From contig MCGO01000018.1 in NCBI GenBank assembly GCA_002104985.1, forward strand, positions 186,001-250,000: a stretch of 64,000 nt of DNA. Reading direction: 5' to 3'. Source of the stretch: Rhizoclosmatium globosum (lineage: Eukaryota; Chytridiomycota; Chytridiomycetes; Chytridiales; Chytriomycetaceae). The notes under the pieces are model-generated. The model was not told the origin of the DNA and made no database searches. It saw nothing but the letters and a program-made list of their open reading frames with translations. Positions 1-64,000 of the stretch are shown in pieces (the stretch's first letter is position 1; each line of letters begins with the position of its first letter). The position numbers and the translations under genes are program-made.

Positions 1-1271
1 GTGTTAGTACAACCCTCATCTATTCTGCAAACACTTGGTTCATGCCGCCACCATTGCACTGACACAGGCAAGTCTGCCTTCTTCTACGTTGCTGGATCGT
101 TTCCGAGATATCTACGAAAAGCGCACGCAGAAAAACGAAGAGCTCCTGACAACTCCAACACTATGAACCACGGCCGTCACTCACAACAGAACTTCTACTC
201 GTCCAGCAACACAATCAGCAAAAGGAAGCATCGAGATCTCAGTAGCAACTCTTCCGACTTGTCAGACGCTGATTCAGAGGAAAGGGCTGAAGCTTGGGCC
301 TTTGTTGAGCGGCAACAAGTGGCTTCGCTTTCAACTGCAGCAGCCAATATCCCTCTCCCAGTAACATCTGCAGCATCACCGTCCCCGGACCTCTGGGATA
401 ATATCAATAACCCTGTGATTGACTCTGAGTATGTCTCTGTCCTCATTCCATACTTAATTTGACACATCACTTCCCAGTAGCGACGATTCGGAATCTGGCG
501 AATACGAATATGATTCAGAAGGCTCGTCAACCAACGATCTTGACGCCAATGATGTCTGGACAGAAGCTCGTAAAACTGAAATCGCTGACTACTTGCGATT
601 CCCGTCCTCGCAGCCATCAAGTCGTACTTCTTGGAAGGAAGAGCGTGCTAATTGGATGAGTGATTCCAATGCCGTCCTCCCCCTCTTGATTCTAGCTGTT
701 GCGTGTTGGGAAACCGTGGATCTGATTCCAAGCCGTCGTTGCGGTGAACTGTCCTGCCAAACTCACCCAAGTTTCAAGTGCTACTCTTGTATGGTCACAT
801 CTCCTACCGCTTCTCATTTCTGCAGCATCCATGCAACTCAACATCGGTGGAACAGCCACTGTCATCGGGTCCAAGATAAGCAAGACCACCTCCCTCCACC
901 CCTCACAACTCCATCTGGAAATCCTCGAGTAAAGAAGATTCGGTGTTGTGACAAAGCTCGTGGAACTGGAAGGAGGGCTCTGCTGCATTCGTTGACTGGA
1001 TCGGAGTCTGTTCAGCTCGTGAACTGCCCAAATCATTCGGACGGACATGAAATGTGTGCAGTACTCTTGAGAGACTAAGGATTCCTGCCTTCTCGAGTTC
1101 ACCATACGGGTAAGATACTCCTGTCTATCATTTCAGGACTCTAAATCATAATTAGACCATGCATTCTCATATCAGCTTGTGTCTTTGGGTCTTGTTCTGC
1201 GGTCTCTTGGAGTTGCATTTCAGGTGTCCGCGGAAGCCTTTTTCGGAACTGACGTCAAGGATCCCAAAGCT
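1..1271 (+). pseudogene. KDZ-type transposase gene, 5' part (split by Copia element)
   Basis: This is the N-terminal part of a Kyakuja-Dileera-Zisupton (KDZ) transposase; the catalytic part lies at 9,315-11,084. The likely start is ATG 163 (MNHGRHSQ), and the frame is also open to the window edge. Exon 1 (to 428) encodes a Ser/Asp-rich acidic tail, and a GTATGT..CAG intron at 429-477 joins it to a similar acidic stretch. A Cys/His cluster follows at about 735-870 (CGELSC, CYSC, FCSIH, SHCH), resembling the CxC cluster ahead of KDZ domains. Exon limits at 900-1,175 are unresolved: one frame stops at 1,078. The exon from 1,176 reads straight to 1,271, where the retroelement starts, and continues in frame after 9,319. 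The cut is therefore inside a coding exon. The KDZ assignment is firm from the 3' part and moderate for this segment alone. Confidence 0.65.
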
Positions 1272-1812
1272 AATGAGAACCTCGGAGACGAAGCGCGTAA
1301 TAGTAATGCTTGTAATTTGGTTCGTGGCCTGAGTGTTGTTGCAATAAGGTAAGCAACAGATGCGGCAAGGCGACGAGAACCCAAATGACAAACCTGAGTG
1401 TTGTTGCAATAAGGTAAGCAACAGATGCGGCAAGGCGACGAGAACCCAAATGACAAACTGGTAGATCGATTATATTTAGAACTTCGATAATAAGAGAATC
1501 ATTTACAAACAAAAGAGAATTACCCTGAGTGTTGTTGCAATAAGGTAAGCAACAGATGCGGCAAGGCGACGAGAACCCAAATGACAAACTGGTAGATACC
1601 AGTATCAAGAGGGGAGTCCCTTGCTTCTTATACACTCAAGGGAAAGGGAGAGATTTAAGGAATGATTAAATGGAGTGATTAAATGGACTTTCACTTGGTG
1701 TAAAAATAGTGGGAGGCACCAAGTGGACTGTGAGACACTGAGTGGACTGGAAACTAGAGAGAAGAAAGATAACCCGGAAAGGAATTGTAGAAGATAAGCA
1801 GTATATCTCACA
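1272..1812 (-). repeat. Copia element 3' LTR
   Basis: This 541-bp repeat matches 8,774-9,314 base for base as far as read. On the minus strand it begins TGTGAGATA and ends CTCATT, so the last two bases after CA are TT. Each LTR holds three copies of a 65-bp unit, at 1,328-1,392, 1,393-1,457 and 1,524-1,588 here. Confidence 0.93.
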
Positions 1813-1822
1813 CACCCCCCAA
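1813..1822 (-). other. Polypurine tract of the Copia element
   Basis: The minus strand reads TTGGGGGGTG directly before the 3' LTR, a suitable plus-strand priming tract. Confidence 0.6.
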
Positions 1823-1826
1823 GACC

Positions 1827-4800
1827 TTATAGGGTTGATACGTCAAATTCCCCAAATGCGTCTCGGCAGAACTCAAACTTGATCCAGCCCAGTCCTTTAG
1901 TCAGAATGTCAGCCAGCATTTTTGTGTCTGGCATATGTCCAACTGTGATCAAATGTTGTCTAACCAGGTCTCGGAGGAACATATACTTTACATCCATGTG
2001 TTTGGTTTTATGGCGTTGTGCTCCTTCCTCCAAATTGAAGACTGTGCCCTGATTATCACACCAAAGTCGAGTGGGACCGTCTTGTGGGTATCCAAACCAT
2101 GTGAGCATGTTGCGAACCCACACTAGTTCTTTTGCCACAGAACATGCAGCAATAACTTCTGCTGATACAGTTGAGTCTGCAACAATGGGTTGACGTTTGC
2201 TGAAGCTCAGTACTGCTGATTTTCCTATTCGAACCACAGCCCCTGTGGTGGATCGTCTTGTTGCAGCATCGCCTGCCCAATCAGCATCCCCAAATCCTTC
2301 TAGTAGAAACTCCGCTGGGCTTTCTGAACGACGGTAGATAAGTCCATAGTTTCGGGTGCCATTCAAGTATTCCAGCAGTTCCTGAGCTCGTTCCCAGTGA
2401 ATTCGACGCGTTTTGGTTGTGTGTCGTGCAAGTTTACCTACAGCTTGCTGAATTGTGGGCCTGGTGATTGTGAGATATTGTAGCAGGCCAACAAGTCGAT
2501 AATAGTTCTTTCCTGTGAGGAACTCAGTATCTAAGGCAGACGGATCGTCTGTTGCGTCAAATTTGGAGTCGTCTGTCTGACGCCAAGCTGTACGGCGTTT
2601 TCCCGATTGATTCTCCAAGAATTCTGATAAGATTCCCTCAAGATACGCAGTTTGACTCATTGATGAAGCTCCATCTTTGAATTGAAATACTATGCTGATG
2701 AATTGGTCTACACATGGCTTAACAGTGAGTTCAAAGTGTTTTCCCAACTCCACTATCAACAAGTCCAATTCCTTCTCAACATCCTTGTCTGCTGCAAAGA
2801 AGAAATCATCTGCCCATGTGAGCACATAGACAAAATGAGTCCTGCCTTCCTTGATGATTTCCTTCTTGAAGACTAACGGCTCATGTGGATTCCGAGTCAT
2901 TCCTATTGATTCCAGAGCTCGATCTCGGTTTCGTTCCCACATGAGTGGAGCTTGTCTTTGACCATACATGGTCCGTAGTAACTCGAGAACTTTACCTCGG
3001 TCTTCTGGAGCCACTTCCATTCCCTGTGGGACTTTAACATACATGACCCTGTCCCGATCCGTAGTTAAATGTGCACCTTTTGCATCACACTGACGAGTAA
3101 CCATTCCACGCTCAGTGACTATTCGAGTGAGAATCTTCAGGGAGTTCATGTGTGGGGTACCTGAATATGTTTGGCTGAAGTCCACACCTTCTACTTGTCT
3201 CCTGCCATCCATACACAGGCGGGCTTTATATTGGGTTTCTCCAGTAATATCATTCTTCTTGATTTTGAGGACCCAAATAGTTCCCAGAGTGCGTGCACCT
3301 GGGGGAAGCCAAACCAGTTTCCAGACCTTAAGGCCCCAAAATTGCGAGAGTTCTTTCTCTATAGCAGCTCTCCATTTCTCATCTTTAAGCCCAGCTTGGA
3401 TTGATGGCCCATCAAGAACTGAGAGTGCTAGTCCATATCTTTGACCCACACCTGTCAGGAAACGAACTTCATCAAGTTCTACTTCATCAAAGTCTTCTTC
3501 TTGAAGTAATAACGCAGTGGCACATGAGGCAAATCCAGCTACTCCTTCTGACAGCCCAGCAAATGCTTCAAATGTATTCTGGGAACCACAGAATGCTGCC
3601 AGACCTTGTAGTGGAATAAAACTTTTATCCTTAGCATCATGCTTTGGTACAACAGGAGGAGACGAAGCATATGATGGGGTTGATTTGTTGTAGTGACGTG
3701 AGCGACGATCCTTGTTGGACTTTGGTGAAGACAGTGTTTCCATGCAGATTTCTTGGAAAGGGTCTTGAAAGGCTGCGGGAGTTCGCGCGAGCGCAGCGAG
3801 CGCGGCGGATTTTGCAGGCGGCGAAGACGGCGAACACACACCTGACGCAGCGGCAACGTTAGAAACGGATTTTGCAGGCGGCGAAGACGGCGAACACACA
3901 CCTGACGCAGCGGCAACGTTAGAAACGGATTTTGCAGGCGGCGAAGACGGCGAACACACACCTGACGCAGCGGCAACGTTAGAAACGGATTTTGCAGGCG
4001 GCGAAGACGGCGAACACACACCTGACGCAGCGGCAACGTTAGAAACGGATTTTGCAGGCGGCGAAGACGGCGAACACACACCTGACGCAGCGGCAACGTT
4101 AGAAACGGATTTTGCAGGCGGCGAAGACGGCGAACACACACCTGACGCAGCGGCAACGTTAGAAACGGATTTTGCAGGCGGCGAAGACGGCGAACACACA
4201 CCTGACGCAGCGGCAACGTTAGAAACGGATTTTGCAGGCGGCGAAGACGGCGAACACACACCTGACGCAGCGGCAACGTTAGAAACGGATTTTGCAGGCG
4301 GCGAAGACGGCGAACACACACCTGACGCAGCGGCAACGTTAGAAACGGATTTTGCAGGCGGCGAAGACGGCGAACACACACCTGACGCAGCGGCAACGTT
4401 AGAAACGGATTTTGCAGGCGGCGAAGACGGCGAACACACACCTGACGCAGCGGCAACGTTAGAAACGGATTTTGCAGGCGGCGAAGACGGCGAACACACA
4501 CCTGACGCAGCGGCAACGTTAGAAACGGATTTTGCAGGCGGCGAAGACGGCGAACACACACCTGACGCAGCGGCAACGTTAGAAACGGATTTTGCAGGCG
4601 GCGAAGACGGCGAACACACACCTGACGCAGCGGCAACGTTAGAAACGGATTTTGCAGGCGGCGAAGACGGCGAACACACACCTGACGCAGCGGCAACGTT
4701 AGAAACGGATTTTGCAGGCGGCGAAGACGGCGAACACACACCTGACGCAGCGGCAACGTTAGAAACGGATTTTGCAGGCGGCGAAGACGGCGAACACACA

Positions 4801-7118
4801 CCTGACGCAGCGGCAACGTTAGAAACGGATTTTGCAGGCGGCGAAGACGGCGAACACACACCTGACGCAGCGGCAACGTTAGAAACGGATTTTGCAGGCG
4901 GCGAAGACGGCGAACACACACCTGACGCAGCGGCAACGTTAGAAACGGATTTTGCAGGCGGCGAAGACGGCGAACACACACCTGACGCAGCGGCAACGTT
5001 AGAAACGGATTTTGCAGGCGGCGAAGACGGCGAACACACACCTGACGCAGCGGCAACGTTAGAAACGGATTTTGCAGGCGGCGAAGACGGCGAACACACA
5101 CCTGACGCAGCGGCAACGTTAGAAACGGATTTTGCAGGCGGCGAAGACGGCGAACACACACCTGACGCAGCGGCAACGTTAGAAACGGATTTTGCAGGCG
5201 GCGAAGACGGCGAACACACACCTGACGCAGCGGCAACGTTAGAAACGGATTTTGCAGGCGGCGAAGACGGCGAACACACACCTGACGCAGCGGCAACGTT
5301 AGAAACGGATTTTGCAGGCGGCGAAGACGGCGAACACACACCTGACGCAGCGGCAACGTTAGAAACGGATTTTGCAGGCGGCGAAGACGGCGAACACACA
5401 CCTGACGCAGCGGCAACGTTAGAAACGGATTTTGCAGGCGGCGAAGACGGCGAACACACACCTGACGCAGCGGCAACGTTAGAAACGGATTTTGCAGGCG
5501 GCGAAGACGGCGAACACACACCTGACGCAGCGGCAACGTTTGCTGAATCTTCAAATCCGTCATTGCCCAGTATCTTACTGAATGCCGGCATAGTTGTGTT
5601 TGAGCGCAATGTACGTCGAGGTGCAGGTGTTGGAGTTGCAGGTGTGTCCTCTTCTTCTGATTCTGAATCGCCGTCTACAACATTAACATCCACTTGGCTA
5701 GGCGGTGTTGCTGTCGCTGGAGTTTCTGCTGGAGTTCCATAATCTGATGGTGTTGATGGTTGATCAAGGGATGGTGTTGGAGATAAGATTGCGTGAGGTT
5801 GTGTTGCAGTTGAAGATACATCTCTCTCCACTTCATTGATGACAACTGATTCAGATGTTTCATCATTCGTAAGCACCCCCCATGATCGTCGGCGTTCCAA
5901 GTTGTCTTGAATGGTTTCAGGGTCATGAGGAAATCCAGTGTCATCTCTGAAGTCAGACCAGCTGAGAGATCGAATAGGTGCAGAAAGAGGTTCATGAGTT
6001 CCGGGATGGAAGTGATCTTCCCTGAAATACACATCCCTTCCAACCATGATGGATGTGGCATCATTATCAACGGTAAGACATCGGTATCCTGGATGTTCCC
6101 GGCGAGGTTGCCATGGATAGTTGGAGTGGCCAATGTAGCGTCCTCGGACAGCACGTGGACTGACTTTCCCATCTATGTAGTTCTTGGGTAGTACACGAAT
6201 GTACATTGTCTGGAACATTGTCTTAAGATCGCGAACTGTTGGCTTCTTTCCAAAGAGTGCTTGATGAGGGGTGATAGTGTGATCACTGTGGAGGAAACTG
6301 TTGTAGATTTGGCACTGGTTGTTCATTCCATCAACCCAAAGATTGGTAGGAGCGTTTGCCCTTATTTGTAGAGCACGGTGTCTGCCCATTGCAATGCCAT
6401 GCCAGCCTTCCTCCATACCCAAAGATTCAGGCTCTGCTGTACCAGTGTTGATGAATGACACACCATTCTCCTCACACATGTCCAGAAACCATTGAGGGTG
6501 GTTTTCACCACCTTTGTCCAGAAACCATGATTTCACTTTCTGTCCAGTTGTTCGTTCCAACCATCTCCAGGACCATTGCAAATGTTTTGCAGCTTTGCCT
6601 TTACTGTCTACTCCAAACCCAAAGCGATACCCAAGTGCGTTTGGAACAGTGAACGATATCCAATATTTACTACCTCCAAGTGAGACATTTGAAAATACCA
6701 TTAGATCCATAGTTACGACTGCCAGGAGGTCATCTGGGACATATTGTGCTCCTTTAGATCTAGAATGTGGTAAACGGGGCAGTTTTCCAAGAATACATGC
6801 CTCACAGGGACAAGACCCATTCACCAGTACTTCAGCATCAAGATCAAGACCATCCACAGCCTTGAGACGAAAAGTTCTCTCCAGCTGACCATCACCAATA
6901 TGAGTGCGATTGTGCCAAATATGATTTTGAGTAGAGAAAGTCTGAGGCTTAGGTTTCTTTGCAGCAGCTAGTCCAAGATTGTTGGTTGGATTAACAGGTG
7001 ATTTGATCACAAGTGGAAAAAGTCCTTTGTCTCCAACACCTTTTGCAACTACAGTACGAGATTTGTTTGCAGGAAAGTGACCAATATTGACTGACATATC
7101 GTTGTGATCAAATAGCAC
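1827..7118 (-). CDS. Copia Pol: protease end, integrase, RT, RNase H (1,763 aa from first ATG)
   Basis: The frame is open upstream of ATG 7,118 and encodes the end of the protease (PPIEYIPAANHNLLSV), so translation probably enters from Gag by a frame change. The GAG-pre-integrase HHCC finger is seen as HNRTH..CEACILGK. The integrase core has TMDLM, LDKGGEN and GMEEG with D-35-E spacing. Then come about 29 perfect copies of a 20-residue unit (SNVAAASGVCSPSSPPAKSV, at about residues 526-1105). The RT shows QCDAKGAH for the first Asp and TWADDFFF in place of YVDD. RNase H shows GFGDADWAGD, SAEVIAA and KHMDVKY. Catalytic residues look intact and no stop interrupts it. Divergent RT motifs suggest an unusual Copia lineage. 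Confidence 0.93.
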   Translation of the reverse strand: MLFDHNDMSVNIGHFPANKSRTVVAKGVGDKGLFPLVIKSPVNPTNNLGLAAAKKPKPQTFSTQNHIWHNRTHIGDGQLERTFRLKAVDGLDLDAEVLVNGSCPCEACILGKLPRLPHSRSKGAQYVPDDLLAVVTMDLMVFSNVSLGGSKYWISFTVPNALGYRFGFGVDSKGKAAKHLQWSWRWLERTTGQKVKSWFLDKGGENHPQWFLDMCEENGVSFINTGTAEPESLGMEEGWHGIAMGRHRALQIRANAPTNLWVDGMNNQCQIYNSFLHSDHTITPHQALFGKKPTVRDLKTMFQTMYIRVLPKNYIDGKVSPRAVRGRYIGHSNYPWQPRREHPGYRCLTVDNDATSIMVGRDVYFREDHFHPGTHEPLSAPIRSLSWSDFRDDTGFPHDPETIQDNLERRRSWGVLTNDETSESVVINEVERDVSSTATQPHAILSPTPSLDQPSTPSDYGTPAETPATATPPSQVDVNVVDGDSESEEEDTPATPTPAPRRTLRSNTTMPAFSKILGNDGFEDSANVAAASGVCSPSSPPAKSVSNVAAASGVCSPSSPPAKSVSNVAAASGVCSPSSPPAKSVSNVAAASGVCSPSSPPAKSVSNVAAASGVCSPSSPPAKSVSNVAAASGVCSPSSPPAKSVSNVAAASGVCSPSSPPAKSVSNVAAASGVCSPSSPPAKSVSNVAAASGVCSPSSPPAKSVSNVAAASGVCSPSSPPAKSVSNVAAASGVCSPSSPPAKSVSNVAAASGVCSPSSPPAKSVSNVAAASGVCSPSSPPAKSVSNVAAASGVCSPSSPPAKSVSNVAAASGVCSPSSPPAKSVSNVAAASGVCSPSSPPAKSVSNVAAASGVCSPSSPPAKSVSNVAAASGVCSPSSPPAKSVSNVAAASGVCSPSSPPAKSVSNVAAASGVCSPSSPPAKSVSNVAAASGVCSPSSPPAKSVSNVAAASGVCSPSSPPAKSVSNVAAASGVCSPSSPPAKSVSNVAAASGVCSPSSPPAKSVSNVAAASGVCSPSSPPAKSVSNVAAASGVCSPSSPPAKSVSNVAAASGVCSPSSPPAKSVSNVAAASGVCSPSSPPAKSVSNVAAASGVCSPSSPPAKSAALAALARTPAAFQDPFQEICMETLSSPKSNKDRRSRHYNKSTPSYASSPPVVPKHDAKDKSFIPLQGLAAFCGSQNTFEAFAGLSEGVAGFASCATALLLQEEDFDEVELDEVRFLTGVGQRYGLALSVLDGPSIQAGLKDEKWRAAIEKELSQFWGLKVWKLVWLPPGARTLGTIWVLKIKKNDITGETQYKARLCMDGRRQVEGVDFSQTYSGTPHMNSLKILTRIVTERGMVTRQCDAKGAHLTTDRDRVMYVKVPQGMEVAPEDRGKVLELLRTMYGQRQAPLMWERNRDRALESIGMTRNPHEPLVFKKEIIKEGRTHFVYVLTWADDFFFAADKDVEKELDLLIVELGKHFELTVKPCVDQFISIVFQFKDGASSMSQTAYLEGILSEFLENQSGKRRTAWRQTDDSKFDATDDPSALDTEFLTGKNYYRLVGLLQYLTITRPTIQQAVGKLARHTTKTRRIHWERAQELLEYLNGTRNYGLIYRRSESPAEFLLEGFGDADWAGDAATRRSTTGAVVRIGKSAVLSFSKRQPIVADSTVSAEVIAACSVAKELVWVRNMLTWFGYPQDGPTRLWCDNQGTVFNLEEGAQRHKTKHMDVKYMFLRDLVRQHLITVGHMPDTKMLADILTKGLGWIKFEFCRDAFGEFDVSTL
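3806..5540 (-). repeat. 60-bp minisatellite, about 28.9 copies, inside Copia pol
   Basis: Twenty-eight consecutive 60-bp lines are identical as printed, with a partial unit at the end (1,735 bp). The period is a multiple of three, so the pol frame stays open and gives a Ser/Pro/Ala-rich 20-residue repeat in the integrase-RT linker. There is no spacer diversity, so this is a tandem array and not a CRISPR. The complete homogeneity implies recent expansion or gene conversion. Confidence 0.97.
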
Positions 7119-7234
7119 ATCAAACTTGTTCTTAGTTGTTATGTCCCAGACACTGAGAAGATTATGGTTGGCTGCAGGTATATACTCAATTGGAGGTGTT
7201 GTATATATCTCAGAGATTGCTGTGGTGCCTGAAA

Positions 7235-8686
7235 TTACTCCTTCTCTCCCAGGACCAACAATCTTTGCCCGCTGATTCCTCCATAAACAGTGGCTGAGCG
7301 CGAGGATACATCAAACATTGGATCATTTCCAAGGGATCCAGTTGCTGCAGAGTCAACATTGACAGTTATAGTTTTGGTTGAGACAAGAGAGTAGGCATCA
7401 ATATCGTTGTTTATTTCGATGACCACAAATGCTCCTCCCAAGTTGCTGCCACCTGTATTTCTTCCTGGTTGAGCAACTGACTTGACCATCACCAGTGGAA
7501 GAGGCTTGCCTTGCTGATCCAGTCTCCCAATAGCCATAGTTTTACACGCAATAGCTGCTGCCGCTCCAGCAGCTGTAGAGAAAGTAACCCAACCAAGGCC
7601 AAGAGTCTTTCCTTGACCAAGGGACACTCGTCCTGTTGGACCAAATCGAGACATTGCATTCTTCACTGCTTCCTCAGAAATTCCAGGGGGTAAGTTTCTG
7701 ACAAAGACTTCATTGGGATCTCTATCGCGAGCATCACGATCACGTTGGCCACGGCCACCTGAACGCTGACCAGAAGTGACATGATGATGTTGTGACGATG
7801 GTTGCACAGTAGACTGAGAGGAAGTGTTTGCTTGAAGAGCTGAACCTACTTGACGAGTGTCATCGTCTCCACGTTGTGCAGCAAGCTGTTTGAGGAATGC
7901 AGATCTTGCAGCCAGAAAATCAACCATTTCCACAATAGTATTGCGAGGAGCAGCAACACCAGCATTGTCAACATTGCGACGGAATGAATCGACCAAGTCC
8001 ACAGCAGTGTCAGGATGAAGACCAAGACGTGCTCTTTCACCCCATCTTGTTTGAGTGACATTAATATCAGCGGCTGCTGGGAAACCATCCAAAGATAACT
8101 CATACTGGACTTGAGCAAGTCTTTCCATGTATTGGAGTGCAGATTCATGAGATAGTTGCTTTGGGCGATCCATCAAAGCCTTTCGAGTATCAATACTAGA
8201 CGTGGTATGATGGTCAATTTCACGGAGAAAAGTTGTCCATTGTTGATGTGGCGTTTGAGGATTCGCTGGATTCACCACAAAATACTTTGCCAGATCGTCA
8301 TCAAGAAACTTCACCAGTCCACCACGAAGAATATCATTATATTGATTGTGAATCATAGTCTGAGTGTTGAGATCTTTCCAATCTTCACGAGCTGGGATTG
8401 AAGGTAAAGCTGGTTGGTAGTTGGCATCACCAGGGGCACCAACAGCTACCACAGCAGCAACTGCTGCAATTCGAGTTGCTGGGAATTCAGCCGCAGTTGG
8501 GGCTGGAAAATCAGTGGTAAAACGATCCATTCCCTTGGCATTGAGATGATTTGGCCGCACCATACCCTTTCCAGGTTCCAGAGCATTGAGTGCAAAGCTG
8601 GCTGTCTGAAGGAATTTGTGAAAGTGAGTGGCTGCATTGGCGCGAGACAATTTTCCAGCTGGAACAGTGTTGGTTCGAGTGGACAT
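7235..8686 (-). CDS. Copia Gag with RRM-like domain and start of protease (483 aa)
   Basis: This ORF encodes Gag and the N-terminal part of the aspartic protease. The start ATG 8,686 lies 87 nt inside the 5' LTR boundary. Residues 1-290 are capsid-like and helical. After a Gln/Ser/Gly/Arg-rich linker, about residues 325-405 look like an RNA-recognition motif: NEVFVRNLPPGI corresponds to RNP2 and LGLGWVTFST to RNP1, followed by an Ala-rich helix. No CCHC zinc knuckle is seen. Near residue 440 TVNVDSAATGSLGND matches the copia protease active site (DSGA-type). The ORF ends at TAA 7,235, and the rest of the protease continues in the -1 frame, giving one frame change between Gag-PR and Pol. Product and start are confident; the RRM call is by motif reading only. 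Confidence 0.88.
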   Translation of the reverse strand: MSTRTNTVPAGKLSRANAATHFHKFLQTASFALNALEPGKGMVRPNHLNAKGMDRFTTDFPAPTAAEFPATRIAAVAAVVAVGAPGDANYQPALPSIPAREDWKDLNTQTMIHNQYNDILRGGLVKFLDDDLAKYFVVNPANPQTPHQQWTTFLREIDHHTTSSIDTRKALMDRPKQLSHESALQYMERLAQVQYELSLDGFPAAADINVTQTRWGERARLGLHPDTAVDLVDSFRRNVDNAGVAAPRNTIVEMVDFLAARSAFLKQLAAQRGDDDTRQVGSALQANTSSQSTVQPSSQHHHVTSGQRSGGRGQRDRDARDRDPNEVFVRNLPPGISEEAVKNAMSRFGPTGRVSLGQGKTLGLGWVTFSTAAGAAAAIACKTMAIGRLDQQGKPLPLVMVKSVAQPGRNTGGSNLGGAFVVIEINNDIDAYSLVSTKTITVNVDSAATGSLGNDPMFDVSSRSATVYGGISGQRLLVLGEKE

Positions 8687-8761
8687 TGTAAGAAGAGAAG
8701 GCTGGAGTCGAGCAAAGACAAAGAGTAATCCAGCAAATAGAAGCGAGGTGTAGAGCTGTTG

Positions 8762-8773
8762 AGACTCTTAATC
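8762..8773 (-). other. Primer-binding site matching the anticodon arm of tRNA-Lys(CTT)
   Basis: The plus strand reads AGACTCTTAATC immediately beside the 5' LTR. This is the usual anticodon-arm sequence of a eukaryotic tRNA-Lys with anticodon CTT, through about position 40. A minus-strand element would anneal this tRNA piece with its 3' end exactly at the LTR edge. Drosophila copia is known to use a 5' half of initiator tRNA-Met cut in the anticodon arm, so a half-tRNA primer is plausible. The tRNA identity is from general knowledge of tRNA-Lys, not from a tRNA gene in this window. Confidence 0.55.
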
Positions 8774-9314
8774 AATGAGAACCTCGGAGACGAAGCGCGT
8801 AATAGTAATGCTTGTAATTTGGTTCGTGGCCTGAGTGTTGTTGCAATAAGGTAAGCAACAGATGCGGCAAGGCGACGAGAACCCAAATGACAAACCTGAG
8901 TGTTGTTGCAATAAGGTAAGCAACAGATGCGGCAAGGCGACGAGAACCCAAATGACAAACTGGTAGATCGATTATATTTAGAACTTCGATAATAAGAGAA
9001 TCATTTACAAACAAAAGAGAATTACCCTGAGTGTTGTTGCAATAAGGTAAGCAACAGATGCGGCAAGGCGACGAGAACCCAAATGACAAACTGGTAGATA
9101 CCAGTATCAAGAGGGGAGTCCCTTGCTTCTTATACACTCAAGGGAAAGGGAGAGATTTAAGGAATGATTAAATGGAGTGATTAAATGGACTTTCACTTGG
9201 TGTAAAAATAGTGGGAGGCACCAAGTGGACTGTGAGACACTGAGTGGACTGGAAACTAGAGAGAAGAAAGATAACCCGGAAAGGAATTGTAGAAGATAAG
9301 CAGTATATCTCACA
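8774..9314 (-). repeat. Copia element 5' LTR (promoter side)
   Basis: This is the second 541-bp LTR, offset by 7,502 bp from the first. The three internal 65-bp units lie at 8,830-8,894, 8,895-8,959 and 9,026-9,090. It should carry the element promoter, though no clear TATA box was assigned. AAGCT follows at 9,315-9,319 as the target duplication. Confidence 0.93.
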
Positions 9315-11084
9315 AAGCTTTGGGACTATACCAACCATACATGGACGCAGTTCGGCAGCTGGCTGTCATTAAGCATCACACTCATCATGGTACCTTCACT
9401 CTTGAGCTGGTTGAGGAGCTTGGAATAGGGCAGACTGTGTGTCCAGCTTGTACAGGTGGCGTTGATCCATGTGGTCCAGCTGCATTTGTGAGTTCGTTTG
9501 TTTATCAACAATGTTTCTTACGATTGTATTGCAGACAATGGATGGCTTTGAGTCAGCTAACAAGAAGTCCACGGAGCGCGGCGGAGGAGGGAGTCATGGG
9601 AGCTTTCCCTTTACGGAAGTGTACTTCAAAGAGCCAGAAGTTCGAGATGTTGTGGCTGATGCAAAGGCAGCCAAGCAACCTGTCAAGCCAAAACTTGGGT
9701 GTGACGCTCAACACAAGGCTGGAGGTACAAGCGGAGCAAAGACAGCAGGGAAAGACATTGACATGATCATTCACGTCGATTGCGCGGCACATTCTGTGGT
9801 CCAACGTGTTTATGGTGAGGACCTACTCATTGTTCTGTTTTGCTAATATTTGCACAAGATGTCAAAGGCGGTGAACGTTTGGTGTATGCGGATGATGTGA
9901 TCAACTGGGGTAAAGAAGCGTTCAAGAAAAGAGGATTTGTGCTGGGATACGACGTGGCTTGCAAAGAGCTGTCCCATCTTGACTTCTATGGCCTCCTTCA
10001 GTCTATTCTTGGCGCTATCCTGTTTATCTTATTCATTCCCGCCATGCACGTTTATGCTCATGGGAAAGACTGTCAGAGTCTTTTTAGTCCGCGGTTTTTG
10101 ATGGGGTTGGGGTTGACGATGGATGGGGAAGGGCATGAGCGAGTCAACAGTTGGTTATCTCGAATTATCGGCTTAACGCAGCGAGAGACTTTTGAAAACC
10201 GGCGGATGGATATAGTCTTGTTTCTGGAGTTCTTCAATTGGTCAAAAATCCGGAGGATGGTGTCATGGACACAGGAAAAGCTTTTAACCACGTTTGCAAG
10301 GCTTGCAGAAGTGAAGGAAGCTAATGGAAACCAGTGGTGTAAGATAGAACAAATCCGCTACAATGATGTAGTTGCGGCAATGACAGCTTTGAGACAGCGA
10401 TTGGTTGATCGTCAACCCAAGGATGTTCCATCAACAAAGGAAGACTTGCGACTGCAAATTGATCAGCTTGCTCGTTCAATTCTATCTATGGACAAACATC
10501 TAAGGTGTGCCCCTGGAACCAAAATGTCGAAACGACTTAATGCCGCTATAAATTCTACTTTTGTTGAGTTGTACAAGAAGCTTGACAAGTTGAATGGTAT
10601 TTTATCTTTACTTCTCAGCCTTACTGCTGATCATTTATTTCTAGCATTGGAGCCAAATAACCCGCCGCTCACATTTGCTCAGGTAAAAGCAGCACTTGTG
10701 CTGACACCTGTTGATCCGAGGCAATCTGATTTTGATTCATTGGTCACACTCTACTTTCGATATTGCGAGGATCTCTTTCACCATCAGAACTACTTGAAGA
10801 ATATGGTTGGATTCTATGAACAGCGCGAAAAGGAGTACTGGGCCGTTGTTGAAGAGAAAGTCGATGGTTGTGATTATCGATCCAAGGAAGCGTTGATGGG
10901 TTTGAGGCGGCGACGTATGCAAGTGGAGAACAAACACTCACAATCAGCAAAAGAAGCATTACATGTTTTTGATGTAGATGGGGAGTTTGCCTCTTTGTAC
11001 TTTATAAAGCATTTGAGTGAAATCAAGTTAGCCTTTCAGTCAAAAGACTCAGTATTAAGTCGCCAAAACATTAAGAGCATATAA
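9315..11084 (+). pseudogene. KDZ transposase gene, catalytic 3' part
   Basis: This continues the frame cut at 1,271: the upstream exon ends DVKDPKA and resumes LGLYQPYMDAV. A CPAC motif lies at about 9,446. Introns are likely at about 9,496-9,543 (GTGAGT..CAG) and about 9,812-9,862 (GTGAGG..AAG). The last ORF (9,863-11,084) has the KDZ core: GYDVACKE, then PAMHVYAHGKDCQ with SPRFLMGLG, and MDGEGHERVNSWL, the DGE/ER signature of the family. The C-terminus is Lys/Glu-rich and helical. One in-frame piece at about 10,595-10,645 might be another intron. The gene looks intact apart from the retroelement, so it was probably functional shortly before the insertion. Confidence 0.85.
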
Positions 11085-12280
11085 ATAAAGTAATTTATTG
11101 CGTTTAAGAAAATACTGTGCATATTTTCTTTCGGAGTCTTGAGGCAGTATAAGTTGCACCAACACGTATACACAGACATGCACCATCATTGACACAAACA
11201 ACTCCGATACACCAAACTTGGCGATTATCTTTATTGATCTAGTATCCAATGAAAATGAACCCTTTGCTAAATTTTGTACCAGTGGAATTATGGAAAATAG
11301 AGCCGGAATAGAATGTTGCCACATAAAAAAGCCATGGAACTCAATAGATCATTATTTGTCAGAACATATTGCCATAAATCAAAAAGCAATCGTTTCTTTG
11401 CAGCTTTAAACTTGTCTTGGACTTCGTTGATGGTTGGTTCAATTTGTTTTCCTGCGTCGTTTGCCCGTAACTTTCTCAGCTATACAGCAGAATATGATGG
11501 CAGCTTAAGAAGAGCGAAATATTCGTTTTGATTCCATGCTTATTCTGGCCTGTTTTCTGAATGCTGTTTTGGTTAACCTGTCAGTTGTCTCATGTTTCTT
11601 GCCTCGATCAAGTGCAGGTAGGATACTATTACCAATGGTAGCCTGATCGAGTCAATCACGCGCAACTTACTCCTTTCGAAATTCTTTGTTTTCGTATGAT
11701 TTAGAAGTTTGATCTGTTCAATGTTGTTGATATCGACAGCTTTGATTATCAACACGAAGTTATGTTTTTGAGTCACCGTATTGGTACAAAGGTTCCACTA
11801 TCTCAGCTTGAATGCTGTTAACTTTTTGTAAGTGAATATCCATATTTGCTTTTGAGTAACGGTACTCATGGTTGAGAGGCAATAACGGAGTCACCAACTT
11901 TTTTAGAACAAAGAAAGAAAGAAGAACTATGATAGAAAAAGGAACAACAAGATAAAAGGAACGAGTCAGATTAAAAAAGATTAGAATCAATCAGTTACAA
12001 AGCTGTAAAAGAACAACCACAAGGTATCCTCGCACCCAATATACTTTGTGTGTACCTTCGGCGTCAATTTGTTGATTCATTCCTCGCACTGCCTTCGCGC
12101 GTAATATTTGCCACTAAGTGATCGCTTCCCTCTGACGTTCCCACTTGATATGTTTCAATGGCGCTATTGACTTGATTAACACTTTGGCTTGTGTCTCCAT
12201 TGTTATCGTTTGCATTGTTGTCTCTGTTGTTTCCGCACTCCTCGTCGCCATCGTCGCCATTGTCGCCATTGTCGCCATTG
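11085..12280. other. AT-rich intergenic stretch with no recognised gene
   Basis: Only short ORFs with no recognisable similarity occur here. It may hold the 3' flank or terminal repeat of the KDZ element, but no terminal inverted repeat pair could be assigned by eye. Confidence 0.5.
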
Positions 12281-13878
12281 TCACCATTCGTTTTCATCTT
12301 CCTCGTTTATATCCCCATCTTCATCTGCAGTCTCTTCTTCATCCTTGTCGCTAGACGGCTTCACCAAAACCAAGCGAACTTTGCCTGGGATTTTCAAATT
12401 ATTCAAAAGTCTGATGCATTGCTGTTTTTGATACTTATTATAAGAGGAAAAGGCTCATTAAAGGCTTACATTGGAACTTAGACTGGCATACTGTTTGGCG
12501 GTAAATCCAAAGCCCTCCAACTGCACCCCCTGATATCCCTCAGGTCGCAACATCTTGACTATTTGAACAACTTTTGTTGTTTTCTTGTTGAGTCTCAGAA
12601 GTTCTTCATTGATCCTCACAAGCATTTCGGATCTCGCTCGAGCGTGCAAGGACGTATTATCTAGTTGACCAGAGATTTCGAGCCTAGTTGGCATTGGAGT
12701 ATTGCTTTTCTTGTTTTTCAGGTACAGTTCCGCAGCAAACATTGTTGCCGGGTGCGTGGTTAACTTCTTTTCAAGCTCTCTAGAGACTCTCCTCCCAACT
12801 TTGCCTGCGCTGATGTTCATGGACTTTCCTGATTGCAGATCGAACATATATCCCTGAGTTTGAGTTTCATATTTCTCTGTTATGTTAGAATTAGTTTGAT
12901 GAGCACACACACGTCAGATTTACCAGCCAGCTTTCTTAGGCGCTCTTTCACACTCTCAATAAGCTTATTTTGTTCACGAACAAATTTGTTTTCCGAAAGC
13001 TCTTCGTGTCGTGGGCCTTGTTGCTTTAACTCCTCAACTTGCTGTTCCCACTGCTTCACCAATGCCACATGCTCGGGAGTTTTCTGCTCCATTATAGTTT
13101 GATATAAAGTCTTTCCATGTTCAAGCTGGTACGCAGCAGTCCATTTGGTGAAATGAAGTGGCACGTACGATGAATCTCCTTCTCCTGCTTGCTTGAGCCC
13201 TTCAGCATTAATCTCTACACAATGGTATCAGTTTGCCTCACTTTCGCCCAACAATACATACTTGAAAGCATCTTGCCAGCATAGTTCAAATACTGATAAT
13301 ATACTCTTGGCGTTTCAACTTCTCGTACAGCGACGACTTTAGGAATGACAACAACTTCTCTTTCGAGCTTATTAACGCCAGGCGCTTGGATCGCGTTAGA
13401 GCTTGCAACAACTTCATCGGGACCTGAATGTGGTTGTCCGCCTAGAAATGATGTGGGTTTAACAGACAGAAGAAAAGCAAGGTAGTAACAAATAAACGAC
13501 TCACTTGATGGGGTATTTGTCGTAGGGAGTGTTTGACTGGTTGTCGGTGGTTCAAGTTGTGTGGTCTCAATTCGAACAGGCGGCGTCAACAAAAGCTGGT
13601 TTGGGTTGTATGTATCGTCGATATTGTAACGCTCCTTTGCGATTCGTTTGATGAGAACCTGATTGCGTGTTGTAAGCTAATTGCAGTGATAGTCTTTGAT
13701 CCACCAACTCACAGTGATCTGGTTATACCTGACGCCATACAGCCTCGCAATCGTCTCATTCATCTTCTTGAACGCATCGGTTGCTTTAATACCAAGCTCA
13801 TGGACATGATACCGCAATTGTTGAAGCTGGAATGGAGAGAGACCAAAGTATCCATCCTGATCGCTTGCGCTTTGTTCC
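12281..13878 (-). CDS. Unknown multi-exon protein with a helix-turn-helix-like start (5' end unresolved)
   Basis: At least five exons are joined by short introns. The first recognisable exon begins at 13,878 after CTAACCTCCGCAG. It reads SPFQLQQLRYHVHELGIKAT, then ETIARLYGVRYNQIT, which resembles a helix-turn-helix. Later exons encode a Thr/Pro linker (about 13,592-13,500), a helical Gln/Glu-rich region (13,164-12,930) and a basic domain at 12,860-12,470. The last exon ends in an acidic tail (DEDGDINEEDENEW) with TGA at 12,281. Just past the stop lies a run of GACAATGGC 9-mers. The family is not recognised. The position beside the KDZ element and the DNA-binding look would fit a transposon-linked or domesticated gene, but that is inference. 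The true start may lie upstream, to about 14,100. Confidence 0.4.
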
Positions 13879-14332
13879 CTGCGGAGGTTAGGGCTTGGTG
13901 TTAGAATTCTAGTTCAATGCCGCTGGTGATGTTATCAATGCGCCTACCATTGTTGCAACCTTTGTCGTTGTGTTGGTGGCAGGTTGTCCGAGAGTTGATT
14001 TGTGCGCGTGCGCTTGATGAGGGATGGGCGATAGGAAAAATTGTTTCTGATGTTCTATTATATCAGTGAAAAAGACTAGGTGGGTAGGATCCACAAACAT
14101 AGATTGGCTCCGTCAAGTCTTCTTTGTAACATTCTGATTTGCACTCGGGTTTCGGCAATGGAGAGAAATTCCAACAATCTATATACAATATAACCTCTAT
14201 TATCAGATCCGAGTTCTACATTAATGATGTATGTATGTATTCCCCATTGAGTAATGATTGATTTCTCTCTATCCTTATTTTATCCTTTTTTGGTATTTTT
14301 TGTCTTTCTTCTTTCTTAGTTTCACCAGGTAA

Positions 14333-15736
14333 ATGATCCGCGTTCGCATCACCCTTCTCCGACACCTCGCCCCCCGCACGAGCCGCGCCCTCCACGCCAG
14401 CGCATTGCCACAGGCCCGAGCCCGGCGGAGTGCATCGGCATCGGCGTCCGAAGTCGGGGCAATCGAGGCGGCCGAAGACTTTGTCAAACAGCAACAGCGC
14501 CTCAAAGACGATGTCGCTGAAGACATTTTGAACAAGTTCTTTGACAAGGCGAAAGCGGCGAAAGAGAAGGAGCCTGCGAAAGAACCCGCTCAACCCCTCT
14601 TTGCTTCCATTGCGAAACCGGACTTTGACTCTATCCCCGTGCTTCCTGTTCCTCAACAACCAGAGCCTCCTTCAGAACCGTCTCCAGAAGACCTGGCCCG
14701 GGCTGAGAAGCTTCGTCTCAAGAAGGAAGCTCGTGGCCGTGCAAAGGAAATGATTTCTGAACTGAGTGAAATGGCGGAATACTTTCGTGCATCGGAAGTA
14801 GAAGCAAATGAGTCTAAGGAAAAGAGCGAGAAGCTTGCAACTGATGTGGATTTGAAATCGGATTCTGAAACTGTCGACTCCAAGTCGCAATCAGCAGAAA
14901 CTTCCACAAAAGAGCAGCAACAGAAACAAGACGATGATGATTGGTTCGTGGGAACTTCATATACCGTGACGGAATCAGGATCCAAAGCTCTTGAGACTCC
15001 TCCATTGACTGAATTGCCACTTGACCAACAAGTCGACACATTCTCTCCAACCTCCTCCACAACTACCACAGAAACTGCTTCAACCGAAGAGTTTACTCCA
15101 AAATGGATGCGCGCCGCAGAAGCCTCGCAACTTCGATCGGAAGGAATCGAATCAATTGAACCTGACGTGTCTAACGATGGTCTCCTCCATCCATCAACCA
15201 TCATCAAAGCATTGACGCAAGAACGCGCCTTCAATATTACTTCTCTGGACATTTCGCATAAATGTGAATGGACGGAGACAATCATTATCGCTGAGGGCCG
15301 GTCAAAGAAACAAATCTTTGCTTTGATTGACGGTGTCAGACGACTTGCCAAGAAATACGTTGCTACGGATCCTGGACTTGCATCTAACCTGGCTGTTGAA
15401 GGGGCTCAGACGGATGATTGGATGTGTTTGGATCTTGGACGGACTGTTGTGCATGTTATGAGTCCTGAAGCGCGCAAGTTTTATGATTTAGAAGGGCTAT
15501 GGGGTGGTTCTGAGGAAGGGTCCAACAAAGTGTTGAATGAACGGGACGAAGAGGCGAGAATGGTTGAGATGGTGGAACGGGCTTGGATGGATCGACCACA
15601 GGTTCTGGTCAAGACGAAGCAAATTGAGGCGGAAGATTTGTTGGATGAAGAAGGGCTCAAAGAGCGGATGGCTGAGGAACGTGGGGGTGTGTTTGGGAGA
15701 AGTAAATCTGGAGGTTCAAGGGGAAAGAAGCAATAA
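14333..15736 (+). CDS. Mitochondrial RsfS/Iojap-domain protein (467 aa)
   Basis: This is a ribosome silencing factor-type protein, which in bacteria and mitochondria binds the large ribosomal subunit. The N-terminus (MIRVRITLLRHLAPRTSRAL) is Arg-rich and lacks acids, as in a mitochondrial presequence. A long charged, Glu/Ser-rich middle follows (to about 270). The C-terminal domain has DWMCLDLGRTVVHVMSPEAR followed by KFYDLEGLW, the RsfS signature, at about residues 359-387. A basic tail ends GGSRGKKQ. The protein is far longer than bacterial RsfS (about 110 aa), like fungal ATP25-type or MALSU1-type versions. It is a single exon and converges on the histidine phosphatase at 15,813. Family confidence is high; assignment to ATP25 is not made because its second domain is not seen. 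Confidence 0.8.
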   Translation: MIRVRITLLRHLAPRTSRALHASALPQARARRSASASASEVGAIEAAEDFVKQQQRLKDDVAEDILNKFFDKAKAAKEKEPAKEPAQPLFASIAKPDFDSIPVLPVPQQPEPPSEPSPEDLARAEKLRLKKEARGRAKEMISELSEMAEYFRASEVEANESKEKSEKLATDVDLKSDSETVDSKSQSAETSTKEQQQKQDDDDWFVGTSYTVTESGSKALETPPLTELPLDQQVDTFSPTSSTTTTETASTEEFTPKWMRAAEASQLRSEGIESIEPDVSNDGLLHPSTIIKALTQERAFNITSLDISHKCEWTETIIIAEGRSKKQIFALIDGVRRLAKKYVATDPGLASNLAVEGAQTDDWMCLDLGRTVVHVMSPEARKFYDLEGLWGGSEEGSNKVLNERDEEARMVEMVERAWMDRPQVLVKTKQIEAEDLLDEEGLKERMAEERGGVFGRSKSGGSRGKKQ

Positions 15737-15812
15737 AACTTGAGAATTTATAATTAATACAATCCATGCGCTTTTTATTTATTGTGGTCTATCTGGAATA
15801 AGGAACTCTCGC

Positions 15813-16625
15813 TCACAACTTCCCCACTTCAATTGGTGGTGGATTGAAAATATCCACGTAGGCACCAACCGGCGCAAACGCCCCAGGAAACTGCCAGTTG
15901 TACATTAATCCACCGTGTTCACTCAAGTGTGTGCATTCTCCATTCACTTCACATTTCCATTCCCTCTGTCCTTCAGCAACATCCCCACCGTCCCTCACAA
16001 GCTTCACATAGGTACATACACCCGCGACAACTGGCGCATGAACCCACTCCAATAAACCTCGCACTGCAGTAATTACTCCAGCAGCGTGAGTACACACCAA
16101 TACGTCTCCTTCAACCCCCGCATCATCCAACCGCTGTACAAGTCCTTTCAAAACACTATTAAATCGTGCATGGATCTGAGCAGGGTTCTCGCGAGGAACA
16201 CGAAGAGGGTGGACGGGAGCATAAGTTGTATCAATCTGACCCGCGGCCGTTCCCTCTCCCACGTCCAACGCAGCCGCCACTTCCTTCGCAGAGGGCGCCT
16301 CGCTCTCTGCATCGCCCTGTTCGCCGGCAATGAGTTTGAACCACTCGCCGACGCCTGGTTCAATGTTGATTGGCAGGCCGAGGGCAAGTGCCGTTGGATG
16401 CACAGTTTGGATGCACCGCGAAAAGGGCGAGCAGAAGATGTGTTTGATTGAGGCCGAGGCGGGAAGACCACCGAGGAACCGGGCGAGCGAGGCGGCCTGT
16501 GCGTGGCCCGATGCGGAGAGCGGCGGGTCCTGCGTGCGCGATGTCGGCGATATAAATGTTGTGGAAATGAAGTCTTGTCGGATGCCGTGTCGGAGAATGT
16601 AGATTGCGCGTGGTGGTCGTGCCAT
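15813..16625 (-). CDS. Histidine phosphatase (phosphoglycerate mutase-like) family protein (270 aa)
   Basis: The catalytic RHG motif is at residues 12-14 (AIYILRHGIRQD). PLSASGHAQAASLARFL and HIFCSPFSRCIQT follow, matching branch 1 of the histidine phosphatase superfamily. The second catalytic His is in VLVCTHAAGVITAV. This arrangement resembles the UBASH3/TFC7-like fungal phosphatases rather than glycolytic phosphoglycerate mutase, and the substrate is unknown. It is a single exon. It diverges from the F-box/LRR gene at 16,802 across about 175 bp that must hold both promoters. Confidence 0.82.
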   Translation of the reverse strand: MARPPRAIYILRHGIRQDFISTTFISPTSRTQDPPLSASGHAQAASLARFLGGLPASASIKHIFCSPFSRCIQTVHPTALALGLPINIEPGVGEWFKLIAGEQGDAESEAPSAKEVAAALDVGEGTAAGQIDTTYAPVHPLRVPRENPAQIHARFNSVLKGLVQRLDDAGVEGDVLVCTHAAGVITAVRGLLEWVHAPVVAGVCTYVKLVRDGGDVAEGQREWKCEVNGECTHLSEHGGLMYNWQFPGAFAPVGAYVDIFNPPPIEVGKL

Positions 16626-16801
16626 TTTGCGGAGTGTTGTTGTGGTGGTTTCTTATCACTTTGACGCGATAGTGTTATATTAAAAAGAGAAATTAATACC
16701 CCCACGAAACTAACACGAGGAAAGGAGAGAGACACTGGAGGAAGCGGACTTCATGTTGAAATGAAATCCACCCCAAACCCAAAACAATCTTACTGCAAAC
16801 A

Positions 16802-17785
16802 ATGGACCACACTGCATCCACCCCAACAGAGCTTATGCATCAAATCCTATCATGGATCCCTCCTCTTGAACTATTACCACTTCAACGAACAAACAAGCGC
16901 TTCCAGTCCCTCCTTCTCGACCCCCACTTTGCCTCACTAAACTTGCGTAAGCACGTCACAGCAATTACTCTCGAATCCACTGTCCCAGATGCAATGGACA
17001 AGGCCTTGTTTCATTTACCACCTTCCTATCAAACTGCCCTCGCGCAATTCAAGTATAAACAGGTCATTCGAATTGTGTGGGAGGCAAAGCGTTTTACAGG
17101 TTCACTGCCTGTCGCTGCTTTCCCTCAAATGACGGGTGTCCACTTTCTTTCATGGGGTCACAATCAGTTTACGGGCGGGATCCCACCTGAACTGGGTCTT
17201 CTCGTCAATCTTCGTCACTTGTCCCTCTCTCGGTCTCCATTGGGCGGAGAGATCCCGCCTGAACTAGGAAACCTCGTGAACCTTGAATATTGTGGATTGA
17301 ACGGGTGTCAATTCACAGGTCGTCTTCCTGTTGAAATGGCAAATATGACCAACCTTCGTATCCTCTACCTCGGGGGAAACCAACTCGAAGGGCCGATTCC
17401 TTCGGAATTCGGCCAATTAATTAACTTGGAAGTGTTTCATTGCCTCAAGAACAAGTTTTCTGGATCTCTTCCCCGTGAAGTTCAATTGTGGACCAAGTTG
17501 CGCGAGTTTTTGATCAGTCATAATGAATTCGAAGGCGCGTTGCCTGATTTCACGAAATGGGTGGAAGTGGGACGTATTGATGTTACGTGGAACAGGTTTA
17601 GTGGTGTTGTTGTGGACGGGGTGGAGAATTTGGAATCGCTTGAGTGCTTATATGTGCTTGCAGGGAATAATGGTATTATAGTGGACGGAGAACAGGCGGA
17701 CAGGATTGCGCGGGCGGTTCGGAAATGCGATTTGACACCGCCGGAGTGGTCCAAGGGACAGCAGGGCCAATCATTAATCCTGTAG
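16802..17785 (+). CDS. F-box-like / leucine-rich repeat protein (327 aa)
   Basis: The N-terminus (TPTELMHQILSWIPPLELL, then RTNKRFQSLLLDPHFASLNL) is a degenerate F-box. About eight plant-type LRRs follow, with the IPxELGxLxNL pattern (GGIPPELGLLVNLRHLSLS and similar). Such proteins usually act as substrate adaptors of SCF ubiquitin ligases or as scaffolds. Close relatives lie at 57,705 and 58,760, all ending in a VRKCDL-type tail. This copy is a single exon, whereas the 57,705 and 58,760 copies have one intron inside the LRR region. Confidence 0.78.
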   Translation: MDHTASTPTELMHQILSWIPPLELLPLQRTNKRFQSLLLDPHFASLNLRKHVTAITLESTVPDAMDKALFHLPPSYQTALAQFKYKQVIRIVWEAKRFTGSLPVAAFPQMTGVHFLSWGHNQFTGGIPPELGLLVNLRHLSLSRSPLGGEIPPELGNLVNLEYCGLNGCQFTGRLPVEMANMTNLRILYLGGNQLEGPIPSEFGQLINLEVFHCLKNKFSGSLPREVQLWTKLREFLISHNEFEGALPDFTKWVEVGRIDVTWNRFSGVVVDGVENLESLECLYVLAGNNGIIVDGEQADRIARAVRKCDLTPPEWSKGQQGQSLIL

Positions 17786-18062
17786 ACTTCGGATGCATAT
17801 ATAAATGGACTCTTCAATTGTTATTCACATGTATGGCCTCCGCTATCCGTCTCAATTCTATTCCAGATGTCTTATGGGTTCGGCCTCTTCATGTTTACAG
17901 TTGTTCGCGTAAAATGAGTCGGAGCTAAACTATTCAGATTGCGCTTAAAAGGTCTGGACTTCCGGATGCTGACAAAAGTGAGGGTATTCCAACCATAAAA
18001 ATTGGTAATCTCTTTCGCCACCAACAATTCCGTCGAATACCTTCTGTGATTTTTTCTCGCGA

Positions 18063-21000
18063 ATGATCATAATGCTTCCTTCATTGCTGTTAACTCTGCT
18101 CTTCTTCGGTTCCAATACCATGGCCCTGTCAAGTATCGGAATTCTGGTCAATGCAGTTTTACCTGAAGGAACAGGTACGGATTCCCACCCAAAGCTATTT
18201 ATTCACCTGTATATTCAAAGTTCCCTCGGACTCGTACAATATGGGTGCATGGAATGGATGTCAAAGGGCGATCGCGGGGTATTCGTCGCACAGATGTGTC
18301 TGGCTCACTGCATCATCAACAATGGACAGTGTAACAAGGTTCACGCAGCTGATGGAAGCCGGTAAATCACTGTCTTCGAACTCAATGTAACTTAACTAAC
18401 AAACGTAACTTCACCAACATCTCTCAGATTCATCCATCGTTCAAGTTTTGGTGTTGGACATCCAAGGCTTGGAATACACGCGTGTCTTAGCCACTAGATT
18501 TCCAAACGTGACATACTCCTTACTGAAAGGTGCTTCATCATATCATGCGTCCAATGCATTAATTTTCCTTACCAGCAACCGTGAGCCCAACAGATCCCCC
18601 AAATATACAGGTTTGTCCTTCGAATACTCTTATCCACAATTTAATAAATTCTATTCAGGGAGCGTCGTTCAACTATGATCAAGCGTTATTTCTTGCTGGT
18701 GTTGCGGCAGGTGCCCTGACCAAGAAGAATGCAATTGGTGTTGTCTGTAAGTCGTTCACTGACAAGTCTCTATGTTAAGCACTCTTCTAGCAAATATGGG
18801 ATTTCTTAATAATTTTTATGATTCCTACTTGCGCGGCGCTCTGTATGTAAACCCTATCTGCCAAGTGGAATATCGAATCGCTCAGGACCAAACTTGGGTG
18901 AGTCTCGTGTTATAATAGCTTATGAACATTTTATTGATTTTATCTTCAATTTTTCCAAAAGAGTAACAAAAGTTGGGGAATTCAACTTGCCAAGGAACTT
19001 CTCACTGAAGATGTCGATGTTCTCTGGGGTGCAGCTGGCGGACTTGGATCCGCCGCCATATCCTATGCTGCATCTCAGAAAATCTGGGTCATTGGTGTTG
19101 ACACGGACGAGTCTCTCACGACGTTCGCGAACAAGTCAAACCCAAACTCAAACTACATTTTCGGGTCCGCAGTGACCGCACTTGATACTGCCTGTCAAAT
19201 TATGGTCACTGAGCGGATGGCTGGGCACTACTTTAAAGGAAACAAAGTGTTTGATATCAGTAATGGTGGAGTCGATTTTACTGCCTGTCCGAGTGCTCTT
19301 GCATGTGAGGCTGGGAATCAAACTTTAACCTTCATCGATCAAAGTTCCACACCAGTGCAGCTTATGCAGCTTACTGTGAATGAATTGATACAGCTTGTTA
19401 AGACAAGAATGAAGGTGGGAGCTTTGGTTCTACCCTCATTGGCTCAAGGGAATGTTGCACCGTATTTACTCAATCATGGTGAATGGGCCCCGCTCGTCAC
19501 ATTCGGAAAACGACCCACGCCGCTTTATGTGAGTTTTGCATTAGCGTTTTGTATCAAGGGTGTTAAGAGCATGTTCACAGTCGCACTCCATGACGTTTCT
19601 TGGAAACAACAATATTTTGATTTTTGGTGGCCAAACTGCTCTCGGAACCACAAGCAACCAGCTCTTCAACTTGAACTTTGACGTGTCCGACTGGCAGCCT
19701 GTCATTCCTGTTTCAAGAGTCCAACCTCCAGGATTGACATACCACTGCGCTGGCTTCTCGAATACAACAAATGAACTGGTAGTGTTTGGAGGTGTTCTTT
19801 CAAACAACAGTGTCTCAAAAGACTTGTGGGTCTTCTCACTGACTTCCAAAACCTGGTCATTCCTCCAAACAAGCGGCCCGGGTGCCCGTACAAATCAAGC
19901 ATCAGCTATGATTGGCGATGACTTGTACGTCTTTGGAGGCCAAGATGCCAGTTTCACCGTACACGCTGATCTTTGGAAATTGAACATCCCAACTCGAGTC
20001 TGGACACAAGTTGCGAGTAAAGAAAGAGACGGCTCAACTGGACCGGGTCCAAGAATTAATCCAGCAATCGTTTCAGCAAACGGGACTGTTTTGATTGTGT
20101 ACGGAGGGTACGACGGAACGACTGAATTAAACGAGTTGTGGCAGTTCTCGACAGCAACGCAAGCATGGACACTCTTACAACCAGACACAAAAGAGTATAC
20201 GCCGACCGCACGTAGTCGACTGTTGGCCTTGTCACTCGATCCCCGTCGGATTCTGTTTTTGGGGGGCGTCCATCAATCCCAGGCACAATCGGAATCATTC
20301 ATTTATAACGCGGCACTCAACAAATGGCAGCATGATAGTAGTTTAGACTTACCCAACCCCGTTCAAGGACTTGCAGGAGTCGCGTTCAGCCAGGCTGCGT
20401 ATCCAAAGGCGTGTCAGTACGGGCTTGCACCGATCTGTACACCGTTGAACCAAACATCCATCGTTGTGTACGGAGGCTCGCAACCGAAAGTTGGAGTTGT
20501 TGGAACGCTACTTGTGAGTTTAACCATAATTATGATTTTATTTTCCATTAACTTAACCTTATTAGATATCGTTTCCGAATCCTGAAATTATGCCAATACC
20601 CCCAAACGAAATGCCATTTTCCGTGAAAGCCGCAGGAACCAGTGTGAGCGGTTTGGGGATTCTCACCTGTCTGGTTCTTTTTGTTGTCGTCCTGGTGAAT
20701 CGGGAACACCCGGCCTTTAAATCGAGCTCCATTATGTTCCAGATGTATTATTTGTTCGGAGCTGCTGTGGCGTTGGTTGGGATGGTACTCTACTCCCTAC
20801 AATTTTCCCATCCAACGTCATGCACAGCTTCTTTGTTTCTGTTCAGCACTGGTACTTGTATACTGTACTCTTCAATCTTTTCTAAAAACTGTGAGTCCTC
20901 TCCTTCATTATTTACAATACTAGAATGTCGACTAAATTAAACTCTTAAATCAAAGTGCGTATCGCCATCGTTTTTAAATCTAAAACAAGGCTCCACCACA

Positions 21001-21724
21001 CACTGACGAGTAACTTGACTTGGGCAGGCATCGTGTGGATTCCAGTGGTGGTCAACCTAGCGCTGCTGATTGCCTTTTCAAAAACGAGTCCATACCAAAT
21101 CTTGGATTACATCGCGGATGATGGGAGCACATGGCCGATTTGTCAAAGCAGTGACATTAATATTTGGATGTGGGTTCTCTTGACGCCAAACGCGCTTTGT
21201 ATTCTTGGAACTGTGTATGTTGGATTCGAGACAAGAAATGTGAACTCTCGTTACAACGAAGCAAGACTCATCAATTCATCTGCGTATGTGACGGCCCTGT
21301 CGTTGATGATTTTGATTGGGTTGGGTCTCAGTTTGAAACTACCGTCGACACAAGTTATGATGACGTCCTTGATCTGCTCGTTGACAATTATTTCTGTGAT
21401 TGGAATCAATTTTATTCCGAAAGTTATGGAGGTTTGTATATCACATGGGTTAAGTGTTCCGTTTCTCATTCTTTATGCTAGTTGTCTTCTACAAACGCTG
21501 TCGACACGGTTGTTGTCGGTACAGGAGAAGGTGGAACAAAAGATATGGCGGCCAATAAATATTATTGCCGTACCTGCAATCAGGAGCTGAAGGGAGGTGG
21601 TGTTGGTAAAGGCAAGATGACAAGCACTCCTGTTCCTCATATAAAGAGTTCAAGAAGCTCCACCCAACCACAACAGTCTAACCAGACCCAAAGTAACAGA
21701 AAAAGCGTAAACTACAATGCTTGA
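18063..21724 (+). CDS. Class C GPCR with Bmp ligand-binding and Kelch ectodomain (1,042 aa, 11 exons)
   Basis: Exons by splice sites and frame: 18,063-18,174; 18,221-18,361; 18,428-18,529; 18,576-18,610; 18,659-18,746; 18,791-18,897; 18,962-19,528; 19,581-20,513; 20,566-20,890; 20,956-21,431; 21,482-21,724. The sum is 3,129 nt with no stop. A signal peptide (LPSLLLTLLFFG) precedes a Bmp/Med-type periplasmic-binding domain (about 20-384), with SYNMGAWNGCQRAIA and DVLWGAAGGLGSAA. Five to six Kelch repeats follow (about 385-690: ILIFGGQ, LVVFGG, LYVFGG, LIVYGG). Seven helices (about 715-975) end in GINFIPKVME, matching the class C FxPK end of TM7. The cytosolic tail has CRTC and is Ser/Gln-rich. 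It is a probable cell-surface sensor signalling through G proteins; the ligand is unknown. The intron pattern is shared with the broken copy at 42,850-56,992, which supports the exon model. Confidence 0.85.
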
Positions 21725-21812
21725 GATAGAACTTATTTTGGTTTCATTGAAGGATATACAAGAACTAGAATTAATGCGAGTGCTGAATAAATATACCCTC
21801 GGCGCGATTATA

Positions 21813-22973
21813 TTACAAAGATTCTTCTTCAAAGAATTGCTTGATCATTCGTGCAGCGTTCTTGTCTTGAGTCGATCGATAGAGTTGATTTACGTTCGCT
21901 TGAGCAATGGCTGCGTAGGAAGGAAAGTTGTTTCGAAGTTTCTCGCATGCTATGATAAGAATAAGTAGAAGAACGGACAGGAGAACGATGCATACTTTGT
22001 ATATCTAATGGGGTTGGACTTCCAGACAACAGAGACAGTAACGCCAAGGAATTATCTGCTTCTAGCAAGTGAATTCCGCTGAATTTTGACACGTCCTTTG
22101 GGATCATCATAATTAGACTAGGATTAGACAGCATCGCTCACCTCCAACAATTGTGTTTCTGTAACTCCCTGATTTATGCCTGACTGAGCAACGAGAGCCG
22201 ACGAACAAAGGCGTACAACAATTTTGATTACATCATTGCAACTAGATATAGGAATAATACTCGGTTTCCTTATCGCTTGACCAGTTGGCACATTTTCAAG
22301 TTGGATTTGGCGCGTCATCAAGTCCATAGCCCTTTGAAAAGCAAGGAGAGGAAACGAATTTGATAATGGAATAATTTGCTGAGGATTTCGAGGATCGATG
22401 GAGCTGGAAGAAGGGGTTTGTGGAATCACAGGTTTCAAGGCGAAGAGAATAACAATCGTCTTGAACTTCTCGCGCACCAATTGTATTCTAATACAGACAT
22501 GAGGCTATGTTAAAAGCAGCGAGTGAAACCTGTCAACGAGGCTCCGAAGCGAGTCGTGTTCGAGTTCAAAGTCGGCATTGACGCAAAAGAAGGCGACGGA
22601 GGCCGAGGGACACGACAGATCCTGCAAAGTACAAAGCGAGTGAGTCATTTCGGTGTTGGACTGGGCCGACACGCACGCCGTAGTTCGCAGCACCGGCGTC
22701 AATGTCTTCGCATTCGCAAGTTAATTAGAATTAGACGCGCAGTCGATCGCATCGCACGCCGTCCTCACATTTGATTCGAAGTTGCGGCGTTTCAAACGAC
22801 CACGGATGCCCGCGGACACTCCGTTTGACGAGGAGAATCTGTTTGCGTTTGAGAAGAAGGGACAAGGCAGCGGCTTTGTTTGTTACCGGTGCATGCGCGT
22901 GCGATCTAGATGCTTCTCGGAGATTCGGCGGTGTGGTTGCTGGTGGCGGCGGCGCAAAGAGTGGCCGTTTCAT
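21813..22973 (-). CDS. XPF/ERCC1-superfamily-like protein (SPO16/ERCC1/FAAP24 type)
   Basis: The exon model is 22,973-22,758; 22,705-22,530; 22,487 to about 22,140; about 22,090 to 22,010; then the last exon, with TAA at 21,813. Introns are 42-52 nt. The N-terminal region has QILLVKRSVRGHP, recalling the ERCC1 central-domain start, then SVAFFCVNADFEL and TIVILFALKPV, like the beta-strand core of the nuclease-like fold. The C-terminus (DVSKFSGIHLLEADNSL, then CEKLRNNFPSYAAIAQANV and MIKQFFEEE) fits a tandem helix-hairpin-helix domain. The catalytic ERKxxxD motif of XPF is not seen, so a non-catalytic partner is expected. Length (about 320 aa) fits ERCC1 or SPO16. The family call is inferred from fold pattern. 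The alternative is an unrelated HhH protein. Confidence 0.5.
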
Positions 22974-23113
22974 TGGAAGTTTTCTCTGGTTCTGTTCAGA
23001 TCACAAGCAGTACCGGTAAACACTTTGGCTCTACTTTACACATTAAATTAAACATAAGAGAAAAAGGAAAGAGGATATGATACATTGGATTTTGCGGGAT
23101 TTTGTTGTCGGAC

Positions 23114-24218
23114 ATGGACCCCCTTGCCAAAACCTCTTCACAATTAGAAGCAGACAACCTTATGCTCATAATGAATGAGCCAAGAGTGAATTCGAATTCA
23201 AAACTAGGACGTATGTTTAATCCTTGTGTAGTTGTGAGAGCTTACAATCCGACTGTAGCGCTATCCAAAGTTCTTGTGGCAGTCGTACTCCTAATTTGTA
23301 TCCTATGTGCACCAATCGTAATTCTCTGGTCGCACTCTCATTCGATCGCTGCATCTCCTATTTCAGTGTATTCTGATATTCCTGATATCGGTCAGGAGAC
23401 AGTCTTTCCACGCGACGACGTCAGGAAACGAGGTCCAGCAAATGAAGGAACGAACCATACAACTACGAAATCAACGTATTCTAGTCCATCAAACGAATCA
23501 CCCGTGTTACTTGTTTCCAACAACGCACGAACTCTGGATCCCACTCTCTCGTCTGCAAACATAACAAATGCCACCATGAATCAAATCATCAACGCGGTTG
23601 TATCGACATTGAATCCATGCGCCCTTCAGTGTCTTGGTCTACCGACATCCCAAAATATCACTGCAACTCAATGGACTCAAATATGTGGCGTAGTCAACAA
23701 CACCTTCGCTTCAAACACATCAGATTTAGTCTCATCTGAACAGGGCCTTAATTTCAATAACGGAATCTCGTCAGCAGATTTGGGAAAAGTAGTGAATGCA
23801 GGACAAGGGCTGTTCGCGAGCACGATGTCAATCGACGCCGCTCAAGCTTTAGCTGTTGCCGAAGCGAAAGCTCTTTGTGAAAAGACGTTAAGTTGTGGGA
23901 CTTTGGTTCAGAAGGGGGTAAGCTCCAGATAAAGCCCAGAGGTTTTTTCGTGGCTGATTCAAAACGTGTTAATAGGTGATGGCGCTTCAAGCAGTTTGTT
24001 CAACCATGTCACCAAATGGTGGATTAAACGTGACACCATCGTTTATTGCGTCGTTGTTAGGAATCATTGGACCATTTGTTGTGCCATCCTCTTCTCCAAT
24101 CGCTGTAAACACACCAGTGCCTGGCCCGCGAGCATCAGCAGATGCCGCGCGGTCTGGAAGCATGAAGAGTAGTTTACATTGGTACTCATTTCTTATACAT
24201 TTTTTATTACTTGCATGA
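23114..24218 (+). CDS. Membrane-anchored Cys/Ser/Thr-rich protein of unknown function
   Basis: Two exons, with a GTAAGC..TAG intron at about 23,917-23,975. An N-terminal cytosolic part (about 55 aa) is followed by a single hydrophobic helix (SKVLVAVVLLICILCAPIVI) and a long extracellular-type region. That region is rich in Ser, Thr and Asn sites (NITNATMNQ, TQWTQICGVVNNTF), with spaced cysteines. The C-terminus ends in a short hydrophobic stretch (WYSFLIHFLLLA), possibly a GPI signal or second helix. No family is recognised. ATG 23,114 was chosen; an upstream ORF extension starts with a non-ATG codon. Confidence 0.6.
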
Positions 24219-24303
24219 ATATTGAAGGACGTATTGTATACGTTGGTATCTTTTTATTTTACATTTTAATTGAGGTTCTATTGTTGAAATTATTGATTGC
24301 ATG

Positions 24304-24967
24304 TTAGCTGGAATAAGGGCCTGACACAGTTCCATCAGAGGTGATTGGTGCAGCCGACTTGAACCGAGGTACAAGTGCGCAGATCCCAAACACCGCCCCA
24401 GCGAGTAACATCAATCCAATAAGGAAACTTGCTGTCTGAAATGACTCGTTTGCCTTCAGTTTTCGAATGAGACGGTCTAACGTTTTGATTGTTGAATCTG
24501 AGATCTCGATGACTACGAAACCCCTTACCTGAACTTTTGTGAGGTGGAAGCGTTTGATCATTTGGGGTTAGCCGGGAGTCATCGCAGGATGCCGTGCTAA
24601 TTAGGAGTGGTGCCTCGTCGTCGCCAAGCATGAGCAAATGTGTACAATATGAGCTTAAATTTTTCAATTGGAAAAATAAATAAGTCTATTATTTCATTCC
24701 TCTTCTCGTGAGTGAAATCAGGGAAAATGTACATGCACAAAACACAACTGAAGAACCCAAATATCATTTCCGGAGTACAACAGAGGCTGGAAAGCATCTC
24801 GTCAGCTCCAAAAACGCCCATTCGCGGAATGAGTCTTCCAAGCGCGTGGGGACCATATGAAATGTCTCGATTGGATTCACAGCTACACCTTCTTCTTGTA
24901 AAAAGAATTTCACGCCAGTCTGAACAGCATCTTTGAGCTCTTGCGGGAACGTCCTATAATCTGGCAT
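24304..24967 (-). CDS. Small unknown protein with C-terminal membrane helix (exons partly unresolved)
   Basis: The first exon starts at ATG 24,967 (MPDYRTFPQELKDAVQTGVK) and runs to about 24,780, where the frame must change by splicing. The last exon is best seen from 24,561 to 24,304: VRGFVVIEISDSTIKTLDRLI, then a hydrophobic helix (ASFLIGLMLLAGAVFGICAL) and a short tail. The middle is uncertain because several GT/AG pairs are possible. Function is unknown. The gene lies tail-to-tail with the secreted/membrane gene at 23,114. Confidence 0.4.
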
Positions 24968-25084
24968 GATTTCCGTGATGATTCTGCGTAGGTAGATATG
25001 TTTGGGGGGAATGTTAGTCTTTGGACGATTATCTGAAAGTATTGCTCAACTTGTCACTATCCAAGAGCTTTGATTCATCAACCT

Positions 25085-26360
25085 TCACATCTGGCTTTCC
25101 TTCTTCTTTCGAATCTTCACTGAAAACGCACTCGGCAGCCGAGGCCCTACCAAAGACATACTAAGTAACGAAATGAGCAGTCCTCATCAAACAACTTACA
25201 AATCCGGAGTCTCCGCCTTAACTGCACCCCGCGTTCCATCCACATTATCCTCCTCACCTCCTTTCTCACATCCCTCCCCCGTCACTTCACATTTCTCATC
25301 TAGACAGTCCCCCAACTCCTCCGAAATAAACGCCATAAACTCATCCTTCAATTCGCGTGGAATCTCAAGACCCTTTCCAAGCTGATGCGATTCAGCAAAC
25401 TCCTTCACGCGTTTCTGAAGCCGTCGGTGTTTTGCGTTCATGTTGAATGAGAAGGATGGATGCGTTTCGCGAATAAGAGTTGTCCATTTTGTTGGGGGAG
25501 GTGGATCTGAGGTGCTTGGCTCTTTGGTGTGTTCATGTTTGGGTGGAGGGGAGGAAGGTGGTGGTGGTGGGGATTGTGATCGTCTAGGCTCTTGGATCTG
25601 ACTGCGAGATGAAGTAGAAGATATGCTTTGTTTCCGTTTTATAGGTTCGGGTCGATCAGGTTCTGGGTTTGGAGGTGGCAGAGATGCTGATAGCGGTCTT
25701 TCGGCTGGACACTTTGAAACATGGATCAAGAAGGTTGCCTTTTTGAAGTTGAGTATTGGTTGCATGGACACTTGAGGAGACCATTCGGACCGTCTCGTTC
25801 TAGTTCTGTGCAGTATGAGTAAATTGGACAACCAACCAAAATGAATGACACTAACCATGCCACTGACCACTGAACCGAAACTTGACCTTTTTAGTGTGAT
25901 AGTTATGTGTATGTCGGTATAATGCTTCACGGTTCGTATGTGGTCCTGGGTTAGGGCAATCTTCGATTGGACACAAGAATTGAGATCCAACTCCTGGAAC
26001 AACAACGATTTTTGGTTTCTTTCTCGCCTCTTTCACTGGCTTAACGCGCTTGTTGGAGGGCTTTGTTGATGTTGCTTTGGACCCTACTGAGTTGTCGTCG
26101 TCAGAAGTGCTTGATTCCTCTGATCCAACAGTATCTTCATCTTCCTCGTTGGTCTTTTCATTGGAAGAAGGTTTTGAAGAGGATGGTTTGGATGATGTGG
26201 AGGACGTGGCTGAGGCTGCTCGTGTGCTTCGATGTCCGTCAGTTTGACAGGATGTTTCCTGGTCCAAATTACGGCCTAGTGGTGTTTTATCTGGTTTGAT
26301 GGCAATGGTTTCAGTGTCGTTGGAATGGGTTGGCACTCGTTGGGAGCCTCGCGTCTTCAT
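25085..26360 (-). CDS. C2H2 zinc-finger protein with Ser- and Pro-rich regions
   Basis: Exon 1 (from ATG 26,360) is Ser/Asp/Glu-rich with a basic patch (NKRVKPVKEARKKPK, likely nuclear localisation). A C2H2 finger follows: FLCPIEDCPNPGPHTNREAL, then YRHTHNYH. A short intron lies at about 25,800-25,865, but its exact ends are not fixed because the best-looking sites do not keep frame. Exon 2 has a Pro-rich tract and a helical C-terminal domain (KHRRLQKRVKEFAESHQLGK). A second intron (GTAAGT..TTAG) removes about 25,147-25,190, and a final exon ends at TGA 25,085. It is a probable nuclear DNA- or RNA-binding protein; the target is unknown. Confidence 0.6.
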
Positions 26361-26600
26361 AGAATTGTGGTGGCGGTGAGAATGTCAAAGAATTTTTGCA
26401 GAGGGGATTCCCAACAGATATGAGGGTAATACTTTATTATTATGGGTCTACTTTATTATGATTCTTAGACAATTATTGCCCTCCTAAGGCCATTAACAAA
26501 AAATCCAATTAAAGACAGCCAAATCTTGTGTCCCTTCTAGCCCTTAAAAAGAAAAACAAATTAAACGTCAGCGAAAGTATTCGCTTGAAAAGGAACTTGA

Positions 26601-28931
26601 TCACGCTTGTGGCTGTGCATAGCTCAACGGCTGCTGATACTGCGCTTCATGCTGCTGCTGCTGCTGCTCGCTCCCATACACTTCCTCATCAACTCTAGAA
26701 CTTGTGGTCATCGCAACAGTATTCTCGGGCAACCCAATGTCCCATGGTTTACGCTTATACCGCAACCCACACGCATTGCAGAGCGTCTTGAGACCGTGTG
26801 GGCCCTTGCGCCATTCTCGACTCGCCGTGATTCCGCATTTTTTGCAGTGCCCTGGTTTGAGGGGACGCGATTTCGGGCCGTCGTCGTCGGCGGTGGCTGC
26901 GTCGTCAGTCGATTGCGGTTGGGGCTGAGGTTGCTGTGAGGCTGTGGAAGCAGGGGGTGTAGAGTTGTTTGGTGCAGGAGAGGTGAATGGGGGTGAGATG
27001 GAGGTTGAAGACGAGGGAGGAGTCTGTTGGGGGTAGAGGTGGGAGTGAACGACTGGTATTTGTGCGTTGTGAGACTGTTGAGAGTAAGGAGGACGGTTCT
27101 GCGATGTGGGTGGGGCATGTACTTGGACACGAAGTGGAGATGGTTGGTGAGGAGTTCCATAAGGTGTTGGTTGAGAGTAGTAGTGAGGATTATGATGTAG
27201 TTGTTGTTGCTGCTGCTGGTGCTGAAGCGGGAGTTTATAAGTTACTGGAGAGGATGATGTTTGTCCTGGGTGGTGATTATGTTGCGATGGAGGCTTAAAA
27301 CCTTGTTGAGACAATGATTGAGGACTCGGGGATTGCGATGACACACTGCGAACAGCTGCAAGAAGAGGCGAAAGTGGATCTTCGGCAGTGTGAGATTGGT
27401 GTAAATTACTTGAAGTCATTGTGCGGTGCTGCTTAGATGGTGGCAATTCGTGAGATCGTACAACCACTGGTGCCAGAGATGATGCGTATCTATCAAAGTG
27501 ATGCTGTGGTAGAATCGACGAAATCGAGGGAATTTGTTGGGAGCGCTTGGAGTCCTCATCTACTTCCCAAGGCCTAAAGGTCCGTTTTCCAGGAACGGGA
27601 GACTCACGAGTCCCTTCAGAAATAGGAGGAGATAACGAAGCCGATGTGGAAATTTGAGAATTGCTGCCAACTCTGTCAGATGAGCGCGAAGAAGGTACTG
27701 GAGACGATGAAGGTTGTGACAGGGGAAATCTTGTCATAATGAACAGCATTGACCGGAACTTTATGAAGAGTGATTCGCATTCCAGCGATTCATAATTACT
27801 GTTGTTGTTGGATCTGTGGTTCAACGTGAACATCTGGAACGAGTTGGAGAGTGGTACAGTCATGTTGTTAAGCTTGCCCATTTCTTCATCATAGCAAACG
27901 AGAGCATCTGCATTAAGGTAATTCTTGGCAAAGTCAATATGATTAAACCCATTAGGTGCAGTAGTAGCAGAAGAAGTAGTAGAAGTAGTAGAAGAACTAG
28001 GAGTAGTAGAAGTAGATTCAAACTGCCTTAAGGCTGATAATTTAGAAGGTGAGGAGGTGTAGACTATATCTTGCGTTATAGGATCCACAATAGTGAGAAA
28101 CAAATTCGGTTTGGAAAAGATTGGCAGCTGGGCAGACGATTGTTTCTGCATTAAGTCACGAAGAGCAGCAAGATCTTTGGGAGAGAAGGCAGGACTTCGT
28201 TCAAGCACCGTATCTAATATATAGTTTTAGGGTTCCCAGTTTCGATCAATAAATGTCAAGTGGTTTGTGCTTGGCGTTTGGGTTTTTGAAGGTGGAAGTG
28301 AAAATTTTTTGTTGTCAACTTACGATTGGGGGCGTGGACGAAGATCAGGAGACAGTCCCTCGATACAATGTTGAAGCCAATTTCAACGTCGATCCACTTA
28401 ATATCGTTCTCAGTGGGTAGAGGCATGACAGAGAGAGGGATAAAAGGCCTGACTTTGCAGTTGTTTCGTGAGGCATTCAGAGAGAAGCGGCACCTGAGAC
28501 AAAAACCAATATAGTGTCAGCTTCCAAAGCACCTGCCTAACCCTTGCGACTCACCGAACGGCACAGCCAGCAAGAGACTCCCTAGCACCCGACTTTGCAG
28601 CTGTGAGAAACTGGGCAAGTTCTTTAACGAGGGCAAAGACATCGTTTTGATGCACACAGGAAAGCAGGGCCCCAGGAGCACCGCAATCGGACACTGACGC
28701 CGGAGCAAGAACAAAGGACAGATTCGCATCAGTTGCAACGAGGGCCGCGAACGGAAGCGCTGCCTCTGTGTTCCCGTTCTCCGCCACTGCAACTGCAACT
28801 GCAACTGCCGATGCCGATGTCGATGCCATCTCGCTGAGTTGTTGAATGCGCTCTGTCCCTGGCCCGGGTTCCTTCGCGTGCGATGACTCACTCATCAGAA
28901 GTCCGTTGGTGGTCGGTGGTGCGCTCCTCAA
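26601..28931 (-). CDS. White collar-2-like transcription factor, PAS + GATA finger (719 aa)
   Basis: Exons are 28,931-28,555; 28,493-28,324; 28,213-26,601, which keep frame and give 2,160 nt. An N-terminal PAS-like fold spans exons 1 and 2 (LSFVLAPASVSD, LLSCVHQNDVFALVKELAQF, CRFSLNASRNN, WIDVEIGFNIVS). A very long Ser/Gln/Pro-rich disordered region follows, then a single GATA finger (CKKCGITASREWRKGPHGLK, then TLCNACGLR) near the C-terminus. The EWRKGPxGxKTLCNACGLR form is typical of white-collar proteins. WC-2 partners the photoreceptor WC-1, and no flavin-binding GRNCRFLQ motif is seen here, so this is not WC-1. An Ala-Val run from a CAACTG hexanucleotide repeat lies near residue 45. Confidence 0.75.
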
Positions 28932-29399
28932 AAGGTGATGATGTAAGTTGATGGGCTGGATCGAAGATCGAGGCCGGCCTTCTTCTGACGTGATTTTTTT
29001 TTTGTGGCCTTGAACAATTTTCGATTTCTTATAAACTCCAATACGATTTGATTTCGGTGGCTTTCGAAAGAAGTTTCTCGTTCACTTTCCGTTCATGAGC
29101 CTCTCTGCGATCTGGTCATGCGCTGCCGTGTCAGACTCAAATTCTTATTGAATGGAAGGGCACGCACCCACGATTTTTCCGTTCAACAACGTCTCCATCA
29201 CCATTTTGAACACAAAGATTGAATTGACTAACGAGGTTCTGTACTACGAGAAGCAGTGGTTCCACAAAATAATCTAAATATCCGATTGATTATTGCAAAC
29301 TACAAGCCCAATGTTTAGTAGTCAAAACTCAAATTTATTGCCCCTTGACTCTTTGGGAAAATACACATTCTCCACAACCTTGATCATTGGAGATTCTCT
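28932..29399. other. Intergenic stretch without recognised gene
   Basis: It holds the upstream region of the WC-2-like gene (with a T9 run near 28,990) and the 3' flank of the rhodanese gene. No conserved ORF or RNA gene was recognised. Confidence 0.5.
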
Positions 29400-30333
29400 T
29401 CAGTATTCTTCTCTGTCACTGAAAGTCTTTCCAGCTGCAGTGACAATTGGCTTTCCGGCGCTCTTCCAAGCTCCGAATCCACCGACAAGAGAGTGCACGT
29501 TCTTGTATCCCATTTTTTGGAGAGTGTCGGCAGCCAAAATAGAACGTACTCCTCCAGCGCAGTACAAGACAATGTCGTCATGGGTATCTGGGACATAGTG
29601 TTCCTTTTAAAGAAAATGAGTAAGCTTTGTTTGAAAATTAATAGAGACAGAAGAATGAGAAGTTGACTGAAGCATTGATTCAAGACCAAATGTGTTGCAC
29701 TGGCTGCTTCCCGCACCATCTACTTCCGACATTGATGACCTCGTCTGCTGCACTCTAACGACTGCCATCATTTCAATCCTCGGTCCGACAAAGAAAGACA
29801 GCTTGGGAAATAAATCATTCCCACACTCACAATGTCTCTCTCAAGGTTTCCACGTCCAGTGTAGAAAGCGTGTGGAAGACGGCCTTCGTTCCATTCAGCA
29901 GTCTCTCTACGAAATCAAGGAGTTAGTAAAAGGTATGGCATTGATGCACAGGAATGATGGTGCAGATGGGTCTTGATCAGTTTCCTTCTAATTCCTCCCT
30001 ATCGCATCATACATATTCATTTGATGAATATTGAGCACCATTCAGCTATCCGTTCCTTGTTCATACCCTTGCTCCAACAGCCCAAAAACCGCATACGACC
30101 CCGTTCACGAACGCCCACGATTCGTTAAGAACATTGAGCAATTTCATAGCTTGAGGTGTGATAGGATGCATTCTCAATACGCACCGGACATCAAACAAGT
30201 GGAAGGTGCTCTTTGGGCCTTCAGCCAAAGCGGCCGCAACATCCTGAACAGACACCTCCTTCACTGATCCTCTGAGTTTTTGAAGATGAGCCTGGAAGAG
30301 GCCGTTTGATGGCGCCTGTAAGGATTTATCCAT
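29400..30333 (-). CDS. Rhodanese-domain sulfurtransferase
   Basis: At least three exons. Exon 1 starts at ATG 30,333 (MDKSLQAPSNGL) and ends near TFHLFDVR. A middle exon at about 29,930-29,830 reads ETAEWNEGRLPHAFYTGRG then NLERDI. After an intron of about 225 nt, the last exon (29,603-29,400) has IVLYCAGGVRSILAADTLQK and VGGFGAWKSAGKPIV. The active-site loop CAGGVR holds the catalytic Cys that carries the persulfide. The single domain is similar to GlpE-like or thiosulfate:glutathione sulfurtransferase proteins. Exon borders between 29,830 and 30,060 are approximate. Confidence 0.72.
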
Positions 30334-30748
30334 GTATGGGCATGTATGATCATTTGATTTGATGGTTTTGGTGCGAGGCGAGGGCCAAGGATTGTATGTT
30401 ATGGATGATGAGAGCAGAATAAAGCCGTCGCGATAGATAGATTGGTGAGGTCAATGGGTAGTGTTTGTAGGGTAAGAAGGTTAGTAAAATTGCACAGGCC
30501 TGGGAAGGACACCAATGGACGCCCTTCTCCTATGAGTCATTATCGAAACAGACGATGCTTACGGATGCAGAGAACAAGCGAGCAGTGGCGGGTGTCAACC
30601 GAGTAACAGATCTGAGCATCTTTTGTTGGTGAGTCTCGAAAAAAGAAGAGAGAAACGAAAATGAATAAAAGTACATTACTCAAACACAAAAATATCAAGT
30701 TAAAAGAAAAGCTACGCATGAGAATGCAAAAACACGCTCGTGGACTCT
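30334..30748. other. Intergenic stretch without recognised gene
   Basis: It contains the upstream region of the rhodanese gene and the 3' flank of the SOF1 gene. Nothing else is supported. Confidence 0.5.
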
Positions 30749-32344
30749 TCATTTTTCAACAGCCAGAATGTGCTTCTTGCGTTCTGCAACATATGGAACG
30801 GCTCCAGGTTTACTGTGTTTGCGCACCTTCTCCTCCTTCTTCTTACGGCTATCAAGCATAACGTGCTTCTTTTGAGTCGTAGAAACAATATTCTTTGGCA
30901 AGTGACGTTGCCTTCATACAAAAGTAAGCAAAAGAAAGGAACCCCAAACCAACTCACCTATCAATTCTCTTAATCTCTGGCATGTGCTTATACCTCTCCT
31001 TCAAGGCTTTATTGTACTCCAACGCATTCTGCTGTCTTGGCGCCAACTAAAACGACGACGCAGTTAGCATCAAAGCCTCAAAGTAAAGGGCAGATTAAAC
31101 TCACCGTTCCCATTTTCTCCGACGCATCCGCTTTCCATAGACGCATATTTCCATCGTCACTTCCAGAAATAACGTACTTGTCGTCCATAGTGAACTGAAC
31201 ACAGAACAAACGCTGCATACGTTTTGTGTGGTACACATCGCGAGAATGTCCTTCACGAGCGTTGAAGATTCGAAGCGTCTTGTCATATGATCCTGAGACG
31301 AGTTGCTGTCCAGTTGGAGAGTAGTCAACATCGAGACTATTGAAATGAGTTTAGTACAGTTTGTGATCGCTATGGAAATACATACACTGCTGATACATGG
31401 TCCTTGTGTACATTGATGGCTTTGTTGAGTTTACGCATGTCGAATGTGTACAAGTTGTGGTCTTCGTTGGCCTGTTTGCGTAATGAAACAATAAGAATCC
31501 CTCGAGCATTCATTCAAACAATAAGCTTCGACTCACGCAAGTAAAGTTGTAAGCTTCCATTGGGTTCCATGCAATTGCATTGGTTTGCAGAGCCATAATT
31601 GCCTTACTGATAGGAACGCTTGTCCTCAAGTCGTACAACGTAACAGTACGATCTGTTCCTGCACTCGCCAGAATATTTGTCTCCGTTTGGTTGAATCGAA
31701 CCGTCATAATGGTCTCAGCACCCCACGACATGCTTTGAACTGGTTCACTGCTTGTATGGTCCCAGATATCAATTTGTGTACTACTCGTTGCAAACACAGG
31801 CTGCGATCTATGATGCGATACTCCCGTGAAACTGTTCTTGAAGAGGTATGTTTGGATGGGGTCTTTGCTGGCTCCGTCCCAGATTTTGACAACCTTGTCT
31901 TCACCAACTGAGATGAACGATTCGCTGTAGGGTACGAAACAGAGTCCTCGAACAAACTGCTTGTGAGCAATCGAGCTCCATACTGTCTGCTTGTTTTGGA
32001 GGGACCAGAGACGGATTTCTGTGTGAATGAATATCAGTATTCCCGAAGCCTCCCACGTCCTTCATTCCAAACTACATACCACCATCAGCAGACCCAGAAA
32101 TAAACTTTGTCAACGATGTAGGGTGTTTGGCCATGCAATAGACTCCATCTCGATGCCCATTCAACTGCCCAACAAATGGCTTCGCAAACAGTCTATCCAT
32201 CTTGACGGCATTCAGTGCTCTTGTGTACTCTCTGGCTTTCTCGAAAGGATGCAGTTCGGGATTCAGGTTTCGTTGGAGCTTTTGAAGGTCTCCGGATCGG
32301 GCACGGACATGGTCATCGTCTGACCGAGAGATTGTTTTGATTTT
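30749..32344 (-). CDS. SOF1: SOF1/DCAF13-family WD-repeat ribosome biogenesis factor
   Basis: This is a WD40 protein of the small-subunit processome, acting in nucleolar 18S rRNA maturation. The N-terminus KTISRSDDDHVRARS and LNPELHPFEKAREYTRALNA matches SOF1. WD repeats follow (GQLNGHRDGVYCMAKHPTSL, VKIWDGASKDP, LVSGSYDKTLRIFN). The conserved Sof1 C-terminal tail is present: EYNKALKERYKHMPEIKRI, then RQRHLPKNI. There are about six exons, with TGA at 30,749. The first conserved residue is Lys at 32,342-32,344, after a CCAG acceptor. No in-frame ATG sits directly before it, so the start is probably on a tiny upstream exon not located. Confidence 0.85.
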
Positions 32345-32614
32345 CTGGATAAGATGTGTTAAATAAGCATTGTTGGGATGAGAACAGCTGGTGGTTGGTA
32401 AGTTGGTTGTGTTGAGTTAGGCAAGGAAAGCCCGCACAGAAGAAGAAGCTCAAGCTACAGACACCAGGATTCAATACAAACGAACTGTAGAACTCCGTTT
32501 TCCTTGCAAGGTCCGGCGAAGATCGAAGAGGGATTGAGAGTTACCATCTGCAAGAGTTCTGATTGGGAAACAAAAAACAAAAAAGAATTAAAGAAAGTAA
32601 CTATTCTTCCACAT

Positions 32615-33894
32615 TCAAATATAATACTGGCGAAGGTTTGGAAAGTCAGACCTACGGAATGGAGTGGTCCATTGCACATCCACGCCGCTCAGGAACAGGA
32701 ACTGGAGGTTCACCAAGTTTCGAATTTCAGCAGAGAAGTTGCCCGTCAAATTATTGTTTCCAATGTCGAGAAATTCAAGACGAATAAGGCTCCAAAGTTC
32801 GTTTGGAATGGTTCCAGAGAGTGAGTTTTTCCCTAAATTCAAAATTCGAAGATTCTGTAGTTGACCGATTTCGGGAGGGATACGTCCGTCAAATAAGTTA
32901 TTGTGTAGGTAAAGAACTTGCAGTGACGCCAGATTGCCGATTTCGGGTGGAATGGGGCCAGAGAAGTTGTTACGATACAAATCCAATTCGCGTAGGTTAA
33001 CGAGACAACCAATATCAGCTGGAATGCATCCCGAAAGAGAATTGCCACTCAAGTTAAGAACTTCCAGTCCTCGTAATCCACAGACCTCAACTGGAAGCGA
33101 CCCGACCAGACGAGCATCTAAACCTCTGTCATTAGAAATGTCGAAATACGAGTCTACAGCTTACATCCATCCATAATGATTTCTTTCAAGCATCCAAGTC
33201 TTCCCACTGCCTTGGGAATACAACCCTCGACTGAAGAGTTTGGACGTGTGAGAATATCATCTTCAGGCCACTCAATCTTGACACAAGTCTTTCGACAAGA
33301 CTCGGCAAACACTTCTTGGAAAGATGGTGGCCAGGCGATCCAAAGTTTCAAATGCTCTTTGTTGAAAACACCCATTTCGCCCCCTCGAAAGAATATACTC
33401 AAGTTAAGGCGCGCAAAATGGGTGCTTAAAAGACAATCATTGAATGCGCGAGAGAGTCGCCGATATTTTAGCACTTGGGCGGGATGAATCCAGGCAAGTA
33501 GTTTTGTAACGAGTTCCCGTGGAATAGAACACAACCGTGTGTAAAACTTTCGCGTTGGATTCTGTAACTGTAGTATATGCAAGCTCATTTGTCGCTGGGC
33601 ATGATAAAACTGCTGAAATGAGGACTGAAGGGGTTGAAGGCCAGCTACAACTTCGCGGTTGATGTCTTCTTTTGTCGCAGCCTCATCAATGCGCTTTTCG
33701 AGACGGGTTTGAGATTCTTCGAGGCGAGCAAGACGAGTCTCGATAGCGTTTAGAGCCATGAGAATAGAATTCAAGGGGTTTCTTGCAAGGGTAGTCGGTG
33801 CTTCCACAAAACCTTCATACTGCTCGCAATGACTTGTCGCCGCGTGTGATTCAGTTAACGTATCGACGGCCAGACGTTGCCTTTTGGATATCAT
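32615..33894 (-). CDS. Coiled-coil / F-box-like / LRR protein
   Basis: The start is placed at ATG 33,894 (MISKRQRLAVDTL); the frame is open further upstream. An amphipathic helical segment (LNAIETRLARLEESQTRLEK) is likely a coiled coil. Then comes an F-box-like IPRELVTKLLAWIHPAQVLK and FARLNLSIFF. One intron (GTAAGC..CAGAG, about 33,121-33,166) precedes an LRR exon with repeats such as SGCIPADIGCLVNLRELDL and GRIPPEIGQLQNLRILNLG. It shares this coiled-coil-F-box-LRR order with the decayed gene at 39,310-40,785. It is probably an SCF adaptor or scaffold. Confidence 0.72.
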
Positions 33895-34203
33895 AGTTGC
33901 AGAAGGATTGAAACTGTTTTGAAATTGGGTTTTAACACTGAAATTGGCGGAAAATATGCAACCCTTGCATTCATAACCTTTCATAGCTGAACAGTCCATT
34001 CGTCGCATAAGCTTCCTCAAGAGTCTTGAAAATCATTTACAGTGTCAGAGATTCTTGCCTCTCTAGCGGCATGAAGTACGTCGACACATGGTTTCCTCCT
34101 CTTTTATGCTCCTTCTCCCACATTCCGCTATCTTCCTTACACGTTCATTCCCGAGGTGGCGTCAAAGAAATTGGGTGGTGTCAAATTTTGGCCGTCACAG
34201 AAA

Positions 34204-35303
34204 CCTCTCCCAAATCCAGCCAATATGAACGCTCTCTTCCAGGCGCATGATGTCATCATTTCATCGATCGGTCTGATTCGTCAAAAGGGATACGCTACTT
34301 ACCTCAGCCTTCCCCTTGGCTGGAGGCGATTTGCTCTTGACGTTTACCCTCACGCGGATGTTGCCTTCATGACCATTGCAGTTTTCCTCATGATGCAACG
34401 GTAACTATGTCTAATTGACAGCTATCTAATCTTCGTGATGCCTAATACTCGGTCGTTGCAGCTTCTGCCACCCTCCAACGTCGAAAAGCTTCCCATGGAC
34501 CCGAGTGATAGTTGCCTTTGTTCTGTTTGCCCTTGTTGCTCTCGGAATGGCCTATCAGTTCTCGTGGATGCTTCTTGCCGAGTCTGCGAGCCACACAGCC
34601 TCAATCGTAGCGCAAGGTTACGATGCTGCTGAGGTTGAGTATGTCTCACCATTTGTCCTCTCGTTGCCAATGGACCTTGTCTTTGGATGGGGCCAGAAGA
34701 ACGTGACTGATTTGATTACTTCTCTTAAACCTGTGGCTGGCGTTGCACTTGAGAGGCAGATTGATGGAGTCAAGGCGTACCAGGCCTACCTTTGGTTGGA
34801 CACCTTCTTGGCGATCCCACTTTATGTTTTCATTCACAAGAGTCTTTTGGGTTGCTTCTACAATGACGAGGATTCATCCTTCTTTGCGTTGAGAGCTCCA
34901 ATTGTTTTGGTGGGTGAACGCCTCCTTTCATTGCCCTTCTGCATATGCTAATGAGAGACTCTTAGGGTGCCTTGGACTTTTATGAGAACATCGGTCACTT
35001 GGTTTCCACTTATGTTCAGATTCCTTTCCCTTCTGGATACTTGCACAAACTCACCAGTGCCAATCATGGAAAGTTCTTGCTTTTCATGGCCATCATTGGT
35101 TTGGAAGTGAGCGGATTCGTCAAAACTCTTGGAACAACTGTATCAGAAGAGATTGAGGTATGACTTCGTTTTGGTGGTCGGCGTTATTTAACATCTTTGT
35201 CTCTCAGACTGCTGGTTTGGCGAGCACCGTTTCAGCATCCCAGAAGAAGGGTGACGAGAAGCGAAAGGCTCGTTTGGAGAAGAAGGGAAAGAAGTCTGAG
35301 TAA
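34204..35303 (+). CDS. Multi-pass membrane protein of unknown function
   Basis: Four exons are supported by splice sites: a first exon ending at about 34,401, then about 34,462-34,908, 34,966-35,157 and 35,208-35,303. The first ATG in frame is 34,204. Hydrophobic helices include VIVAFVLFALVALGMAYQFS, AYLWLDTFLAIPLYVFIH and KFLLFMAIIGLEVSGFV. The C-terminus is a strongly basic tail (KKGDEKRKARLEKKGKKSE), likely cytosolic. No family is recognised. The 5' exon is the least certain part. Confidence 0.55.
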
Positions 35304-35530
35304 AGGTGTAATTAGGCATCGTTCTTTTTATTGTTTGTATTTGATGCGATCTATTTGGGCTGTATGATGAAAATAAACCCAATTATCTACATTTATTCCA
35401 GAGAATGTGGTCGCGTCTGTGTGTCCCACGTGTGCGTTTGCAGCCCTTGTGTTGGCAAAGGCTCAACAAAAAGAGTCTTTCGCGCCACACATTCGCATTT
35501 CAGCAACCAAACTCATCTAACCCCTTCGAG

Positions 35531-38042
35531 TATGATTGACCATATTCTCGGCCGTCCTTCAAATGGATGGAAGCGGACTGAAGTCATCCTCTTCTCGTTG
35601 GCAGCGTGAGTTCTGCGTGTTCCACCTTTGCGGTTGTAACCATCTATGCCTCATATGCAGAATCTCTATCATTCGAAGACATGGTTATGAACCCCCATTT
35701 CGCTGGATGAGAAAGTGGAACCACATTCTTTGTGAGTTGGTATTTGAAGAGCAGATGGATGTTGACAGCTTCGATAGCGTCTTTACCTGCTTGGAAGATT
35801 ATACTCGGCACTCTAACTACTTCATACATTGCCAACCATGTGTTTTTGCTGCTCTTCCTCAATGGTGAAGGCGCCTGTCTAGATTTGATGTTGACGGGAC
35901 TGACATTTGCAAACAGCCCCAGAACCATTGGCCAGAATGTATACTCGAAACTTTTATCGAGCTGCTTGGTTTGTCACAGCCCTGGACGCAGGTTTCTTGA
36001 CTGCCCACACTATCAAACCGAAATTCCTGCGTGACATTTGTTCTATCCTGTTCACTGGTTTCTACCTCTTCAACTTTGACAAGGCAGATGCGAAGGTAGT
36101 CCATTTTTTTACTTTGAGCGTTAATAACGTTCTTCCAGCTCAAGAAATATCATGCGGCAATAACAGTTGATATGCTTCGAACATCTTGGAACAAAAAGTT
36201 AAACCCATATCTTCAATTCGCAGCTCTTGGAGATACCGGAATTCTTGGAATCCGTCGTGATATCAAGATTATGAGACCAAGTCCTCCATCCCCCACAGCC
36301 TTCAAAAATGAACGCCAGCCATTCGGACCTGTTTCGGCTCGCCTCTTCTTCAGTGGCTCCGAACGCGATTTCAAACGCTCGAACACTCTTATTCTGCAAA
36401 TTCCAGGAGGTGGTTTCGTAGCCATGCCCCCTACTGCACACGAAGACTATGTTTCCATTTGGGCTCGACGAACCAAAGTTCCGATCGTGTCTCTCGACTA
36501 TGATAAAGCTCCAGAAAAACCGTATCCTTGGGCTCTTGAACAATGCTTCGATGTTTATCGTGCAATCGTGGAAACGAATGGAGAAGCAATCGGCATGGAA
36601 GGATGGTTTTCTGATGACGATCCAGATCATTATGGGAGAGTCAAAAAGAAACCACTCAAGATTGTACTTGCTGGAGACTCTGCGTATGTGAATTTTATAT
36701 TGGTTTGTCAATCTTCATTCTCATTGATTGAATCTATAGTGGCGGAAACCTTTGTACTGCGGTCGTTTTGAAAATCTTGGATGGTTCAACTGGTATTGAT
36801 GTGCGTCTTCCAAATGGACTAGTTATCATTTACCCCGCTTACAACTTTGATCCTGCTTGTTGGTAAGTTACTAATTCTTGGTCACTTGGTGTTGACAACA
36901 TGAGTCAAGGTTGCCAAACAAGCATCGTGCCTTATTCAGATCAGCGTCAACAGTTTCAGCTCCACTGAACTCGTTTGTGCAAGTACGAGGAACCATAAAG
37001 CCGGAAACTCCGTTCCAACTTCCACCAGCTCCACGATCTATCAATGTCCTTAATGACAAAGTCGATCGAACTGATACGTGGTATAGGCGTACGTGGGAAC
37101 TGATTTGGGGGAGAATGACGAGTGGGCCAAGAATTCCGAGTGCATTGACCATGACCAGTCAAATGAGCTACTTTACAGATTTGATTATGCCTCCTGAAAG
37201 TAAGATTGTTGTTTTACAGATATTAATCTAATTCTAAATAACTAGTTATGCGAGCCATCTCATTGCTGTTGTTGGGCACAAGTCCAGTTGAGATTTCATT
37301 TGACACCGACTATCTCCTCTGTCCAACCGTTGCACCTGACGAACTTCTCGCTCGTTTCCCCAAAATCCACTTTATTTGCGGTGAAAAGGATCCCTTCGTA
37401 GATGATATGATCATCTTCGCCGAAAAGGTTCGCCACGCAAAATCAAAAGCTCAAAAAGAATGGGAACGAATGAAAGAAGTACGAGACTCTGTCACCAGTA
37501 GCAGAAGAGCAAGTAGTAGTGGCGGCGATCACGACGACTTTTTGACAATGGATAAGGTGAAAGCAAACAACCGCGTTTCGTTTTCTACCTCCCCTCCAAC
37601 GCCTCAAGCCTTCCATTCTCACTACGAAGCACTCAATAACGATCAGTTTGATAATCATATTTTCCATCTGGACCCTAACTCAATGGTCCAAGTAAAGATT
37701 TTGGAAGGTGTGTCACATGGATTCTTGATGATGCTTGCGCTCCTTCCAGAAGCCAGACCCGCCACTCACTTGTGTGCAGACTGGTGTACTGAAATGCTGG
37801 AGGATGAAGAACTTGGCACTTCTGTGATGAACCCAGGATCTGTAACAGACTTGATGGCTATTGCTGAAGGTGGAGGAGTTGTTGAAGATAGGACACGAAT
37901 TTTGAAGGCTAAAGTGGAACAAGGAAAACCAAAGAAGGCGGCAACTACAGCTGCAAAGCTGCATCACACTAGTGTGTTTGCTGAGAATGTGCTGGAGAGA
38001 CGGCGAACAACGTTGGCTGAAACTCATGACATTTCGGGATAA
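35531..38042 (+). CDS. Hormone-sensitive-lipase-type alpha/beta hydrolase with N-terminal membrane helices
   Basis: Exon joins include 35,605/35,716, a splice at about 35,867/35,918 (GTGAAGG..AACAG) and further short introns. The N-terminal part has several hydrophobic helices (IILGTLTTSYIANHVFLLLF, AAWFVTALDAGFLTA). The catalytic half has ILQIPGGGFVAM at the oxyanion-hole site, where HGGG is usual, the nucleophile elbow GDSAGGNL (split by an intron at about 36,684-36,739), Asp in GEKDPFVDD and His in GVSHGFL. A low-complexity loop (SSRRASSSGGDHDD) lies before the His. It is probably a lipid-droplet or ER esterase acting on acylglycerols or sterol esters; the substrate is inferred from family. 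His-to-Pro in HGGG is the main oddity. Confidence 0.75.
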
Positions 38043-38564
38043 CGTCTTGTTCGGTCATGGATTGATTCTTTTCTCTTTTCTTTTCTTTCTTTTTTCCTTA
38101 TAATACATCTACTTTGAGTTACTCGATTTCCTTCTCCTTGAGTCACGATTCTTTCATGAATTTGGAACAAACTGGATCGGGCTTGCTAACTGCCAAGAGA
38201 AAGCTGTTATTGTGACTGGATATCTGAGGACATTTTGGTTTCAAATTGCACGCAAAGGTTTATTATACTAAGTAATTGTTCAAATATTATGTTGCTTCAT
38301 TGAAGGCGACTTGATGGGGAAGTGGCGAAACGTTTTGTGGAAATACCCATGTGAGTCAAAATGAGTGGTTATCGAACCAGCCAAAAAATTGTTTATGTCT
38401 TTCTCCGAGTCACGATCGGGTCCAAAAAGTCAAGATGACGCTGAAAAACCGTATCGCTTGAAATTGTATAAAGCAAGGCGTTGCGGAAGGGGAAGGACTC
38501 CAGGAAAAAGAACCAATCCACTTTCCACCAAGTACCACTACTACTACGCCGCTTTTAAAACGAA
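38043..38564. other. Intergenic stretch without recognised gene
   Basis: T-rich 3' flank of the lipase gene, then a short ORF at 38,365-38,568 with no recognisable similarity. The ORF overlaps the start of the next gene and is probably fortuitous. Confidence 0.45.
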
Positions 38565-39236
38565 ATGATTTATACACCAGCACATCCTGCGCCCCTTGAC
38601 CTTCACTTCAACAAGTTGGTGCCAGCAACTTCAACGTTACCTTCGCCCCTCCCATCACCAACATTCCTGGACCAAGAACGTCCAACCCTTCTCGTCGACA
38701 TTGTCCTTAAAGTAATGACACGGCTCTACTACGGCGTCAAAACCGTCAAACTCTCCGAAACCGCCGATCACGAAGGCTTCCTAATTTCAATAACGCCAGC
38801 AGCTTCCATCGACTCCACGCGTCACTACCAAGAGCTATTCGACCTAAAAGATTTGATGGTAACGCTCATCCAACGCGCGCCGAGTCGAAACTCGAAGGCA
38901 CTCACAGTCACTGTGATTCAAGCTTTGTTGTTGGCGCATCGGATGCTTGCTCATCATCAGTCAAATACAGAGTTATACCCGCTCCCTGCGTGTCTTTCGT
39001 CACCGAAAAACCTATTTTTAGCTGCACTTACTTTATCGGAGGCGTGTTTGATGGACTGTCAAACTTCAACAAGGATATGGGGGAAGCTGTCAGAGTATCC
39101 ACCGAGTCATGTCGCGCATCTCAAGACCTCTGCACTTGTCTATATGCAGTATTCTGTGCATGTAGGGTCTCAAGAGTTTGCTTGGTGGTGTCAGGTTGTT
39201 ATGCAGTGGATGAGACTTGTCGGATCTCAATTTTAG
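38565..39236 (+). CDS. Cyclin-like protein, PHO80/PCL type (223 aa)
   Basis: A single exon. The middle (ALTVTVIQALLLAHRMLAHH) and the following block (NLFLAALTLSEACLMDCQTS, then WGKLSEYPPSHVAHLKTSAL and YMQYSVHVGSQEF) follow the pattern of PHO80/Pcl-type cyclin boxes, where an L-ALxLAxKxLxD segment is followed by Trp and a short second half. Such cyclins activate Pho85-type kinases. A related, frame-disrupted gene lies 2 kb downstream. The call is by pattern; the protein is short and divergent. Confidence 0.5.
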   Translation: MIYTPAHPAPLDLHFNKLVPATSTLPSPLPSPTFLDQERPTLLVDIVLKVMTRLYYGVKTVKLSETADHEGFLISITPAASIDSTRHYQELFDLKDLMVTLIQRAPSRNSKALTVTVIQALLLAHRMLAHHQSNTELYPLPACLSSPKNLFLAALTLSEACLMDCQTSTRIWGKLSEYPPSHVAHLKTSALVYMQYSVHVGSQEFAWWCQVVMQWMRLVGSQF

Positions 39237-39309
39237 ACCGTAATTTTATCAATATATTTGTGAATAAACTATTGTAATCTTCTCTTTATGCTCTGTTCAA
39301 TTAAACTGC

Positions 39310-40785
39310 CTCAAAATGATCTCCAACCCAGAATCCCGCCAACCGCTACCCCAAACTGACCATCCCCTCAAAGACCCAGCCTCACAAACATATTCCACCT
39401 CCTCACAGAAATCCACTCCTCCATCCTAACCCTCCGCCAAGACCACATAACCCTCTCCACAAACCAAACCCGCCTCGAACACACCCTCCTCTCAAAACTC
39501 GACACCCACAAGAACCAAATCAATTCCCAAATATCCAAACTCCAAAACCACATGCGGACATTCCACACCCGCATAAGCGACATGCCGCGCGACGTAGTAA
39601 TTGAAATCATATCCTGGATCCACCCACAAGAAGCCGCGCAACTCCGCCGCCTCTCACGTGGATTCGCAGAGACGCTCAGGACACCTGAATTCACGCGGCT
39701 GAATCTGCGACGGTTCGTGGAGCGGCGGAGGGAGGGGAGTGGTGTGCAGTCGTTGGTTCCGACAGAGTTTGACAGGTTGTTCCTCAGAGCTCCCGCGGCG
39801 TTTCAGGAGGCGTACCTGGTGCATGGGTTTTCGGGGATGGAGGTTATTTCGTGGAGGTTTCAGGGGGAGGTTCGGGGCGGATTCCGGAGAGTGTTGGGGG
39901 GTTGAAGCGGTTGAGGAGTTTAGAGATTTCGGGGGCGGGAGAAGAGGTTCCTGTTTCGGATTAGGGGGTGTATTCCGGTTGGGGTGGCGTCGTTGGGGTT
40001 GTTGGAACGGTTGAAGTTGGCGTGGAAAGTTTGGAGGGGTGTATTCCACCATTGTCATCGTTGGTCAACTTGACGTTTCTTGATCTGTCGAGAAATCTAC
40101 TGAGTGGTAGTTGACGTGTGTTTAAGGTGAATACGTGGGTTGACGATTTTCACGACAGGACCCTTTCCTGACGTTCGCATTGTATTAAACTTCAGTCTAT
40201 TAATTTATCACATAATCAACTTCGGGAGTCATTCCTCTTCTCTATGTTACTCTCCAACCTCAAAATACTGTATTTGGAACATAATTCGTTTGCCGGGCCG
40301 CTTCCGATTCAACTGGGCTTACTTCATCATTAGAATGCATAGACCTTTCAGTAATCTGCTCACCGGCGGCCTTCCATTCACAATAGGGAATCTATCCAAT
40401 CTTATTCAAATGAATGTATCAGAAAATCGACTTTCAGGTTGTATCCCTGATACTGTCGGAGGACTCGAGTCATTGGCTGTGTTGAATCTGGAAGGCAATC
40501 GGTTCTCAGGGAGTATTCCAAGGGGTGTGGGAGACTTATCCAGGCTGAGAAGCTTGAACTGTCACGTAACGCGCTGTCTGGAATGATTCCACCAGAAATT
40601 GGGAATTTGGTGACGTTAGAGGAGCTGTTCTTGAATGAAAATGATTTTTCAGGAAGGTTGCCGTCGGAGTTAAGAAATCTTGTCAACCTTGTGGTGCTAA
40701 GGCTATCCAAAAACCATGGGTTAAAGAGGTTTGGATTGGAATTTGACAGGGAAACGTTTCTGAGTCTTGAGGAATTCGATATATG
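39310..40785 (+). pseudogene. Decayed coiled-coil / F-box / LRR gene
   Basis: Recognisable pieces appear in order but in different frames. They are a helical ILTLRQDHITLSTNQTRLEH segment, an F-box-like MPRDVVIEIISWIHPQEAAQ with FTRLNL (39,552-39,905, ending in a stop) and LRR fragments LTFLDLSRNLLSG (about 40,070), LKILYLEHNSFAGPLP (about 40,262), GGLPFTIGNLSNLIQMNVSE (about 40,366) and IPPEIGNLVTLEELFLNEND (40,586). Some joins may be introns, but several frame changes have no plausible splice pair. It is closest in layout to the gene at 32,615. Extra exon structure, rather than decay, is the alternative for part of it. Confidence 0.55.
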
Positions 40786-41170
40786 ATACTGTACAAAATA
40801 GAATATTATGGAACAATGACAATATCGTTAACAGTTAGTATTAAATTCGTTGATGTTCTGTCAACAAACATGTGTTTTGGTGTTCTTCTGTTCAATTGTC
40901 AACAATTTGAAATCAATAACCAACGGGTTTTGTAATGATTCTAATGATTGTATTTTGAATGGGCAATGCTGTGGATGTAAGAGATGAATTTGTCCGCATA
41001 TTGTGGAATGGGTGGATGTGCAATTCTTCGTGTTAGATTTGGTGGTGGGGTGTCTGTGTGTCTGCGACTCAGCCACGTCATAAGAAACGTGGAGTCCAAA
41101 AGAAACAGCCATTACAAAACCAGTGAAACTCTTCGCCACCAACCACCAACGAACCACCAACCAACCAACG
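40786..41170. other. Intergenic stretch without recognised gene
   Basis: AT-rich region between the decayed LRR gene and the second cyclin-like gene. A run of CAACCAACGAACC-type short repeats lies just before ATG 41,177. Confidence 0.45.
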
Positions 41171-42614
41171 AACCCAATGAACACCAACGCAATTCAGCAA
41201 CCAATCAAGGGCTTTGAATGCCAATCGAGTGCGAAGAGTGCAACTACTTCGCCGTCTTCAGCCGAGCGCCTGACCCACCTCGCCGTGCGTGTCCTGTCGC
41301 TGCTCTCGCCGACCGCCGCCACGTCGCTCGAACTTCGCCGCCTCGTCGCTGTTTTTGTGTCGTGTTCCGCACGGGCCTCGGACCAGCGCCGGGCCCAGTT
41401 GCCAACGAACGTGCTCACGGCCCTGCTCATTGCCCACAGAATCGCAAAGAAAGCGGTCGTGTCAAAGGAGGAATTAGAGTCTGAGTCTTCTGATGCGAGT
41501 CGTCTGAGTCCGAGGCCGAGGCCGCCGTGCCAATCCTCAAATCGAACTTGAATGTTGCTGTGCCTCCACCTGTCAGGGCTCTGATCGACTGCCCCGTTGA
41601 TCTGATGCTTACTTCGTTGATGCTTGCTGAAACGGTCATTTCAGACTCGCAGACTAGCACTGCCTCGTGGGCTCGCTTGCTTGATGCTTCTTCAGGTGTG
41701 TTTCAACTCTCTCTCTTACTCACTCACATTCTCTATTCAACTGGAATCAAAATCTTTGGAAATCAGTATCGTGTTATCGGTTGGAAGATGCTGGAATGGT
41801 GGCTGAAAAGAGGGCTTAGCCCTAATCTATGGCATCGAGTCACTCAAAAATACAGACCAGATACTGGTCGCGCCATCGCATCCAATCATCAGAAACACAT
41901 CCAACATCAACGAATTGCAAATCACATACTATTTCCACCCTCTGCTCACCTTTTGACGAACATCAAACTGATTTCAAATTACTCGTTTATAGGCCCCGTT
42001 CCCTCAGAACTTCGCCAACGTATCTCCAAACTCAAATGGACTGCTTTGGAATGGCTCGACTTCAACCTGAACATCTCGCGCGACACTTTTTTGCGTGGTG
42101 TGGTGTCATTCGTAAATGGGTTGGCGATGTTCCAACAACTATTGGCACTGCAACTGCTTCAGTCTCAGCCCCAGTCGTCCCATCCGTTACTTTGCCGATT
42201 AGAACCAACTCTCCAATCACTCTTCCTCCTCCAGTTATGGCTCAAAACCGAATCAGTGCCTCAAACATATCTATTCTCGCTGGATACATTTATCCAGGAT
42301 TTACCCAACAGCCGTCTTCTTATGCTCTCTCCAATACCCTTCCTTCAGCGACCCATACCACTTGTTCTGCTCAAGCATCGCTTAATTTATCGTTTTCCTT
42401 GAAGCCTCCTCACTTTTCCTTGTCTTCCTGCCGTACAGCCTCTACTAGTTCTTTTGATTACGCTGGCGCCGGTGGTCGCGCTATTTCCATCAATGTTGGT
42501 GTTCGTGGGGATTCTGTACGTTCCCACCCCTATCAAAAGAGAGTTGTTGCCTCCAATCAACAAAATGTGGCAACCATTGCGGCTCGTCGTCTCAGTTACC
42601 AGCAAGTTGTTTGA
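41171..42614 (+). pseudogene. Second cyclin-like gene, frame-disrupted
   Basis: Three frames are needed. The first (to 41,551) has LPTNVLTALLIAHRIAKK. The second takes over at about 41,490 and reads SSESEAEAAVPIL, then DLMLTSLMLAETVISDSQTS with ASWARLLDASS, matching the block in the gene at 38,565. A GTGTGT..TTATAG intron (about 41,696-41,991) joins to ISKLKWTALEWLDFNLNISR then DTF. At a T6 run (about 42,090) the frame changes again to AWCGVIRKWVGD and a long Ser/Thr/Pro-rich tail, with TGA at 42,614. The two frame changes have no good splice sites. They could be mutations or homopolymer sequencing errors. Family by pattern, as for its neighbour. Confidence 0.45.
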
Positions 42615-42793
42615 TCAGATGAGGATTCTTTTGCTCTTATTATTTTTTTTGCCCTGTTTCAGTACAGTTTGTTTTTGCTGCAATAAATCACGCCCTCCAC
42701 CTGTACAATATTGTCTAACATGTTTATTATTAATAATGATGATTAATAAGACATTTGATTTGCACCAACGAGAATTACTCAGAACGGATAGAA

Positions 42794-42847
42794 ACGTAAT
42801 TGGAGAATGAAAATGAATGAACGTAATTGGAGAATGAAAATGAATGA
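42794..42847. repeat. 27-bp tandem duplication
   Basis: ACGTAATTGGAGAATGAAAA followed by TGAATGA occurs twice in a row (42,794-42,820 and 42,821-42,847), just past the 3' end of the receptor pseudogene. Confidence 0.9.
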
Positions 42848-42849
42848 AC

Positions 42850-45170
42850 TCAGACTTGCGAGCGAGGGATCTCAGACGAAAACACTTGGCTGCTGTTTGT
42901 TGTATTTTGCTTTGAGGTTGCCGTCTTTTTGCTTGGTTTTGCTCGACTGCCCCCATTATTCCAGCCACTGTTCAACTCCTGGAAACAAGTGCGGCAATAA
43001 TACTTATCTGCTGCCATGTCTTTCTTACTCTCTCCTGTGCCAATAACAATGGTATCACCGTCACTTGCGGCCCACAACTAAAGACAGCGAGTCAGAAATG
43101 ACGCAAGCCAAGATACGAAACAAACCTCCATAACTTTTGGAATAAAATTGATTCCAATCACAGAAATAATTGTCAATGAGCAGATCAAGGATGTCATCAT
43201 AACTTGTGTCGACGGTAGTTTCAAACTGAGACCCAACCCAATCAATATCATCAACGACAGGGCCGTCACATACGCAGATGAATTGATGAGTCTTGCTTCG
43301 TTGTAACGAGAGTTCACATTTCTTGTCTCGAATCCAACATACACAGTTCCAAGAATACAAAGCGCGTTCGGTGTCAAGAGAACCCACATCCAAATATTGA
43401 TGTCCCTGCTTTGACAAATAGGCCACGTGCTACCATCGTCAGCAATATAATCAAGGATTTGGTACGGACTTTTGCGTGAAAAGGCAATCAGTAGCGCCAG
43501 GTTGACTAGAACTGGAATCCACGCAATGCATACCCAAGTCAAGTTGCTTGTCAGAGAACTGTGGAGTTTTGTTTTGGCACGATGGCGATGCGCACTATGT
43601 TTTAAGAGGTAAATTTAGCGGACATTATAGCATTATTAATAATGAAGGAGGATGCTCACAGTTTTTAGAAAAGATTGAGGAGTACAGTATACAAGTACCA
43701 GTGCTGAACAGAAATAAAGAAGCGGTACATGACGTCGGATTGGAAAATTGGAGGGAGTAGAGTACCATCCCAACCAACGCCACTGCAGCTCCGAACAAAT
43801 AATACATCAGAAACATAATGGAGCTCGATTTAAAGGCTGGGTGCTCCCGATTTACGAGGACAAAGAGGACAATCACCAAACAGAGGAGAATCCCCAAACT
43901 GCTCACATTTGTTCCCGCGGCTTTCACGGAAAATGGCATTTCTTTCGGAGGTATTGGCATTATTTCTGGATTCGGAAACGATATCTAATAAGGTTAAATT
44001 AATGGAAAATGAATCATAATTATGGTTAAACTCACAAGTAGCGTTCCAAGATTTGTACGGGCACCCGGGCCGCTTGTTTGGAGTAATGACTAAGTTTTGG
44101 AGGTCAGCGAGAAGACCCACAGGTCTTTTGAGACAGTGTTGTTTGAAAGAACACCTCCAAATACTATCAGTTCATTTGTTGTATTCGAAAAGCCAGCGCA
44201 GTGGTATGTCAATCCTGGAGGCTGGACTTTTGAAAGAGGAATGACAGGCTGCCAGTCAGACACGTCAAAGTTCAAGTTGAAGAGCTGGTTGCTTGTGGTT
44301 CCGAGAGCAGTTTGGCCACCGAAAATCAAAATATTGTTGTTTCCAAGGAATGTCATGGAGTGTGACTATACAAGAATCATTATTAACGTCTAGTAAATTT
44401 TAGTTAATACTAACATAAAGTGGCATGGGTCGTTTTCCAAATGCAATGAGAGGGGCCCATTCACCATGATTAAGTAAATATGGCGCAACATTCCCTTGAG
44501 ACAATGAAGGTAGAACTAGAGCTCCCACCTTCATTCTTGTCTTCACCAGTTGAATCAAATCGTTTACGGTCAGCTCAAGTATCTCGACAGGTGTCGTGCT
44601 TTGATCCACAAACGTGATGCTAACGTTTCCAGCAGAACAAGACAGTGCACTGGAACAAGGGGCAAAATCCACACCACCGTTGCTGCTGTACCTTTGATTT
44701 TCTCGGATACCATGATTTGACTCGCTTTGTCAAGGGCCATCACTGCAGATCCGAAAATGTAGTTTGAGTTTGGGTTTGACTTGTTCGCGAACGTCGTGAG
44801 AGACTCGTTCGTGTCAACACTAATTACCCAGATTTTCTGAGATGCGGCATAGAATATGGCGGCGGATCCAAGTCCACCTGCTGCACCCCAAAGAACATCG
44901 ACTCTTTCGGTCAGAAGCTCCTTCGCGAGTTGAATTCCCCACGTCTCGTTACTCTGTTTTGTTTGAATATATCAGTACAAAGTTTTACTCACTTAAAACC
45001 TTAGAGGCTCACCCAAGTTTCATCTTGAGCGATTCGGTATTCTACTTCGCAAATTGGGTTAACATATAAAGCTCCTCGCAAATAGGAATCATAGAAATTG
45101 TTTAAGAACCCCATATTAGCTACTGATCGTTAGAAAAAACCAGATTAGAATCGTTTAACGTACAAACTAC
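42850..45170 (-). pseudogene. Second Bmp-Kelch-7TM receptor gene, 3' part (broken)
   Basis: This is a paralogue of the receptor at 18,063, on the opposite strand. It retains the Bmp second half (DVLWGAAGGLGSAA), one to two Kelch repeats (44,090-44,356), all seven helices (43,960-43,080) and the CRTC tail ending at 42,850. Relative to the first copy, bases equal to 19,897-20,499 (603 nt) are missing, with the junction near 44,049. A Trp codon has become TAG at 44,090-44,092. The reading frame also shifts near 44,697, where part of the Bmp domain is deleted. The 5' part continues at 56,305-56,992 beyond the Gypsy element. Together these mark it as a pseudogene. Confidence 0.9.
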
Positions 45171-45652
45171 TGTGGGCGAGCGCCTTTTGCTCTCGCCTAT
45201 CCCTTTCTTCTTGTTTTACTGTCGGAGTTGTTTCTTTCTTTTGTTTTATCTCCAGTTCCATTTCAGTCTTATACGTGGTCTTTCCCTTTTCATTTTGTTG
45301 GACCGAGTTTTCTTGGTGTGTTGTTGGAAATTGGTGGTGCGAGGTTCAGCAGGTTCAAGTGGGATTCAAGACCACTCTATCTCCCCACTTTATTCTAAAT
45401 TACCCAATCTAAATAAATTGAAGAAGTTACCCAAAAACAGAGCAAGTGGTGTGGTCAAGTCGACCGAACCAACCTGCCACCCGCAAGACCTTCGAGTCTC
45501 AACGAGGTCACCCGCACCCTCGGGTCGCTCAGCTCGACCGCAGCCCGTGTTCTCGATCACTGTGCACCGCCATGGGGAAGGGGTACGAGTTACGAAGGCA
45601 CTATCGAGTGCTCCCCTCATGGTGGTGGATCGAGTTTCCCTACTGGCCCACA
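45171..45652 (+). repeat. Gypsy element 5' LTR
   Basis: 482 bp, matching 55,823-56,304 with an offset of 10,652. The termini TGTGGGC and GCCCACA are inverted repeats. Confidence 0.95.
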
Positions 45653-46932
45653 GACGCTGCCTTCTACCAGACTACTTGATCTGTTGTGGATCATCTACTA
45701 GCGATTTCGCGCGTTTCTCAAGGGTTTACACGCCGTTTTGGTCAAGTTGGAGAGGGTATCCACTTGGTATCCACTCCCGATCAAAGGCAATCGACGATCA
45801 AGCACTTGCTTCGATTCCTACCCACGCCTACGACCCTTCTTCTGGAAGTCCGAATCCCAGATATGCTGTTTTGGTTGATTTGGCATTGGGTTGGGTATCT
45901 ACGGATTTTCCCCTTGGTCTACAAGTGTTGCAGAGTCTCTTCGGACTCATATCGTCAACCTACAAACTCAGAATTTACGAGTACATTCCACGCGTTGTAT
46001 TGTAGTTTCAGAACGTGGTGTTACAGCGATGCGTCAGCCACACAAGCCTTGAGTTCCTTGATCGAGACGCTCCTCAAACTTGGACTTCTGACTTTGGCTA
46101 TGGCATTGCTACGGAATTAACCACGTCAATGATTCTTATTCTTGTTGGTCGCACGCTATCCAGTTCATTTCGCAAGTTGGTCACAAGCCTGGTGATGGAA
46201 GCCTCCGGATTCATTCCTGCCTCTGATACGGGAGAGTTGTACGTCTAATGTGCACATTACTAACTGCTTTTATTTCTGGATTCCGTCTGGTGTTGTGTTC
46301 TTGGTTGGACTAGATATCTACTTCCTTCTTTCCCGTTGATTCAATTCTGATGGATGTGCAGGAAGTTACAGACGCATCTAGCATTACCAGACCACTACCA
46401 CCGTTATGTTGTTGGATCTACCTTGGAGTTGTACCTACATTCAAGCCCGCTGTTTGAAAGAGTACAAGCCCATCAAGGCAATCCAGTGACAACTCTTGCT
46501 TTTGCGCTTCTTCCCTCATTGGAATCGGCTGGTTCTTTTGTTGTACGGGTTCTGTGATGGTTGTATGGTTTTGAGGGTTGTAATTAGGACCCTTTCCCCA
46601 TTTTATTTTTGCTTTTGCTTGCTTAAGTTCTATACTTTTGCTTTCTGCCTTTAGCTTTGGTTGTTTTGTTTTGTGGTACGGGATTGAGTGCTAGTGGCGT
46701 GTGGATTGGATTGCGTGGTGAGCGGGATACTGAGGAGATGGAAAATTTGTTGTCTCTTGGCGGGTCCCCCCGTTAAAAGGCAGCAAGTTTTCCAGATATT
46801 CCTTGCCTTTCCCACTCTTGCCGCGCAACTACCAGTTTTACGCGTCGCTAATGCTTAATCCAGGTACAAACCTCTTTTATCACAATACATTTCCCACTCT
46901 TGCCGCGCAACTACCAGTTTTACGCGTCGCTA
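45653..46932 (+). other. Untranslated leader of the Gypsy element
   Basis: About 1.28 kb between the 5' LTR and gag, with only short ORFs. It holds a 58-bp direct repeat (46,808-46,865 and about 46,889-46,946), the second copy of which covers the gag start, so one copy lies in the leader and one in the coding sequence. Confidence 0.6.
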
Positions 46933-49900
46933 ATGCTCAATCCAGGTGCTCTCGTCGCTAACGCTCTCAAGATCGAACAGTTCCATGGCTTCGACGTCGA
47001 CAAGTGGTCTGACTGGTTCAGACTCTACGTTACATACGCTAAAGCCATGGGTGGCTCCAATCAGGATCGCGAATGGGTTCTCCTCGCAATCCAGGGCGCT
47101 ACCATTCAGGACTCCGCGATCAGAGCTGATGCTACTGCGTGGGTTGCTGCTCAAGACGCTGCTGGTATCCCGGTTTCCTTGGAGGACTTCCTCCAACACA
47201 TGCGTCTCCAGTATGCGAGTGGTAACAAGAAGGTCACATCCTCCGACGTACTCTCTACTATCAAGAACTACGGTGTCTTCCCTCCCGAAAGTCCTCATTG
47301 GGGTAACGTTGTCGCTGCTGGAATTGCCAAACGGTCCAAGATGTCCAATCCTGGCCAGTTCCCTGACAACGAGCTTGTCAAGGCAGTGTTGGGTGAGATG
47401 CGATTCGATATGAACCAAGCGGTGCTTGCCACAATGGATGCTCAACGTAACCAAGTGGATCTTGCACGTGCCTCCCAAGGTGAACAGCCACTGGATCCTG
47501 ATCGTGAATACACGCTTGACGAGCTCCAGTCTGCCTTGGTTCGCTTTGTTAATCGTGCTGCCAATCTCCCTTTCCGCCAAGGCGCCGCTGAAACCCCTGT
47601 TACTCCTCCCGTTCCTGTACCTCCAGTTGCTACTGGATCTGCTCCTCCAGTCTTCCCTTCTTCAAATCTTCGTGTTCCTTCAAGCCAGTCACGTGCTGCC
47701 ACACCTGCATCTACAATCCAGCCAAATATCAATGAGCTTTCGGATTTGATGAGTAAATTGAGCATCTTGCTTCAGATGCCAACTTCTGAGGTGATCAACG
47801 GACTTGCCAATGTTGGGATTCTCGAAGCTGACGTTGATGTTGATGCGTTTGATCTCAAGAACATTATCTGTTGGTATTGTCACGAGCCTAACCATCGCCC
47901 CGGCACTTGCCCTCACCTTGATTCGGACATTAGAGGTGGGGCACCAGTCGCCATTGACGCCACTAAGAAACTCCGCTGGAAGATCATGAGTCTTTCCGGT
48001 ACAGGTGCTTTTGAGTGGGGTGAGTACGTTAAGGGTAGTAAGATGGGAGCCCGTGCTAACGTGATTAAAGAGAATCAAGATCCTGACTGGTTTTCCAAAG
48101 CCAGAGCCAAGGCACTTGCATCCAATACTGTCGGAGTCAACTACGGAAATGTTGAAGTCAGTATGCTATCATCTGTCTTTGACGAGAAGTTCCATTCTCC
48201 CCCAACCGAAGAGTCTACTTCCAAGTTCCATTCTCCAGTTCCACTGGCGCCTCTTGTAGCTGCGAAATCTTCTGTGAATTTCACTCCAGTTATAAGATCA
48301 ACCGTTGCTTCAGGTTCTACTAAGTCCGCTGTGCTGCGTCCTAAATTGGACATCTCCCGCGTTACACCCAAACAAGTTGATTGCGCTCTTGTTGCCATGG
48401 GTGTCACACAAGCGGGGGAAATGGTTCGCGTTAGTGATGTTCTTGACACTGTGATTGACTTGTTCTATACTGGCGAAGCTCAAGTTGCTCCAGCTATTCG
48501 CACTCGAGGAAACGTCACTATTCCTTGGCCTCCAGCGCCTGGGCAGGAAACCCTTCCAGTGAGGGAATCTCCACGTGACAAAGCTGCGCCTTATGCTGTT
48601 CCATTCCGTGAAGGTCCAAGACGATCAACTGAGTTGTCAGATTCTGATGAGGAAATGGACAACGCCCAACCAACAAATGCCGCACCCACTCCAAAAGTAG
48701 TTCCACCAACAACCGCTGTTTTGCCTGCCACTGCTCCTTCTGCCTCAACAAAGAAGCCTAAGAAGGAGCGGAAGAAGGCCACTGCTGCTCCCGCTCCCAC
48801 TTCTACCAAAGAAGAGCCCGAGCCAGTCGCACTCAGCCAAGAGCAATTAAATGCTCTTGTTACGGAGCTGTTGGAGGCGCAATGGGGTTTGGGCATTTCA
48901 CTTCGTTCTTTATTGGGTTCATCTGCTGAATTGCGAAAAGCTTTTGTAGAACGTCTACGCTCCCGTCGCACTTCCCCTGCTGCAAATGCTGATATTATCA
49001 AGGGTCTTAGCCTTACTCTTGATTCTTGGGGTTTTGAAGTCGCTGATGCTGAACTTGGTACGATTGAGTCTTGCGTATTGGAAGAATTTGGACCTTTCTG
49101 CGAAGACGGTACACCTGACGAACGTCCTGGTGAAACTACTGCTGACTACTTGGAACGTTTTAAACGCTACTATGAAGTTCTTGAAGCTGCCAAGAAAGCA
49201 AGTGGTTCTGGTTCTGGTTTGAATTCAGAACCAGAAGCTATGAAAGACGACCTTCCCAATTCTGCTAAAGACATCATGGCAGATTTTTCCGATTCTTTGT
49301 CTGCAGTCCTTGATGCTATGAACCACTATTATGATGTTGGTGATTCGTCTGCGTCGGAGTTTTCAAGAAACCTTTTGCGAAAGTTCCAGTCTGCCTCGTC
49401 CAAAGTTATGGACAAATTTGCACCACATACTTCTCGCTATGCTACGGTTCCCTCAGAAACGCCTCACCTTATGCCGGATCTTAATAACGCATACATTGAG
49501 TTAAGAGATTCAAGGCATCCGGCCCCCCGTGCTGGCAAGGTTATTGGCCCTAGTGTTGTTATTCAAGGTGGCATGCTTTCGGCGGATGACGTTAAGGATG
49601 TCATTGAAGCATTGCATTCTGAGTCGCGTCATTGGGATGCAAATTCCATTCCTTCATGCCTGAAACTCCCAGGTGCCGCGAGATTATCGAAGGAGCTTCA
49701 TTCTGCCGCGTCATTGTCATCCAGTTCTACGAGAACTTTGCCAATTGAAACACCAGCTTCGGCTTCCAGTTCTGGTCCATCCACCGGTCCTTTCCCTCAA
49801 TCTACCAATGCGAAAGGAAAGCAACGTGCTGTTCCCTTGGATGAACCTATTCGCGTTCCTGGAAGCAAAGGTTCCCCCGGTTTTGTTGCCCCTCGTAAGG

Positions 49901-51012
49901 TAGATGATTGCGGAAACGGCTACTACGATTTGACAGATGTTCTTATGGAGGATCCAACTCCAGAAACGGATTCTGACGTCGAAATTATTGCCGAGCCTCC
50001 CACTTACGTTGAAACCATTCGTTCTACTGCAAATCCTACGGGTTATGGGACTGGTTTGTCAACCAAACCTTGCTTCTACTGTAAAAAGGGACATCCACTG
50101 TCGTCATGCTTCTTGTTAGCAAAACATAAGTCTATGGGGCTTGCGGTGGGTATTGACGATAAAGGAAAGCTTCGTTGGCAATTGACTAAAGTTGATGGTG
50201 GTTGGGATTTTGGTCCTCTCGTTGAAGGTCATTCTAATGGAGCGGTGGAGGTGACGTTTTCTGGATCTCGTAATGCTGCGCCAAGGTCCTCAGAAGCTGC
50301 TACCAGTTCTGGCTCTTCTGGCAGTCCTGTGACTTCTCGTGGAATTGCAAGCCGACTTGGTAACGGGCCTGTGAGTAATGCACCTACTCGCCCTTCAATC
50401 TCGTCGCGTCTTGGTGCTCGTGCGCGCCGTGGAACTTCCTCCTATTTTGTGGAAATTGAAGTCCTTGCTAACGAGTTGGACGAGGGTGACACTGATGATG
50501 ACGATGGAGTTTCTAAGGATAATCGTGTACGATGTCTTGTAATTGCAACATCCCCACGTTGCATTGTACTTCTTGGTGGTCGTATTCTTGTTTCGGCTGT
50601 TCTTGATACTGGATCTCAAATTTGTACAATTGCGAGATCAATCCTGGACAAGATTGCGGATCTTTGCGGCGTTCATGACGCGTCTACGGTCAATATGCGT
50701 TCTGCACATGGAGATGTGCGTCAACTTGCTGGTCTCGCAGTGATTCCAGTCCATCTTCACGGATTCGTCTATCACGTTCAGTGTTGGATTGTTGATGACA
50801 CTGCCAAAGGAGTAAAGTGTCCTTACCAGATGCTTCTTGGACAACCGTTCATCCAGCTTGCTAGAATGCACATGTGGTGCGAGGAAAGCGGTGATATGTG
50901 GGCAAAAGTCTTCTGTCCTACTACTGATGCCGTCTTGCGTTTCAAGATTGCAGACCGTCTCCACCCAGACAATCAGTACAGCTTGCAAGGATTCCGTCTC
51001 TCTCGTGGTTAA
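46933..51012 (+). CDS. Gypsy Gag-protease polyprotein (about 1,359 aa)
   Basis: Start ATG 46,933; the frame extends 33 nt upstream from a TTG. A helical capsid-like N-terminus (IEQFHGFDVDKWSDWFRLYV) leads to a zinc knuckle CWYCHEPNHRPGTC near residue 312. The long middle is Ser/Pro/Ala-rich with acidic parts. A second knuckle CFYCKKGHPLSSC lies near residue 1,047. A retropepsin follows, with VLDTGSQICTI near residue 1,224 and YQMLLGQPF downstream. The two knuckles are each followed by a similar KLRW block, suggesting an internal duplication. The ORF is about three times longer than a usual Gypsy Gag. It ends at TAA 51,012, and Pol begins in another frame about 345 nt later. Confidence 0.9.
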   Translation: MLNPGALVANALKIEQFHGFDVDKWSDWFRLYVTYAKAMGGSNQDREWVLLAIQGATIQDSAIRADATAWVAAQDAAGIPVSLEDFLQHMRLQYASGNKKVTSSDVLSTIKNYGVFPPESPHWGNVVAAGIAKRSKMSNPGQFPDNELVKAVLGEMRFDMNQAVLATMDAQRNQVDLARASQGEQPLDPDREYTLDELQSALVRFVNRAANLPFRQGAAETPVTPPVPVPPVATGSAPPVFPSSNLRVPSSQSRAATPASTIQPNINELSDLMSKLSILLQMPTSEVINGLANVGILEADVDVDAFDLKNIICWYCHEPNHRPGTCPHLDSDIRGGAPVAIDATKKLRWKIMSLSGTGAFEWGEYVKGSKMGARANVIKENQDPDWFSKARAKALASNTVGVNYGNVEVSMLSSVFDEKFHSPPTEESTSKFHSPVPLAPLVAAKSSVNFTPVIRSTVASGSTKSAVLRPKLDISRVTPKQVDCALVAMGVTQAGEMVRVSDVLDTVIDLFYTGEAQVAPAIRTRGNVTIPWPPAPGQETLPVRESPRDKAAPYAVPFREGPRRSTELSDSDEEMDNAQPTNAAPTPKVVPPTTAVLPATAPSASTKKPKKERKKATAAPAPTSTKEEPEPVALSQEQLNALVTELLEAQWGLGISLRSLLGSSAELRKAFVERLRSRRTSPAANADIIKGLSLTLDSWGFEVADAELGTIESCVLEEFGPFCEDGTPDERPGETTADYLERFKRYYEVLEAAKKASGSGSGLNSEPEAMKDDLPNSAKDIMADFSDSLSAVLDAMNHYYDVGDSSASEFSRNLLRKFQSASSKVMDKFAPHTSRYATVPSETPHLMPDLNNAYIELRDSRHPAPRAGKVIGPSVVIQGGMLSADDVKDVIEALHSESRHWDANSIPSCLKLPGAARLSKELHSAASLSSSSTRTLPIETPASASSSGPSTGPFPQSTNAKGKQRAVPLDEPIRVPGSKGSPGFVAPRKVDDCGNGYYDLTDVLMEDPTPETDSDVEIIAEPPTYVETIRSTANPTGYGTGLSTKPCFYCKKGHPLSSCFLLAKHKSMGLAVGIDDKGKLRWQLTKVDGGWDFGPLVEGHSNGAVEVTFSGSRNAAPRSSEAATSSGSSGSPVTSRGIASRLGNGPVSNAPTRPSISSRLGARARRGTSSYFVEIEVLANELDEGDTDDDDGVSKDNRVRCLVIATSPRCIVLLGGRILVSAVLDTGSQICTIARSILDKIADLCGVHDASTVNMRSAHGDVRQLAGLAVIPVHLHGFVYHVQCWIVDDTAKGVKCPYQMLLGQPFIQLARMHMWCEESGDMWAKVFCPTTDAVLRFKIADRLHPDNQYSLQGFRLSRG

Positions 51013-51356
51013 GTTGCGTTTTTGGACATTCTAGCTTTTCATTTCCTTCTGTAGTTGTGTTCTCTTGCCATTTCTTACCTTCATTTTCTATCTCTGGTTT
51101 TTATCGCATGGGCGGTTTCTCCATTTCTTTTTTTTGGTCATTAGCTTGTTGCTGTTTTGGTGGAAATTTTGCAGGTTCTTCAAACCTGATCGGAAGTTGA
51201 TCAAAAACACAAAAAGTAAAAGACTTGTACCCTACACCCTCTCCACCTGGACTGACTCTCTTGAGTACTACTTGTGCTACATTCATTGCGGCAAGTCCCT
51301 GTCCTCACTACTGGTTTCAATTGTCTCCCTGGTATTAGCTTGTATTGGTGCGCTCG

Positions 51357-54300
51357 ATGGTATCCAGCAAGCAAAGTGGATACCCTCTACAGGTTTGCAG
51401 CTCCAGTTCTGATGGTGCTACTGGCTGGCAAACAGAGTCATGGGACTCATACTACCATTCTGTGGACGCGGCCAATGCTGCTGCCTCCAACTCTGTCACT
51501 TCTGGCTCTGGTTGGGTATCCAACGTGTCTGATATTTGTTATCCAAGAGCTACCACACGTCATCTTCGAAGATTGGGTGCGATCGCACAAGACGAGTCTG
51601 TCTCCCAAGTAGTAACCTTCACGCACGACGCTTCCGCCTACTCTGTGCTGCAGATTGCGGATACCCTCTCACGTGACGGCTATGTTGATTCTTGGTTGGA
51701 TTTTGAAGTGTTGCAGCATTGTATCTCGCGGTTGGATGCTACGTATCAATGGAATGCCGGAATCGCTATTGACGTTCATACTATGTACAAACCTGTCTCG
51801 CGTAAGGTACGCCCAGCTACGGAGATGCTTCCTGACGGGGCTGCTCCACTTGGTTGGGATGCTCCTGACCGGCAAGTTGATCCTATTGGTCTTTCTGACG
51901 AGCGTATGGACACACTCTGCTCCGATGCCGACTGGCTTTCCCCAACAGAACTGGTGCTATTGAAATCTATGCTTCGAGAAGAAGCTGCTGCGTTTTCATT
52001 CACTATTGGTAGCCGTGGTCGCGTCAAGCCAGAGTTCTGCGAGCCTGTCAAGATTCATACTGTGGAACACAAGTGTTGGAAGTTCAAGCCACGTAAGATT
52101 CCATACCAACAAATGGAAGCTTTAATCAAGCTGCTACGCGAGAAGCTTGATGCCAACATTATGGAGCCTTGTTTTGGACCATATGCTGCCAGTTTCTTCC
52201 TTGTTCCTAAAAAGGACGGCTCACTTCGTTTCATCCAGGATTTACAACCGTTGAATCGAGTCACTATTCGCGATGCTGGTATTCCACCGGCAGCGGAGGA
52301 AGTCATTAATGAATATACAGGTCTGGCCATTTACTCTCCACTTGATTGCCACTCTTGGTATGACCAGTTCACCTTGGATCCATCTAGTCGTGACCTAACT
52401 GCTATTGCGACTCCTCTTGGTTTGATGCGGATGGTAACACTTCCGCAAGGGTGGACTAATTCGGTTGCCATTGCTCAACGTGCTTCGGTCAAGATTCTCC
52501 AGCCGTTTGTTCCGCATCTGGTCAGACCCTTTGTGGACGACTATGTTGTGAAAGGCCCTAAGACTCATGAAGCTGATTCTACTCTTGTGATGCCAGGAGT
52601 TCGCAAGTTTGTTGCCGATCATATTGGTAACCTGCGTTCCATCCTTCAACGTGTTCAAGAGTCTGGAGCTACGCTATCAGGACTGAAGTCTCGTTTTTGT
52701 AGTCGCAGCTGTGAAGTTTTGGGTCACCTTTGTGCTTCTGATGGTCGCCGACCTGGTTCCAAGGTCAAGAGACTCACTAATTGGGGTCCACTGCAAACAG
52801 TTACAGATATTCGGTCGTTCCTTGGTCTTGCCAACGTTTTCCGCAAGTATATTCCTCGGTTTGCACTTCGGGCACATACGCTCTTTTCCATGCTTCGGAA
52901 GGGCGCGGATCTTGAAGCGAATAGCGAAGCCATTGAATCCGAGAAGCAGGATTTGTGTGCCGCGCTGACAGCTTATCCAGTCCTTCGCGCTATTCGATAT
53001 GATGTGGGAGCAGGTAACAGGTTTGTCACTGTTGACAGCTCGCCAATTGGATGGGGAGCATGGCTTGGTCAAGAGGAAGACGGTGATCGCCATGCGGTCA
53101 TATTTGTTTCTGGACGATTTAGTGATGTTGAGGCGCGTATGCCGCAACACAAACGGGAGATCCTTGGATGTTTGAATGCGCTGAAGGCGCTCCACATTTA
53201 CATTTGGGGATCGGAGTTTGTTTTGGAAACGGATGCTAAAGCTGTGGTGGGGTCAATTGATAAGGTTGCAACACTCGACGAGACTTGCAAGCGGTGGCTT
53301 CTGGGAATTCGATCCTACCATCCAGTCGCAATCCTCCATGTTCATGGAAAAGACAACAAGGTTTCTGACGCTCTTAGTCGCGCTCCAGACTTCTGGAACG
53401 ACTCGGATGAAGAATCAGATTTGGAGTCACATGTGGACAATGTTCTTGGTCTTGTGGTTGAGGTGGACGTCACAACTCTATCTGTTATCAGTTGGAATGT
53501 CAATTCTATCCGAAGTGCTGCCAAGAAGATGGGCGAGTTGTTTGGGCTGTTTCTTCTGAAACATGACATCATCTTTTTGCAAGAAACACGCATGGGTCGA
53601 GCAAGTTTCGACAAGTTGCAGGGACTGGATTACAAGGCAACACACTTTGCCTATTATTCTGACTATCCTGTGGAGTGTGATGACAATGGGGTCCCACTGA
53701 AAGGCGCATATGGTTCTGGTATGAACGGTGTTGCTATTCTTGTTCGCAAGGGGTTGTTTGCTTCGGACTATGCGGACGAAGCACACAATTGCTTTTCTGG
53801 TTGGTCTGTTACGCTGATGGAAGGTCGGTTTATCGCAATCAAGTTTGGCGCAATAATTCTTACGTCCATCTACTTCCCTGCGGCAATTGCTGGAAGAGAG
53901 TTCCGTGTTCCCTACAAGCTTCGATTCATGGAAGCGGCTCTACAGGAGCTCAAGTCTTACAGGGATCGTGGATTAAAAGTGATTGCTGGATGTGATTGGA
54001 ATGTGTCGCGTCTGGATATTGACATTCATCCCGCGCTGATTCGTCTTATTGGATCAGGATTCTCTCCTGTTGAGAGAAATCTACTTGGCCAGTTGTGCTT
54101 CGAGTTTCAAGATTCTTTCCGCGTTTGTCACCAAAATGTTGTTTCATATACAACCTGGTGGCATCCAGACAGACGTCAGAATCAAGGTTTCCGCTTTGAT
54201 GGCATTCTTGTTGACCTGTCTTTGCTTGTTTTGGACGCATCCCATGTACACGAAGTTCGAGGCTCAGATCATTGTCCTGTCTTTGCAAGAATTCAGCTTC

Positions 54301-55772
54301 CTTTCCCATCTGTTGAGGTTTTGAAGTGGTCCTGGGACGACTGTGAAAAGTGGTGGGATTCAGAACTTTATGATGAAGATGTGGTGGACGTGAAAAATAC
54401 TATCAAGAAGCTTGGATTGTCTGGTCGTCTCGCTGCCGTCTACTGGTTTTTGGTTCTTGGCAAACTCCCTCCTGGAATGGATGCTGAATCTGCGGAAGCC
54501 ATCTTACGTCAAAGCTCTCTTTACCTTGTTCAAGACGATCTTCTCTTCCGAAAGCCTCCAGACAACCAGAATAGTCCCCCGCGACGTGTTGTTTGTCATC
54601 GAGACGAAAAAGACTTTATTATCAAGCAATCCCATGAAGGTTTTGGTGGAGGACATCGGAGTGTGCATGGAACTGTTGCCAAGATTTCTGCACGATACTG
54701 GTGGCAAGGCATCTGGGAGGAAGCTGCTGCTCACATCAAGTTTTGTGACCCGTGTCAGCGTCATAATCCCATCCGCTACTATGAACCGCTTGAAGTGCAA
54801 AAGGATTCACTTTTCCATGGTTTGTTCCGCCGTTGGTATGTTGACCTTGTCGCAATTGAAGGAACATACCTTGCACTCTACAGCGAAGAAATTTCTGGCT
54901 GGCTCGAAGCAGGCTACTTCAAGGGAAAGTCTGCTGCGCCCATTGTCCGCGACTTTGAACGCCAAGTTATTTCCCGATATGGAGTACCGGTTGAGGTTGT
55001 TATTGATGGAGGGGAACTGAGTGGGAGCGCATTGGCTGATAAGGCCAAAGAGCTCCTGTTCAACTGTCGCATCGTTATGGCCTATGGACAACAAGCAAAT
55101 GGTAAAGTTGAACGCGCAAACGTCCCCATTGTCAGTGCCCTAGCCAAGGTTTGTGGCAGCAAACCTCGCAGGTGGGTCAAACACATTTGGGCTGCACTTT
55201 GGGCTTCTCGTATCACTGTGAGCCGAACCACTGGAATGAGTCCCTATGAGCTCCTATTTGGTCAAGAGCCAGTTCTGCCAATGGAGTTTGTAATTGAGTC
55301 TTACGCAGTGATCCATTGGGAATCTGTTACTTCGACCGAAGATTTGATTGCAGCTCGAATTCGAATTCTTGAACGACGTTCTGCTGACATTGAACTTGCT
55401 CGTGAACGGATTATTGTTGCTCGAGAGCAACGCGCCAAGCAGTTTAATCGCAACCACCGTCTACGTCCTGAGTCGGAACTCATTGCTGAAGGCGACCTGG
55501 TTATTGTGCGTGATTCTAAGTTGGATAATATGTTAGGAGCCAAAATGCGTTGGAGATATTGTGGGCCATACTGGGTGGTCCGCATTGGGCACAATGCTTA
55601 CTTCTTGTCTGAAATGGATGGTACACACTTGAAGAAGGCGGTTCACGGTTCTCGTGTTAAGCTTTACCACAAGAAAGGAACCACTGAAGACTTCCCAACC
55701 TCTCTTTTGCAGGAAGAAGAGGAACTATTGGGTGTTGAAGTTGGGTTGTTTGAGTACGAGCGTTTGTACTAA
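51357..55772 (+). CDS. Gypsy Pol: RT, RNase H, exonuclease III-type AP endonuclease, integrase (about 1,471 aa)
   Basis: One open frame without stops. RT: VPKKDGSLRFIQDLQPLNRV, LDCHSWYDQF, LPQGWTNS and FVDDY (Asp 394/395). RNase H: VTVDSSPIGWGAWL, HKREILGCLNAL, ETDAKAV and DNKVSDALSR. Then residues about 706-985 are a full AP-endonuclease domain. Integrase follows with an HHCC finger (SHEGFGGGHRSVHG..CDPCQ), the catalytic set WYVDLVAI (Asp 1163), VIDGGE and NGKVERAN, and a GPY/F-like YCGPYWVV near the end. The ATG at 51,357 is the first; how Pol is expressed after the Gag stop is not evident. The extra endonuclease makes this architecture unusual for an LTR element. Confidence 0.93.
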   Translation: MVSSKQSGYPLQVCSSSSDGATGWQTESWDSYYHSVDAANAAASNSVTSGSGWVSNVSDICYPRATTRHLRRLGAIAQDESVSQVVTFTHDASAYSVLQIADTLSRDGYVDSWLDFEVLQHCISRLDATYQWNAGIAIDVHTMYKPVSRKVRPATEMLPDGAAPLGWDAPDRQVDPIGLSDERMDTLCSDADWLSPTELVLLKSMLREEAAAFSFTIGSRGRVKPEFCEPVKIHTVEHKCWKFKPRKIPYQQMEALIKLLREKLDANIMEPCFGPYAASFFLVPKKDGSLRFIQDLQPLNRVTIRDAGIPPAAEEVINEYTGLAIYSPLDCHSWYDQFTLDPSSRDLTAIATPLGLMRMVTLPQGWTNSVAIAQRASVKILQPFVPHLVRPFVDDYVVKGPKTHEADSTLVMPGVRKFVADHIGNLRSILQRVQESGATLSGLKSRFCSRSCEVLGHLCASDGRRPGSKVKRLTNWGPLQTVTDIRSFLGLANVFRKYIPRFALRAHTLFSMLRKGADLEANSEAIESEKQDLCAALTAYPVLRAIRYDVGAGNRFVTVDSSPIGWGAWLGQEEDGDRHAVIFVSGRFSDVEARMPQHKREILGCLNALKALHIYIWGSEFVLETDAKAVVGSIDKVATLDETCKRWLLGIRSYHPVAILHVHGKDNKVSDALSRAPDFWNDSDEESDLESHVDNVLGLVVEVDVTTLSVISWNVNSIRSAAKKMGELFGLFLLKHDIIFLQETRMGRASFDKLQGLDYKATHFAYYSDYPVECDDNGVPLKGAYGSGMNGVAILVRKGLFASDYADEAHNCFSGWSVTLMEGRFIAIKFGAIILTSIYFPAAIAGREFRVPYKLRFMEAALQELKSYRDRGLKVIAGCDWNVSRLDIDIHPALIRLIGSGFSPVERNLLGQLCFEFQDSFRVCHQNVVSYTTWWHPDRRQNQGFRFDGILVDLSLLVLDASHVHEVRGSDHCPVFARIQLPFPSVEVLKWSWDDCEKWWDSELYDEDVVDVKNTIKKLGLSGRLAAVYWFLVLGKLPPGMDAESAEAILRQSSLYLVQDDLLFRKPPDNQNSPPRRVVCHRDEKDFIIKQSHEGFGGGHRSVHGTVAKISARYWWQGIWEEAAAHIKFCDPCQRHNPIRYYEPLEVQKDSLFHGLFRRWYVDLVAIEGTYLALYSEEISGWLEAGYFKGKSAAPIVRDFERQVISRYGVPVEVVIDGGELSGSALADKAKELLFNCRIVMAYGQQANGKVERANVPIVSALAKVCGSKPRRWVKHIWAALWASRITVSRTTGMSPYELLFGQEPVLPMEFVIESYAVIHWESVTSTEDLIAARIRILERRSADIELARERIIVAREQRAKQFNRNHRLRPESELIAEGDLVIVRDSKLDNMLGAKMRWRYCGPYWVVRIGHNAYFLSEMDGTHLKKAVHGSRVKLYHKKGTTEDFPTSLLQEEEELLGVEVGLFEYERLY
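53472..54311 (+). other. AP endonuclease (exonuclease III family) domain within Gypsy Pol
   Basis: Metal-dependent EEP-superfamily motifs occur in the right order: SWNVNSIR (Asn 714), FLQETR (Glu 743), an ILTSIYFP strand, GCDWNV (Asp 880, Asn 882), RFDGILVD, and GSDHCPV (Asp 971, His 972). ExoIII-type enzymes use this Asn, Glu, Asp/Asn and Asp-His set to cut DNA 5' to abasic sites. In retroelements the domain is known from LINE-type elements, where it nicks the target. Here it is in frame between RNase H and the integrase zinc finger, with every key residue present. Activity is inferred, not shown. Confidence 0.9.
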
Positions 55773-55822
55773 TCCACCCGCAGTCCTCGTCGGGGTTACC
55801 ATTTTCTTTTGGTTTGTCAGCC

Positions 55823-56304
55823 TGTGGGCGAGCGCCTTTTGCTCTCGCCTATCCCTTTCTTCTTGTTTTACTGTCGGAGTTGTTTCTTTCTTTTGTTTTA
55901 TCTCCAGTTCCATTTCAGTCTTATACGTGGTCTTTCCCTTTTCATTTTGTTGGACCGAGTTTTCTTGGTGTGTTGTTGGAAATTGGTGGTGCGAGGTTCA
56001 GCAGGTTCAAGTGGGATTCAAGACCACTCTATCTCCCCACTTTATTCTAAATTACCCAATCTAAATAAATTGAAGAAGTTACCCAAAAACAGAGCAAGTG
56101 GTGTGGTCAAGTCGACCGAACCAACCTGCCACCCGCAAGACCTTCGAGTCTCAACGAGGTCACCCGCACCCTCGGGTCGCTCAGCTCGACCGCAGCCCGT
56201 GTTCTCGATCACTGTGCACCGCCATGGGGAAGGGGTACGAGTTACGAAGGCACTATCGAGTGCTCCCCTCATGGTGGTGGATCGAGTTTCCCTACTGGCC
56301 CACA
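55823..56304 (+). repeat. Gypsy element 3' LTR
   Basis: 482 bp, with no differences noticed from the 5' LTR. The sequence just before it (GGTTTGTCAGCC) is not a strong purine tract. Confidence 0.95.
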
Positions 56305-56992
56305 CTACTCCCACAGAATTCCTCTTGGTGAGAGATCCTGCCGCCACACCAGCCAGAAATAATGCCTGGTCGTAGTTGAATGATGCTCCCTATTATTCAA
56401 TTTTAGCCGCGATCTAGTGAAAACTGGACACATACATAAAGGTTTGGAGGATCATTGGGAGAAACAGCAGCTGGCACTTAAAATTAAGACCACAGAAATT
56501 CAAAATTCATGAGGATTTGCACCTGATACTGTCGAAAAAGTCACATTCGGAAATCTCACTGCCAGAAGCCGTGTATATTCCATGGGCTGGTTATCCATTA
56601 CCAAAACCTGAACAATCGACGGATCTGAGAGGATAACACGTCAACAGCCGTTAAGTGGGGATCAGTGATAAAAAAAAAGATACCGGCTTGAATTAACTTT
56701 GTGAAAGATGACACCAGTTCCATTGCGGTTCCAGAAGCAATTAGCCACTTGCATGTATAATCAGGGACATTGAGTACGGCTTGTTGGCATCCATTCCATC
56801 CAATTAAGTCGTACGCGTCAGTTGGGACTTAATGACTATCAATATGAAACTATCAGAACACAAAAAAACCTCACCTGTGTTAGGTGGAATAGCTGCGTTA
56901 ATACCAACTCCGATGGTAGATATTGCTGTGACAGGATGATATCTCAGTAGGAACCCTAGGAAAAAAGATCCCATCATCATTATTTCTGACAA
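56305..56992 (-). pseudogene. Second Bmp-Kelch-7TM receptor gene, 5' part
   Basis: The minus strand from 56,992 starts with a signal-peptide-like MMMGSFFLGFLLRYHPV and TIGVGINAAIPPNTG, parallel to the first exon of the 18,063 gene. Further exons read AYDLIGWNGCQQAVLNVPDY, IVQVLVMDNQPMEYTRLLAV, PNDPPN and GASFNYDQALFLAGVAAG, with introns at the same places as in the intact copy. The last exon stops at the Gypsy target site and resumes at 45,170. This shows the element split one gene. Confidence 0.88.
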
Positions 56993-57234
56993 GATTATTT
57001 TTTATATCAGCCTTGTCAATCGTTGGGCCAGCCTTTTTATGTTGTCAGTGCATGGCTGTTAACGCAAATCTTTGGGTCCCGGCCTCTCTTAGTTTTGAAA
57101 TCTTGAACTATTCCCTTAAAAATTACTTGTATAATCGCAGGGCGATGGTGATTCCAACCCATCAGAGCAATTACAAATGAATTACAAATAGTAGCTTTTC
57201 TCCTCTTTTATTCATAACGATTCAAAATAACATA

Positions 57235-57566
57235 TTATCTATGAGACTTATCACATTTCCTGGGACTCAGGATCCCTTCTTCTTTATTATCGTCAGGGAA
57301 GATTCCATTCACTCTAACATTAATTCTTTCAGCATAATCGTGAGGTCTGGGGAAACTCTTGGAGTAAGCTTCTGGAACGTATGGGTACTGTCCAGCATTT
57401 GAGACAAATGTCAGATCCTCAAAAACCGTACATCCAAGCAAACCTGCCTCTTTTGCCTCGTTCAACAGATGTTTTCTCATTTCTTTTAATACTTTGGTTA
57501 GCTGGCTGACTTCTCTTTGCGATTCGGGCACTGGCAAGGTGGATTCGTTGTTTTTTGGAGTGTTGA
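57235..57566 (-). CDS. Last exon of a small unknown protein
   Basis: The exon appears to begin at 57,566 after an acceptor-like GAAAAG and runs to TAG/TGA at 57,235, with no good start codon in frame (a TTG at 57,537). It encodes a helical stretch (VSQLTKVLKEMRKHLLNEAK) and TFVSNAGQYPYVPEAYSKSF, with a hydrophilic end. Upstream exons were not found before the LRR gene promoter at 57,700. The family is not recognised. Confidence 0.35.
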
Positions 57567-57704
57567 CATCCTTTTCGGATTTGGAGTATTAAGAAGAAAA
57601 TTGCATTTGACCTCTATTAAGTTGAAATTATATGCATTAATGTGTGATCCAATTCCTGAATAGAGCTGTAGTGTAATTATGAGCCTACTATTGCAATAAA
57701 AGAA

Positions 57705-58660
57705 ATGAATTTTACCACCAGCGTACCAACAGAACTCATCCAACAGATCTTCGCATGGATTCCACCCATTGAAACGTTTCGATTACGGAGCATCAATAAG
57801 CGCATCTGGCATTGCATTTCTGATCCCCACTTTGCGTCTCTCAACCTCAAACACTTTGTCCAACTGCCCTTGCCGCTGTCAAGCTTCTACCCCGAAGACC
57901 TCGATATCGGCCTATTTGCTTGGCCAGGATACCAGGCCGCGCTGGTGGAACTCCGGCACAAGGCACTTGAGCGCATTTTCTGGCCTGTGACCAAAAACAG
58001 GATCAGTCGGTTTGCGGCGTTGAGAAAGTCTGTAGGAAGGATTCCGAGGGAACTGGGGCTCATTACAAACTTGAGGTGAGACCTTCTTCAAGAGGACTTA
58101 GTTATTATAAACCTTCATTGTCATCCAGGGTTCTGGAGCTTCCTCGAAACCCTTGCGTAACTCTATATGGGACAATTCCACACGAAATAGGGCTCTTGTT
58201 AAACCTAGTCTTCTTGGCGCTCAACAACCATGAGCTGGAAGGCCCGATTCCCGCTAGTATTGGGAACTTGAAATTGCTTGATACTATTTACATTGGAGGA
58301 AATAAACTCTCGGGTCCATTACCGATCGAGCTTGGGAATCTGACAAAACTGGAAAGGTTTCATGCCCTCAGCAATCAATTTACCGGTGCGATCCCAGCTG
58401 AGCTGGGCAAATGTGTGAACTTGCAGGAGTTGTTTTTACAGGGGAACGATATTGTTGGAGGCGTGCCTGCGGAGTTATGGGACTTGGTGCAAATGGAAAG
58501 GTTGAATTTGTCACGGAATCGATTGAGCGGGGAGATACCAGCTGGAATTGAAAGATTGACACATTTGCGTGAGCTTTATGTTGGAGGGAACAACGGACTT
58601 TATGCATCTGAAGTGATGAGGGCACGAGTAATTGAAGCGGTACGAAAATGCGATCTATAG
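57705..58660 (+). CDS. F-box-like / LRR protein (two exons)
   Basis: Exon 1 (to about 58,077) has the F-box-like TELIQQIFAWIPPIETFRLR and SINKRIWHCISDPHFASLNL. An intron (GTGAGA..CCAG, about 58,078-58,130) leads into LRRs: YGTIPHEIGLLLNLVFLALN, GPIPASIGNLKLLDTIYIGG, GPLPIELGNLTKLERFHAL and three more. It ends VIEAVRKCDL. It is a tandem neighbour of the gene at 58,760 and similar to that at 16,802. Likely a protein-interaction adaptor. Confidence 0.78.
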
Positions 58661-58759
58661 AATAACATGAATTTATACTAGCTTTATAAATCATGAATTG
58701 AAGCCTTGAATTTTAGTTTCGCGTGTCTGTCCAAAATACACATAAACTCTCATTCAATC

Positions 58760-59775
58760 ATGGATTTCACAGCATCAACTCCCACGGAACTAATCCAACA
58801 AATCTTTTCATGGGTTCCACCAACCCAAACTTTCCTTATGCGCCGGATCAACAAGCGTCTTCAATCTTGTCTCAGGGATCCACACTTTGCCACTCTAAAC
58901 CTAAAGCGATACCTTCCGCCACCGCCTCTCCCTGTCGAAACAACACAGCCAGATGAATACGACCACGGTTTGTTCAAATGGCCGTCAGCGTATCAAGCTG
59001 CCTTGACGGACTTGAAACTGAAAACGATGGTTCGAGTTCTGTGGGCAAAAGAACGTATTGCTGGTTCAATCCCAATCGATTGGAAATCTAACTTCCTTAG
59101 CACATTTAATTTTGGGCGATAATGCTCTGGTTGGGCACATTCCTTGTGAGATTGGGAAATTGACTCTGTTGAGGTGAAGCTTCGTCAAAAGTACAGATGC
59201 CGAATCTGATTTTTGTTTTTAGAGTTCTTGAGCTCCCACGAAACGCATTGACTGGCCCTATTCCATCTGAACTTGGGAATCTTGTCAACTTGGAGTATCT
59301 AGCGCTGAATCAAAATAGCCTAACTGGATGTATTCCCTCACAGCTTGGAAACATGGCGAATTTGGATACATTGTATTTGGGCGGGAATAACTTAAACGGC
59401 CTCATTCCATCGGAACTGGGAAACTTGACCAAATTAGAACGGTTCCATGCTCTCAACAACCAGTTGACAGGTGAAATCCCAAAAGAGATTGGAAGTTGTT
59501 TAGTGTTGAGGGAATTGATGCTTCAGGGGAATCGGTTGGAAGGTGGTATACCTGTTGAGATTTGTGCATTGGGATCATTACAGAAACTTGATCTTTGTCG
59601 GAACCGATTGGAAGGAGAATTGCCAAGAGAAATGAACCGTTTGGTTCACTTGCGTGAACTGTATGTGACAGGGAACGAGAATTTGGTAGTTGACGAAGAA
59701 ACGAGGAAGCGGTTGGTGAGCATGATTCGTAAATGCGACTTGTCCAAGCCTTTGACGCAGAGACTTTCGGAATAA
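58760..59775 (+). pseudogene. F-box-like / LRR gene with a one-base frame disruption
   Basis: Starts MDFTASTPTELIQQIFSWVP and RINKRLQSCLRDPHFATLNL. At about 59,075-59,085 the frame leaves the LRR consensus: AGSIPI is followed in frame by DWKSNFL, while the next frame reads IGNLTSLAHLILGDNALVG, as expected. One missing base there explains both. An intron at about 59,173-59,220 and a full second LRR exon (GPIPSELGNLVNLEYLALNQ and more) follow intact, ending at TAA 59,775. Either a recent frameshift or a base-calling error; the rest of the gene shows no decay. Confidence 0.65.
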
Positions 59776-60022
59776 AGTCGCTTTAGTTGGAGAAAAGAAG
59801 GGGGGGATATCATTTCGCATTACTCATCTTCATACACAATTCGATTGAATCATATTAGAATTGCATTACTCATCATCCGCCAAACGCTATCGTAAAGCAG
59901 ATAACCTTGGCAATATGGATGATTCGTCTTAGTCGCGCAATAGCCCGTGCATAAAAACGGTGTAACGTTACGTTATCACCCAAAACCCAAAAACTTCTCT
60001 TGAAAACAAACAGCAAAGCAGA

Positions 60023-61544
60023 ATGACAGCTACACAGCCGATTGAGCCGGCTGCATCTTCATCAACATTAGTGACAGGTGCAGATGCATCCTTCCTCGTC
60101 AGTGACCAGACCATACCCACCCCTTCAGCTGTTGTTGTTGAAGACGTCACTGATGGCCCTACTAAGACTGGATCTGAGGCGGAACCGCAGAAGAAGGATT
60201 GGAAAAAGATTATCTGGGACTTTGTGGCTAAAAACTGGTTCTTGGAGGTGTGTGGTTGTTGTTGACAGCTGGTTCCGACGGAGGGGAACGGACAAGTCAA
60301 AAGTAACTAACGTGAACCTGCACCCCGCTGACAGGGTCTTGCGTTTGCAATCATCTTTGCTGCCATCTGGCCGGACCTTGGAAAGAAGGGGGGATACATC
60401 CGGGCTGAATACACTGTCACTTATGGATGTGTGATGCTGATTTTCATCTTGTCGGGTCTTTCGCTTAAGACCAAAGTGCTTATCAAGTCATTGGCTGATT
60501 GGAAGATGCATTTGGGTGAGTGTGTTGGTGTGGTTGGGTTGGGCCTTCGTTTACTAATAGGTTATCACCATCGATTCTAGCTGTCCAGATCATCAGTTTG
60601 GGAATAACTCCGGCAATTGGATATGCAGTTGGAAAGTTGCTCATGTTGAGTCCGTCGTTTAATGAGACGTTGGCAAAGGGGTAAATATAGAAATGGACTG
60701 ATACTGGAATACTCAAAACTAAGGGAATCTTCATTCAGATTAATTATTGCGTGTTCCACTCCAACCACAATCTCGTCTAATGTTTTGATGACCAAGCAGG
60801 CTGGGGGAGATGAGGCAGGAGCATTGACCAACGCCGTTATCGGAAACATTCTGGGAGTCTTTATTACCCCGTCACTCATTTTTGCGTACGTTGGATCGCA
60901 AGTATCGGGTGGATATGCCGACACTTTCAAGACATTGGCCATTACAGTTGTTGGGCCTTTATTCTTTGGGCAATTGGTGCAATACTTTTTCCCAAACCTT
61001 CTTCCATTCCTCAGCAAATATGTCAACTTGGCTATTTTGAACAGTAGTATGCTGCTTGTTCTTGTATGGAGTGTTTTCTGCAATACGTTTTCAGAGCACA
61101 TTACTGATGGACTGGATGCGGGATCATTTATTGCCATCTTCTTTTTGGATTTGGGGCTTTTTTCTTCTTTCAGTGCGCTTGCTTTCTGGGTCTCCCGGGT
61201 TCCCTTTTTCAAGTTTTCGAGAGAAGCTACTGTGAGTCTGTTTTGAATTCTATATGATATTGTCGATAACTTATTTACTTTGTCGTTAGATTGCTATTGT
61301 AATGTGCGCTGCAACAAAGACAGTGGCGCTTGGTATTCCCATTATCAACATCATTTACGAGGACAGTCCGTTGCTTGGAATCATTTCAGCGCCACTCTTA
61401 GTGTACCATGCAGAACAGCTTGTTGTGGGAGCCTTTTTGGTGTCTTTCCTCAAGAAGTGGTTAGAGAAGGGAAATGCTGCTGACGCCGAGGCCCGGCGGC
61501 AGTTAGAACAAGGGGAGGGGGGAGAGGTCGAACTAACCCAATAG
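60023..61544 (+). CDS. RCH1/SLC10A7-like membrane transporter
   Basis: Five or six exons with 45-60 nt introns. A hydrophilic N-terminus (about 70 aa) is followed by about ten helices: GLAFAIIFAAIWPDLGKKGG, LIFILSGLSLKT, LIIACSTPTTISSNVLMTKQ, AGGDEAGALTNAVIGNILG, TVVGPLFFGQLVQ, MCAATKTVALGIPIINIIY. The CSTPTTISSNVLMT and GNILGVFITP segments match the SLC10A7/Rch1 branch of the bile acid:sodium symporter fold. In yeast and humans this branch modulates calcium influx at the plasma membrane. It ends with a charged cytosolic tail (61,544). Confidence 0.82.
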
Positions 61545-61695
61545 TAAGAAGGAAAGGATATCTCATGCATAATAAAACACTACAGTATGGATTTGTTTAA
61601 TTGAATGTTGACACTTATTGGATGGAGGGTGGCTGCTTTTCTGTCGTGACCAAATCTCCAAAACCAATCCCAAAACCCATCTCAAACAAAGACAA

Positions 61696-62115
61696 ATGAG
61701 CCCACAACCGACAACAATACCGGCCCCGCTCAACCCCGCCACCACCACGATGATAGTAATACTCGGAGTTCTGATTGGGCTGACGGCGCTGTGCTGTGTC
61801 TCGTGCGTTGGCGTTGGATTGAAGCAAGTTGTTTCGCGGCTTCTTTCGCGGGCCACGTCCGCAAAAGCCAAGGCCGAGTCCGATTCGGCGTCCGTGAATT
61901 CGGCGTCGTCGCGCAAGGGGCTTACGTCATCATCGCCGTTTTCGTCAAAGTCGCCCTCGGAGACGTCTCGAACGGGCTCGCCGGACTCGTCTTCCGCTTC
62001 CTCATTCAATGGATTCAATGGATTCAATGGATTCAACCAAGTTCTTGTTTCGGAAAAGATGCGGGCGAAGCTGAAGCAATTGGAGGACCAGCGGAAGGAG
62101 GAGGATCTGCCTTAG
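61696..62115 (+). CDS. Small single-pass membrane protein of unknown function (139 aa)
   Basis: ATG 61,696 starts MSPQPTTIPAPLNPATTT, then one hydrophobic helix (MIVILGVLIGLTALCCVSCV), a basic stop-transfer, a Ser/Ala-rich region and a charged C-terminal helix (MRAKLKQLEDQRKEEDLP). A GGATTCAAT-type 9-bp repeat (about 61,995-62,036) gives FNG repeats. No family is recognised. It has the length and composition of a small tail-out membrane protein. Confidence 0.55.
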   Translation: MSPQPTTIPAPLNPATTTMIVILGVLIGLTALCCVSCVGVGLKQVVSRLLSRATSAKAKAESDSASVNSASSRKGLTSSSPFSSKSPSETSRTGSPDSSSASSFNGFNGFNGFNQVLVSEKMRAKLKQLEDQRKEEDLP

Positions 62116-62250
62116 GTTTACTAGTAACCAAGATAACTGTCTTTATACTCTGTGTGCTTCCCCAAAGTCAACTACCTGTTCACCATCACTACCTTCTCTT
62201 TCTCTTTCTCTTTCTTTCTTCTTGTTATAGATTGTTTATTACTTGCATAA

Positions 62251-62833
62251 AATGTCTTTCGAAACATACGACTTCGACAACGACCCTGCCTTTGCCAGCG
62301 GACTCCAATCCATTCTCTCTTCTTTGCAATCGCAAGGCCTCCCTCAAGATGTGATTGCCTCAAAAGTATCCGATGCAAAGCGCTTCTACTACCAGAAATA
62401 CGTGGTTGCAGTGGCTCCTCCTGCTCCCACTTCATCTGATGCTCACTCCTCCGCCCCCCCTCCCGCTCAACTTGTATCCAATGGCAACCAACCGACTTAT
62501 CTTTCGCATGTCGAGCAAGTACAGCCCAGTGACTCGTTAAACCCAAAGGGTGTTGACTCAACCACTCTCAATAATAATGATACCTCGACATCCTCTGACT
62601 CGTCGTCGTCCTCATCGCCTACATACCCAAAATCATTTGCTGAAATTTGTGAACTTGTGGCAAGGGGTGAACCTATTCCGGGAATCAGACTGATTCCAAC
62701 TACCGTACATGACCGATCTCTTGCCAGTGTTCCTCAATTGGCTCCTCGTCTGAAACCATGGGAGATTGCTGCTGCTGCTGTTTCTTCTGATGTTGCAAAC
62801 TCGGTTGATCCGAATGCATTCCAGACAGAATGA
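62251..62833 (+). CDS. PEX39-like peroxisomal import protein (C6orf226/YJR012C type), 194 aa
   Basis: The C-terminal half carries SFAEICELVARGEPIPGIRL and PQLAPRLKPWE. The FxEIxxLVxxGxPIPGI segment plus a KPWE motif is the signature recently linked to PEX39, which assists PTS2 import with PEX7; PEX13 shares the KPWE motif. The N-terminal half has a short helical domain (FASGLQSILSSLQSQGL) and an RFYYQKY patch, then a Pro/Ser-rich linker. A single exon with a T/C-rich leader. The gene identity is by motif; no search could be run. Confidence 0.62.
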
Positions 62834-63087
62834 GTGAACAACAGTTTCCTTGCCCAAAAGCACAACAAATACATTAAATAAACCTTCTAATGATAATATG
62901 TATTCAAACAACGTCGAATTACTTCCAAAACTAACTCTATTCAATTTAGTCTGCAAAAGTAAATACTTTGAATAAGAAATGAAGGGTGGGGCACTGCCAA
63001 AAAAACAAATCAAGTAAGAAGATGCCAAAAAGGGGGGAAAACAAAAAGGAGAAACGTATACAAGGAGGGAGAGGAGATTGCAATTAT
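62834..63087. other. Short intergenic region between convergent genes
   Basis: AT-rich 3' flanks of the PEX39-like gene and the cell-surface protein gene. No other feature is supported. Confidence 0.5.
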
Positions 63088-64000
63088 CTACAAGATTGCG
63101 GCAGCTCCAACAAACATCATCAAAACACCAATCGAAACACGAGAACCACTGGAAGCAGCCAAATTCTTGCCTCCTTGCGCACCACCCGCGGCAGATCCAG
63201 ACGCGTAAATACCACCAACAGCTGGAACGTTTCCAGCTGGTGGAGCTGCTGGGGATGAGTTTCCAGCTGGAACTGGAGCCACGTATCCGGCTGGAGTTCC
63301 TGGAGCAACAGCGGCTGGTGGGACATAACCGGCTGGAGTGCCCGGAGCAACAGCAGCTGGAGGAATGTATCCAGCTGGAGTGCTTGGAACAGCGCCTGCA
63401 GGGTTGACTGGGCTTGGAGCAACGTATCCTGGAGCTGGGGATGGAGGAACATAACCCCCGCCGTTTCCAGCTGGTGGTGGTGGTGGGACGTAACCGCCGT
63501 TGGAGACAGTTGTAGTGGTGCCGACTCCTGGAAGGTTGATGACTGGAAGTGTGCCCTGCGGCGAAGCAGTGCTTGTGGATGAAGTACGGACTCCTGGGAG
63601 GTTATTGATTGGGAGGGTACCAGTTGGAGGAATTGTTGTCGCGGTTTGGTGTGAAGCAGATGCAAGTGGGGAAGCAGTAGAAGATGGAATGCCTGGGAGG
63701 TTGTTTCCTGGCTGGAAAGTGGAAGACGCGGAGGCTGTAACAGAGGATACTACAAAGAGGAGTTAGTTTAAAGATGATTAAATGTAACTGATTTACCTGT
63801 TGCGGAGGAGACATGAGTGGAATCGGTCAAGGTTGCACCAGCATTCTCAGTCTGAGTGGTTGGCGCTTGAGTGGAAGCTGTAGAAACAATATCACTGCTT
63901 TCAGTTGAAGCAGCAACAGTCGACTGAACAGAACCAGCAGTTCCAGTTTCAGTGGCGGAGACGGCTTGAGTCGAAACGATGGAAGCAGACGCGTTTGTCT
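63088..64000 (-). CDS. GPI-type Ser/Thr/Pro-rich cell-surface protein, 3' part (cut by window end)
   Basis: The frame enters from the right edge with Ser/Thr-rich sequence, then an intron at about 63,750-63,800 (GTAAAT..GTAG). The next exon has three copies of an LPGV/LPGI-type block (GTLPINNLPGVRTSSTST) and then a Pro/Gly/Ala tract with repeated PAGYVPPAAVAPGTPAGY units. The C-terminus (GGKNLAASSGSRVSIGVLMM and FVGAAAIL) fits a GPI-attachment signal: small residues, then a hydrophobic tail. It is a likely heavily O-glycosylated wall or coat protein. The start lies outside the window. Confidence 0.68.

What the first reader, a model, noticed from the sequence alone, without database searches (positions are those of the whole stretch)
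53472..54311. AP endonuclease domain built into the Pol of a Gypsy LTR retrotransposon
An ExoIII-type domain with all its key residues (Asn 714, Glu 743, Asp 880/Asn 882, Asp 971/His 972) sits in one open frame between RNase H and the integrase zinc finger. LTR elements integrate with integrase; AP endonucleases are the tool of LINE-type elements. A retroelement with both could cut abasic sites, process termini or choose its target differently. I know of no described Gypsy lineage with this order, though I cannot search.
Basis: partly seen in the sequence, partly recalled or inferred. Interest (0 to 1): 0.93.

Follow-up and report, generated by a model that had tools for sequence, protein, structure and literature searches.

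The report
DNA-repair nuclease inside Gypsy retrotransposons
In this genome, most of the Gypsy-type LTR retrotransposons found carry, in or beside their polymerase gene, a copy of a DNA-repair enzyme that normally cuts damaged DNA, and two separate Gypsy lineages have it, which suggests that it does useful work during their copying.

Summary
Confirmed, and larger than reported. The window holds a Gypsy-type element with identical LTRs, a 4-bp target duplication and a 1477-codon pol frame read RT-RNase H-EEP-integrase. The extra domain scores above the curated cut-off for the ExoIII/APE1 repair family (131 bits; cut-off 99) and keeps the eight catalytic positions checked. It is a repair-type enzyme, not an L1-like LINE endonuclease (profile E: ExoIII 4e-40, L1 about 1e-4). 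It is no assembly chimera: three copies at three sites have their own target duplications and open pol frames. In this genome 48 of 60 Gypsy-type integrase loci have such a domain or its remnant nearby. Two Gypsy lineages carry it (RT tree rejects one clade, p = 5e-46); in one lineage it sits either between RNase H and integrase or at the N-terminus of pol. Substitutions show purifying selection. The insertion footprint is the integrase's, so a LINE-like role is unlikely. The best-supported, still inferred role is upkeep of the element's cDNA: cutting abasic or uracil sites and cleaning 3' ends. Prior print: Exo_endo_phos noted as sporadic in animal Kuafuorterviruses. No relative with the domain was found outside this genome, in collections poor in eukaryotes.

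The parts
45167..45170 (.). 5' target-site duplication, CTAC
45171..45652 (+). 5' LTR, 482 bp, TGTGGG...CCCACA, identical to the 3' LTR
46852..51012 (+). gag ORF (1386 codons, stop to stop) with zinc-knuckle-like motifs read by eye
50575..50850 (+). aspartic protease domain (PF13650) at the C-terminus of the gag ORF
   Evidence: just over the curated cut-off (24.4 vs 24.3 bits)
51339..55772 (+). pol ORF, 1477 codons stop to stop; first ATG 51357
52203..52727 (+). reverse transcriptase (PF00078), FVDD catalytic motif
52944..53318 (+). RNase H (PF17917/PF17919); D566, E607, D632 and, just beyond, D677 present (assignment by eye)
53487..54272 (+). ExoIII/APE-type endonuclease domain (PF03372; TIGR00633 131 bits); N720 E749 Y845 D886 N888 D954 D977 H978
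54612..54770 (+). integrase zinc-binding domain (PF17921)
54843..55112 (+). integrase core, D1169, D1223, E1258 (read by eye; Pfam rve not reached)
55823..56304 (+). 3' LTR, identical to the 5' LTR
56305..56308 (.). 3' target-site duplication, CTAC

Best explanation
A Ty3/Gypsy-type LTR retrotransposon whose Pol has acquired a cellular-type ExoIII/APE1 repair nuclease, fused directly after RNase H. The element copies its RNA with its own RT and RNase H and inserts the double-stranded cDNA with its own integrase (read from anatomy and insertion footprint). The extra domain is kept by selection (shown by substitution patterns). Its most likely job, inferred, is to act on the element's own cDNA in the particle or before integration: it cuts at abasic (perhaps also dU) sites left by dUTP misincorporation, deamination or base loss, and removes blocked, mismatched or RNA-derived 3' ends, so that the RT can refill and the integrase meets clean 3'-OH ends. 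It would be the cutting counterpart of the dUTPase that some retroviruses carry between RT and integrase.
For: Domain order and intact residues. ExoIII/APE family by curated profile, by PDB sequence profile (ExoIII 4e-40, APE1 about 1e-30, L1 endonuclease 1e-4 to 3e-4), by pairwise scores and by fold (Foldseek 3e-20 to Methanosarcina ExoIII, then Neisseria AP endonuclease, Mth212 uridine endonuclease, APE1). All 35 over-cut-off ExoIII-type domains of the 67 matches in this genome lie beside a Gypsy-type integrase match. Two Gypsy lineages carry it. Purifying selection: dN/dS 0.041 in C113 vs C384 (dS 0.147); pN 0.10 against pS 0.79 in C43 vs C214; pol codon differences of the two other window-family copies 11 silent to 3 replacing, and 13 to 3. 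Integrase-type insertion: three copies with TSDs CTAC, GTAG, TTAC and LTR pairs with 0 of 482 mismatches. A slot like that of the dUTPase placed between RT and integrase in some retroviruses (PMC2427051, passages).
Against: No activity was measured. No relative with the domain was found outside this genome, and the nearest outside Pol, P0001, lacks it, so not every relative needs it. Other facts that fit less well: the C383:78.6 kb/C301 copies score only 68-69 bits against the cut-off of 99, with dN/dS 0.36 on few changes; a class A copy (C384b) has lost the domain; one of the three replacing changes in the C383 copy of the window family lies in the domain (residue 921); host APE1 in HIV-1 particles was proposed to degrade edited viral DNA rather than mend it (PMC2427051); and no glycosylase or dUTPase partner was listed in the pol frames that I scanned.
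Confidence: 0.5

Rival explanations
1. The domain processes replication intermediates in a normal cycle: removes the minus- or plus-strand primer remnant, trims untemplated 3' nucleotides or acts as a second RNase H-like nuclease before integration.
For: It is fused directly behind RNase H. ExoIII/APE enzymes have 3'-exonuclease, 3'-phosphatase and RNase H-like side activities (established knowledge, recalled). The window family shows no TGG-type tRNA primer site in the first 30 nt after the 5' LTR and no purine tract next to the 3' LTR, so its priming may be unusual.
Against: The four RNase H acidic residues are present in the window Pol (by eye), so a substitute is not called for. The class A locus C79 does have TGG one base behind the LTR and a short purine run (GGAAAAGGG) close to the 3' LTR, yet carries the domain. 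In class C the domain lies far from RNase H.
Confidence: 0.25
2. The domain nicks or selects the genomic target, as the endonuclease of LINEs does, and helps or replaces the integrase.
For: Same fold superfamily as LINE endonucleases; catalytic residues kept. Two of three TSDs in the window family are reverse complements of each other (CTAC, GTAG).
Against: TG...CA ends, full-length window-family copies, 4-bp TSDs in 4 of 4 insertions read, integrase residues present (by eye), sequence kinship to repair enzymes rather than LINEs. Four insertions are too few to speak for or against a target motif.
Confidence: 0.12
3. Counter-defence: the domain acts on host-modified or host-edited element DNA (deamination, RIP-like or methylation-linked damage) or on host DNA to favour expression.
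For: Gypsy elements elsewhere have captured DNA methyltransferase (KnitGypsy-Dnmt3, PMC5890265, passages) and an m6A demethylase (PMC9289625, passages).
Against: Nothing in the sequence points to a modified base as substrate; the host's defence is unknown.
Confidence: 0.1
4. Passenger or artefact: a captured gene piece without function, or an assembly chimera.
For: Some copies are broken or lack parts (stops inside C135 and C87; C112; C384b without the domain).
Against: Three independent insertions with open pol frames, 48 of 60 integrase loci, two lineages, purifying selection.
Confidence: 0.03

Closest known systems
Ty3/Gypsy (Metaviridae) LTR retrotransposons
   Same: LTRs, 4-bp TSD, gag, protease, RT-RNase H-integrase order
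   Different: An ExoIII/APE domain in pol, between RNase H and integrase or at the pol N-terminus
Kuafuorterviruses (PMC11673190, passages and outline seen)
   Same: LTR retroelements in which Exo_endo_phos was noted, as sporadic and perhaps host-derived
   Different: Animal lineage with IADD/VADD/LADD RT motif; the window family has FVDD. The position and kind of their domain are not in the passages seen and could not be compared
dUTPase-bearing retroviruses: dUTPase upstream of protease, between RT and integrase, or after integrase (PMC2427051, passages)
   Same: Accessory uracil-handling enzyme taken up several times, in one arrangement between RT and integrase
   Different: dUTPase prevents uracil; ExoIII/APE cuts after base loss. 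No homology (recalled)
Cellular ExoIII / APE1 (TIGR00633)
   Same: Profile score over cut-off, active site, fold
   Different: Here a Pol domain of a mobile element; identity to 36 aligned ExoIII-like proteins 29-37%
LINE endonucleases (L1; C46 of this genome)
   Same: EEP superfamily, in a retroelement Pol
   Different: Sequence kinship is far weaker, and insertion is by integrase with LTRs
KnitGypsy-Dnmt3 (PMC5890265, passages) and orchid AlkB Gypsy (PMC9289625, passages)
   Same: Gypsy elements with a captured host enzyme kept by selection or shown active
   Different: Other enzymes; the orchid domain is in an additional ORF

Membership tests
Ty3/Gypsy LTR retrotransposon | Long terminal repeats with TG...CA ends and short TSD | tested here: met
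   482-bp LTRs, 0 mismatches between the pair in each of 3 copies; TSDs CTAC, GTAG, TTAC
Ty3/Gypsy LTR retrotransposon | Order RT, RNase H, integrase in pol | tested here: met
   integrase core residues read by eye, Pfam rve not reached in the window copy
Ty3/Gypsy LTR retrotransposon | RT groups with Gypsy RTs | tested here: inconclusive
   classes B and C with P0001 form a lineage of their own (100/100) set against all other Gypsy-like rows; no Copia, BEL, retrovirus or Kuafuortervirus RT was in the tree; Pfam RT_RNaseH and Integrase_H2C2 match
ExoIII/APE (TIGR00633 xth) | Curated profile score | tested here: met
   131 bits, cut-off 99.05; 35 of 67 matches in the genome pass it, but the C383:78.6 kb/C301 class C copies do not
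ExoIII/APE (TIGR00633 xth) | Catalytic residues (APE1 N68, E96, Y171, D210, N212, D283, D308, H309; APE1 numbers recalled) | tested here: met
ExoIII/APE (TIGR00633 xth) | Fold | tested here: met
   mean pLDDT 80.7, pTM 0.85; Foldseek 3e-20; the alignment was made of ExoIII-like relatives
ExoIII/APE (TIGR00633 xth) | AP-endonuclease activity | not testable with these tools
   needs a nicking assay
LINE endonuclease | Closer to LINE endonucleases than to ExoIII/APE1 | tested here: not met
   (L1 1e-4 to 3e-4 vs ExoIII 4e-40); positive control C46. The EEP trees do not settle it
LINE endonuclease | Target-primed insertion footprint (no LTRs, 3' tail, variable TSD; recalled) | tested here: not met
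Kuafuorterviruses | RT motif IADD/VADD/LADD (as stated in PMC11673190) | tested here: not met
   window FVDD; C368 FVDD, C383 FIDD, C146 LQDD
Kuafuorterviruses | RT places within that lineage | not tested
   no Kuafuortervirus sequence was in hand

The most novel reading that the evidence does not exclude
Gypsy elements of this organism run a modified replication cycle in which an element-encoded DNA endonuclease of the AP/uridine type (Mth212-like) is needed: it cuts first-strand cDNA at abasic or dU sites, in the window family perhaps to make primers where no purine tract or tRNA site is seen. The need was strong enough for two Gypsy lineages to take up the enzyme separately and for one to move it within Pol.
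Probability: 0.12. Interest if true: 0.92.

Novelty: new variant of a known kind. Interest (0 to 1): 0.74.

Why it matters
[quoted passage not shown] An ExoIII/APE repair nuclease kept in two Gypsy lineages, at two Pol positions, at most Gypsy-type integrase loci of one genome would show that base damage or 3'-end state of cDNA is a limiting step for these elements, and gives a natural system to test it: families in one genome with and without the domain. It also means that an Exo_endo_phos match near an RT is not proof of a LINE, which bears on automatic transposon annotation.

Tried and rejected
Assembly chimera: rejected, three copies at distinct sites. LINE donor: spoken against by profile and pairwise scores, but not by the trees. 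In the EEP tree the 12 Gypsy rows and the 5 LINE-labelled rows lie together on one side of a branch against the 31 ExoIII/APE rows (89/88, not starred); a tree with the 5 LINE-labelled rows held together fits no worse (p = 0.70), and in a tree without three long rows B/C plus ExoIII/APE as one side is not rejected (p = 0.33). Of the four LINE-labelled rows of this genome only C46 is verified; C212:228 kb, C212:299 kb and C90:10 kb are presumed, having no Gypsy domain nearby. One of these, C212:299 kb, has Mth212 and ExoIII as its best solved-structure matches (1.5e-5; no L1 endonuclease at E up to 1) and 85 bits to TIGR00633, so not every non-Gypsy EEP here is L1-like. One capture for all Gypsy copies by descent: rejected by the RT tree (p = 5e-46). 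The EEP tree alone does not reject one clade (p = 0.62), so exchange of one captured domain between elements is not excluded; against it, the window domain scores 47-97 bits with each of 31 ExoIII/APE rows but 21-44 with class A domains, and the C43 domain 50-81 with those rows but 23-45 with B/C domains. C as the source of B by nesting: the EEP tree draws C paraphyletic, but C as one clade is not rejected (p = 0.19) and the RT tree has C as one clade. Host source: the only host ExoIII-family gene that I recognised resembles APN2/APE2 (C113:178.5-180.3 kb, by eye); the domain is nearer to ExoIII/APE1 than to APE2, so the donor is unknown. Relatives elsewhere: protein searches (14 hits, none listed with PF03372; ExoIII-like proteins of 250-500 aa, best 120 of 2896 listed; none of 1194 candidates) and three IMG/VR scans gave none with the architecture; those collections hold few eukaryotes, so this is weak evidence of absence. 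Print: ten paper searches and passages of 13 opened papers gave no Gypsy with this domain; most listed papers were not opened, lists 21, 94 and 95 were cut, and subscription papers, bioRxiv and Repbase were not searched. Protease in class C: not found with a simple motif.

Full report
What is there. The window is contig C90:186001-250000 of an unnamed 56.9-Mb genome. Two 482-bp LTRs (45171-45652, 55823-56304) are identical, end in TG...CA and are flanked by the 4-bp repeat CTAC. Between them lie a gag ORF with an aspartic protease match at its end (just over the cut-off) and a 1477-codon pol ORF: RT 289-463, RNase H 536-660, Exo_endo_phos 717-978, integrase zinc finger 1092-1144. Eight positions that correspond to the APE1 active site (numbers recalled) are present. 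Integrase D1169, D1223, E1258 and RNase H D566, E607, D632, D677 were assigned by eye; Pfam's integrase core model was not reached in this copy.

Not an assembly accident. The domain's DNA occurs three times in the genome. The copies on C387 and C383 have their own TSDs (GTAG, TTAC), LTR pairs with 0 of 482 mismatches, and the same open pol frame. Their pol differs from the window's by 11 silent and 3 replacing codons, and by 13 and 3; one replacing change, residue 921 in the C383 copy, lies in the domain. The C383 copy also has a length difference upstream of pol that I did not trace. These are independent recent insertions with an integrase-type footprint.

What kind of nuclease. TIGR00633 (ExoIII) scores 131 bits over a cut-off of 99. 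A profile of six Gypsy domains finds ExoIII at 4e-40, APE1 at about 1e-30, APE2 at 9e-19 and L1 endonuclease at 1e-4 to 3e-4. A verified LINE of the same genome, C46, behaves the other way round (L1 4e-12, ExoIII 1e-3; 42 bits to TIGR00633). Pairwise, the window domain scores 47-97 bits with each of 31 ExoIII/APE rows and 12 bits or less with 5 LINE-labelled rows. An AlphaFold2 model (mean pLDDT 80.7; its alignment was of ExoIII-like relatives) matches Methanosarcina ExoIII, Neisseria AP endonuclease, the uridine endonuclease Mth212 and APE1. The best-scoring proteins listed in a 5.8-billion-protein collection are ExoIII-like, those with names from bacteria or archaea (7996 candidates scored, best 120 of 2896 listed), 29-37% identical to the window domain in the 36 aligned. 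The EEP trees leave the deep branching open (told under Tried and rejected).

How common. PF03372 gives 83 matches in the genome, Integrase_H2C2 60, RT_RNaseH 65. By position (using 60 of the 65 RNase H rows) 39 rows read RNase H-EEP-integrase, 4 EEP-RNase H-integrase, 5 EEP-integrase, and 35 have neither nearby (LINEs, host genes and fragments, not sorted one by one). Some loci give two rows. Of the 60 integrase loci 46 have an EEP match within 5 kb on the same strand; TIGR00633 adds two decayed ones, C189 and C55, making 48 of 60. Of 67 TIGR00633 matches 35 pass the cut-off, and all 35 lie beside an Integrase_H2C2 match. Counts are lower bounds by the tool's own note.

Three builds. A: one gag-pol frame with RT-RNase H-EEP-integrase (C43, C130, C401); relatives are C214, C113 and C257, whose integrase is in another frame. 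B: the window type, separate gag and pol (window, C13, C397). C: EEP at the N-terminus of the frame that holds RT, RNase H and integrase (C368, C383:78.6 kb, C146; C347 and C411 of this kind have broken frames). The RT tree (32 rows) puts B, C and the outside protein P0001 in one branch (100/100) and A in another part; one clade of A+B+C is rejected (p = 5e-46). In the EEP tree (48 rows) B and C form one branch (97/89) and A another (100/99); A+B+C as one clade is not rejected (p = 0.62). Pairwise scores put both A and B/C nearer to ExoIII/APE than to each other, which favours two uptakes. B plus C without P0001 as one RT clade is not rejected (p = 0.29). The simplest reading is uptake in the ancestor of B and C, a later move within Pol, and a second uptake (less likely a transfer) in A. 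P0001, the nearest outside Pol (31% identical over the matched 39% of the query), has no such domain listed or seen in its 1731-aa frame. The A-like copy C384b, with no EEP match, has an RT 99% identical to C257, so it is a recent loss, not the ancestral state. Gypsy clades without the domain also exist here (C388/C264; C365/C338; C77).

Selection (Nei-Gojobori). C113 vs C384: EEP dN/dS 0.041 at dS 0.147. C43 vs C214: EEP pN 0.10, RT 0.075, integrase 0.059, linkers 0.18 and 0.135, gag part 0.31, with silent sites near saturation (pS 0.79 in EEP). C130 vs C257: EEP pN 0.18 with pS 0.84. Window vs C397: EEP pN 0.315, pS 0.82; window vs C13: 0.38, 0.79. C383 vs C301 is weaker: 0.36 on few changes. 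Eleven of eleven aligned Gypsy domains keep the eight catalytic positions.

How it may work. Integration is by integrase: 4-bp TSDs and TG...CA ends in 4 of 4 insertions read (window, C387, C383 of the window family; C79 of class A with TSD AACT). The domain is therefore accessory. Its kind and its place directly behind RNase H suggest action on the cDNA: cutting abasic or uracil sites and cleaning 3' ends. Some retroviruses carry a dUTPase, in one arrangement between RT and integrase, and a review reads this as repeated capture (PMC2427051, passages). This step is inferred. The same review reports a proposal that host APE1 in HIV-1 particles degrades edited viral DNA, which shows that such an enzyme can also harm the element.

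What is known. Ten paper searches gave no Gypsy element with this domain in the listings and opened passages (open-licence PMC only). Prior notice: Exo_endo_phos 'only present sporadically in Kuafuorterviruses' (PMC11673190, passages and outline). 'LTR Retrotransposons in Fungi' (PMC3248453, passages) mentions complex elements with many additional domains from multiple insertions; the passages do not name this one. Gypsy elements with other captured enzymes are known. Two further fungal papers that the searches raised use AP endonuclease for a host gene and for LINEs (PMC11540331, PMC4112212, passages).

Limits. 

Noticed in passing
window 45653-45700 and 55770-55822: No TGG-type tRNA primer site in the first 30 nt after the 5' LTR, no complement of 8 nt or more of that stretch in the LTR, and no purine tract next to the 3' LTR (nearest AGGAAGAAGAGGAA about 110 nt upstream); priming of the window family is unexplained.
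   Followed up: partly
window 51013-51338: About 330 nt between the gag stop and the opening of the pol frame, with an intron-like acceptor TTTTGCAG near 51174; how pol is expressed is open. Gaps of about 110-305 nt also lie between pol and the frame upstream of it in C397, C13 and C301.
   Followed up: no
window 46808-46947: Direct repeat of 58 nt, starts 82 nt apart, at the start of the gag frame.
   Followed up: no
window 1827-7118 (-): Long ORF (1763 codons) with Copia-type RT (RVT_2).
   Followed up: no
window 9840-11084 (+): ORF with a KDZ transposase match.
   Followed up: no
L025 (C146), class C pol: RT motif LQDD instead of the usual Y/F-x-DD, in a long open frame with EEP, RNase H and integrase; catalytic state unclear.
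   Followed up: partly
G000:C114:11513-12310 and C113:335395-336177: These class A domains lie in single open frames of 3901 and 3609 codons.
   Followed up: no
L061 (C368:91700-93600, minus strand): A second, fragmentary and inverted class C domain lies about 3.7 kb from the class C element's own EEP domain (C368:92074-92514 against 96187).
   Followed up: no
L049 (C212:299500-300450), also C69 and C380: Non-Gypsy EEP domains that are nearer to ExoIII/Mth212 than to L1 endonuclease (C212:299 kb tested; scores of 70-85 bits to TIGR00633); their elements were not identified.
   Followed up: partly
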